From positions 1 through 42,037 of the forward strand of contig JAFSKK010000046.1 in assembly GCA_017448965.1 (NCBI GenBank): DNA of 42,037 nucleotides. Reading direction: 5' to 3'. The DNA comes from Bacteroidaceae bacterium. GTDB taxonomy: Bacteria > Bacteroidota > Bacteroidia > Bacteroidales > Bacteroidaceae. Below the pieces are notes generated by a model, which saw only the letters and a list, made by a program, of their open reading frames with translations, did not search any database and was not told the DNA's origin. Position numbers and translations under genes: made by a program. Every line of letters starts with the position of its first letter. Positions within the stretch are counted from its first letter, which is position 1. Positions 1 to 42,037 of this stretch are shown one piece after another.

Positions 1-1
1 C

Positions 2-832
2 AGTTTACAGAACTACTTAATTGACACAGGCAAGGAAGTGATTCTCGTGGATACGGGCATTCCAGCAGGAACTCCAGAAGAACATCCGGATGAGAACTCG
101 CTTGCTTTTTCGGGTAAAGACATCTGCACCTACATGGAGGCTTTTGCAGCTCTTGGCTACAAACCAGAGCAAGTGACCAAGATTCTGCTCACCCACAAGC
201 ATATTGACCACTCTGGCGAACTCCGTTCTTTCCCCAATGCGAAAATCTACGTGAACAAAGACGAACTGAGTGCCGCCGAACTGCAAGGCATCAAGAACTT
301 TGTCCCTGTGTCGTTCACCGATGGAGCCTACTACAACTTCCCTGAAACTCAGAAGATTCAGGATGGCATCTACTTCATCAAGGCAAAGGGACACACCAAC
401 GGCAACAGCATCGTTGTTGTGGAGATGGATGGCCTCTTCTACATGCTTCATGGCGACATCACCTATGTGGACGAAGCCCTTCATGAGGACAAACTCTCCG
501 TTGTCTTCGACGACCTTCCTGCTGCCCGAGAGACCTTAGACCGTGTGCGTGAGTTTGTCCGCAACCACCCCACCGTCTATTGCAGCACCCACTCCCCACA
601 GGGCTACGAGAACTTAGAGGCAAAGCGTGTGATGGACTTGGATAATCCTGTTCCGACCGTTTTTGCAGAGATAAACTTTGAGCAGCAGGAGGCATCTGGC
701 AAATATGTTTGCTCTATCTGTGGCTATGTTTATGACCCTGCCGAACATGACGGAGTGGCATTTGAAGACCTGTCCGATGACTGGAAATGTCCTCGTTGCA
801 AGCAGGGAAAAGAGAAATTTAATAAGGCGTAA
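2..832 (+). CDS. MBL-fold metallohydrolase fused to a C-terminal rubredoxin domain (5'-partial)
   Basis: The frame is open to the window edge, so the start lies upstream; the first in-window candidate (GTG at 38) falls inside the conserved beta-strand and is not the real start. The N-terminal part is a metallo-beta-lactamase fold: THKHIDHSG is the HxHxDH zinc motif, and further metal ligands are the His in KGHTNG, the Asp in LHGD and the His in CSTHSP. The last ~50 residues form a rubredoxin with CSICGY and CPRC, two CxxC knuckles that would bind one iron. Flavodiiron proteins have HxExDH instead, so a two-metal hydrolase or thioesterase-like activity is likelier than oxygen or NO reduction. 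The gene sits 21 nt upstream of a flavoprotein oxidoreductase, probably in one operon; that enzyme could reduce the rubredoxin (inference). The substrate is unknown. Confidence 0.9.
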
Positions 833-853
833 CAATGTATAAAACAGATTCTT

Positions 854-2206
854 ATGGAAAAATATGATTTTGATGTGATTTGCGTGGGTTGTGGTCATGG
901 TTGTGACCTTGCTGCACGCATCTTGGCAAAGGCTGGCAAGCGAGTTGCCGCCATAGAGCGTGACCTGTGGATGGGCACCTGCACCAACTATGGCTGCAAT
1001 GCCAAGATTCTGCTCGATGGTCCTTTTGAAGTTACCACCGCAATGGAGAACTACTGTGAGATAGGGGTGTTCGATCAAGTGCCTGAGGTGAACTGGGAAA
1101 AACTGATGGCATACAAGATTCCCTACATCGAGGCATACAAGCCTGCGACAAAGGCTGCAATGGAGCAGAGCGGATGTACTTGTATTCATGGTCATGGAAT
1201 GCTGAAAGATGCCCATACGGTGGTGGTCGATGGCAAGGAATATACCGCCGAATACATCATCCTCGGCCCCGGTCAGCGTGACGACACGCTCGACATCCCT
1301 GGTAAGGAGTATATTCACGGTAGCCGCGACATGCTCAGCATTGAGCAGATGCCCAACCGCATAGTGTTCATTGGTGGTGGCATCATCTCGATGGAGTTCG
1401 CTTCGATGGCTGTTGACATGGGGCGTGATGTGACGGTTATCGACCACGGTGACCACACCCTGAAGGCTTACCCCAAGGAGTATGTGGATGAAGTGGTGGC
1501 AAGAATGGAAAAGAAGGGGGCTCAGTTCAAGTATTGCGAAGACGTATGCGCCATCGAAAAGACCGCTACGGGACTGCTGGTGAAGACCCAGAAGGGGTTC
1601 GAGGTGGAGGTTGACTATGTGCTGCAGGCCACGGGACGCCCTGTAAACTACGAGAACATGGGACTCGAAGCACTCGGTATAGAGGCTGGTCCGCGAGGCA
1701 TCAAGGTGGATGACCATCTGCGCACCTCTGTGAAGAACATCTTCGCCTCGGGCGATGCCATCGACAAACGCATTCCCAAACTGACTCCTACCGCCCTCTT
1801 CGAGAGCCAGTATATTGCCGACCTGCTGCTGGGCAAGACCGACAAGCCCATCTGCTATCCTGCTGTACCTAACCTCGTGTTCACCTTCCCGCGCATTGCT
1901 CAAGTGGGTGTCAGTCTCGATGCGGCTCGCAAAGATAACAAGTATCGTGTGGTTGATGTGCCCTATGGTCAGGCGTTCCTCTTCAACACGCACAACGAGG
2001 CGAGTGCCAAACTGGCATTCATCTTCGACAAGGAGAGCAACCTCCTGGTAGGTGCCGCCGCCATGGGTTCGGATGCAGGTCCCTGGATTGACGTTCTCTC
2101 GCTCGTCATCTTCAACAAGATGACACGCGAACAGCTTGCCTACTACATCTATGCCTTCCCGACAACCACTTGCGGCCCGCTGATGATGCTGGGAATGTTC
2201 TGGTAA
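854..2206 (+). CDS. FAD/NAD(P)-dependent class I disulfide reductase-like protein (dihydrolipoamide dehydrogenase family, atypical C-terminus)
   Basis: 450 residues, close to the usual 450-470 of the family. The N-terminus has an FAD-binding GxGxG variant (VGCGHGCDLAARI). GTCTNYGC carries the redox-active CxxxxC pair. A second Rossmann fold (FIGGGIISMEFA) binds NAD(P), and the FAD-closing ATG motif is FASGDAID. A normal dihydrolipoamide dehydrogenase ends with a dimer-interface HPTxxE in which His and Glu are the acid-base pair; here the aligned stretch is FPTTTC, so both are missing. A standard lipoamide reaction is therefore doubtful. It follows the MBL-rubredoxin gene by 21 nt, which suggests a shared redox role such as NAD(P)H-dependent reduction of rubredoxin (inference). 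ATG 854 was chosen because the FAD motif begins about ten residues later. Confidence 0.88.
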   Translation: MEKYDFDVICVGCGHGCDLAARILAKAGKRVAAIERDLWMGTCTNYGCNAKILLDGPFEVTTAMENYCEIGVFDQVPEVNWEKLMAYKIPYIEAYKPATKAAMEQSGCTCIHGHGMLKDAHTVVVDGKEYTAEYIILGPGQRDDTLDIPGKEYIHGSRDMLSIEQMPNRIVFIGGGIISMEFASMAVDMGRDVTVIDHGDHTLKAYPKEYVDEVVARMEKKGAQFKYCEDVCAIEKTATGLLVKTQKGFEVEVDYVLQATGRPVNYENMGLEALGIEAGPRGIKVDDHLRTSVKNIFASGDAIDKRIPKLTPTALFESQYIADLLLGKTDKPICYPAVPNLVFTFPRIAQVGVSLDAARKDNKYRVVDVPYGQAFLFNTHNEASAKLAFIFDKESNLLVGAAAMGSDAGPWIDVLSLVIFNKMTREQLAYYIYAFPTTTCGPLMMLGMFW

Positions 2207-2283
2207 ACCCGCTTTCAAATATCGGCCCTGATACAAACCAGGCTTGCATGGTGCAAGTCGGGGTGTGAGGAAGGGGTTGCATG

Positions 2284-2330
2284 AAAAAGGGGGAGAAATG
2301 ACTGGTTTAAAGTCGTTTCTCCCCCTTTTT
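2284..2330 (+). terminator. Intrinsic terminator of the MBL-rubredoxin/flavoprotein operon
   Basis: Arms 2284-2302 and 2312-2330 pair along 19 positions with one G-U wobble and a 9-nt loop. The stem has a GGGGGAG/CTCCCCC core, and the A-run of the left arm pairs with the T-run that ends the right arm. Confidence 0.9.
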
Positions 2331-2361
2331 CGTTTCTTCTCATCATGTTTTTTTGCGATTG

Positions 2362-2393
2362 TTTGGAGAAGTAATAGGCATTCCATACCTTTG
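2362..2393 (+). promoter_or_regulatory. Bacteroidota-type promoter for the propeller lipoprotein/pectinesterase operon
   Basis: TTTG at 2362-2365 and TACCTTTG at 2386-2393 are 20 nt apart and match the TTTG/TAnnTTTG consensus. The expected leader before ATG 2434 is about 35 nt. Confidence 0.8.
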
Positions 2394-2433
2394 CAAATCA
2401 ATCCATAAAAGGACTTTTGAAAACGCTGTTAAT

Positions 2434-4041
2434 ATGATACATTCCTTTTCTTTCAAGCGGACGGGTTTTGGCATGATGCTATCAGTCGCCTGTCTGCTTG
2501 GGTATGTGTTGATGGGATGTCAGGGGAAGACGGGCGCTTCGGGAACCCCTGAAGATGGGGCAGGAGAGGCTGATTCGCTTGCTGCCTTGCCAGTTCTCTT
2601 GCCTGACACCAGTTATGCTTCGGCGGCTGTCATCAATTATGTGGTGGAAGTGGATGACTCTACCGCCATGTACACCGACAATTGGACAGATCCTTATGAG
2701 CAGGTGAACGGGGTGTATGCCTTCCGCAAGAACCAGCGGCGCGATGCCTCATTCGGTGGGCGTGTGAAGGGTGAGCCCCGTGAGGTGGAGATTGCATGGG
2801 AGTTCGAAACGGACTATGATTCGAAGGAGACTCAGTTCGGCACGTGGGGTGGTGGCTCTGGATGGACGGGTCAGCCGCTCTACATGCATTGGACAACGGA
2901 ACAGATGGCCATGTTCAAACAGTCATCGCCAGGACTGCCAGCCGACTTCGATGCGGAGGAAATCTACGTGAGTTCCTTGTGTGGCAAGGGCTACTTCATC
3001 AATTACAAGACGGGTAAAGCCTCAAGAGAGGCGCTCGATTTGGGCAATGTGGTGAAGGGTACGTCGTCGCTTGACCCCGAACTCTATAATTTGTATGTGG
3101 GGCAGGGAGTTCCTCATGGGGCGGTGCCCTTCGGATGTCAGGTGTTCGACCTGAAGAAACATGAGCGCACCCAGTTCTTTGACCGCGACCGAAAGGCTTG
3201 GCGTGGATGGGGAGCCTATGACTCGTCGCCAATAGTGGCGGGTGGCTTCTTGTTCTGGCCGGGCGAAAACGGGGGTCTGTACAAATATGTGAGGGAGCAA
3301 GGTCAGTTGCGTAAGGTCAGCGTGTTGCGCTACCGTGTGAAAGGTGCGGCTCCTGGTATAGAATCCAGCCTCTGTGTATATCACAACTATGGATTCTTTG
3401 GCGATAATCATGGGAATATCATCTGTGTGAACCTGAACACGATGCGTCCTGTCTGGCATTATGCTAATCACGATGATACGGATGCGACCCTTGTGTGTGG
3501 AGAAGAGAAAGACGTGCCTTATCTGTATACGGCATGTGAAGTGGATAAACAGGGAAAGAGAGGTCTTTGCCACATCGTGAAGTTGAACGGCTTGAACGGT
3601 GAAAAGGTGTGGGAGCAGACGATTGAATGCCAACGTCTGGAGATGGCCAAGAAGACCCTGGATGGTGGCATGTATTCCACACCGTTGTTGGGTGATGGCG
3701 ACTGCAAGGGGATGCTGTTCACTCACATCACCCGCAATGGAGCCTCCAAGGCGGTGGGTGAGTTCACGGCTTTCAGCACAGCCGACGGACGAGTGCTCTA
3801 CACCGTGCCATACGGTCAGTTTGCATGGTCTTCTCCTGTAGCTCTTTATAACGAAAAGAACGAGATGTTTGTCTTTGCAGGTGATGCATCGGGTGTGGTG
3901 CGTGTGATGCGTGGAAAGACAGGCGAGGTGCTTTGCCGTTTGGAGGTGGGAGCCAATTTCGAGTCGTCACCAGTGGTGGTCGGTAATACCGTAGTGGTCG
4001 GCACCAGAGGAAGAAAAATCTACAAGTTTGTCATTAAATAA
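2434..4041 (+). CDS. Lipoprotein with PQQ-like beta-propeller repeats
   Basis: The frame opens at 2353, but ATG 2434 is preferred: it follows the promoter at a sensible distance and starts a lipoprotein signal peptide with hydrophobic MLSVACLLGYV and lipobox LMGC. The mature protein is about 505 residues. It has repeated blade-like units of the PQQ/BamB beta-propeller type, for example YDSSPIVAGGFLFWPG, GGMYSTPLLGDGD, FAWSSPVALY and FESSPVVVGNTVVVG followed by short strands ending at a Gly-Lys pair. Such propellers are scaffolds or bind quinone cofactors; no dehydrogenase signature is evident, so a binding or scaffold role is likelier. The pectinesterase gene starts 7 nt after its stop, which implies co-transcription and a possible role at the cell surface in pectin use (inference). 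Confidence 0.85.
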   Translation: MIHSFSFKRTGFGMMLSVACLLGYVLMGCQGKTGASGTPEDGAGEADSLAALPVLLPDTSYASAAVINYVVEVDDSTAMYTDNWTDPYEQVNGVYAFRKNQRRDASFGGRVKGEPREVEIAWEFETDYDSKETQFGTWGGGSGWTGQPLYMHWTTEQMAMFKQSSPGLPADFDAEEIYVSSLCGKGYFINYKTGKASREALDLGNVVKGTSSLDPELYNLYVGQGVPHGAVPFGCQVFDLKKHERTQFFDRDRKAWRGWGAYDSSPIVAGGFLFWPGENGGLYKYVREQGQLRKVSVLRYRVKGAAPGIESSLCVYHNYGFFGDNHGNIICVNLNTMRPVWHYANHDDTDATLVCGEEKDVPYLYTACEVDKQGKRGLCHIVKLNGLNGEKVWEQTIECQRLEMAKKTLDGGMYSTPLLGDGDCKGMLFTHITRNGASKAVGEFTAFSTADGRVLYTVPYGQFAWSSPVALYNEKNEMFVFAGDASGVVRVMRGKTGEVLCRLEVGANFESSPVVVGNTVVVGTRGRKIYKFVIK

Positions 4042-4048
4042 AATCAAG

Positions 4049-5386
4049 ATGCAAAGAATCATTTTCAGATGGATCACCCTGTCGGTTGTGTTAGTATGGT
4101 CTCTAAGCCCTGCTATAGCTCAGAAGCCCGATTCGCTGGGACGTATCCGTTACAAATACGACTTTATTGTACCTACCAACGGCAGCTTTATCTCGGCCAT
4201 TCATGCGGCCAACAACCGTCCCGACAAGTCGAAACGCTTCCGCATTTTCATCAAGTCGAGCATGTACCGCATCAAGGGGGAGGGCAATCCCATTAAAATC
4301 ACGGAAAACGGAAAAGAAATCACCATTCCCAGCCCGATGACCATTCTGACTGCGCCCAACACGAGCATCTGTGGGGAAGGCATGCTGGGTACACAGATTG
4401 AGTCGATGCCGATGCACGAAGGCATCAGTTGTACGTCCACGCTTTTCCTGAATGGGGCAGACAGCACTTACATTCAAGACCTCGAACTCTGGTCGAACTT
4501 TCGCGACGACCCCACCGCCTTTGCCAACCGAGCCGTAGCGCTGAACGAGAAGAACTGCAAGGGAAACATCTTCAAGCGGCTGTCGCTGATGAGCAATCAA
4601 GACACCTACTACACCAACGACGGAGGCACCACCTATCTTGAGGAATGTGCCATTCGAGGTACGGTCGACTTCATCTGTGGTGGCGGCACCATCTACTTCA
4701 ACCGCTGCGACATCGAACTGCGCACACGGGGTGGGGATGGCAAGCGCGACATCATCTGCGCGCCAGCCACAGAGGCTTTCCGCGAGTATGGATATGTGTT
4801 CAATGGCTGCCGCATCTTTGGAGCCAGAGAGCAGGATGGACGTTACATGTTGGGTCGCCCGTGGAAGAATGCTCCACGTGCCGTCTTCATCAGCACGCTG
4901 ATGGAGCTGTTGCCCGACTCTACAGGCTGGACAGAGATGCATGGCACATTGCCACGCCTCTTTTCCGAGTATGAAAGCATGGACAGTCAGTTCCGCCTCC
5001 TTCCCACCACTTTCCGCCGCAAGCAGTATAAGGACACCAACAATGTGGCTACAACGATGCGTTATCCTGCCAGCCTTACCGACCAGGAAGCCGAGCGGTA
5101 TGATGTTGACAAAGTATTCCCCGGGTGGCATCCTGACCGTCGTGCTGCACTCGTCGATCCGCCCATCGTTCATGTTCGCGACAGAGGCAACCTCTTCTGG
5201 GACGATGTGCCAGAAGCCTGCCTTTATGCCATTTGTAAGAATCGTGACGTCATTGCTTTCACCACTGAGCCAAACTATACAGTTCCCAAAGGAACAGCCG
5301 AAGGCGCTTGTTTCTCTGTGCGGTGTGCCAATTTCTATGGCGGACTTGGCGAACGCAGCAATGAAGTCGTTTACCCCAATCGTTAA
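4049..5386 (+). CDS. Secreted pectinesterase (pectin methylesterase, CE8 type)
   Basis: 445 residues from ATG 4049; the upstream TTG at 4028 would overlap the preceding gene and lacks support. The N-terminus is a signal peptide (hydrophobic ITLSVVLVWSLSPAIA, cut near AQ). Pectinesterase motifs are clear: SNQDTYYTNDG contains the first catalytic Asp, RGTVDFICGGGTIYF the second, and YMLGRPWKNAPRAVF the conserved LGRPW. The enzyme removes methyl esters from homogalacturonan, exposing it to lyases. About 100 residues after the catalytic domain (from about IVHVRDRGNLFW) form a small beta-sandwich-like tail that could be Fn3-like. It is co-transcribed with the propeller lipoprotein. No pectate lyase, SusC or SusD gene lies in the window, so this is not a complete polysaccharide-utilization locus. 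Confidence 0.93.
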   Translation: MQRIIFRWITLSVVLVWSLSPAIAQKPDSLGRIRYKYDFIVPTNGSFISAIHAANNRPDKSKRFRIFIKSSMYRIKGEGNPIKITENGKEITIPSPMTILTAPNTSICGEGMLGTQIESMPMHEGISCTSTLFLNGADSTYIQDLELWSNFRDDPTAFANRAVALNEKNCKGNIFKRLSLMSNQDTYYTNDGGTTYLEECAIRGTVDFICGGGTIYFNRCDIELRTRGGDGKRDIICAPATEAFREYGYVFNGCRIFGAREQDGRYMLGRPWKNAPRAVFISTLMELLPDSTGWTEMHGTLPRLFSEYESMDSQFRLLPTTFRRKQYKDTNNVATTMRYPASLTDQEAERYDVDKVFPGWHPDRRAALVDPPIVHVRDRGNLFWDDVPEACLYAICKNRDVIAFTTEPNYTVPKGTAEGACFSVRCANFYGGLGERSNEVVYPNR

Positions 5387-5400
5387 ACATGCTCAAACCA

Positions 5401-5420
5401 ACAGCCTCCAAGAAGGCTGT
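5401..5420 (+). other. Short hairpin after the pectinesterase gene
   Basis: ACAGCCT (5401-5407) pairs perfectly with AGGCTGT (5414-5420) across a 6-nt loop. No T-run follows, so it is a weak terminator candidate at best; it could stabilise the operon's 3' end. Confidence 0.45.
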
Positions 5421-5436
5421 GTAAGTACCTAAAAAA

Positions 5437-5502
5437 CGGTCTGAGTCACACCGAGGGTGGCGGTGTGACTCAGACCGACCCTATCGGTGTGACTCACACC
5501 GA
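5437..5502. repeat. Multi-palindrome element: three copies of a 17-bp near-palindrome
   Basis: cggtctgagtcacaccg (5437-5453) is the exact reverse complement of cggtgtgactcagaccg (5461-5477), with a 7-bp loop. A third copy, cggtgtgactcacaccg (5485-5501), is itself a palindrome with 8-bp arms around one central base. The element can form one long or several short hairpins. The rest of the gap from 5387 to the tRNA terminator shows no gene. Confidence 0.85.
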
Positions 5503-5606
5503 TTTTGAGGTAGTGGAAGAACCAAACAAGGGGTTGTTGAGGCTGCATTGTGGTGATGGTTCCGTCAGAGAAGAAGAGGAAAGAAAATGTTTCACTACAT
5601 AACGAA

Positions 5607-5656
5607 ATAAAAAAAGAAAGGCGTATGCTGATATCTAATCAGTTACGCCTTTCTTT
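5607..5656 (-). terminator. Intrinsic terminator of the tRNA-Pro gene
   Basis: The 13-bp arms 5613-5625 and 5644-5656 are exact reverse complements (core GGCGTA/TACGCC), with a further CTGAT/ATCAG pairing inside. Read on the - strand it lies directly after the tRNA and ends in a T-rich run. Confidence 0.85.
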
Positions 5657-5657
5657 G

Positions 5658-5733
5658 TGGTCGGGATGACGTGACTCGAACACGCGACCCCTACGTCCCG
5701 AACGTAGTGCGCTACCAACTGCGCTACATCCCG
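5658..5733 (-). tRNA. tRNA-Pro (anticodon CGG)
   Basis: Read on the - strand, a full 76-nt cloverleaf is visible. The acceptor stem is CGGGATG/CATCCCG, the D-arm contains AGCGCAGTTGGTAGCGC, and the anticodon stem CTACG/CGTAG holds loop TTCGGGA with anticodon CGG, which decodes CCG. The T-arm contains GTTCGAGTC. Discriminator A is followed by an encoded CCA. It stands alone and is followed by its own terminator. Confidence 0.96.
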
Positions 5734-5780
5734 CTGCCAAGTTCCCGTTGGGGCTTAGCGGCTGCAAAGGTAAGAAAAAG

Positions 5781-5808
5781 TTGGGAGTTAGGAGTTAGGA
5801 GTTGGAAG
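5781..5808. repeat. Four-unit heptamer tract (ttgggag/ttaggag)
   Basis: Four consecutive 7-bp units: ttgggag, ttaggag, ttaggag, ttggaag. It is intergenic, between the tRNA and the pckA promoter. Tracts with the same architecture but other sequences recur at 7736, 7968, 8014 and 13020. Confidence 0.8.
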
Positions 5809-5965
5809 TTTTTTTCAAAAAAGTTCAGGAAGGGGAGTCGGAAGTGAGGGGTTCTGGGGGAAAGGGATTGCAAACCAAATGTTGCAACTCTTGGCTGGAA
5901 AGTGCCAAAATCCTGACATTTTGTGATAAATAAAGTGAAAAAAGTGGATTTATGCCATGTTTGGT

Positions 5966-5996
5966 TTTGTATGCATGGGAGAAATTGTTACCTTTG
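5966..5996 (+). promoter_or_regulatory. pckA promoter
   Basis: TTTG at 5966-5969 and TACCTTTG at 5989-5996 are 19 nt apart, a full match to the Bacteroidota promoter form. The leader to ATG 6054 is about 50 nt and A/T-rich. Confidence 0.85.
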
Positions 5997-6053
5997 CATT
6001 TGTGTTTGCACGAAATAACTATTCACATTATAAATTATAAACACAAAAGTATT

Positions 6054-7664
6054 ATGGCATTAGATTTGACAAAGTATGGTATCACTGGTTCTACAGTGAT
6101 TGCGCACAATCCTTCTTACGAGGATCTTTACAAGGCCGAGATTAACCCTGCTCTCGAAGGCTACGAGAAGGGTAAGGAGACTGAACTTGGTGCAGTGAAC
6201 GTGATGACTGGTATCTTCACTGGCCGTTCTCCTAAGGATAAGTACATCGTTGACAACGACGAGAGCCACAACAACGTATGGTGGACTTCTGAGGAGTACA
6301 AGAATGACAACCACCCCATGACTGAGGAAGTTTGGGCAAAGGTGAAGGACATTGCCATCAAGGAGCTTTCTAACAAGCAGCTCTATGTGGTTGACGCATT
6401 CTGTGGTGCTAACGAGGCTACTCGTCTGGCAGTTCGCTTCATCGTTGAGGTTGCTTGGCAGGCTCACTTCATCAAGAACATGTTCATCCAGCCTACAGAG
6501 GCAGAGCTCGCAAGCTTCGAGCCTAACTTCGTTATCTTCAACGCTTCTAAGGCTAAGGTGGAGAACTACAAGGAACTCGGCCTGAACTCTGACACTTGTG
6601 TTGCTTTCAACACCAAGAGCCGTGAGCAGGTGATCATCAACACTTGGTATGGTGGTGAGATGAAGAAGGGTATGTTCTCTATGCAGAACTACTATCTCCC
6701 ACTCCAGGGCATCGCTTCTATGCACTGCTCTGCCAACACCGACATGGAAGGCAAGAACACTGCTATCTTCTTCGGTCTCTCTGGTACTGGTAAGACCACT
6801 CTCTCTACCGATCCTAAGCGTCTCCTCATCGGTGACGACGAGCACGGATGGGACGACGAGGGTGTGTTCAACCTCGAAGGTGGTTGCTACGCTAAGGTGA
6901 TCAACCTCTCTAAGGAGAATGAGCCTGACATCTATGGTGCTATCAAGCGTGACGCTCTCCTCGAGAACGTGACTGTAGCTGATGACGGCAAGATTGACTT
7001 CGCTGATAAGAGCGTGACTGAGAACACTCGTGTTTCTTATCCTATCGAGCACATCACCAACATCGTGAAGAAGGTGAACGGCAAGAGCGCAGGTCCTGCT
7101 GCTAAGAACGTGATCTTCCTCTCTGCTGATGCATTCGGTGTGCTGCCTCCAGTGTCTATCCTTACTCCTGAGCAGACTCAGTACTACTTCCTCTCTGGTT
7201 TCACTGCAAAGCTCGCAGGTACAGAGCGTGGTATCACTGAACCAACTCCAACTTTCTCTGCTTGCTTCGGTCAGGCATTCCTCGAGCTGCACCCAACTAA
7301 GTATGCTGAGGAGCTCGTGAAGAAGATGCAGAAGAGCGGTGCTAAGGCTTACCTTGTGAACACAGGTTGGAACGGTACCGGCAAGCGTATCTCTATTCCA
7401 GATACTCGTGGTATCATCGACGCTATCCTCGACGGTTCTATCCTCAAGGCTGAGACCAAGAAGATCCCATTCTTCGACTTCGAGGTTCCAACGTCTCTGC
7501 CAAACGTGAACCCAGCCATCCTCGACCCACGCGACACTTACGCAGACGTTGCTACTTGGGAAGAGAAGGCTAAGGATCTCGCAGGCCGCTTCATCAAGAA
7601 CTTCAACAAGTACACCACCAACGAAGCTGGTAAGGCACTTGTTGCTGCTGGTCCAAAGCTCTAA
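6054..7664 (+). CDS. pckA: Phosphoenolpyruvate carboxykinase (ATP)
   Basis: 536 residues, the usual size for ATP-type PEPCK. The frame opens at 5952, but that region contains the promoter; ATG 6054 begins the conserved N-terminus ([13 protein letters not shown]). The kinase-type P-loop is [36 protein letters not shown] is the metal- and nucleotide-binding block, and the substrate-loop Arg lies in [10 protein letters not shown]. The enzyme interconverts oxaloacetate plus ATP with PEP, CO2 and ADP in the cytosol. In Bacteroidota that ferment sugars to succinate it commonly runs in the carboxylating direction and feeds the reductive branch (family knowledge). Codon choice is uniform (many GGT, AAG, ATC, CTC), as in highly expressed genes. 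It is monocistronic, with its own promoter and terminator. Confidence 0.98.
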
Positions 7665-7682
7665 TATAAAAAACCCTATAAG

Positions 7683-7720
7683 AAAAGTGGCATCCGAATC
7701 TTCTCGGATGCCACTTTTTT
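7683..7720 (+). terminator. pckA intrinsic terminator
   Basis: GTGGCATCCGA (7687-7697) pairs with TCGGATGCCAC (7704-7714), with a 6-nt loop, an A-run before and a T-run after. Confidence 0.92.
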
Positions 7721-7735
7721 CATACATCTTCAAAT

Positions 7736-7763
7736 AATTCTCAATTCTCAATTCTCAATTCTC
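7736..7763. repeat. Four-unit heptamer tract (aattctc)
   Basis: Four identical 7-bp units aattctc, then a partial fifth (aatt). It lies just upstream of the -7 element of the RNase H gene, where a -33 TTTG would be expected and is not seen. Confidence 0.85.
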
Positions 7764-7773
7764 AATTATTTTG

Positions 7774-7781
7774 TACCTTTG
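7774..7781 (+). promoter_or_regulatory. Probable -7 element of the RNase H gene
   Basis: TACCTTTG fits TAnnTTTG, but no TTTG lies at the right distance upstream; the heptamer tract occupies that place. The leader to ATG 7800 would be only about 12 nt. Confidence 0.6.
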
Positions 7782-7799
7782 CCACAAAGCAACAAACAA

Positions 7800-8450
7800 A
7801 TGGCCAAACAGAAGTTTTATGTAGTGTGGGACGGTGCCGAAGATGGGGTTTACACCTCGTGGGAAGCCTGTCAACAAGCTGTGAGTGGTTACTCAGGCGC
7901 TAAGTACAAGGCTTTCAAGACGGAAGCTGAGGCGGAAGAGGCGTTTGAGATGGGGTATGAGAGATATAAGGAGCAAGGAGCAGGGAGCAAGGAGCAAGAG
8001 AATACTCAGCAATCCTCCTGCCCCTCGCCCCTTGCCCCTTGCTCTGCTATCAACGACTCCATCGCTGTCGATGCTGCATGCTCGGGCAATCCCGGCAAGA
8101 TGGAGTATCGAGGTGTGTATCTGCGTACTGGCAAGGAGATTTTCCACTATGGCCCTGTGTGGGGCACTAACAATATCGGGGAGTTTCTGGCCATTGTGCA
8201 TGGTCTTGCCCTGTTGAAGCAGAAAGGGTTGCACCAGATGCCCATATACAGCGACAGCGTGAACGCTCAACTGTGGGTGAGGCGCAAGAAGTGCAAGACC
8301 ACCCTCGAACGTAACGAGAAGACTGAAGGACTCTTCCAACTCATCGAACGTGCCGAGAAGTGGTTGAAAGAAAACACCTACCAGAACCCTATCATCAAGT
8401 GGCCCACTGAAGAGTGGGGAGAAATACCTGCAGACTTCGGCAGGAAGTGA
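7800..8450 (+). CDS. Viroplasmin-domain ribonuclease H (type 1 fold)
   Basis: 216 residues. The in-frame TTG at 7779 is part of the promoter, so ATG 7800 was chosen. Residues 1-50 (KFYVVWDGAEDGVYTSW...) are a caulimovirus viroplasmin-like domain, which in RNases H binds RNA/DNA hybrids. From about residue 85 is the catalytic domain with the D-E-D-D set: Asp in VDAACSGNPGK, Glu in NIGEFLAIVHGL, Asp in IYSDSVNAQLW and Asp near the end in IPADFG. It cleaves RNA in RNA/DNA hybrids. The linker (about residues 57-82, Gln/Ser/Pro-rich) is encoded by two facing heptamer tracts, an unusual low-complexity insertion. A second, unrelated RNase H (type HII) lies 1 kb downstream. Confidence 0.93.
   Translation: MAKQKFYVVWDGAEDGVYTSWEACQQAVSGYSGAKYKAFKTEAEAEEAFEMGYERYKEQGAGSKEQENTQQSSCPSPLAPCSAINDSIAVDAACSGNPGKMEYRGVYLRTGKEIFHYGPVWGTNNIGEFLAIVHGLALLKQKGLHQMPIYSDSVNAQLWVRRKKCKTTLERNEKTEGLFQLIERAEKWLKENTYQNPIIKWPTEEWGEIPADFGRK
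7968..8041. repeat. Two opposed four-unit heptamer tracts inside the RNase H linker
   Basis: 7968-7995 is aaggagc, aaggagc, agggagc, aaggagc. 8014-8041 is cctcctg, cccctcg, ccccttg, ccccttg. The second is close to the reverse complement of the first, so the pair can fold into an imperfect hairpin. Both lie in the inter-domain linker and keep the frame. Confidence 0.85.
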
Positions 8451-8534
8451 AACACACGGGAAAAGGAATTTAACGTGAGCGGCTGTCTCTTTGGTGTCTA
8501 TATCGTGAACGGCAAGAAATACAGGAAAAGATGA
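8451..8534 (+). pseudogene. Possible relic of a C-terminal sorting tail
   Basis: Directly after the RNase H stop (TGA 8448-8450) the same frame stays open for 27 codons and ends with GVYIVNGKKYRKR and TGA (8532-8534). That ending resembles the Gly-x-Tyr-Ile-x-Asn-Gly-Lys-Lys tail of Prevotella exported proteins. No start codon or upstream domain is visible, so it is read as a decayed fragment or chance. Confidence 0.35.
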
Positions 8535-8552
8535 AATAAAAAATCTTTTTAT

Positions 8553-8583
8553 TTTGTATTGTGTTCGATTTGCACTACCTTTG
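8553..8583 (+). promoter_or_regulatory. Promoter of the SDR gene
   Basis: TTTG 8553-8556 and TACCTTTG 8576-8583, spacing 19 nt; about 35 nt of leader before ATG 8625. Confidence 0.85.
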
Positions 8584-8624
8584 CAATCTGAACTAATTAG
8601 TAACTTATCAAAAAATTAATTCTT

Positions 8625-9434
8625 ATGGCAGATCTTTCTAACTTTTCTTTGGAAGGTAAGAATGCGTGGATTACAGGCGCATCTTACGGTATCGGTTTCA
8701 ACATTGCCAAGGCTTTTGTGAAGGCTGGGGCAAACATGATTGTTTTCAACGACATCAACGAGGCTGCCCTGGAGCGCGGTTTGGCCAACTACAAAGAGGC
8801 TGGCATCACCAACGTGAAGGGTTATGTGTGTGACGTGACCGACGAAGTGGGCGTGAAGGCATTGGTGGATAAGATTCACGCTGAAGTGGGTCAGATTGAC
8901 ATCCTCGTGAACAACGCTGGCATCATCAAGCGCATCCCAATGCACGAGATGGCACGTCAGGAGTTCCAGCAGGTGATTGACATCGACCTCGTGGCACCAT
9001 TCATCTGCGCCAGCGCAGTGCTGCCTGAGATGATGGAGCGTAAAGAGGGTAAGATTATCAATATCTGCTCCATGATGAGTGAACTGGGTCGTGAAACGGT
9101 ATCAGCCTATGCAGCTGCTAAGGGTGGCCTGAAGATGCTGACCCGCAACATCTGCTCGGAGTATGGCGAGTACAACATCCAGTGTAACGGCATTGGCCCC
9201 GGCTACATTGCCACTCCTCAGACGGCTCCGCTGCGTGAGCGTCAGCCTGATGGCAGTCGTCATCCATTCGATTCGTTCATTTGCGCAAAGACTCCAGCTG
9301 GTCGTTGGCTCGACCCATCTGAACTGGGCGGTCCTGCCGTGTTCTTGGCTTCCCATGCATCAGATGCTGTGAACGGTCACGTGCTGTATGTGGACGGCGG
9401 TATCTTGGCTTACATCGGAAAGCAGCCGAAATAA
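8625..9434 (+). CDS. Gluconate 5-dehydrogenase-like SDR oxidoreductase
   Basis: 269 residues, classical short-chain dehydrogenase length. Visible motifs are the cofactor-binding TGASYGIG, Asp in CDVTD, NNAG, the catalytic Ser in NICSMMSE and the YAAAK pair. The substrate-side loop GPGYIATPQTAPLRE and the C-terminus VDGGILAYIGKQP match the Bacteroidota proteins annotated as gluconate 5-dehydrogenase (family knowledge). The likely reaction is reversible NAD(P)-dependent oxidation of D-gluconate to 5-keto-D-gluconate. The close relative KduD, of pectin breakdown, is the main alternative; the pectinesterase 3 kb upstream makes a uronate role worth considering, but no kduI is present. It has its own promoter, and rnhB follows after 38 nt, so read-through is likely. 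Confidence 0.9.
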   Translation: MADLSNFSLEGKNAWITGASYGIGFNIAKAFVKAGANMIVFNDINEAALERGLANYKEAGITNVKGYVCDVTDEVGVKALVDKIHAEVGQIDILVNNAGIIKRIPMHEMARQEFQQVIDIDLVAPFICASAVLPEMMERKEGKIINICSMMSELGRETVSAYAAAKGGLKMLTRNICSEYGEYNIQCNGIGPGYIATPQTAPLRERQPDGSRHPFDSFICAKTPAGRWLDPSELGGPAVFLASHASDAVNGHVLYVDGGILAYIGKQPK

Positions 9435-9442
9435 AGCCCCCG

Positions 9443-9456
9443 CCCCCAAAGGGGGG
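9443..9456. repeat. C5/G5 mini-hairpin between the SDR gene and rnhB
   Basis: CCCCC AAA GGGGG with a further G. It lacks a following T-run and resembles the C/G-rich hairpin inside the rnhB start region (9511-9541), suggesting a common repeat type. Confidence 0.6.
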
Positions 9457-9472
9457 AGGAGAGACTATTCAG

Positions 9473-10144
9473 ATGGATTCTCAAATGAAAAAAGATGAAA
9501 AACGAGGCGGAAGCCCTCCCCCTTCGGGGGTTGGGGGGCTTCTTCCTTATTATCAAGAAGGTGTCATCGAAGCAGGCTGTGATGAGGCAGGCAGAGGATG
9601 CTTGGCAGGCAGTGTATATGCTGCAGCCGTCATTCTTCCTCCCGATTATCACAACGACCTTTTGAATGACTCGAAGCAACTCACGGCCAAGCAGCGGTAT
9701 CGGTTGCGCGACGAGATTGAGCGCGACGCGGTGGCTTGGGCATTGGGCATTGTGACGGCACCAGAGATTGACGAGATGAACATCCTGCGTGCCAGCATCA
9801 CGGCCATGCATCGGGCAATCGATGGGCTGAAGGTGAGGCCTGAGCATCTGATTATCGATGGAAACAGGTTCATGAAGTACCGCGACCTGCCTCACGCCAC
9901 CATCGTGAAGGGCGACAGGAAATACCTTTCCATCGCAGCAGCATCCATCTTGGCAAAGACCTATCGCGATGATTACATGAAGAAATTGCACGAGGAGTTT
10001 CCTTTTTATGGATGGGACCACAATGCAGGCTATCCCACCAAGGAACATCGGCAAGGTATTGAACTTCATGGAACTACGCCTTATCATCGAATGACTTTCA
10101 ATCTTTTGGGAACGGTTCAGCTCGAACTTCCCTTCACAGAGTAG
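9473..10144 (+). CDS. rnhB: Ribonuclease HII
   Basis: 223 residues. The RNase HII catalytic set is clear: GCDEAGRGCLAG (adjacent Asp and Glu), DSKQL, IIDGN (Asp), and SIAAASILAKTYRDDYM (Asp). It incises DNA at embedded ribonucleotides and RNA/DNA hybrids in the cytosol. The conserved domain starts near residue 26 (YYQEGVIEAGCDEAG); the first ~25 residues (Lys/Gly/Pro-rich) are encoded by a C/G-rich hairpin repeat and are unusual for the family. ATG 9473 or ATG 9485 could be the start; both include the repeat, because no start codon lies in frame between it and the domain. It is probably co-transcribed with the SDR gene and ends at a strong terminator. Confidence 0.96.
   Translation: MDSQMKKDEKRGGSPPPSGVGGLLPYYQEGVIEAGCDEAGRGCLAGSVYAAAVILPPDYHNDLLNDSKQLTAKQRYRLRDEIERDAVAWALGIVTAPEIDEMNILRASITAMHRAIDGLKVRPEHLIIDGNRFMKYRDLPHATIVKGDRKYLSIAAASILAKTYRDDYMKKLHEEFPFYGWDHNAGYPTKEHRQGIELHGTTPYHRMTFNLLGTVQLELPFTE
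9511..9541. repeat. C/G-rich hairpin repeat inside the 5' end of rnhB
   Basis: AAGCCC (9511-9516) pairs with GGGCTT (9536-9541), and CCCCC (9518-9522) with GGGGG (9526-9530) around TTC. The hairpin lies in the translated N-terminal extension of RNase HII. Confidence 0.7.
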
Positions 10145-10148
10145 GGAA

Positions 10149-10195
10149 AAACCCCTCGCAAATAGGAAAAACTTGTTTGCGAGGGGTTTCTTTTT
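10149..10195 (+). terminator. rnhB intrinsic terminator (overlaps the next promoter)
   Basis: Fourteen-bp perfect arms AAACCCCTCGCAAA (10149-10162) and TTTGCGAGGGGTTT (10176-10189), followed by CTTTTTG. It starts a few nt after the rnhB stop. Confidence 0.92.
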
Positions 10196-10207
10196 GCCGT
10201 AACTTTG
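10176..10207 (+). promoter_or_regulatory. Promoter of the secreted low-complexity protein gene
   Basis: TTTG 10176-10179 and TAACTTTG 10200-10207, spacing 20 nt. The TTTG is the first four bases of the terminator's right arm, so the two signals share bases. Confidence 0.75.
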
Positions 10208-10258
10208 CGGTGTAAAACAAAAAGAACGCAGTATTAACACATTAAAAAGAATACGATT

Positions 10259-11281
10259 ATGAAGGCTTTAAGAACTATCCTCACCGCTATCGTCCTCCTC
10301 ACCGGAGCAATGACGATGAACGCTCAGCCTATGAACGTTGTGGCAATACAGAGCAATGCAAGGTTCTTGACCGACCGCATGGCATACACGCTGGGCATCA
10401 GCGATCCTTATCTCATCGACGAGATTTATCGCATCAACTACGACTACATCTGGGGCGTGAACGACTATCTGGACGATGTGGCCCTGGGTTACTACTACGA
10501 TGACTACATGACCGTGGTGGCTGCTCGCGACGCTGCTCTCCGCAATCTGTTGGGCTATACCATCTGGAACCGGCTGATTTCCTACAGCTACTTCTATCGT
10601 CCCATCGTATTTGCCAACCATCGCTGGCGCTTCTCCATCTACGACTACGACCGCTACGGCATGCGCCACTTCTTCTATGGCGCTCCTCGTCCCATCGCAC
10701 ACGGATACGTAGGCGGACATTTCTTCCGTCCGATGGCTCCTGTGGGAGGCAGAAGAATGGCTCCTCCAGCACCAGCTCCCAGGAGACCACACGCTGGCAT
10801 GGCACCACGTGGTGGCGTTCCCGCTCCAAGAGTTGCTCCTCGCGGTGGTGCACCCGCACCTGGCGCAGTCCCTCACGCAAGTGCTCCTACACAGGGAAGA
10901 CCCGCACCTGGCGGGCCTTCTCATGGCGTAGCTCCTCGTGGAGGTCAGATGAACAATGTGCCTCCACGCACGAACATCATCGCTCCAAGCACCAATGTCA
11001 ACCACAATACGAACACCAACGTCAACGTGAATGTCAATCAGAATGCTCGTGGCGGTGCTAACGGTCACGATATGCGCAGCAACGGGAACACTGGTAGTGG
11101 AATGCGTAGCAGCAATAGTGGGATGCGCAGCAACAACAACATGGGCAGCTCTTCTCGTAGCTATAGCGCACCTACCCGCAGCAGTGCACCCACTCGCAGC
11201 GCAGCTCCAAGCAGCGGCGGTGGCGCACGTGGAAGCATGGGTGGCGCACGTGGCGGAGGCTTCGGTGGCGGACGCAGATAA
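10259..11281 (+). CDS. Exported protein with a long Pro/Arg/Gly/Asn-rich low-complexity tail
   Basis: 340 residues, family not recognised. The N-terminus is a signal peptide (RTILTAIVLLTGAMTMNAQ, cut after AQ). Residues ~25-165 form a compact Tyr/Asp/Arg-rich domain with patterns such as YYYDDYMTVVAARDAALRN and WRFSIYDYDRYGMRHFFYG. From ~165 the sequence is low complexity: PAPRR/APRGG repeats, then an Asn/Val run (NTNTNVNVNVNQNARGG), SGMRSSN repeats, APTRS repeats and a Gly/Arg end (GGARGGGFGGGRR). The tail is strongly basic and probably disordered; binding to cell-wall polymers or nucleic acid is speculation. It has its own promoter, and a terminator follows about 115 nt after the stop. The gap 11282-11397 shows no gene. 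Confidence 0.85.
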   Translation: MKALRTILTAIVLLTGAMTMNAQPMNVVAIQSNARFLTDRMAYTLGISDPYLIDEIYRINYDYIWGVNDYLDDVALGYYYDDYMTVVAARDAALRNLLGYTIWNRLISYSYFYRPIVFANHRWRFSIYDYDRYGMRHFFYGAPRPIAHGYVGGHFFRPMAPVGGRRMAPPAPAPRRPHAGMAPRGGVPAPRVAPRGGAPAPGAVPHASAPTQGRPAPGGPSHGVAPRGGQMNNVPPRTNIIAPSTNVNHNTNTNVNVNVNQNARGGANGHDMRSNGNTGSGMRSSNSGMRSNNNMGSSSRSYSAPTRSSAPTRSAAPSSGGGARGSMGGARGGGFGGGRR

Positions 11282-11397
11282 TACTCTCTTTACATAAGAT
11301 AGACTTCGCCTCAACATAGCTCAAATAATTTTGGCTCTGTATTCGGCTCGTACTCTCTTTCTACTATATATTTGACTGATCATTTTTATTGGTCCTC

Positions 11398-11433
11398 AAG
11401 GCTATCTTTCGTGAGAAAGGTAGCCTTTTTTGT
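11398..11433 (+). terminator. Intrinsic terminator upstream of argS
   Basis: AAGGCTATCTTTC (11398-11410) pairs with GAAAGGTAGCCTT (11415-11427) with one G-U pair, GTGA loop and a T-run. Confidence 0.9.
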
Positions 11434-11439
11434 GTGAGA

Positions 11440-11471
11440 TTTGGCATTTCGCTCGATTTGCACTACCTTTG
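11440..11471 (+). promoter_or_regulatory. argS promoter
   Basis: TTTG 11440-11443 and TACCTTTG 11464-11471, spacing 20 nt. ATG 11490 follows after only ~12 nt of expected leader. Confidence 0.82.
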
Positions 11472-11489
11472 CACAAAATTTTGAAACGT

Positions 11490-13313
11490 ATGACAATCGA
11501 AAACAAACTGATAGCAGGTGTACAGGACGCAGTGAAGTCGCTGTATGGCATGGAGGCAACAGCTCAGCAAGTGCAGTTGCAGAAGACAAAGGCTGAATTT
11601 GAGGGACATCTCACCGTGGTGGTGTTTCCCTTCGTCAAGGCGGCACGTAAGTCGCCCGAGATGGTGGGTGAGGAGATTGGAAAGTATCTGGTGGAGAATG
11701 TGGGAGATGTGGTTGCCAAATACAACGTGGTGAAAGGTTTCCTCAACCTCGTCATCAGCGATGCGCCATGGATTAAGTTGCTCAACAACATCAATGCCGA
11801 TGAGAAGTTTGGTTTCCAAGCCGTCACCGACGAGAGTCCGCTGGTGATGATAGAATATTCTTCACCCAACACAAACAAGCCCCTTCACCTCGGCCACGTG
11901 CGCAACAACCTTTTGGGTTCTGCTTTGGCACGCATTGTCGAGGCTAATGGCAATAAGGTGGTGAAGACCAACATTGTGAACGACCGTGGCATCCACATCT
12001 GCAAGTCCATGCTCGCATGGCTCAAGTGGGGTAACGGTGAGACACCCGAATCGTCGGGCAAGAAGGGTGACCACCTCATTGGCGACTACTATGTGGCTTT
12101 CGACAAGCACTACCGTGCAGAGTGTGCCGAACTGGCGCAGCAATACATGGCAGAAGGTATGAGTGCCGACGATGCCAAGGAGAAAGCCAAGCTGGAATCC
12201 CCCCTCATCAAGGAGGCACACGAGATGCTCGTCAAGTGGGAGCAGAATGACCCTGAAGTGCGTGCGCTCTGGAAGAAGATGAACGAGTGGGTATATGCAG
12301 GCTTTGACGAGACTTACAAGATGATGGGTGTAAGTTTCGACAAGATTTACTACGAATCAGACACCTACCTCGAAGGTAAGGAAAAGGTGATGGAAGGACT
12401 CGAAAAGGGCTTCTTCTATCGCCGTGAAGACGGTTCCGTCTGGGCGGACCTCACAGCAGAAGGATTGGACGAGAAACTCCTGCTCCGCAGCGATGGCACT
12501 TCTGTCTATATGACGCAGGACATTGGTACGGCGAAACTCCGTTTCCAGGACTTCCCCATCGACAAGATGATTTACGTAGTGGGCAATGAGCAGAACTATC
12601 ACTTTCAGGTGCTTAGCATCCTGCTCGACAAACTCGGCTTCAAGTGGGGCAAAGACCTTGTGCACTTCTCATACGGAATGGTCGAACTGCCTAATGGCAA
12701 GATGAAGAGCCGTGAAGGAACCGTGGTGGATGCCGACGACCTCATGGAAGCCATGATTGCCGATGCTTACGAAGCCAGCAAGGAACGTGTGAAGCAGACC
12801 GCCATGCCCGAAGAAGAAGCCCGTGAGGTGGCCCGCAAGGTGGGATTGGGTGCCCTCAAATACTTCATCCTCAAAGTGGATGCCCGCAAGAACATGCTCT
12901 TCAACCCCGAAGAATCCATCGACTTCAACGGCAACACAGGTCCCTTCATCCAGTACACCTATGCCCGCATCGCCTCCATCCTCCGCAAGGCAAAGGAACA
13001 GAACATCAATATTCCTGCTCAACTTTCAACTTGCAACTTTCAACTTTCAACGAAAGAGACTGAACTCATTCAGAAACTCAACCAGTTCCCTGTGGCAGTG
13101 CGTCAGGCAGGTACTGACTACAGCCCATCAGGCATCTGCAACTACTGCTATGAACTGACCAAGGCTTTCAACCAGTTCTACCACGACTTTACCATCCTTG
13201 GCGAGTCGGACGAAGACTTGAGATTATTCCGTCTTTCTCTCGCCAAGGCTGTGAGCAAGGTGATCAACCTGGGTATGGGTCTCTTAGGCATTGAGATGCC
13301 TGAAAGAATGTAA
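11490..13313 (+). CDS. argS: Arginyl-tRNA synthetase
   Basis: 607 residues, slightly long for the family. ATG 11490 was chosen because the open frame upstream of it contains the promoter. The N-terminal additional domain (residues ~1-115) is followed by the class I signature region SSPNTNKPLHLGHVRNN, whose HLGH is the HIGH motif. The KMSKS counterpart is KMKSREGTVV, and the C-terminal anticodon-binding domain ends with the conserved GLLGIEMPERM. It charges tRNA-Arg with arginine in the cytosol. Around residues 508-521 an insertion (about PAQLSTCNFQLST) is encoded by a four-unit heptamer tract between conserved segments, and the frame is kept. The gene ends 2 bp before a convergent gene, with no visible terminator. 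Confidence 0.97.
   Translation: MTIENKLIAGVQDAVKSLYGMEATAQQVQLQKTKAEFEGHLTVVVFPFVKAARKSPEMVGEEIGKYLVENVGDVVAKYNVVKGFLNLVISDAPWIKLLNNINADEKFGFQAVTDESPLVMIEYSSPNTNKPLHLGHVRNNLLGSALARIVEANGNKVVKTNIVNDRGIHICKSMLAWLKWGNGETPESSGKKGDHLIGDYYVAFDKHYRAECAELAQQYMAEGMSADDAKEKAKLESPLIKEAHEMLVKWEQNDPEVRALWKKMNEWVYAGFDETYKMMGVSFDKIYYESDTYLEGKEKVMEGLEKGFFYRREDGSVWADLTAEGLDEKLLLRSDGTSVYMTQDIGTAKLRFQDFPIDKMIYVVGNEQNYHFQVLSILLDKLGFKWGKDLVHFSYGMVELPNGKMKSREGTVVDADDLMEAMIADAYEASKERVKQTAMPEEEAREVARKVGLGALKYFILKVDARKNMLFNPEESIDFNGNTGPFIQYTYARIASILRKAKEQNINIPAQLSTCNFQLSTKETELIQKLNQFPVAVRQAGTDYSPSGICNYCYELTKAFNQFYHDFTILGESDEDLRLFRLSLAKAVSKVINLGMGLLGIEMPERM
13020..13051. repeat. Four-unit heptamer tract (caacttt) inside argS
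   Basis: caacttt, caacttg, caacttt, caacttt, then caac. It encodes the Gln/Leu/Ser/Thr insertion near the start of the anticodon-binding domain. Confidence 0.85.
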
Positions 13314-13315
13314 GG

Positions 13316-13756
13316 TCACTCCACCCATTCAGCAGAACGGTAAACACCATCTATCTGGTAGTTGAGTGCATCTTTCGGAGCCAGGCTGTTGACCACATAC
13401 TTCAGCTTTTTCTCGTCAGCACTGGTGGTTTTCTTAGCAGTTTCCACCTCTTGACGTGTCACCCAGATGACGAAGTCCTCTTTGTCATCCAGTTTCCATG
13501 TGCCGTTGATGACCACCTTCTCTCCCTTTTTGTTTTCGGTGTAGCAGGTGTAGTCGCCATTGGCATAGAAGTTCTCGATGCCTTGAGGGTAGTCGGATTT
13601 TTTGTCTGAGACTTCGTTATAGCGCCAAGAGCCGATGAGGAAAAGATCCCACGTCGATTCCTTGGCCACAGATTCTTTGGGTTCTTCCTTGGAGTTACTC
13701 TGCCAGCAACCCACGAGCAGGAGTGCCAGTAAGGATATTAAAAGGGTCTTTTTCAT
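13316..13756 (-). CDS. Small lipoprotein with lipocalin-like character
   Basis: 146 residues, family not recognised with certainty. The signal peptide MKKTLLISLLALLLVGC has lipobox LVGC. After a Ser/Lys/Glu-rich linker comes a ~110-residue beta-rich domain (LIGSWRYNEVS, ENFYANGDYTCYTENKK, VINGTWKLDDKEDFVIW), the repeated 'GTW/GSW' strand pattern seen in lipocalin-like domains of Bacteroidota lipoproteins. Its ATG overlaps the stop of the upstream gene (ATGA, 13753-13756), so the two are translationally coupled and probably act together in the envelope. It is convergent with argS. Confidence 0.85.
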   Translation of the reverse strand: MKKTLLISLLALLLVGCWQSNSKEEPKESVAKESTWDLFLIGSWRYNEVSDKKSDYPQGIENFYANGDYTCYTENKKGEKVVINGTWKLDDKEDFVIWVTRQEVETAKKTTSADEKKLKYVVNSLAPKDALNYQIDGVYRSAEWVE

Positions 13757-14610
13757 TTCATTTGGCTGCGTTTACGTTTATACTCATTGATTTTCTGCTC
13801 CAGCAGGTCGATGGCGCTCAAGTCGGCATAATCGCTTACATTCACGCCCATCGCCTGAGCCTGCCGTATGGCCGCTCTCGCTTCAGCTAAAGCTGCCTCT
13901 GCCTGCCTCATCTGTGCATCGGTGGTAATGACCAGCGTTCTGGGGTCGAAGTTCTCTGGCACTTCCCCATCATAGCCACCAGCGTCAATATAATCTTCCT
14001 CGTCTTCCGGGTCTCTTGAGGCTCCCGCAGAGGCTCCTGTTGAGGTGCCCGCCGAAGTGCCTTGACTCTTGGGAGCAGCGGTCGGGGTGCTGGTCTTACT
14101 GCCTGGTTTCTTACCGACGGGCACATTTCCCTTTGCCAGCCAACCCTTATCCTTCTGTTGTAGCCACTCTTTCTGCTTATCGATGGAAGGCTTGTCACGT
14201 CCCAAGAAACTCCCTTCCGGCATCGCCTTCCACACATAGCAGCCCCTATCCTTGTCCCATTCTTTCTTCACCCAGCCACCATCCGGAGCCTTAGGATTGT
14301 CGGGGTTGTTATTCTGACCCGTGTAGTACACATTCTCGTCCATAGCTTCCAATGGCTTCATGTTCTTGTCGGCACAAAGGAAATTGCCCATGCCGTCTTT
14401 CCACACCTCATAGCCACGCTCTTTGTCGTACACTTTGTGGATACCAGGGGCCTTGGTGTTCACATACACGACGTGATTGTCAGCCTTTTCCTGTTCAATC
14501 AGCTGTTGCTGGGCTTTCTTGCTGATGCCTCCACCCCAGAACTGCGCCTGCATCAGCATGGGAGCCGCCAGCAGGCCTACGAATAAAAGAATCTTTTGTC
14601 TTGTTTTCAT
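13753..14610 (-). CDS. Exported protein of unknown function with Ser/Thr/Ala linker and helical C-terminus
   Basis: 285 residues, not recognised. The signal peptide is TRQKILLFVGLLAAPMLMQAQ. Residues ~25-150 hold two related aromatic, charged segments: HKVYDKERGYEVWKDGMGNF and WVKKEWDKDRGCYVWKAMPE, both Asp-Lys-x-Arg-Gly-x-x-Val-Trp-Lys, possibly a short duplicated strand motif. A linker (residues ~165-200) rich in Thr/Ser/Gly/Ala is followed by an acidic stretch (DPEDEEDYIDAGGYDG) and a C-terminal Ala-rich amphipathic helix (AQMRQAEAALAEARAAIRQA). It is coupled by a 4-nt overlap to the downstream lipoprotein and has its own promoter. Confidence 0.85.
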   Translation of the reverse strand: MKTRQKILLFVGLLAAPMLMQAQFWGGGISKKAQQQLIEQEKADNHVVYVNTKAPGIHKVYDKERGYEVWKDGMGNFLCADKNMKPLEAMDENVYYTGQNNNPDNPKAPDGGWVKKEWDKDRGCYVWKAMPEGSFLGRDKPSIDKQKEWLQQKDKGWLAKGNVPVGKKPGSKTSTPTAAPKSQGTSAGTSTGASAGASRDPEDEEDYIDAGGYDGEVPENFDPRTLVITTDAQMRQAEAALAEARAAIRQAQAMGVNVSDYADLSAIDLLEQKINEYKRKRSQMK

Positions 14611-14637
14611 GTGATTAGGTTTTTATGTTCTCGTGGG

Positions 14638-14668
14638 CAAATATAGATGTTTTTGTAATAGGAACAAA
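14638..14668 (-). promoter_or_regulatory. Promoter of the exported protein/lipoprotein pair
   Basis: On the - strand TTTG (14668-14665) and TATATTTG (14645-14638) are 19 nt apart, about 28 nt upstream of ATG 14610. Confidence 0.78.
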
Positions 14669-14783
14669 ACCTTTTGCAAAAAAAATGGTAATTCCCCTCT
14701 TTTTTATCTTGAGTTATCACAAAGTTAAGGAGTGTCGCTAAATTACGTAAAGTTCCCCTTACACCTTTCCACTTTTTATTAGC

Positions 14784-14826
14784 AAAAAAAATCTCCTCCC
14801 AAACTTCACAGTTCAGGAGGAGAAAC
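14784..14826 (-). terminator. Intrinsic terminator of the 2326-residue giant gene
   Basis: On the - strand TCTCCTCC (14823-14816) pairs with GGAGGAGA (14799-14792). An inner CTGAACT/AGTTTGG pairing closes a GTGA loop, and T8 follows (14791-14784). Confidence 0.9.
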
Positions 14827-14888
14827 TACTTTATTTATTAACGTTGATTTTGTTCCTAGTAGAACTATCAACTTCTTACAGAATGGGG

Positions 14889-17800
14889 TTACTTGGTCTG
14901 GATACCAGATACAAGAACCTTCTTGCCGTTGCGGAAGATGTAAACCTTGCCAGCTTCGATATACTTGCGGCCATCGGTCTTAGCCTTGCCACCAGCGATA
15001 CCGTCGATGCCAGTCATCTTGTCTGTGAAGTCAGCCTCGGAGAGGAAGTTGATTGTAACCTTCAGAAGGACAGCCTTCTCGTTAGCTACAACACCCCACT
15101 GTGCCACGTAAGTGTCACCTTCAGCGAAGTTTTCGTCGTGAGCACCGTTGTAGTTGAACTCGCCAGATGCAGGGTTGTCCAGCTTCAAGCAGTAACCATT
15201 TGTAGCTTCGCTCCATGATTTAGCATCACCGTTCGCGTCACGCCAACCGTCGGTAGTGTTCTCTACGAAGTTGCCTGTGGTCACGTTCACGATGTAAGTC
15301 TTAGCTTCAGTGATGTCCTCGATGCCGAGAGCAGCACAAACTTCAGTTACATCGAATGATGGGTGAGAAGCATCCTTGTAGGCAGCGCCGGCCTGGTCAA
15401 TAGCATCGATTTCGATGGTCTTGACGATTTCAGGCTTGTACTGAGGCTCTACATACTCAACGAATGTAATGTTGAAGTTGTAGAAGTAAGTCTTGTCGTT
15501 AGCAGTGAGTGCCCACTTCACGGTGTAGGTCTTGCCCACCTCGTCTGCACCGTTCATATCGCAGATTTGGTAAGCACCGTTCTCAATCGCCTGGAAGAAC
15601 TTCACGCATATCTTCGTGTTGGATCCCCATGCCTCGGCAACGCCTTCAGCATTGAACCAACCGTCGTATGGAGCGTAGTCGCTGATTTGAGTGTCGTCTG
15701 GGTTCACGATGCGGAGCATGTCGTAAGTGATTTCTTCTACGCCAAGGTAAGCAGCAGCAGCAGAGAAGTCGATTTCCTCAGTCTGTGCAGTGTAGCCCTG
15801 ACCAACCATACGCTCGATAGCGATTTCCTCAGTAGATGGGATCATGTGCTTGTAAACACCTGTCACCTTAGCCTCGAGAGGAGCAGTAAAGCCACCGAAG
15901 AAGGTCATCATGCAGATTTGTGGGAGAACTCCGTCAGTTACACCACACTTAGGATCTTCTGCAAATACATACTTGTATTCAGTTGCACCTTCTGGAACAT
16001 CAGTAAGGTCTTGATTCGACCAGAATGCGAGTTTCCAACCTGCAGCAACAGGCTCAGCGAACTTCACAACTACATAGTCGCAACCCGTCACGTCGATGTT
16101 CAACATCTTAAATGCAATAGTGAGATCTTCATTTGCAGTGTAGGTGTTGTAGTCATCACCTTCCTCCAAAGTAGCGTGTGGGAAATTAGGATCAAGTTCA
16201 ATGTTCTGTTCCTGTGCAATCTCGATGAGATCTGGATCTTCTTCTTCAGGATTCAGTTCAGCCTTGTAGGCATCGATAGCAGCCTGGTCGGCACCGAAGT
16301 AGATATCGTCTGAAGTAGCGTTAGTGATCACCATGTGGAAGACTGGCGTGGTGTTTTCGCCGGCAGCCTTCTTTCCTTCGAGGACGCCATTATAGGTAAC
16401 TGTCATCTGACCTCTTGGAACCCCAATAGTGAAAGCTTCCTTGCTGTAGGCCACGTTGCCTTCTTCATCAGCCGTTGCAGTGATGCCGTCGATGTAGGTG
16501 GCTGGAACTTCCATTGTGTTCATGGGTGCGGGCAAGGTGAACGATGCGAAGTCGATTCTCACTGTGCCGTCGCCATTCTCTGTCACAGACAGCTTGTAGT
16601 CCGCTGTTGTTTCAGTTCCCATCACACCAGCCTCAGGATGAGAGAGCGTCTGCTCAAGCATACCAACGAACTCAGCAATTTCAGGAGCTTCGTCAACTGG
16701 GTTGAGGATGAGTGATTCAACCACACCTGCAGCAGAACCCCAGCCAGTCTTGATGGCGTTGATGTGTACGTACTCATAAGAAGAGAGGTCAACATCCACA
16801 TAGGTAGCACCTGATGGAACTGCAGGATTCAGTTCAACCAGTGAGTTGTCGGCCTGACGGTTCATCAACACGCGGAACTGCATACCTTCTGCGGCATTGA
16901 TACGGAGGGTCTTTGCACCCGTCACGTTAGCATAGTCAGTGTTGGTCACGTTACCGCTACCATAAACAGTCTTACCTGCTGCAATCTCATTGCCAAGTTC
17001 TTCTGCATCCCAATATGGTTTCTCGTTGTTCACCTGAGCGCTAGCATCGAAGCCGTCCCAACCCTTGAACATCTCCTTTGTGAGAGGAGTGTTGTCTGCG
17101 ATTTCAGGCTTTGGCTCTACAACCTCTTCGATGATCCAGTCAACGTTGCCATTGCTTGTCTGCTTGTCAGCATAGCATGGTTTGCCAGCTTCCTTATCAG
17201 CAGCATTTGTACCGACGAAGCGGCCAACGGTCACAAGGTTGTTGATACGATAAGTACCATCGCTAAGAGCGGTGAAAGTCCAGGCAGCCTTATTGTCGGC
17301 AGCAGTGGACATTGTCCAATTATCACTACCAGCAAGACCTACATAGTATTCACCTGCAACAAGATTATACTGACCTTCTGTTTCAGTAGCCACAAATGCC
17401 ATTGGAGTAGCCTCTTCGGCAATTGTGATACCTGCTTCAGCAAGGTTCATGTAGAGAGGAGTCTCACCGTCAAGCTTAAGCTGGAAGGTGTAGGTCTTCT
17501 CTGGATCTGGAGCAGTAGGAGTAGGCATTGTGATTGCCTCAACTTCCTCAACTGTTGTAGCAGCAGCTACAGCAGCCTTGGCTCCTTCAATGTCAGACTG
17601 AGCATACATGAAGATACCATCGCCTACAGGAGCAAGTGCGTCAAGAGCCTTGATAGCCTTGGACTGAGCTGCTTCGAGAGCAGTGGAGAGCTGTTCAACC
17701 TCGTAGAGAGCGAAGCCGTCGAAGCTTGTAGCAGAGTTCCAACCCATGCGGACACCCACAAATGGGTTCTCGCTGCTAGCCGTGAAGACGAATTCAGTCT

Positions 17801-20800
17801 GTGACCATGTGTCAGCAGTCTGACCAGCACCTTGTGGCCATTCGAAAGCCTTCAATACACCATTCTCAGTTGCAGCATCCGTCATCTGGAAGAGTGCATT
17901 GTAGTTGAAGTTATTTGCATCCGGAGCCTTGCCGCTTGTGTAAACGGTAAAGTAGTACTGCTTGCCTGGTTCAACGGCTACAGACTGACGGAGAGTCTTC
18001 TCCGAGCCTACACCTGCACCATTGGTCGTGATGAAAGCACCACCGTCGAAGCCACCTTCAGTAGCGTAAGTGAAGTTGTCAATCACAGCGTCAGTTGCAT
18101 AGCCAATGGTCTTCCAACCAGCTACGCCTTCGTCAAATGAGCCATTGCTGATGAGGTTATCGCTCTTGATAGCATAGCGAATACCATCTACTTCGATCTC
18201 CTGAGTTTCTTCAGCAACATAGTTCACTTGCTGGAAGGAGAGCCAAGAGATGTTGTTGTCGGCAGCCACGATGAACTGAGCTGTGAGCTTGCCGTCTTCG
18301 CCTACAGTGGCGGGAACGCTAATCTTCTTGATGTAGAACTGGCTTTCGCCTACCTTGTCACCGTCGCATACGTTGATAGCCTCGCCGTCGTTAGCCTTGA
18401 AGCTGATGCCTGTAGGTGCCTCAGTAGCACCGTTCTTGATGCGTACACGCACCCATGCCTCTACAAGACAGTTGCCTGGAGTGATGTCCGTTAGTTCGCC
18501 TGTAAGGGTCTTCTCACCGAGTGAGTTGCCGTCGCCAGTCCAGTACTCGAAGAATGGAACCTTGAATTCGGAACCATCGCTTTCACCTTCAATAGACCAT
18601 GTGTTGATGTAGTAAGGAGCATCCTTGAAGTCAGGGTTAGTGTCCCAAGCAGAGAGGAGGTAGTTGTCCACATTGATGGCAGCATGCCAGCCAGTCACAA
18701 CTGTTGGGTCTTGCAGAGCATTAGCCTCTTCGCTGGTGAGTGTACCTGCCTCATACTTGGCAGCCCACTGACCGTAATAATCCTCTTCAGCACCTGCTTT
18801 GACGAAGTTGTTAGCTTCAACAAATGCCTTCATCTTTGGCAATACGTTAGCTGCAGTCACTTGAGCCTCGCCTAGGTCGACAGCAGATGTGAGAGCTGCC
18901 TTAGCAGCTTCGGCAGCGTCTGCGGTCTCTACGCCTTCAGCACCAGCGATGGCTTCCTGGAGGGCAGACTTCACAGTGGCATTCTCCACCTGATTAACCA
19001 GACCTTCGGCCTGAGCCTTCAGAGCGGCTACTTCTGCGAAGAGAGCAGCGTTCTTCACCTGGTCTACAGAAGCGTCGGCACCATAGTAAGTGAGAGTGAA
19101 GTTGTCGAAAATCACCCAAAGCTTGGTGTTTACTTCCAACTTCGCACCAATTGTGAGTGTTCCATTTTCTGGTACCTGTACGAAGACAGGGTCGAGGGCA
19201 TATTTGCCAGCGGAGAATGCAGCAGAAGCTGCGCTCATGTCATTCTCCGTGCCCGTTCTTTCTGTAATGAGAGAAGTCTCGTCGTTAGCAAAGATAACAG
19301 GCAGATTCTCTGTGTCAGAACCATCCTGACGGAAGAAACCTTGTGCCTTCAGCTCATACACACCTGCAGGTGCGCCAGCGAGTTCCTGGCTGATGTTGAA
19401 CTCACGCTGGAAAGACTCTGCACAGTTATTGGTGTTGTTACCACCAGACATATTGTTGACACCAGTCTGAGTCCACTTGCTGGCGTAACGGTTGTTACGT
19501 CCGAAGTTGTGGTCCTCAATGAGGAAGGTGGCATCGATAGGATCATCTACCGTAGCTGTTGAGAGGCCAGCCTTGGCATCTTCCAGCGATACAATCGCCC
19601 AAACGGCATTCTCGCTGTCGGCAGCCAGGTTCTTTCCCAAAATGGTGGATGTGCCATCCCAACCGTAGTAGTTGGTGCCATTGGCAATGGTGTAGCCATA
19701 GTAGGGCTGAGTCTCTTCCTCATCCAGATAGCCGAGAGGCTCTTCAATGCGAGAGATGGTCAACTCTACAGGATTTCCATTGTCCATGTAGTCACCGTTG
19801 AAGTAGTACTGCGTACCACCATTGTTCACCTGTGACTCGAGGTGGTAGGTACCTGCCCACACTTCCTGTGCGTTATCACCTTCACCCACCGTCTTCATGA
19901 CGGGAACGAATTTCACGTATTCAGCATTTGGAACCAGCGAGGCTCGTGTGCCCCAATCGTTTCCAGCTCCCCAATACTTTTCAGAAGCCACGTTCATCAC
20001 GAGGTACTTCTGATAAGAGAATTCTGGTTCTTTTGCTTTGGCCCATTGAGCAGCCTGAGCATCAGCAAGAGCCTGCTCGGCAGCAGCCTTGGCGGCAGCG
20101 ATAGCAGCGGCATTGGCCTCTGCATCAGCTACAGCTGTACCAGCCTGGTAAGAAGCATCAACGGCAGCAGCAGCGTCATCGATAGCCTGCTGTGCAGCAG
20201 CGATAGCAGCGGCAGCATCAGCCTGGACATCGTCATCCATTTCTGCGATGGCCATCTTGGCATCGTCGAGTGCCTTCTGGGCATCAGCCACAGCGGCCAC
20301 GTCCTTTTCGTTCTGTGCCTTGTTGGCGGCAGCAGCAGCCTGTGCCTCCTCATAAGCCTGCTGAGCGGCAGCAGCGTCAGTGCCCACCTGCTCGGCAGCA
20401 GCCTTGGCGGCAGCGATGGCAGCGGCATTGGCCTCTGCATCAGCTACAGCTGTACCACCCTGGAAAGAAGCGTCAGCGGCAGCAGCAGCGTCATCGATAG
20501 CCTGCTGTGCAGCAGTGATAGCAGCGGCAGCACCAGCCTGAACCTCGTCAGCATATCCAGCGATGGCCGTCTTGGCATCGTCGAGTGCCTTCTGGGCATC
20601 AGCCACAGCAGCCACGTCCTTTTCGTTCTGTGCCTTGTTGGCGGCAGCAGCCTCGTAAGCCTGCTGAGCGGCAGCAGCGTCAGTGAGCATAGTGCTGATG
20701 GCATCCTCCACAGCTTTCACTGCGGCAGCATCAAGTGTACTCTCATCAGTGAGGGCGAAAGCCGCATGCTGTGCATCAAGCGCGCTCTGGAGCGCATCAA

Positions 20801-21869
20801 TCTTTTCTTGGATAGCCTCAGCATCATCGCTGAAGTCAGCAGCCACATCGGCAGCCTGCTCAGCCACCTGATTGATGGCAGCGTCAAGTTTCTCCTGCAG
20901 AGCGGCAATTTCACCCGAGAGTTTTTCGTATGCAGTCTGATCAATCGCAGCCAGGTTCGTCACGGAAACAGTGACAACGTCTTCCAGATCGAAAGCATTG
21001 GCGTATGGGTCAGCAACCGTCAAGCCGTTCAACGTAATCGTAGTGTTACGAGCCAAAGCTTCAGTGGCCTTGACTGTAAAAGAGAAGAATGTACCTGAAC
21101 CTGTTCCAAACACAGTGTTTGTGGCAGAGGAGAGCGCAAACTTGTAAGTTGGAGCGCTCGCACCATCAGGGAAACTGAATGCCGCATCGAAAGGTATGCG
21201 GTCAGAGTAGTCGAACAAGCCATCGGAACCATTCACCAATTCCAGTCCTGCTGGCAGAGTGAGCGTACCTTCCAATCCACAAAGTTTGGCTGTGTTCTCT
21301 AATGTAATGTTCACTTGGAACGTATTTCCTGGAGTAATGTCATAGCTGTTGGTCTCGACGCCAAACACTGCGGTTCCGTCGAGTTTCACCTCTTTGGTGA
21401 CTGTCACACTGAAATCGGCAGGTTTGATGGGCGTTTCGTCCGCTGCTGTCATTTCGATGTCAAACACCCGAATGGTGGACGTGCTGGCCAATGCGCCCGA
21501 AGCCTTGATGGTCAGCTCAAACATGGCACCCGAATTGCCCTTCACTCCAACGGCGTTTGTGGAGGCCAGCATAACTCTATATTTGCCACCTCCATTGTTG
21601 TTCGCCTGTACACTTTGACCTCTACCCATACGGTCTTGAACACCTTTGACTGCAGTGACTTCTAGTCCTGCGGGGAGAGCGATGTCCATCTGGATGAACT
21701 TGATGCCCACCTCATTATCGAGGTTGATAGCCACAGTCTTCTCTTCACCAGCCATGAAGGACTGGTTCTCCATGCTTAGTGTAGCCTGAGCATTAGCAGT
21801 GGAGAAACCCACCATCCACAGGAGGAAGAAGGTCAAACGTGAAATCATAGTTTTCATATCATTTCTCAT
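14889..21869 (-). CDS. Giant exported multidomain protein with two N-terminal cohesin-like domains
   Basis: 2326 residues. The signal peptide (RLTFFLLWMVGFSTANAQ) follows Met1 or Met5. Residues ~28-160 and ~165-310 are two related cohesin-like beta-sandwiches (IKFIQMDIALPAGLEV; LCGLEGTLTLPAGLEL). Residues ~312-610 are an Ala/Glu/Asp-rich coiled coil with a tandem ~105-residue duplication. Next come a ricin/beta-trefoil-like segment (~613-760), a galactose-binding-like sandwich (~785-930), another sandwich (~1055-1218), a CBM4/9-like module starting ISNGSFDEGVAGW (~1242-1392), a second trefoil-like segment (~1459-1583), a calycin-like barrel (~1730-1850), two repeated ~115-residue beta domains (~2032-2277) and a short tail GKVYIFRNGKKVLV resembling Prevotella sorting tails. 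No catalytic motif was recognised. A surface adhesin or carbohydrate-binding scaffold is inferred. It lies downstream of the other giant gene, separated by a terminator. Confidence 0.88.
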   Translation of the reverse strand: MRNDMKTMISRLTFFLLWMVGFSTANAQATLSMENQSFMAGEEKTVAINLDNEVGIKFIQMDIALPAGLEVTAVKGVQDRMGRGQSVQANNNGGGKYRVMLASTNAVGVKGNSGAMFELTIKASGALASTSTIRVFDIEMTAADETPIKPADFSVTVTKEVKLDGTAVFGVETNSYDITPGNTFQVNITLENTAKLCGLEGTLTLPAGLELVNGSDGLFDYSDRIPFDAAFSFPDGASAPTYKFALSSATNTVFGTGSGTFFSFTVKATEALARNTTITLNGLTVADPYANAFDLEDVVTVSVTNLAAIDQTAYEKLSGEIAALQEKLDAAINQVAEQAADVAADFSDDAEAIQEKIDALQSALDAQHAAFALTDESTLDAAAVKAVEDAISTMLTDAAAAQQAYEAAAANKAQNEKDVAAVADAQKALDDAKTAIAGYADEVQAGAAAAITAAQQAIDDAAAAADASFQGGTAVADAEANAAAIAAAKAAAEQVGTDAAAAQQAYEEAQAAAAANKAQNEKDVAAVADAQKALDDAKMAIAEMDDDVQADAAAAIAAAQQAIDDAAAAVDASYQAGTAVADAEANAAAIAAAKAAAEQALADAQAAQWAKAKEPEFSYQKYLVMNVASEKYWGAGNDWGTRASLVPNAEYVKFVPVMKTVGEGDNAQEVWAGTYHLESQVNNGGTQYYFNGDYMDNGNPVELTISRIEEPLGYLDEEETQPYYGYTIANGTNYYGWDGTSTILGKNLAADSENAVWAIVSLEDAKAGLSTATVDDPIDATFLIEDHNFGRNNRYASKWTQTGVNNMSGGNNTNNCAESFQREFNISQELAGAPAGVYELKAQGFFRQDGSDTENLPVIFANDETSLITERTGTENDMSAASAAFSAGKYALDPVFVQVPENGTLTIGAKLEVNTKLWVIFDNFTLTYYGADASVDQVKNAALFAEVAALKAQAEGLVNQVENATVKSALQEAIAGAEGVETADAAEAAKAALTSAVDLGEAQVTAANVLPKMKAFVEANNFVKAGAEEDYYGQWAAKYEAGTLTSEEANALQDPTVVTGWHAAINVDNYLLSAWDTNPDFKDAPYYINTWSIEGESDGSEFKVPFFEYWTGDGNSLGEKTLTGELTDITPGNCLVEAWVRVRIKNGATEAPTGISFKANDGEAINVCDGDKVGESQFYIKKISVPATVGEDGKLTAQFIVAADNNISWLSFQQVNYVAEETQEIEVDGIRYAIKSDNLISNGSFDEGVAGWKTIGYATDAVIDNFTYATEGGFDGGAFITTNGAGVGSEKTLRQSVAVEPGKQYYFTVYTSGKAPDANNFNYNALFQMTDAATENGVLKAFEWPQGAGQTADTWSQTEFVFTASSENPFVGVRMGWNSATSFDGFALYEVEQLSTALEAAQSKAIKALDALAPVGDGIFMYAQSDIEGAKAAVAAATTVEEVEAITMPTPTAPDPEKTYTFQLKLDGETPLYMNLAEAGITIAEEATPMAFVATETEGQYNLVAGEYYVGLAGSDNWTMSTAADNKAAWTFTALSDGTYRINNLVTVGRFVGTNAADKEAGKPCYADKQTSNGNVDWIIEEVVEPKPEIADNTPLTKEMFKGWDGFDASAQVNNEKPYWDAEELGNEIAAGKTVYGSGNVTNTDYANVTGAKTLRINAAEGMQFRVLMNRQADNSLVELNPAVPSGATYVDVDLSSYEYVHINAIKTGWGSAAGVVESLILNPVDEAPEIAEFVGMLEQTLSHPEAGVMGTETTADYKLSVTENGDGTVRIDFASFTLPAPMNTMEVPATYIDGITATADEEGNVAYSKEAFTIGVPRGQMTVTYNGVLEGKKAAGENTTPVFHMVITNATSDDIYFGADQAAIDAYKAELNPEEEDPDLIEIAQEQNIELDPNFPHATLEEGDDYNTYTANEDLTIAFKMLNIDVTGCDYVVVKFAEPVAAGWKLAFWSNQDLTDVPEGATEYKYVFAEDPKCGVTDGVLPQICMMTFFGGFTAPLEAKVTGVYKHMIPSTEEIAIERMVGQGYTAQTEEIDFSAAAAYLGVEEITYDMLRIVNPDDTQISDYAPYDGWFNAEGVAEAWGSNTKICVKFFQAIENGAYQICDMNGADEVGKTYTVKWALTANDKTYFYNFNITFVEYVEPQYKPEIVKTIEIDAIDQAGAAYKDASHPSFDVTEVCAALGIEDITEAKTYIVNVTTGNFVENTTDGWRDANGDAKSWSEATNGYCLKLDNPASGEFNYNGAHDENFAEGDTYVAQWGVVANEKAVLLKVTINFLSEADFTDKMTGIDGIAGGKAKTDGRKYIEAGKVYIFRNGKKVLVSGIQTK
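20073..20685. repeat. Tandem duplication (~105-residue unit) in the coiled coil
   Basis: 20073-20382 and 20388-20685 are near-identical at DNA level, offset by 315 bp; the second lacks 12 bp. Both encode a unit beginning near ANKAQNEKDVAAVADAQKAL and ending with Ala-rich helix. The high DNA identity implies a recent or gene-converted duplication. Confidence 0.88.
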
Positions 21870-21892
21870 AAGTTAGTAAAATTTAATGCAGT

Positions 21893-21942
21893 AAAATCAA
21901 AAGAGGTGTGCGTGGCATGCCGCGTGGAACATGCCACGCACA
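21893..21942 (-). terminator. Hairpin terminator between the two giant genes
   Basis: TGTGCGTGGCATG and CATGCCACGCACA (13-bp perfect arms, 21907-21919 and 21930-21942) flank a 10-nt loop; on the - strand CCTCTTTTGATTTT follows. It sits between the stop at 21965 and the start at 21869, so it may limit read-through from the upstream giant gene. Confidence 0.75.
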
Positions 21943-21964
21943 GACTCCTAAACTCAGTTTTCTC

Positions 21965-24900
21965 TTACTTGACGTAAACCTTCTTAGTAGAGCCGTCTTC
22001 ACCCTTGATGATGTTGAAGCCCTTCATAATCTTGTTCTTCAAGCGTCCGCTATAGTCGTAGACCTTACCCAAGAACGAGCGCTTGGTTCCTACGCCTGCA
22101 ATTTCAGTAGCTTCGCTTTCGGCGATAACGAACTCACGAGTATTGGCCTGAGCATTAGAGAAGACGATCTCCTTGAATTCAATGCCTTCACCCTTGTAGT
22201 TCTCTCCGGTCTTCACGTCAATGTAAACAACTGCTCCCTCTTCGCCAGTGATGGCCTTGTTGAAGACAGAGCTTATCACTACGCGGTATGCACCGTCCAC
22301 ATTGCCAGTAGCCAGGCCGTGACCTGCTGCACGTTCGCCAAGCGAAGTCTTCACGATGCTCAGTCCATTTGGCAGGACGATGTCCATCTGAGCGCTCACA
22401 TAGGAAGACTCGTTGTTGAGCACGAGGGCGTAGCGAGTGACTCCGTTACCCAAGTCGGCGCTTTCCACACTGACAGCATCGTTGTCTGAGCTTACGCCAT
22501 TACGTTCCTTAGCCAGACTTGGTGCAGTGTTGATGTCACCTGTAAGGATGAGGTTGACAAGAGCCACAGCATCACCAATATTGATCTTGCCGTCGCCATT
22601 GATGTCAAGCTTATCAAACTCTGGCGTTCCATATTCTGGCTTCTCAGAGTTACCAATGATGTAGTTGATGAGAGCAGAATAGTCGGATACAGAAACCTTA
22701 CCATCACCAGTAATGTCACCCAGCTTACCCTCTGCAATCAGAGTGCTCAGCAGGTCGATACTTGCCTGAATTCCAGCGATCTCCTCACGAACATTATCGA
22801 GTTCATCAACAATCTGTCCATCGTTGTACAGTTGATCTATATTATCGTACAAATCGTTAATAGCCATCCAGATTTCATCGTTCGCGTTATAGATTTCGTC
22901 AAGCACGTCAGCCGAATAGTCTTCCTCGCGTACAAGAGTCTGCATAGCAACGACACGATTGTTATCCAGTTCGTCGGTCAAATAGAAAGCTTCGTCACGA
23001 GCAGCGTTCAACTTACCTTCGTTGATATAGTTGGTGCAGTTGTCCGTCCATTCATTATAATCATCATTCTCCCAATCCGCTGTAAGCTCAACATTGTCGT
23101 ATGCATCCTGAACAAGCTCTCTCAGATTGTCAATGTAGTCTTGAGCGGACTCGAAGCTGAAGTAGTCTTCAGAGTTGACGGTTTCATAAGCATCAACCAG
23201 AGCCTTGGCATCGTCAAGTTGCTGCTGCAAATCATCGATTGCCGCAGTAAGTTCAGCAAACTTGTCATTATTAGCATCAAACATCTCTTGCTTCTCTTGA
23301 GCCTCTTCGATGAGATCATCAAGATAGGCATCAAATGCTATGAGCAAACCTTCAATGCGGTCTCTGTTGTAGACAATTGTGCCAGCCTCTTCAGCCTTGG
23401 TGATTTGCTCACGGATACCGCCAAGTGTCTTGTTGAGGGCTGGGATAATTTCGCCAAGATCCATAGCAGCCTTAACCTCATCACTGCTTCCGTCCAGCGT
23501 TTCAATCTTTTCTCCAACCTCATCGGCCTGAGCCTGCAGTGCTGCAACCAATTCAGCCTGAGCCTGCTGTGCCTCCTCAGAGTCATCCAGTTCGGCAATC
23601 ATGCTATACAGTTCGCTTACCTGAGCTTCCAGTTCAGCCAGAATCTCACCTGCATCGTCTGCATTCAGATCGTCTGGGATATTAGCTTCAACTTCGTCGA
23701 TGCCGCTCTTCAGTGCCTCGATGTCGTCAGCAAGCTCTTCTTGGTCGTTGTATGCAGCGAGGTTGGTGTAGAGCTTCTTGAGATCGGCCAAAGCTTCCAC
23801 GAGGTGTGCCTTTTCTCCTTCCTTTGCTCTTCTATATAGAGATGAAATGCTCCTCATGATGCTTCGAATCTCTGAGCTAGAAGTATTGTTGGGATCCACC
23901 TCATCGATGCTTCCTTGGGCTTCATCAAATAGAACACTAAAGATGAATCCATTGTAGAATTGGTCAACAATCCCCTTCGTATTGTCAAGGTATTCCTGAA
24001 CCTCAGCAAGGTAGGTAGTAGCATGTTCAACAGATGCCACTTTGTGCTGAACACCACGTTTAGCTTCACGATAGTTTATCAACAGTTCTTCCACCTCGCC
24101 GTATGCATCTGCGTGGGCATTCTTGGCGGTCTTTGCTGCATCAAGAACATTCTGTGCCTCAACAAGATAGTCATTGATAGCACCTTCGAATTCGGCAATG
24201 AATTCAGCCTTTGTTGTGTAGGTTTTCTCATCCAGATCGGCCAGTATCGCGAGATAGGCTTCACTATCCTCAACCTTCTGGTCAATCTTGGCTTGGAGAT
24301 CCTTCACAGCCGCAGCGCTCTTGTCGTTATTGAGCATCTCATCAATGCCATTCTCCAAAGTGTTGAGCACATCGTCGAGTGCCACCACATCCTTGGCCTC
24401 CACGTAAGACTTACCCTTGGCAATCAGATCCTCCACATCCTTGAATGCGTCTTCCTGTGCCTCAGGAGAATAGCCTGCGATGGCCTCCTTCGCTTCATTA
24501 AGAGCTGTCTCAAAGCCATCGAAGCTGACACCGTTGAGAACGACAGCCGCCTTGAATACTTCTTCGTATTCCTTAATTTCATTAGCCAGTGCGATAGCCT
24601 TGTTCAGGAAGGAATCATCGTTAGTACCCTGCTCTGGGCCGAAGTCGAAGAGGTCAGGACTGATGGTTTCACCATACGCAGCAGTTCCTTCGCTCAAGAG
24701 AGCCTGGATCTGCGTTGGGAATTCATAAAGATCCTCCGTCAAACCACCCGTAGCGGCCGCAATGGCAGCCTGAAGTGCAGGATTCTCCACATTAGCGTAT
24801 GCATCCTGTGTCTTTACAGCCTTTGTGAATGCCTTTTCAGCCTCTGAAATAGCACCGGTGAAGGACTTGTATCGAGCCTCATTCTCTGCAGCAATCTGAT

Positions 24901-27900
24901 CGCTGTATTCATCGTTGCTCCAGCGGCCATAAACTGCGTTGATTTCACTCTTAATGCTTGCACCCTCTGCGGTGATTCCAGTGTTCTGTTCTACAGATTC
25001 ACCTGCTGCGTATGCTTCCTCGATAGCATCTTCGAGTTCACCGATTGTTGGTTCAATGTTTGCGAGCTGATCCAGCCAATCGCCTGGTTCATCAAGATTT
25101 GCATTGCCAGCTTCAATTTCTGCATATACTTCGTCGTAGAGGTCGCGGAGAGGTTGGATGGTTGCCATCTGAGCCTCGTATGTAGCCTGGTTGGCGGCAG
25201 CGTCACCGTCCACCTTCTTCACAGCAGTTAGGAGTTTGTCAATGGCACCTGCATCTGCATTCTTCTTGGCCACAGCCTCACCATCGTTGTAGTGATCGCC
25301 AATGGTTGCCTGCAAAGCAGCGAACTCGGTCTTGTAGCCATCGAGTTTGTCAAGATAGAGTTGGATAGGACCACCTGTGAGACCTGCCTCCTGCTTGGCG
25401 AGTTCAGTTTCCACCTTGGTGCATTTGCCAAGGAGATCCTGATAAGCATCGTAGTTAGCCTGAGCGGCTTCGACAGAAGCCTGCACAGCTGCAATGGCAG
25501 CATCGAGAGCCTCAACATCTGCCGCATAGCTGTCTGCCGTAAGCGCCTTGTTGCCGTATGCAGTCTCGATGTCCTCAGCCAGTTTGGCGAGTGCGGTCTG
25601 CACATCGCTTCCTGGCGCAAAACCATTTTCCAATGCCTCTCTTGTATAGTCATCAGTCGGGTCAGCGAGTTCGATGTCGCCATTATTAGCCACCAATGTC
25701 TGTTTCTCGGTCAAGACATCTTGGGCTGCAGCATAGTTCACTTCGAGTGTCTGAACAGCCTCGATAGCTGCCTTCACTTCTGCAATCTTTGCTCTGATGG
25801 CCTGGATGTCGTCAGACTCCTCAGCGTAATCAGCCTCCTCCAGGGTTTCAGCAGCACGTGCAGCAGCAATCTTTTCCTCAAGTGCGTTGATCAGAGCAGA
25901 AACACTTCCTCCGTCTAGGGCGAAGCCTGCTTCAGCAATTTCCATAGCTGAGGGATAGAGGTCTGGATCATTTTGTGCAGCATCAAGTTCGTCTGCCACT
26001 TCACCTCTCAGACCTGCAATCACTTCATCGGCTGCAGCCTTGTAGCCTTTCTGTGCCTGTACCCTACCAGCTATTTCCTCGGCGTTAGCCTTGGCTGTAG
26101 CAATGTCAGCAAGCACATTTTCAGCCTTGTCGATGAGCGCCTTAAGTTCCTCACCTGCTGCAAGGTTTTCCTCCAAATCAGCGTCATTAGCCTCAGCGGG
26201 ATAATTGGCTTTATACTCGGCAATTACATTCACATAGTTTGTGATGGCTTCTGCGGTGATGGCTTGGAATTCGCCATCTGCACCCATATAGTCTGCAGCG
26301 CTCAAACCGAGGTCTGTTTCCGCATCTTCCAAGAAGTCCTTATAGTCATCGTATGCTTCCTGTACAGCAGTAGCCTTTGTGTCGGCGTCACCCTGCATGA
26401 TGCCACGATATGACCATGCATTATCAACTGAGTATTGATGCTCGCGCGCAGCAGCTCGTTCAGCCAAAGAGTTAATGTCATTAAGGGTTTTTACATAATC
26501 CCAATCAAGGGCCGCAACCGCATCCCAGTGCTCAGTGCCAGACAACTCTTTTGTAGCATTGAGTTCATCCACTACTCCATTAATCGTATTCCAGAGATTT
26601 TGGATTTCACCTTCAAATTCAGAATAAACCTTGTATTCCTTTATGACATTTTCAACCTCTTGAAGTCTATCGATACGACTTACGATATCAGCTGTAGCAT
26701 TATCATGATTCCCATAGAGGTGATCGTAAATCAGCATGAACCTCGCCTGAGCATCTGTAGCCCTCTCAACGATCACGTTAATCTTCTCACTTTGCGGAAG
26801 AACTGCAGCGCGGATAGCTGCATAATCATCGAATCCATCCACCTCTTCACCCTGCAGCATTTGATCAGCATAACCAATCAAAGGAGTGAGTGCTTCATTC
26901 ACCTCATCCACATAAGACTGTACAAATTGAGATGTTGGATATACTTCTGTGTCAGAAGCCTGAACATCGCTATACGCTTTGTTCAACTGAGCCTGTGCAG
27001 CTTTAACGGTTGCAACGGTTCTAGCATAATCACTGGCACCGCCCAGCAGACCCTTAAATTCATCAAGCAATTCCTGAGTCTCGCCAACGGCTGCATCATA
27101 ATCAGTAGCAAGAATTGTCTCATCAGCGTCATTGTCTGTATTGAACAATGCAATGAGTTCATTGATCTTCTCCTGAACATTCTGACGAGTAGGATCAAGT
27201 TTTGCCTCAACAGCACTTACCTGTGCCTCGTCTTCTGTTGGAAGAACTGCAGATGCTTCTGATATCTGAACGATGTGCCAGTTGGTACCAGCCTTATCTT
27301 TACCTATACCTACCACCATTCGTCCGTCTTGGCCCACCTGAACTCCATCAAGCACCCCCTTGCTTACATTTCCGAACATAGTTGTAATGTAAGCAGGAAT
27401 AAACTTCTTAACTGTGCCTTCTGAAGTTTCTGCAAACAGATAAGCCACATCCATATCCCCATCTTTTACATCAGATGCAAAGCCACGACCTGATGTGTAT
27501 GCAGCATTACCATAAAGAACGATACGATAGGTACCTGGAGCAAGGCCTTCTATCGTTTGGCTCATCACCGCACCTGTGTTTTCTACAGTTGAAACATAAT
27601 GCTCCACAAGAAGTTGTTCTCCTCCATCTGGAGTTGGCACCTTTCTATAGTTTGTCGCCCAGTCTGCATAGCCAGACGCTCCATCCCAATTTTCCTTATT
27701 GGCACCAAACTTTGTGGCGATATTAGTATCTGCATAAGCCGTCACCTTATTGCCATCCAGATCTTCCTGAATAGCAGTGGCTCTAGCGTAAACATCATCA
27801 ATAGCGGCTGTCTTATTGTTCAGATCATCCACCACTTGCCCTGCCGTCTTGATGCCATCGATTTCTCCCTCGATTTCATCGTCGTCGGTCAGCGTGTAGT

Positions 27901-28984
27901 TGCTATGTGCGTTGTTGAGCTTCCTGAGAGCATCGTTGTTCGCGTTCACGAGGTCGTTCAACTCTGCAGATGCATTAGCTGCAACCTTCTCGTAGATGGT
28001 GCCATAGGGTTCAACCTCGGTAGCACCAATTCCTGCGACAGTCGTTTGTGCATCTGTACAAGCCTCCTTGGCTGCATCAATCTTTGCCCTCAGTTGAACA
28101 TACTTCTCATAGCTGATTGCTGATTGCTCAGCTTTCTCTTGCATTGCTGCGATATCGTCTTTCAGTTCGCCGTAGAGGTCATCGTCAGTGCCATCAAAGC
28201 CTTCCACTTTTTCCTGAAGAGCGTCAGCCTCTCCAGTCAAGCCTTCCTTGTGGCTGTCCAGTTCGTTCAAGCCACCGATAGCATCCTTGGCCTCATCGAG
28301 CAAATCCTGAACCTCGTCCACCTTGATACCTGCAGTCTCTTCGGCAGCGAACTCCTCGAGTTCTGCAATCTCTTTGGCGATTTTCCAATTATCTTGTGCC
28401 TCGTCGAACTTGTTCTCTTTGTAGGCAGCGTAGGTCTCTTCAATGCCGTCGATCTCATCCTGAATCTCGGCAGCCTTAGCTATGCTCTCAACAGCTCGGG
28501 GATCCAGATTATCAGTAACAGCATCGAGCAATTCCTGAAGAGTCTGCTTTGCCTCATCAAAGTCATAGCTCAATTCGATGTTTGCGCTCTTGAACGCATA
28601 GAGGTTGCCCTGCTCACTCGAGAAAGCGACGGTCACATCCCCTGCTGTGGCGAGTTCGAACTCAATGGACACCTGAGCGGTCTCCACTTCGAAACTCTTC
28701 GACTGGCCAGCCACCGTCACGGTCACTTTGTCGCCGTCTTTCACCCAGAGGTGTGTAATGTTCAGTACATACTTGCCTTTCGCGAGGCCTGCCACCGTTT
28801 GTGATGCGGTCTTACCTTCGTTAGACACCACCATCATTTCGGTTTGGCCTTCAGGAGTGGCTTGACTGGTGTTAGTCCAGTCTCCATTGGGAATGCTCTG
28901 TGCTTCTGGAGTCGCAACAGCAGCAGTTGCTATCGCTGGAAAAGCGGATAGCGCCACAAATGAGTAAACAATTTTGGATTTCAT
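21965..28984 (-). CDS. Giant acidic helical-rod surface protein with dockerin-like, cohesin-like and sorting domains
   Basis: 2339 residues. The signal peptide (IVYSFVALSAFPAIATAA) is followed by a beta-sandwich (~25-145) and a long, very acidic Asp/Glu/Ala-rich helical rod of FIVAR-like pieces. The rod is interrupted at ~430-590 by a galactose-binding-like domain (APGTYRIVLYGNAAYTSGRG). At ~2089-2150 stands a dockerin-like pair of EF-hand loops, DITGDGKVSVSD and DINGDGKINIGD, each followed by a hydrophobic helix (ALINYII, ALVNLIL). Residues ~2170-2290 form a cohesin-like sandwich (YVSAQMDIVLPNGLSIV). The protein ends in GKVYDYSGRLKNKIMKGFNI and a Lys-rich tail, as in type IX-secreted proteins (family knowledge). 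An extended, calcium-stabilised surface fibre is inferred; its partner may be the next giant protein. ATG 28984 begins the signal peptide. Confidence 0.88.
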   Translation of the reverse strand: MKSKIVYSFVALSAFPAIATAAVATPEAQSIPNGDWTNTSQATPEGQTEMMVVSNEGKTASQTVAGLAKGKYVLNITHLWVKDGDKVTVTVAGQSKSFEVETAQVSIEFELATAGDVTVAFSSEQGNLYAFKSANIELSYDFDEAKQTLQELLDAVTDNLDPRAVESIAKAAEIQDEIDGIEETYAAYKENKFDEAQDNWKIAKEIAELEEFAAEETAGIKVDEVQDLLDEAKDAIGGLNELDSHKEGLTGEADALQEKVEGFDGTDDDLYGELKDDIAAMQEKAEQSAISYEKYVQLRAKIDAAKEACTDAQTTVAGIGATEVEPYGTIYEKVAANASAELNDLVNANNDALRKLNNAHSNYTLTDDDEIEGEIDGIKTAGQVVDDLNNKTAAIDDVYARATAIQEDLDGNKVTAYADTNIATKFGANKENWDGASGYADWATNYRKVPTPDGGEQLLVEHYVSTVENTGAVMSQTIEGLAPGTYRIVLYGNAAYTSGRGFASDVKDGDMDVAYLFAETSEGTVKKFIPAYITTMFGNVSKGVLDGVQVGQDGRMVVGIGKDKAGTNWHIVQISEASAVLPTEDEAQVSAVEAKLDPTRQNVQEKINELIALFNTDNDADETILATDYDAAVGETQELLDEFKGLLGGASDYARTVATVKAAQAQLNKAYSDVQASDTEVYPTSQFVQSYVDEVNEALTPLIGYADQMLQGEEVDGFDDYAAIRAAVLPQSEKINVIVERATDAQARFMLIYDHLYGNHDNATADIVSRIDRLQEVENVIKEYKVYSEFEGEIQNLWNTINGVVDELNATKELSGTEHWDAVAALDWDYVKTLNDINSLAERAAAREHQYSVDNAWSYRGIMQGDADTKATAVQEAYDDYKDFLEDAETDLGLSAADYMGADGEFQAITAEAITNYVNVIAEYKANYPAEANDADLEENLAAGEELKALIDKAENVLADIATAKANAEEIAGRVQAQKGYKAAADEVIAGLRGEVADELDAAQNDPDLYPSAMEIAEAGFALDGGSVSALINALEEKIAAARAAETLEEADYAEESDDIQAIRAKIAEVKAAIEAVQTLEVNYAAAQDVLTEKQTLVANNGDIELADPTDDYTREALENGFAPGSDVQTALAKLAEDIETAYGNKALTADSYAADVEALDAAIAAVQASVEAAQANYDAYQDLLGKCTKVETELAKQEAGLTGGPIQLYLDKLDGYKTEFAALQATIGDHYNDGEAVAKKNADAGAIDKLLTAVKKVDGDAAANQATYEAQMATIQPLRDLYDEVYAEIEAGNANLDEPGDWLDQLANIEPTIGELEDAIEEAYAAGESVEQNTGITAEGASIKSEINAVYGRWSNDEYSDQIAAENEARYKSFTGAISEAEKAFTKAVKTQDAYANVENPALQAAIAAATGGLTEDLYEFPTQIQALLSEGTAAYGETISPDLFDFGPEQGTNDDSFLNKAIALANEIKEYEEVFKAAVVLNGVSFDGFETALNEAKEAIAGYSPEAQEDAFKDVEDLIAKGKSYVEAKDVVALDDVLNTLENGIDEMLNNDKSAAAVKDLQAKIDQKVEDSEAYLAILADLDEKTYTTKAEFIAEFEGAINDYLVEAQNVLDAAKTAKNAHADAYGEVEELLINYREAKRGVQHKVASVEHATTYLAEVQEYLDNTKGIVDQFYNGFIFSVLFDEAQGSIDEVDPNNTSSSEIRSIMRSISSLYRRAKEGEKAHLVEALADLKKLYTNLAAYNDQEELADDIEALKSGIDEVEANIPDDLNADDAGEILAELEAQVSELYSMIAELDDSEEAQQAQAELVAALQAQADEVGEKIETLDGSSDEVKAAMDLGEIIPALNKTLGGIREQITKAEEAGTIVYNRDRIEGLLIAFDAYLDDLIEEAQEKQEMFDANNDKFAELTAAIDDLQQQLDDAKALVDAYETVNSEDYFSFESAQDYIDNLRELVQDAYDNVELTADWENDDYNEWTDNCTNYINEGKLNAARDEAFYLTDELDNNRVVAMQTLVREEDYSADVLDEIYNANDEIWMAINDLYDNIDQLYNDGQIVDELDNVREEIAGIQASIDLLSTLIAEGKLGDITGDGKVSVSDYSALINYIIGNSEKPEYGTPEFDKLDINGDGKINIGDAVALVNLILTGDINTAPSLAKERNGVSSDNDAVSVESADLGNGVTRYALVLNNESSYVSAQMDIVLPNGLSIVKTSLGERAAGHGLATGNVDGAYRVVISSVFNKAITGEEGAVVYIDVKTGENYKGEGIEFKEIVFSNAQANTREFVIAESEATEIAGVGTKRSFLGKVYDYSGRLKNKIMKGFNIIKGEDGSTKKVYVK

Positions 28985-29169
28985 AATTGTTTGATTTTGG
29001 TTAATAAAATTGATTTCTGTTAATAAAAGATTGCTATAATAATATATAATGTGTATTTAGTCTTGTTGGTTGTTTAGGTCATATGTCAGGTGTCGGTTTT
29101 GGTTGATCTTCAAGAAGAGAAGACAGGGGTCTTCGCCTCTCTTTTCACGTTTTTATACATTTTTGGTGG

Positions 29170-29177
29170 CAAATTTA
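29170..29177 (-). promoter_or_regulatory. Possible promoter of the 2339-residue giant gene
   Basis: TAAATTTG on the - strand fits TAnnTTTG, but no TTTG lies at the right distance. It would give a ~180-nt leader that includes a GAAGAC/GTCTTC hairpin (29119-29134). The gap 28985-29286 shows no gene. Confidence 0.35.
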
Positions 29178-29286
29178 CGAAGATTTTACACTCCTTAACC
29201 TTAAAAACTGATGCCTAAGAGTCCATACTTTTGTTGCTGATTGCGCCCAAAAGTATTGGTGACCTATGTGTTTTTCATCGTTCCTG

Positions 29287-29547
29287 CTAATTTGAAGAGG
29301 GGGTCCCATTACGAGCGGAGATGTGCTCTTGGTAGTCGGCAAAGAAGTCGTGCTTGAGGATGACGGAGATGCGCAGGAGCAGCTCCGTGTCAATGGTTGG
29401 CCGCTTGAAAATCTTGTAGATATTGGAGCGGTCGCAATAAAGTTTGCGGGCGAACCAACTGACGGTTCGCTCTTGCTGTTCAAGTTCTTGCTTGATGAGT
29501 TGTCCGATATGCAGGCTTAACTGCCTGCTGGTGTTCTGCTCGTCCAT
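29287..29547 (-). CDS. Small XRE/HTH-type DNA-binding regulator
   Basis: 86 residues from ATG 29547. The open frame extends to 29622, but the extra 25 residues do not resemble the family and would begin inside the T-rich end of an RNA hairpin. The helix-turn-helix is visible: HIGQLIKQELEQQERTVSWF, then ARKLYCDRSNIYKIFKRPTI as recognition region, then LLLRISVILKHDFF. This matches short Bacteroidota XRE-like proteins (family knowledge). It probably binds an operator as a dimer in the cytosol; targets are unknown. It is the only regulator in the window and sits directly upstream of the giant surface genes on the same strand, so control of them is possible (inference). Confidence 0.82.
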   Translation of the reverse strand: MDEQNTSRQLSLHIGQLIKQELEQQERTVSWFARKLYCDRSNIYKIFKRPTIDTELLLRISVILKHDFFADYQEHISARNGTPSSN

Positions 29548-29620
29548 AGGGTGGCGATGGCAAACCAGCCGCACCCTGATACCGGCTCTGAGAGATAAGT
29601 TGATGAGAATGTGTTTCCAC

Positions 29621-29720
29621 ATAACAAAAGCGTGGGTGCATTACTTTGTTGCCCATTCCCACAACTTAGGGCTCTCGCATTGCCAATCACGTCAGGAATG
29701 AGCAACGCAGAAGCCCACGC
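29621..29720 (-). ncRNA. Candidate structured RNA / attenuator upstream of the XRE gene
   Basis: On the - strand, GCGTGGG (29720-29714) pairs with CCCACGC (29636-29630). Inside, GTTGCTCATTCC (29706-29695) pairs with GGAATGGGCAAC (29659-29648) with one G-U pair, separated by asymmetric internal loops of 7 and 11 nt. A 35-nt apical region contains a further GGC/GCC pairing. GCTTTTGTTAT follows, as in a terminator. Further upstream (to ~29966) are AAAGCG/CGCTTT (29897-29877) and CACAC/GTGTG (29770-29756) hairpins. No ORF of note lies in 29548-29972. It could be a free small RNA or a leader; no known family was recognised. Confidence 0.45.
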
Positions 29721-29972
29721 GAACGATAATTAACACTACTTAGATGAAGTGCAGACACACAAAACGTGTGAGTGAACTCCGCAAGTAGGTATATATACGC
29801 CCACTGAGCATCTACTGTTGCTTTGTCTTTTTGACGTGATGACTTTTGAATTTGCGAGATTCTAAGCTGTCAAGAACAAAGCGTCAAGTAAACGCTTTCA
29901 ATCATTATGTTTCCTGGCCCTTCCGTCGCTGCTTCTCTAATAGAAGTGCCTGATGAAAGTGCTATGAGTGTG

Positions 29973-29980
29973 CAAAGTTA
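29973..29980 (-). promoter_or_regulatory. Possible -7 element for the structured RNA/XRE transcript
   Basis: TAACTTTG on the - strand fits TAnnTTTG; no convincing TTTG lies 19-21 nt further upstream. It is about 425 nt before the XRE start. The stretch 29981-30099 is A/T-rich with no gene. Confidence 0.4.
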
Positions 29981-30099
29981 AGTATTTCTAAGATAAAAAA
30001 GAATTTTCTTTCGACAAATGAGAAAATATTTGCGAGAGAAACCTTTCTTTGACATCTTTTTTCCGATTATGTAAATCTGTATCCAGAAGCCATGATGAA

Positions 30100-30654
30100 T
30101 TATGTAAAGAAGGTGAGGGCGAAGTGCCAGATGACAATGCCTGCCGTAGTACTCACGTTGAGAGAATGTTTCGTGCCAAACTGGGGAATCTCAATGCATC
30201 CATCAGAGGCATCGACCACTTCTTGATGCACGCCCTTCACTTCATTGCCGAGGATGATGGCGTATTTTTTAACTTCTCTAACTTCTCTAACTTCTTTAAC
30301 TTCTAACTGATTAAGCATCGTGGAGCCTTCGCATTGCTCGATGGAGAGGACGGTGTAACCCTGTTCTTTCAGCGACTGCACGGCCTCCATCGCTGTGTCG
30401 AAGTGTTTCCATGCCACGGTATCTTCGGCTCCGAGGGCGGTCTTGTGTATTTCAGGCTGGGGTGGTTGAGCGGTGATGCCGCATAGGTAGATGGCTTCCA
30501 CACGGAAAGCATCGGCTGTGCGGAACACGCTGCCGACGTTGTACATGCTCCTCACATCGTCGAGCACAACGATGAGGGGCATCTTCTCCGACACACGAAA
30601 CTCTTCCGCATTCATGCGTCCCATCTCTGTGATTTTCAGCTTTCTATTCCGCAT
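30100..30654 (-). CDS. SpoU/TrmH-family RNA 2'-O-methyltransferase
   Basis: 184 residues, short but complete. The three SPOUT motifs are present: motif 1 SMYNVGSVFRTADAF with the catalytic Asn/Arg, motif 2 YAIILGNEVKGV, and motif 3 IEIPQFGTKHSLNVSTTAGI, which forms the SAM-binding trefoil knot. It transfers methyl groups from SAM to a ribose 2'-OH of tRNA or rRNA in the cytosol; the exact target cannot be read from sequence. Between motifs 1 and 2 a Glu-Val-Arg/Lys repeat (LEVKEVREVREVKK) is encoded by four 9-bp units, an unusual insertion. It lies 42 nt downstream of the DUF4294 gene, probably in the same transcript. Confidence 0.94.
   Translation of the reverse strand: MRNRKLKITEMGRMNAEEFRVSEKMPLIVVLDDVRSMYNVGSVFRTADAFRVEAIYLCGITAQPPQPEIHKTALGAEDTVAWKHFDTAMEAVQSLKEQGYTVLSIEQCEGSTMLNQLEVKEVREVREVKKYAIILGNEVKGVHQEVVDASDGCIEIPQFGTKHSLNVSTTAGIVIWHFALTFFT
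30271..30306. repeat. Four-unit nonamer tract (aacttctct) inside the TrmH-family gene
   Basis: aacttctct, aacttctct, aacttcttt, aacttctaa. On the coding strand it encodes the repeated Glu-Val-Arg/Lys run. Confidence 0.8.
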
Positions 30655-30696
30655 GGGAAAAATGGTAAGTTGTAAATCGTCAAATGGTAAATATCA

Positions 30697-31350
30697 TTAC
30701 ATTTGTCCGGATTCGATGAGCAAGATGGCTCTCTCGGTCAGTCGGTCGTCCACATCGGGGTCGTATTCTTTCTTGAGGCTGGCACCGAAGAGAGAGGCAA
30801 AGGCATTGTAGAAACCCGCCTTGAAGCCGCCCATATACTTCTTGATGAGTTCGTAGCCAGTCATGTCGCATTGGCGGTCAATCAGTTTGATGAGGAGTTT
30901 TCCCTGGGCAAAAGTGAGCTTCTTCAGCCTTGGATAATATTCTGCCTTGAGGTCTTTCTCAGCTTGTTTCAGATAGGCATCCTTCTCCTTTTTGGTGGGC
31001 AGCGAATCCATGTGAGCGATGGTGCGGTCAACCGTCCGTCGAATCTCGCAAGCGATGGGATACACCTTCTTGATGTTGTTGGCCACCTTGTAGTATTTCT
31101 TCGCCTGCGCCTGATTCTTGAAGACCAGTTTCTGGAACACGTAGTAGTCGGCAAACATGAAACTGGGAATCATCTCTCCCTCATACTCCACCATCCCTGT
31201 GTAGTACATGCCGTGAGAGAACACAGGCTCTCCCGTCATCATACGATCCATCTCGGCATCGGCTTTCACTTCCTGTGCCTTACAGATCTGCGACATCATC
31301 GTACCAACGACTGTCAACAGGAATAAGATGTGTAAACGGTTCTTTTTCAA
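30697..31350 (-). CDS. DUF4294 exported protein
   Basis: 217 residues, starting with TTG (31350-31348): an in-frame TAG lies just upstream and no ATG precedes the signal peptide NRLHILFLLTVVGTMMSQICKAQ, so TTG is the only start that keeps it. The body matches the DUF4294 family of Bacteroidota: YTGMVEYEGEMIPSFMFADYYVF, then a charged helical stretch (RRTVDRTIAHMDSLPTKKEK) and QGKLLIKLIDRQCDMTGYEL. Function is unknown; the protein is expected in the periplasm. The TrmH-family gene follows after 42 nt. Confidence 0.9.
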   Translation of the reverse strand: MKKNRLHILFLLTVVGTMMSQICKAQEVKADAEMDRMMTGEPVFSHGMYYTGMVEYEGEMIPSFMFADYYVFQKLVFKNQAQAKKYYKVANNIKKVYPIACEIRRTVDRTIAHMDSLPTKKEKDAYLKQAEKDLKAEYYPRLKKLTFAQGKLLIKLIDRQCDMTGYELIKKYMGGFKAGFYNAFASLFGASLKKEYDPDVDDRLTERAILLIESGQM

Positions 31351-31394
31351 TGTCTCAACTTGCTAAAAGGAACAACACCTCTTCGAATCGGCTG

Positions 31395-31402
31395 CAAAAT
31401 TA
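31395..31402 (-). promoter_or_regulatory. Probable -7 element of the DUF4294/TrmH transcript
   Basis: TAATTTTG on the - strand fits TAnnTTTG and lies ~45 nt upstream of the start; the -33 element is not clear. Confidence 0.5.
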
Positions 31403-31596
31403 GCAAGAAATCCCCACTCTTGTTTCTTTTTCAGTTTTTATAACACTGATTTTTAAGTTTTTTCACTATCAGCCAAGATTTTCCTGCACAAATCATCTCC
31501 AATTCTTGCCAATGCAGCCCCTGTTGGGCTCCTTTTCCGGCACTTCCACACCCTCCGCTGAGGAAGTCCGTATGCCTCGCCATCCCCTCTTCCACA

Positions 31597-31679
31597 GCCT
31601 CAAAACCGACGTCGTCGACATCGATTGGTCGACATCGACGACATCGGTTAACCGACATCGACGACGTCGGTTTTGAGGC
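31597..31679. repeat. Multi-palindrome element with nested GTCGACATCGA repeats
   Basis: Arms 31597-31618 and 31658-31679 are exact 22-bp reverse complements (outer GCCTCAAAACCGACGTCG). Inside are two direct copies of GTCGACATCGA (31614-31624, 31628-31638) and a perfect palindrome TCGGTTAACCGA. It lies in the divergent gap 31351-31906, which otherwise holds only promoters. Confidence 0.88.
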
Positions 31680-31820
31680 AGTGAAAGTGCCCTCATGGGG
31701 GTAGTGACGTTAGAGAAGTGGAGTTTCTTCGTAAGGGGGAGGGATGGCGGTTGGTGACAAGAAAAGATGGATTATCAAGGTGAGGAAGTTTTGCGAAAAG
31801 GAAAAAAAACTGTTCGTTCA

Positions 31821-31853
31821 TTTGGTGAAAGGGAAGAAAAAGTGTTACCTTTG
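31821..31853 (+). promoter_or_regulatory. Promoter of the LamG giant gene
   Basis: TTTG 31821-31824 and TACCTTTG 31846-31853, spacing 21 nt; leader about 45 nt to ATG 31907. Confidence 0.82.
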
Positions 31854-31906
31854 TAGGCAAATGTGTTCTAATCAGAAAAACAATGACAATCATATAATCA
31901 ACTACT

Positions 31907-34900
31907 ATGAATAGAAACAAGAAACAATGGACAGTGAACATCGGAATCCTCCGACAGTTCATGCTGCTGTGCCTGATGGCGCTGTTGCCGCAAACGGCGT
32001 GGACGAGAGACTGGATTCTCGACGATGGTTATTTCAAAGCCATCGCCTACAGCGACCACGTGCGCTTCGAGGTGCTGCTGTGCGACCTCTACGGGAAGAA
32101 CACCTACAGTAAGGGTGGTTACATCTATGCCTCCGGCAAGGGTAGCGACACCTCCCACCACAAACTCATCTACCTGGAGTATGACTACGACGACGATGAC
32201 AAGGACTCCAACCCCACGGCGGACGTCAAGGCCTATGTTGTCTGTGAAGGCGCCAAGGCGTTCTTCGACACCGGCGATGAGATTCCTACCAGCGAGAAGA
32301 CCTTCTCGCTGAAAAAGTGGAGCAGCGACAAGGACTACCTCACTGCCTATATCGACTTCTACTACCCAGCCGAATTGGCAGGTGTGACGTGGAACGTACA
32401 TTACAACTACGACCACTCCAACGGCAGCCACCACTGGATGACGATGAACGAGAACTGTGAGTTCCGGTCGTCGTTGGGACTCTCTACCTTCGATGCGAGC
32501 GACTATACCTGCGAGCGCACCAGCCCTGACAAGATTAAGTTCACCGTGCCTTCGCTGCCCACCATTTCCGGTAAGATGAACAAGGTGCGCGAGCGCTTCT
32601 GCAGCTACGACGTGGCCTACACCTTCACCAAGCAGGACGGCACTACGCAGGTTGTCAACGCTGCCTTCGAGTGTGTGGAGAGCGAGAAGAAGTCCTTCGA
32701 GACCACGATTCCTATCGAGATGGGCAACCCCAAGCAGATAGACGTGAACATCTCGGCACGGCAGGGTGTGAAAGACGCTACCGGCATTTTCTGGGACCAC
32801 AACGACCATTTCAACAAGCCCAAATATTTCAAGATGATACCCCAGAGCAGCGGTCTTGCCGCCGACTACCGGCAGTTCGACAAAGCTGCCGACCTCACCT
32901 GGTCACAGCCCGTCGATGCTGACACCTATCTTGAATGTACGCCCTACGTCTATCGCATAGAGACCGACGAGCGGGGCAACAAGCTCTCCGGACAGTCGTG
33001 GCGTAAGTGCGACGCCGTTGACTGGGAGAAGAACAAGACATCGCTGAGTTACAGCGACGACGGTGTGCCCTTGGGTCACTACTATCAATATATGGTGCTC
33101 AACGTGCCTGACGACTGGATCAACAAGAGCATTACCAGCATGACCCTCAGCAACATCACCGACGACCTTATCAGTCGCCTTGGCGGACATACAGGCGGAG
33201 TGCTGAGCACCATACCTGAGATGAGCATCTACGACCTGAAGCAGGACACCACCGTCACCGACAAGGTGCGGCTCACGTGGAAATACTCGCGGGTGCCTGT
33301 CGATGGCTCCACGGTGAAGTTCAATGTGCTGCGAAGAACTACCGAGAAAGGACAGTGGGCCGACTACGGACAGCCCATCAATGCCGACGCCAACCCCAGT
33401 GCCGGCACCGAGGTGGAAGTGATAGACGAGAGTCTGCCGAACGTCACCACGCGCTATAGTTATAAGGTGCAGCTGACCATCGACGATAAATACACCTTCA
33501 AGAGCAACGAGGTGACCGCCGGTCTGCTGCGAGGCACCCAGCTGAAGGACTTCGAGGCCACCAAGGGTGTGCACGAAAAGGCCGTAACCCTGACGTGGCG
33601 TGCCAGCCGGGCAGGTACCGACGATGACCTCTACGTCATCAAGCGACGCTACGTGGATAGCGGCGAAGACTTCCAGCAGATAGCCTCGCCGAGCGGCAAG
33701 ACCGATTTGTTAAGTTACACCGATGACACCGCAAAACCGGGCTACTTCTACGAGTACAAGTTAGAGGTGTATAGCGGCAACGTGCTGCAGAACGTGCTCT
33801 ACGACGTGGGCTACACGCAGTCGCGCGGTAAGGTCAGTGGAACGGTCAATTTCAGATCAGAGTCCAATGCCACCACTCCTGTGGAGGATGTGCGCATCAC
33901 GCTGCAATCCCTCGACACGGGTGTAGGCAACACCATGACGGGCCACTCCATGCGTGTCGATGGTGCCTCGACGGGTATCCAGTGGCAGGCCGACAGTGCC
34001 CAGATAGCCAAGGTCTTCGGCCCCGACAAGGACTACACCGTGCAGATGTTCGTGCGTCCCGACACCTTGCTCAGCGAGGGAGCCGTCATCGGCGAGATTC
34101 CAGGTGAGGGAAGGCTTGTGGTAGGAAAGCAGAAGGATGGTGACTATGAACTGATGCTCCAGAAGGTGACAGGCTATGTAGAGCCTGTTAAGGTAGCGCC
34201 CACATTACCCGCTTCAACTAAGACGACAAATCTTTCCACCCTTACGGGTGACTATACGGCAGAAAACGGCGAAACCCTCACCGGCAAGCTGAGCGGCAAC
34301 TACAAGATTTCAGTTGCTGATGGCGCTACCGTTTATATTAAAGATGTGACCATCGACGGTAGAGCCAATACCGATAATTACGATACCACATGGGCTGGTA
34401 TCACCTGTATGGGTGATGCCACCATTGTACTGGAAGGCGAGAATTTCGTCACAGGATTTTTTGGAGACTACGCGGGAATTGAGATTGGCGAGGGAAAGAC
34501 ACTTACCATCAAAGGAACAGGTACGCTGACAGCAGCAGCCAATCGCTACGCCGCTGGTATTGGAGCCAGCTTTTTTGGAGCAAGTGGCAATATAATTATC
34601 GAAGGAGGGACTATCAATGCCACAGGAGGTCTTGCTGGCAATACGTCGATGGGAAATCCAGGTTCGGGAATCGGTGGCGCGGCATCTAATAGCCAGTTGG
34701 TAACCTGTGGAGACATTATGATTAGCGGTGGTACAATCAATGCTGTGACAAATTCCCATTATAGCTCGGCTATCGGTGGTTATCTTTGGGGTGGTACCGT
34801 TGGCACTATAACCATTACAAACACTGTCAGCAAAGTGACGGCATCAGGACAGGTTTATTCCATTAATCCGGATGGGAAACTGAGGAAAGGCGGTACAGTA

Positions 34901-37900
34901 ACCATTGGCGGGACGGTATATTGGGATGGTTCGGCCTATCAGAACGACGGAGCCAACTATTTATCACAAAACCCGTTAACTTATACCGGCGATGGCTCTT
35001 GGATTACTACATTTAAACATGAAAAATATGGATACACAATTCCAGGGCGTTGTACATACGGCACTGCCACTGCTACTGGTTTGACACTTTCTTCCAACAC
35101 CTACTCCCTGCTGACAGTGAGCAGGACGGGCGACAACCTTCAGTTCCAGGTGGATGACGGTGAAGCAAAGACGCTGACCGCCACCAAGTATAAGTATTTG
35201 GCTCCTTTCTCCGTAGGTGGTGCCGACAGCGTCAAGACGGCCCAGGCCTTCAAGGGCTACCTCTCCGAGGTGCGCGTATGGGCCAATGCACTATCTGACA
35301 AGGAGAAGGCGAGCTGCAACGACCGCGTGCTGAGCGGTCGCGAGAGTGGGCTGAAACTCTACTGGCCGTTGGACGAGGGTATGGACCGCTATGCCTTCGA
35401 CGCCTCCTACGCCAGCGACCAGCCCAACGGCCGCCACGCTACGGTAGGTGGTAACATCACCTCATCGACCATTCTGCCTGCCAAGGAACAATTGTCGCGC
35501 TACGGCCTGACCAACAAGGAGGGCTACTACGAGATAAACAGCGTACCCTACGTAGGCAGCGGCACCACCTACACTGTGACACCTTCGAAGGGCATCCATG
35601 AGTTCGACCCTGTGTCGAAGACTTGCAACATCGGCAACGGCTCGCTGAACTTCAACGGCTACGACTTCACCGACAAGTCGTCGTTCCCCATGCGCGGTAA
35701 GGTGACCTACCAATATACCGATATCCCTGTGGACAGTGTGCAGTTCAAGATCGACGGCGTGCTGAAGCAGAACATGACCGACTCGAACGGTGAGTACGAA
35801 CTCAACGTGCCCATTGGCAACCACCGCATCGAGGCATACCGCCAGGGCCACCGCCTGACAGGATTCCCCCTCGGCGGCGGCACCTACGAATTCAAGAGGG
35901 CGGAGACGGTGAACTTTGTCGATTCCACACTGGTGAACGTCACTGGACGTATCAACGGCGGCGCCTCCGACAAGAACGCACCGATAGGCTTCAAGCAGAG
36001 CGTGAACCGCATCGGCCAAGCCACCATCAAACTGAGCTTAGGCAAGGAGAGCAATTGCTCGTTCAACTATGTGGTTGACAGTCACGGCGATGGCAGCTAC
36101 GGCACCACCGACATCCCCGTAGCCTCTGCCTCATCGAACATCAACAGCACCGCCTGGCGCTCGGGTACCACGCACGAAGACTATACCAGCCAGGGCAATA
36201 CACATTATATATATATAAAGACCGACCCGGAGACGGGCGAGTTCTCGGCTATGCTGCCACCGCTGCGCTACAAGGTGGAGAGCATCAGCTTTGCAGGCGA
36301 CAAGGACAACATATACAACAACCAGTCTGTGTTTGCACAGAACCTGCCCGTGCTCGATGCCAGGAATGCCATCAAGGAGCGCATGAAGTGCGACACACTG
36401 GCGAACGGCAGCCAGAAGTATGAGTACAGCGCGAAGATGGTACGCCAGTATCGCAGCACACCGACCATCCACGTGGCGCAGACGGGTCTGCGCGAAGGAG
36501 TGTTCGGCGAGAAGCGCATCATGGTCACCAACCTTGACAACAGCACCGACACGGTGGATGTGCTCACGCTGACGTCAAGCAGCCACAGTTACCGCTTCAA
36601 GTACCCCATCTTCCGTCAGAACCGCTACTACAACTTCGGCATCGACGTGGCAGAGGAATACACCAACTGCGACACCGGTGAGGAGTTCCAAGAGATACCT
36701 ACCGACGCCACCGTACGCATCATCAACGACGCCAGCTCCACCACCACAGTGTTTGGTTCGAGTGCCACCATCAACAACGAACAGATCGAGATGGGCTTGC
36801 CCTACCAGACCATGCAGGTCAACGTGAAGCCCAATGAGAAAGGACACATCGACTACACCTTTGAAGCAGGTTGGCCCAACTTTGCCGAAGGACACCTGCT
36901 CAGCATGAGTATCTCGGTGCAGGTAGATGGGCGCACCACCGTGTGGCAGGCACCACAGCCTGAAAGTGCTCCGTTGGGTAGAACCGCCCTTGAGATGATT
37001 GTGCTGGGTAGCATCTCCACCGGTACCAACTTCATGACCGAAGGACCGCCAAGCGTCGATATGGTGCTGCGCCGTCCGCCAGGTTCCAGCTCGGTGGCAA
37101 CGCTCGAAGACAAGACCATCACGTCGTTTGTGCATACGAATATAGAAACCACCGGAGGTGGCGGTGGCGGTGGAGCCTATATCAGCGAGGCTCCTACCAT
37201 CGAGGTCATCAAGGGTGAAGCGTTTGGTATTGCCCTTTTAGAGAAGTCAACGGTCAAGGGCGTAATAGACCAGACGATCACGTACAATGAAACTTGGTCA
37301 GACGCAGTGGTGAACGGCACCGATACCGCCTACACTGTAGTAGAGGCGAAGGCCACACCCAACTACATGCAGTATGTCGATGAGCATGAGGCCTACGAAC
37401 CAGAAGGCGGCGACACCTACATCGGCCGCTCCACGAACCTGCTGTTCAGCAAGGGCCGTCTGTTGGGTATCTTCAAGAATGGCGACGACTACGAGATAGG
37501 CGACAAGGAGGGTGTCACCGTAGGACAGCGGTTCAGCACCGCCTTCGTCTTTCCGCAGGCCTATATCCTGAACACGCTCATACCCGAATGGGAAGCCATC
37601 ATCAAGAGTAAACTTCAAGAAGGCTATATCGAAGGCGACCATGCCGACACGCTCAACTGCCCGAGAATAAAAGGCAAGGTGATCTACTACACGAAGTACA
37701 AGCCCGGCGACGAGAAGTTCGGAACGGGCAATGCCGACTCCAACGTGTGGACTGCCGAGGAGATAGCCGCAGCAGGCGGATGTCCCAGCTACCGCATGAT
37801 TAACGGCACGGGCAACCCTGTTGACGACGAGGTGCAGAACGCCATCATCCAGATCAAGACCTGGCGTGCACGCATTGCCGACAACGAACAGGAGAAGCTG

Positions 37901-40900
37901 GAAGCCATCGGCGGCGGTGCCACACTCCTGGATAACGTATCGTTTGCCAGTGGCACAAAGGTGAGCCGGTCAACCACCGTGCAGTATCAGTCAACCCAGG
38001 GAAAGACCCATACCACCGAACAATCCGTCAATTTTGAGACCCACTTGGGTGCCATGTGGAATAATGCCGGTGCCTACGCCATCATCAAGTTGACTGACAC
38101 CGACGGTTCGTCAGAGCGGAACGACACTATCACGACGAAGACACGTACCGTTTCATGGACCATGAACGACAACGACTATCGCACCGCCCTGAGCGTGGAT
38201 GTGTATGAGCCGAAGTCGAACTGGGGACCCATCTTCATCACCCGTGGCGGACAGACCGCCAACCCGTATGAGGGTGAGACACGCACGATGTTCTACCAGC
38301 CTGGCACGAAACTCAACGAGGCCACCATGCAGGTGGAGTTGCCTCAGCTGAAAGTGGATGGCTCGGCTGAGCTGACCGACATACCTACCGGTACGCAGGC
38401 ACAGTTCAAGTTGGCGCTGACAAACATGAGCGAGACGAAGGACATCTGCACCTACGTGCTCGAAGTGAAGGAAAAGACGAACCCCAACGGTGCCATCCTG
38501 ACCATCGACGGCAACATCCTGAGCAACGGCAAGGACGGACGCACCATCAAGATGAAGGGTGGCGAAACCATCTACAAGACGCTCATCGTGACGCAGAGCG
38601 ACAAGAGCATTATCGACTACGATGACATCGTACTGGTGCTGAGGTCGCAGAACGATGCAACCATATCGAGCGAACCCGTGAAACTGCACGTACACTTCGT
38701 GCCCTCTTCATCGCCTGTTGACCTGAGTGTTGACCACACCGTGCTCAACAGTGCCTATCTGGAAGAACACGACGGCATCACCGCCACGATGTATAACCTG
38801 AACCGACAGGATGATAACTTGCAGGGATTGCGTCTGCGCTACCGTCGCAAGGGTACCGACAAGTGGAACCTGTACGGAAAGAAGCAGTGGACGACCATCC
38901 AGAAACTCATCGGCGACGACTACGAGGCAATGCCTAATGGTAATCAGATAACACGTAAGGTGACATTCGACGATGACGGTGTCTATGAGTTGCAGGCACA
39001 GACCTTCGGACTCTACGGCAACGAGAACAGCAGCGAGGAGGTGACCTACGAGAGCAATATCGTGGAGGTTGTTCAGGACACGCACGGCCCGCAACTGCTC
39101 GGCATGGTGAGTCCTGAGGACGGTCTGCTGACCATGAAGAATCTGAACAACATGCACCTGCGCTTCAACGAGCAGATGAACACGAACGCCCTCTCGAAGA
39201 GTGCCAACTTCCGCATCGAAGGTGGTTTGAACAATGTGGTGGCTGAAGAAGGCAGGGCTTATCCTGACGTGGCTGTACAACTGAACGGCGACAGCATAGA
39301 GACGGAGGCGATGTACGACCTGAGCAGCGGCGACTTCGCCTGCGATATGTGGTTCTACCGTCAGGGCGACGGCACCATCATCAGTCTCGGAACGGAGGAC
39401 AACCTGCTGGCTCTATCCACCCACGACGGCGGCAAGCTGCAGGCCCGCGTGGGCAAGAAGAATGCCGTCTTCGATACGGGCAAGACACTGCCGAAGGACA
39501 AGTGGATGTATATGGCGCTGAACTACAAACGCAAGAGTGCTGACCATCCGAAGAACACCATCACCATGCTCTATTCCACAGCCGACGACAATCATCCTAT
39601 CTACGTGGGAGAGAATGTGGAGGCCAACAACCTCGAGGGTCACGGCAGACTGAGCGTAGGTGGCGGCGGCATGAAGGGTATGGTCGGCCGACTGAGCATC
39701 TGGAACAGCGATGTGACGGCACAGGATCTTTACCTGAATCGCCAGAACCTGCGGGCAGCATACACGCCCGGACTGGTGGGCTACTGGAAGATGGACGAGG
39801 GTCACGGCACACAGGTGACCGATGTGGCCCGCTCGCGCCACATGCAGATGCCGGCTGAGAGCTGGTATATCAATAATGAGAACCGCGCCGCACACCTCGA
39901 CGGCGAGCATGCCATGAAGGTGAATACAAGCACCTTCGCTACGAGCAACACCGACAACTTCGCCTACGAGATGTGGTTCCGTGGTACGGAGACCGACAAC
40001 AAGACGCTTGCCACGCTGATGTCAGTAAGGAACAGTTCGACGGAGGAAAGGGAGGCTATCGACTCCACAACCGTCGTTGCTGACGGTGGCAATACGTTCC
40101 AAAGATATACCTACCGTAAGACCATCACCGATGTACATTCGATCATCGGCTTCGACAACGGCATCTTGAAACTGAAACTCCAGGAAGATAAGGCTTATCT
40201 GAAGGGTGCCGACGTTGACAGCACCAGCAGTAAGGTGACGACCGATGTGAAGCTGAGCGATAAGAGCTATCTGGACGGTCAGTGGCACCACTTGGCACTG
40301 AACGTGCGCCGTGGTACGAGTGCCATTGTCTATCTGGACGGGCAGGCGGTGAAGACACTGCCTGAGGCCAGTGTGCCAGGTATCAGCGCAACCTACCTTG
40401 TTGTGGGCGGCGAACTGAACGGTGACACGGAGTGCAACCACTTCAAGGGCGATGTGGATGAGGTGCGCATCTGGAATGCCGCACTTGACGGCGGGCTCAT
40501 CAAGGATCGTATGTATGAGCGCATGGACAACAGCTATCCCGGACTGAAGGGTTACTTCCCCATGGAGAGCATCCACCGCACCGAACAAGGGAATATCATC
40601 ACAGAGTTCTCCCTCGACCACTTTGGTGAGAGCAATTCACGTCTAACGATTGTGAGAGACTCCGTCGTTGTAGGCGAAGAGAAAGTGCCAGTGATCACAC
40701 AGGCGGCCAACGCTCCTGCCCTGAAGCCTGGTTCTACGAAGCTGCGCTTAGACGATTCGGATTACGAATTCACCGCCTCTTCTGACGAGATATACTTCTC
40801 GTTCACGAAGAGTAGTACGCTGGCCAAGATGGACGACAACGATTTTGTGGCTACCGTCAGCTACATCAAGGATGAGCATGGCAACGAATCCCAACCTGTA

Positions 40901-42037
40901 TCGTGGAAGTTCCACTGCGACTTCGCCTGCCTGAAGTGGATTCTCGAGGAGGATAACCTCTCCAAGCCGTGGAACGAGGTGATGGAGTGGCAGATGTATG
41001 TTGCCAACCAGACGGGTACGTCACAGAGCTTCGAACTGAGTGGTATGCCGACATGGCTGACTGTCGATAAGACGATAGGCACCATCACCGGCGACGGCGG
41101 CTATGTGACCTTCCGCTTAGGTACGGACGTGCCAGTAGGACGCCACACGGAGTATATCTACCTGACCGACCAACGGGGCATCCGCCGTGTGCTGAAGCTC
41201 AACCTGACGGTGACGGGTGACGTGCCTAACTGGACGGTCGATCCCGACCTCTACGAGAGCAACATGACGATGACCGGACAGATCTACATCAACGACAAGA
41301 TTTGCGAGAACACCGACACGAAGATTGCTGCCTTCGACGACCTGGGACTCTGTCGCGGTGTGGCAAGTCCGAAGTATGTCACCACACGAGATGCGTACTA
41401 CGTCGACATGATTCTCTATGGTGCATCGTCCACGGATCAGAGCACTGGCATCCGTAACCTGACCTTCAAGGTGTATGATGCCTCGACTGGTACCGTCCAT
41501 CCGATGGTGGGTGTGACGATTCCCGACATGGAGCCTTCCCTGTTCTTGCAATATACCCCAGATGTCAACTATGGCTCCTACGATAAACCTGTCGTGCTCG
41601 ACGTGGCCAATGCCTTGGAGCAGAAGATCTCGCTGTCGAGGGGCTGGACGTGGATGTCCATCTATGTGGAGCCAATCATAGAAAGTCTGGAATGGCAGTT
41701 GCCGAGGGATGTCAATATCCTGAAACGCTTCAAGAACATGAGGAATCAGGTGGACGGATTCTCCACCGTTGATAAGAACGGTAAAATTCTGGGTGAACTG
41801 ACCACCTTGGAGCCTGGTAAGATGTACAAGATGCAACTCTCAACCAAGACGGATTTCGACCTCGTCGGCCTGGCACTGGATACGAAGAACCAGCCACAGA
41901 TCATGCATCCGGGATACAACTGGATAGGCACACTGTCCAGCTCGGTGATGTCGGTGGCAGAGGCATTTGCCGAACTCGCACCCGAACCGGGCGACCGCGT
42001 GAAGAGCCGTACAGCGTTTGCCGAGTATAGCAATAAG
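31907..42037 (+). CDS. Giant exported LamG/Fn3 multidomain protein (3'-partial)
   Basis: 3377 codons with no stop before the window end; frame continuity was checked at nine spaced points. A signal peptide (RQFMLLCLMALLPQTAW) starts it. Fn3-like modules lie at ~329, ~454 and ~558 (DLTWSQPVDADTY, VRLTWKYSRVPVDG, AVTLTWRASRAGTDDD). A LamG-like domain begins at ~682, is interrupted at ~758-1045 by a Gly/Thr-rich beta-helix-like domain (IIIEGGTINATGG, DIMISGGTINAV), and resumes to ~1145 (FKGYLSEVRVWANAL). A carboxypeptidase-regulatory-like domain follows (~1262-1317). A seven-Gly run lies near 37155. Two more LamG domains (~2450-2605, ~2659-2865; GQWHHLALNV, FKGDVDEVRIWNAAL) and a BACON/Ig-like domain (~3003-3103) are followed by segments typical of the C-terminal part of such proteins (GWTWMSIYVEP, GYNWIGTL). 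No catalytic motif was recognised. A surface adhesin or glycan-binding role is inferred. Confidence 0.9.
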   Translation, partial: MNRNKKQWTVNIGILRQFMLLCLMALLPQTAWTRDWILDDGYFKAIAYSDHVRFEVLLCDLYGKNTYSKGGYIYASGKGSDTSHHKLIYLEYDYDDDDKDSNPTADVKAYVVCEGAKAFFDTGDEIPTSEKTFSLKKWSSDKDYLTAYIDFYYPAELAGVTWNVHYNYDHSNGSHHWMTMNENCEFRSSLGLSTFDASDYTCERTSPDKIKFTVPSLPTISGKMNKVRERFCSYDVAYTFTKQDGTTQVVNAAFECVESEKKSFETTIPIEMGNPKQIDVNISARQGVKDATGIFWDHNDHFNKPKYFKMIPQSSGLAADYRQFDKAADLTWSQPVDADTYLECTPYVYRIETDERGNKLSGQSWRKCDAVDWEKNKTSLSYSDDGVPLGHYYQYMVLNVPDDWINKSITSMTLSNITDDLISRLGGHTGGVLSTIPEMSIYDLKQDTTVTDKVRLTWKYSRVPVDGSTVKFNVLRRTTEKGQWADYGQPINADANPSAGTEVEVIDESLPNVTTRYSYKVQLTIDDKYTFKSNEVTAGLLRGTQLKDFEATKGVHEKAVTLTWRASRAGTDDDLYVIKRRYVDSGEDFQQIASPSGKTDLLSYTDDTAKPGYFYEYKLEVYSGNVLQNVLYDVGYTQSRGKVSGTVNFRSESNATTPVEDVRITLQSLDTGVGNTMTGHSMRVDGASTGIQWQADSAQIAKVFGPDKDYTVQMFVRPDTLLSEGAVIGEIPGEGRLVVGKQKDGDYELMLQKVTGYVEPVKVAPTLPASTKTTNLSTLTGDYTAENGETLTGKLSGNYKISVADGATVYIKDVTIDGRANTDNYDTTWAGITCMGDATIVLEGENFVTGFFGDYAGIEIGEGKTLTIKGTGTLTAAANRYAAGIGASFFGASGNIIIEGGTINATGGLAGNTSMGNPGSGIGGAASNSQLVTCGDIMISGGTINAVTNSHYSSAIGGYLWGGTVGTITITNTVSKVTASGQVYSINPDGKLRKGGTVTIGGTVYWDGSAYQNDGANYLSQNPLTYTGDGSWITTFKHEKYGYTIPGRCTYGTATATGLTLSSNTYSLLTVSRTGDNLQFQVDDGEAKTLTATKYKYLAPFSVGGADSVKTAQAFKGYLSEVRVWANALSDKEKASCNDRVLSGRESGLKLYWPLDEGMDRYAFDASYASDQPNGRHATVGGNITSSTILPAKEQLSRYGLTNKEGYYEINSVPYVGSGTTYTVTPSKGIHEFDPVSKTCNIGNGSLNFNGYDFTDKSSFPMRGKVTYQYTDIPVDSVQFKIDGVLKQNMTDSNGEYELNVPIGNHRIEAYRQGHRLTGFPLGGGTYEFKRAETVNFVDSTLVNVTGRINGGASDKNAPIGFKQSVNRIGQATIKLSLGKESNCSFNYVVDSHGDGSYGTTDIPVASASSNINSTAWRSGTTHEDYTSQGNTHYIYIKTDPETGEFSAMLPPLRYKVESISFAGDKDNIYNNQSVFAQNLPVLDARNAIKERMKCDTLANGSQKYEYSAKMVRQYRSTPTIHVAQTGLREGVFGEKRIMVTNLDNSTDTVDVLTLTSSSHSYRFKYPIFRQNRYYNFGIDVAEEYTNCDTGEEFQEIPTDATVRIINDASSTTTVFGSSATINNEQIEMGLPYQTMQVNVKPNEKGHIDYTFEAGWPNFAEGHLLSMSISVQVDGRTTVWQAPQPESAPLGRTALEMIVLGSISTGTNFMTEGPPSVDMVLRRPPGSSSVATLEDKTITSFVHTNIETTGGGGGGGAYISEAPTIEVIKGEAFGIALLEKSTVKGVIDQTITYNETWSDAVVNGTDTAYTVVEAKATPNYMQYVDEHEAYEPEGGDTYIGRSTNLLFSKGRLLGIFKNGDDYEIGDKEGVTVGQRFSTAFVFPQAYILNTLIPEWEAIIKSKLQEGYIEGDHADTLNCPRIKGKVIYYTKYKPGDEKFGTGNADSNVWTAEEIAAAGGCPSYRMINGTGNPVDDEVQNAIIQIKTWRARIADNEQEKLEAIGGGATLLDNVSFASGTKVSRSTTVQYQSTQGKTHTTEQSVNFETHLGAMWNNAGAYAIIKLTDTDGSSERNDTITTKTRTVSWTMNDNDYRTALSVDVYEPKSNWGPIFITRGGQTANPYEGETRTMFYQPGTKLNEATMQVELPQLKVDGSAELTDIPTGTQAQFKLALTNMSETKDICTYVLEVKEKTNPNGAILTIDGNILSNGKDGRTIKMKGGETIYKTLIVTQSDKSIIDYDDIVLVLRSQNDATISSEPVKLHVHFVPSSSPVDLSVDHTVLNSAYLEEHDGITATMYNLNRQDDNLQGLRLRYRRKGTDKWNLYGKKQWTTIQKLIGDDYEAMPNGNQITRKVTFDDDGVYELQAQTFGLYGNENSSEEVTYESNIVEVVQDTHGPQLLGMVSPEDGLLTMKNLNNMHLRFNEQMNTNALSKSANFRIEGGLNNVVAEEGRAYPDVAVQLNGDSIETEAMYDLSSGDFACDMWFYRQGDGTIISLGTEDNLLALSTHDGGKLQARVGKKNAVFDTGKTLPKDKWMYMALNYKRKSADHPKNTITMLYSTADDNHPIYVGENVEANNLEGHGRLSVGGGGMKGMVGRLSIWNSDVTAQDLYLNRQNLRAAYTPGLVGYWKMDEGHGTQVTDVARSRHMQMPAESWYINNENRAAHLDGEHAMKVNTSTFATSNTDNFAYEMWFRGTETDNKTLATLMSVRNSSTEEREAIDSTTVVADGGNTFQRYTYRKTITDVHSIIGFDNGILKLKLQEDKAYLKGADVDSTSSKVTTDVKLSDKSYLDGQWHHLALNVRRGTSAIVYLDGQAVKTLPEASVPGISATYLVVGGELNGDTECNHFKGDVDEVRIWNAALDGGLIKDRMYERMDNSYPGLKGYFPMESIHRTEQGNIITEFSLDHFGESNSRLTIVRDSVVVGEEKVPVITQAANAPALKPGSTKLRLDDSDYEFTASSDEIYFSFTKSSTLAKMDDNDFVATVSYIKDEHGNESQPVSWKFHCDFACLKWILEEDNLSKPWNEVMEWQMYVANQTGTSQSFELSGMPTWLTVDKTIGTITGDGGYVTFRLGTDVPVGRHTEYIYLTDQRGIRRVLKLNLTVTGDVPNWTVDPDLYESNMTMTGQIYINDKICENTDTKIAAFDDLGLCRGVASPKYVTTRDAYYVDMILYGASSTDQSTGIRNLTFKVYDASTGTVHPMVGVTIPDMEPSLFLQYTPDVNYGSYDKPVVLDVANALEQKISLSRGWTWMSIYVEPIIESLEWQLPRDVNILKRFKNMRNQVDGFSTVDKNGKILGELTTLEPGKMYKMQLSTKTDFDLVGLALDTKNQPQIMHPGYNWIGTLSSSVMSVAEAFAELAPEPGDRVKSRTAFAEYSNK

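Follow-up and report, generated by a model that had tools for sequence, protein, structure and literature searches.

The cohesin-dockerin interaction is a well-known programmable protein snap, and its partners and purpose outside cellulosomes are mostly unclear. Adaptor scaffoldins, such as those of R. flavefaciens and A. cellulolyticus, carry a cohesin plus a dockerin on one chain. A non-cellulosomal cohesin-dockerin pair is encoded by what we take to be the neighboring genes AF2375 and AF2376 of Archaeoglobus fulgidus. In Clostridium perfringens, cohesin-like modules (2jh2, 2vo8, 2w1n) are located on secreted glycosidases. The A. fulgidus pair has also been put to engineered use (PMC9705933). 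For ANME archaea, the available portion of another report describes use outside cellulosomes and proteins with one dockerin and several cohesins (PMC9012536). According to excerpts of two further papers, Bacteroidetes bins from the camel rumen encode both cohesins and dockerins, which were linked to cellulosomes (PMC6071333), and one genome has neither cohesins nor dockerins, which was called consistent with other Bacteroidetes (PMC5831590). We found no description of next-gene pairing, that is, a dockerin gene followed by a cohesin gene, in Bacteroidales in the literature covered, which is partial and mostly excludes subscription papers.

We analyzed a stretch of 42,037 nucleotides (the window), which is the entire contig C64 of a draft genome (3.03 Mb in 74 contigs, 85.6% complete). 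An initial annotation of this DNA had proposed that two neighboring giant proteins, one with a dockerin and one with cohesins, could form a two-part surface fiber without catalytic subunits. We found that an adjacent same-strand dockerin-cohesin pair is conserved beyond one genome, and this wider next-gene arrangement, which goes beyond the pair first noted, is the more interesting result. Compared with the A. fulgidus pair, the present arrangement recurs over many different partners, in a fixed direction and with three-gene chains. It has the cohesin fold and the dockerin family in common with the adaptor scaffoldins, and in both cases a cohesin and a dockerin on one chain permit serial docking. 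Unlike in those systems, we found no dockerin-bearing enzyme in the window's genome, and both dockerins found there have a next-gene cohesin. Whereas the C. perfringens modules sit on glycosidases, those described here belong to giant proteins without recognized enzyme domains. The use outside cellulosomes and the combination of a dockerin with several cohesins resemble the ANME proteins. Next-gene pairing, as seen in the present genus, is not mentioned for them in the available portion of that report (PMC9012536).

The dockerin-bearing rod protein

The first gene of the pair, P0001 (positions 21965..28984), is an ORF for a putatively exported rod protein of 2339 aa, and the second, P0002 (14889..21869), is an ORF for a putatively exported protein of 2326 aa. 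The minus strand carries both genes, in head-to-tail order with 95 bp between them, and all of their features given below. The coordinates and lengths of these two giant ORFs are as initially annotated. Another giant, apparently exported protein of at least 3377 aa with laminin-G-type domains (31907-42037, plus strand) points away from the pair and runs off the contig.

The N terminus of P0001 has, as judged by eye, the look of a Sec-type signal peptide. A first acidic, Ala-rich stretch (residues 141-410, 27755..28564) with 26% D+E and 15.6% A is presumably helical. It is followed by a module common to other proteins of the genus (residues 409-600, 27185..27760), which gave no Pfam match and matches a 1831-aa frame on G000:C45 (38%, E 6.8e-24) as well as proteins in other genomes of the genus. 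The long acidic rod (residues 601-2085, 22730..27184) that had been described in front of the dockerin is real in composition and presumably helical, with a net charge of -220, 21.6% acidic residues, 20 Pro in 1485 residues and a hydrophobic periodicity of 3.42-3.49 residues.

Behind the rod lies a type I dockerin with two calcium-loop repeats (residues 2087-2150, 22535..22726; PF00404). Pfam Dockerin_1 matches residues 2088-2147 (22544-22723, minus strand) with 38.1 bits against a cut-off of 22.9, confirming the canonical dockerin pair of the initial annotation, and the E-value of 1.8e-9 indicates that the match is not due to chance. The genus profile, which includes the P0001 dockerin itself, gave an E-value of 1.1e-24. 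Six columns of the dockerin alignment A1 (G3, D4, D15, D41, D45 and D52) are invariant in its 21 rows, and we take the acidic ones, D4, D15, D41, D45 and D52, to be the calcium-ligand positions. With both the PF00404 score and the two acidic calcium-loop repeats, P0001 is, as far as its sequence tells, a carrier of a type I dockerin.

P0001 continues with a cohesin-fold domain in cis (residues 2167-2294, 22103..22486), which begins 16 residues behind the dockerin and matches the first cohesin of P0002 with an E-value of 0.002. Structural comparison of its AlphaFold model indicates a cohesin fold. The protein ends with a tail (residues 2295-2339, 21968..22102) that resembles the terminal part of a type IX secretion signal and has similar counterparts in relatives.

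The cohesin-bearing neighbor

P0002 opens with two cohesins (residues 27-159, 21393..21791, and residues 167-305, 20955..21371), the second of which was modeled at lower confidence. They are followed by an Ala-rich (40.7%) stretch, presumably helical by composition (residues 311-605, 20055..20939), then by about 1700 residues of modules common to proteins of the genus, with a putative binding role (residues 606-2290, 15000..20054), and a C-terminal tail (residues 2281-2326, 14892..15029). This tail is common to a C45 protein of the window's genome (L085, E 7e-20) and to L097 of genome G010 (E 2e-22).

The Pfam cohesin profile PF00963 gave no row at E-values up to 1 for the domains of P0001 or P0002. 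In the window's genome this profile finds one cohesin, on contig C3 (32.9 bits), with residues 27-154 of the C3 protein scoring 25.2 bits against a cut-off of 24.1. Residues 14-198 of P0002 match this C3 protein with an E-value of 6e-7, and the AlphaFold model of the first P0002 cohesin has, by structural comparison, a cohesin fold. The second P0002 cohesin matches the cohesin profile with an E-value of 1e-30, the domain being in the seed of that profile, and matches the first with an E-value of 3e-4. Homology to a recognized cohesin together with the modeled fold identifies the P0001 domain and the first P0002 domain as cohesins. The two N-terminal cohesin-like domains first described for P0002 were borne out in this way, the first sandwich with the cohesin fold and homology to the Pfam-recognized cohesin, the second with its lower model confidence. 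By their predicted domains, P0001 and P0002 would represent the two halves of the known dockerin/cohesin fastener on neighboring genes.

The several glycan-binding-like modules that had also been assigned to P0002 found no such support, as no Pfam carbohydrate-binding family exceeded its cut-off when P0002 was scanned as a whole protein or in eight fragments. The best sub-threshold matches of the eight fragments were DUF4859 (20.2 bits against 22.6) and RicinB_lectin_2 (20.0 against 25.6). Among six proteins scanned, four of them next-gene partners, CBM_4_9 or CBM_6 was over the cut-off in the cohesin partners of two relatives, L084 and L094.

A second pair in the same genome

With the genus profile, two dockerins were detected in the window's genome, each followed by a cohesin gene on the same strand. 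The second dockerin is located on contig C3, on a 1576-aa BspA-type leucine-rich-repeat (LRR) protein. Its partner, which starts 12 bases behind it, is a 2736-aa protein that opens with the Pfam-recognized cohesin and contains CARDB and InlB-type repeats (the pair is L003 2561-15514). Neither dockerin protein of this genome, rod or LRR, has a Pfam enzyme domain. The proposed lack of catalytic subunits stands by Pfam for the window pair and the C3 pair. It does not extend to all pairs in the genus, where subtilase or GH5 domains occur in some of the dockerin partners.

Next-gene pairing in the genus

The genus set consists of 45 genomes, with dockerins in 34 and cohesins in 34 at an E-value of 1e-5. 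Once the dockerin counts had been seen, we set apart six dockerin-rich genomes with 11 to 32 dockerins (G024, G035, G037, G013, G042, G003); the split at the family level below was made in the same way. The profiles behind the genus, gene-level and named-genome counts were built from genus loci. For the count at the coordinate level, we used 123 dockerin rows of at least 41 bits among the matches listed and 150 cohesin rows, and considered cohesins in a different frame within 2.5 kb. In the 39 dockerin-poor genomes, 44 of the 69 listed dockerins (27 genomes) have a cohesin downstream on the same strand, and these 44 come from 19 genomes. Two of the same 69 have one upstream, and none has one on the opposite strand. 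A sign test of 44 downstream versus 2 upstream gave 3e-11, with the kinship of the genomes ignored. The six rich genomes do not follow the pattern, with a downstream cohesin for 4 of their 54 listed dockerins.

At the gene level, we read 71 dockerin ORFs, from the poor genomes plus two of the rich genome G013 (G013:C5), 68 of which could be evaluated (at least 600 bases after the gene). A cohesin gene follows on the same strand within 600 bases in 47 of these 68 cases, and the remaining 21 have no adjoining cohesin gene. Cohesin genes were found upstream in 3/68 (1/68 without chain members that carry a dockerin) and on the opposite strand in 0/68. The cohesin of the partner starts within the first 75 residues in 46 of the 47 pairs, and the median gap is 25 bp. 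Pairing was observed for 36 of the 47 dockerins with a cis cohesin and for 11 of the 21 without. In the dockerin-poor genomes, dockerin and cohesin genes mostly lie side by side rather than apart. The rod family was recognized at four loci, namely the window, L078, L079 and L084 (window, G016, G013 and G028), each followed by a tandem-cohesin gene.

Some genomes of the genus have cohesin matches without any dockerin match, for example G004 (3 and 0). Several encode 275-307-aa proteins that carry a dockerin at the C terminus and whose genes have no cohesin gene as a neighbor (L213, L216, L218, L219, L221, L222, L224).

Pairing beyond the genus and diversity of partners

The loci from named genomes are mostly from ruminant-gut Bacteroidales, with a few from other phyla or sources. 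A cohesin gene lies downstream of 31 of the 113 evaluable dockerin genes in this set. The fraction paired is 18/32 with a cis cohesin and 13/81 without. A cohesin gene without a dockerin was found upstream in 3/113 and on the opposite strand in 0/113; when chain members are counted, the numbers are 14/114 upstream versus 32/114 downstream. L098 and L099 (taken as G032:C35 and G017:C93) were kept in the 114-gene count and left out of the 113-gene, body-family and co-variation counts.

In other genera of the family, at least 13 of the 123 listed dockerins have a cohesin downstream, and none has one upstream or on the opposite strand among the matches listed. These comprise at least 10 of the 41 listed in dockerin-poor genomes and at least 3 of the 82 listed in five rich ones (G149, G119, G073, G109 and G166). 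At the thresholds used (E 1e-12 for the cohesin profile), 84 of the 201 family genomes have cohesin matches and 45 have dockerin matches. G149 has 25 dockerin matches, yet it is absent among the 84 genomes with cohesin matches at E 1e-12, possibly because it encodes enzyme complexes with cohesins too divergent for the profile.

The partners are diverse. Dockerins are found on BspA-type LRR proteins, subtilases, a GH5 protein and rods. We grouped the bodies of 46 pairs (15 from the genus and 31 from named genomes), defined as the parts outside the dockerin, cohesin and tail; in 38 of these pairs, the partner cohesin is N-terminal. At 50% mutual coverage, 25 dockerin-body and 28 cohesin-body families were obtained, in 39 combinations, and looser families by single linkage number 14 and 22 in 28 combinations. 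With 39 body-family combinations among 46 pairs, a single inherited gene pair was ruled out as the source of the pattern.

Three-gene chains occur in the genus set at L079, L083 and L194. The G013 chain (L079) consists of a rod, a 367-aa cohesin-cohesin-dockerin protein and a 936-aa cohesin-cohesin protein. In the named genomes, there are chains at L145 and at L126, where one cohesin is internal rather than N-terminal. At L194 2584-10033, L200 668-9801 and L209 1-7907, a dockerin protein is followed by a three-cohesin protein. The dockerin proteins of L194 and L200 are subtilases, and the three-cohesin protein of L194 also carries a dockerin and is followed by a further cohesin gene.

Co-variation of dockerins and cohesins

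Dockerin distances correlate with those of the next-gene cohesins, with a Mantel r of 0.65 for 69 pairs and 0.46 for 46 less redundant ones. In the 48 pairs with both cohesins, the co-variation of the dockerin was 0.72 with the next-gene cohesin versus 0.61 with the cis cohesin, and 0.46 versus 0.41 in the less redundant C-side pairs (n=9). Since the dockerin co-varies almost as strongly with the cis cohesin as with the next-gene one, this measure does not decide between binding in trans and self-binding, and common ancestry by itself could account for these values. In a quick tree of 94 rows and few columns, grouping by position was seen for next-gene, N-side cis and C-side cis cohesins, with 12 class changes versus 40.6 when shuffled. 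This clustering agrees with separate roles, and near-copies add to it.

Proposed docking and alternative explanations

The sequence evidence points to a dedicated next-gene dockerin-cohesin pairing, which probably includes calcium-dependent docking of P0001 and P0002 into a two-part surface fiber. Both proteins would be exported, and the C-terminal dockerin of P0001 would bind one or the other N-terminal cohesin of P0002 in a calcium-dependent manner. The resulting fiber at the cell surface would have up to two rods per multi-module P0002 and may have an adhesive role. The pair is one case of a wider arrangement in gut Bacteroidales, in which a dockerin gene is followed directly by a same-strand gene starting with a cohesin, and the gene order would set the choice of partner. 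The initial idea of a rod presenting a multi-CBM protein is partly supported: the gene arrangement makes the pairing likely, and P0002 is at most a putative multi-CBM protein, with no Pfam carbohydrate-binding family over its cut-off. Adjacency of dockerin and cohesin genes can also arise from shared function without direct contact.

One could extend this model to a docking code read from the gene order. Each end dockerin would be specific for the start cohesin of the protein of the next gene, operons would spell out head-to-tail surface chains, and the rod pair of the window would be the two-part, non-catalytic form, with a hairpin setting the rod-to-partner ratio. We offer this extension as a tentative conjecture. 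If true, the next-gene rule would provide dozens of candidate pairs that can each be examined with two small domains, and it would account for how the giant non-catalytic surface proteins of these bacteria may assemble. For part of the cohesins and dockerins of Bacteroidetes, the arrangement suggests a different role that can be put to the test.

The strongest alternative is that the P0001 dockerin binds the P0001 cohesin, either in the same chain as a closed, X-module-like unit or between copies as rod homopolymers, with P0002 merely co-expressed. The two domains are 16 residues apart, a cis cohesin is present in 47 of the 68 evaluable dockerin ORFs and in 36 of the 47 that are paired, and the co-variation of the dockerin with the cis cohesin is substantial (r 0.61). 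However, of the 21 evaluable dockerins for which no cis cohesin was detected, 11 are nevertheless followed by a cohesin gene, and self-binding does not explain why the cohesin stands at the start of the partner in 46 of 47 pairs. The AF2 model of the P0001 dockerin and cis cohesin has a low-confidence stretch between the domains (model residues 87-94) and a pTM of 0.72; with such a weak linker and moderate pTM, a firm internal interface was not seen in the model. We consider self-binding rather unlikely compared with docking onto P0002.

Alternatively, the modules might have been inherited jointly in modular surface-protein operons, with the cohesins as plain beta-sandwich spacers that make no specific contact with the dockerin. 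The cohesin matches in dockerin-free genomes (G004; 84 versus 45 of the 201 family genomes) and the shuffled modules that P0001 and P0002 have in common with each other's relatives would fit such a history. The strict direction (44 downstream, 2 upstream and none opposite for the 69 listed dockerins) and the N-terminal placement are, however, hard to obtain by shuffling, and the invariance of D4, D15, D41, D45 and D52 in 21 dockerins also argues against spacers, which makes this explanation improbable. A cellulosome-like enzyme scaffold, despite the same module types, the 11 to 32 dockerins in six genomes of the genus and some genus dockerin proteins with subtilase or GH5 domains, is very hard to reconcile with a genome whose two found dockerins sit on a rod and an LRR protein without Pfam enzyme domains, where further dockerins may be missing since the assembly is 85.6% complete.

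Intergenic hairpin, secretion and a conserved segment

A long hairpin with a 15-bp stem (21907..21942, minus strand) is located in the 95-bp gap between P0001 and P0002, and the folding energy of this gap is -32 kcal/mol (z -4.2). The same gap at L078, L079 and L084 has hairpins of -28, -32 and -38 kcal/mol (z -4.7, -2.6 and -6.1). With such a strong hairpin between the genes, co-transcription of P0001 and P0002 as a single transcript is not assured. The hairpin sequences differ among the four rod loci, and two of the four have no T-run behind the stem, so these do not look like plain terminators. It is possible that the hairpin at the rod loci controls the ratio of the rod to the partner protein.

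As for secretion, SprA, the one type IX component sought, was detected in the window's genome (SprA_N, 726.5 bits), indicating that type IX secretion is likely present. The TIGR04183 sorting domain has 12 matches in the genome at E-values up to 0.1, none of them on P0001 or P0002, and our assignment of the P0001 tail to type IX secretion is a guess.

Within P0002, a segment of about 140 residues (window 15828-16238, residues ~1878-2014) reaches 61-81% identity to stretches of other proteins in 13 genus genomes, with lower values in other genomes. Its relatives are often frames of 600-700 aa, and its identity is far above that of the rest of P0002.
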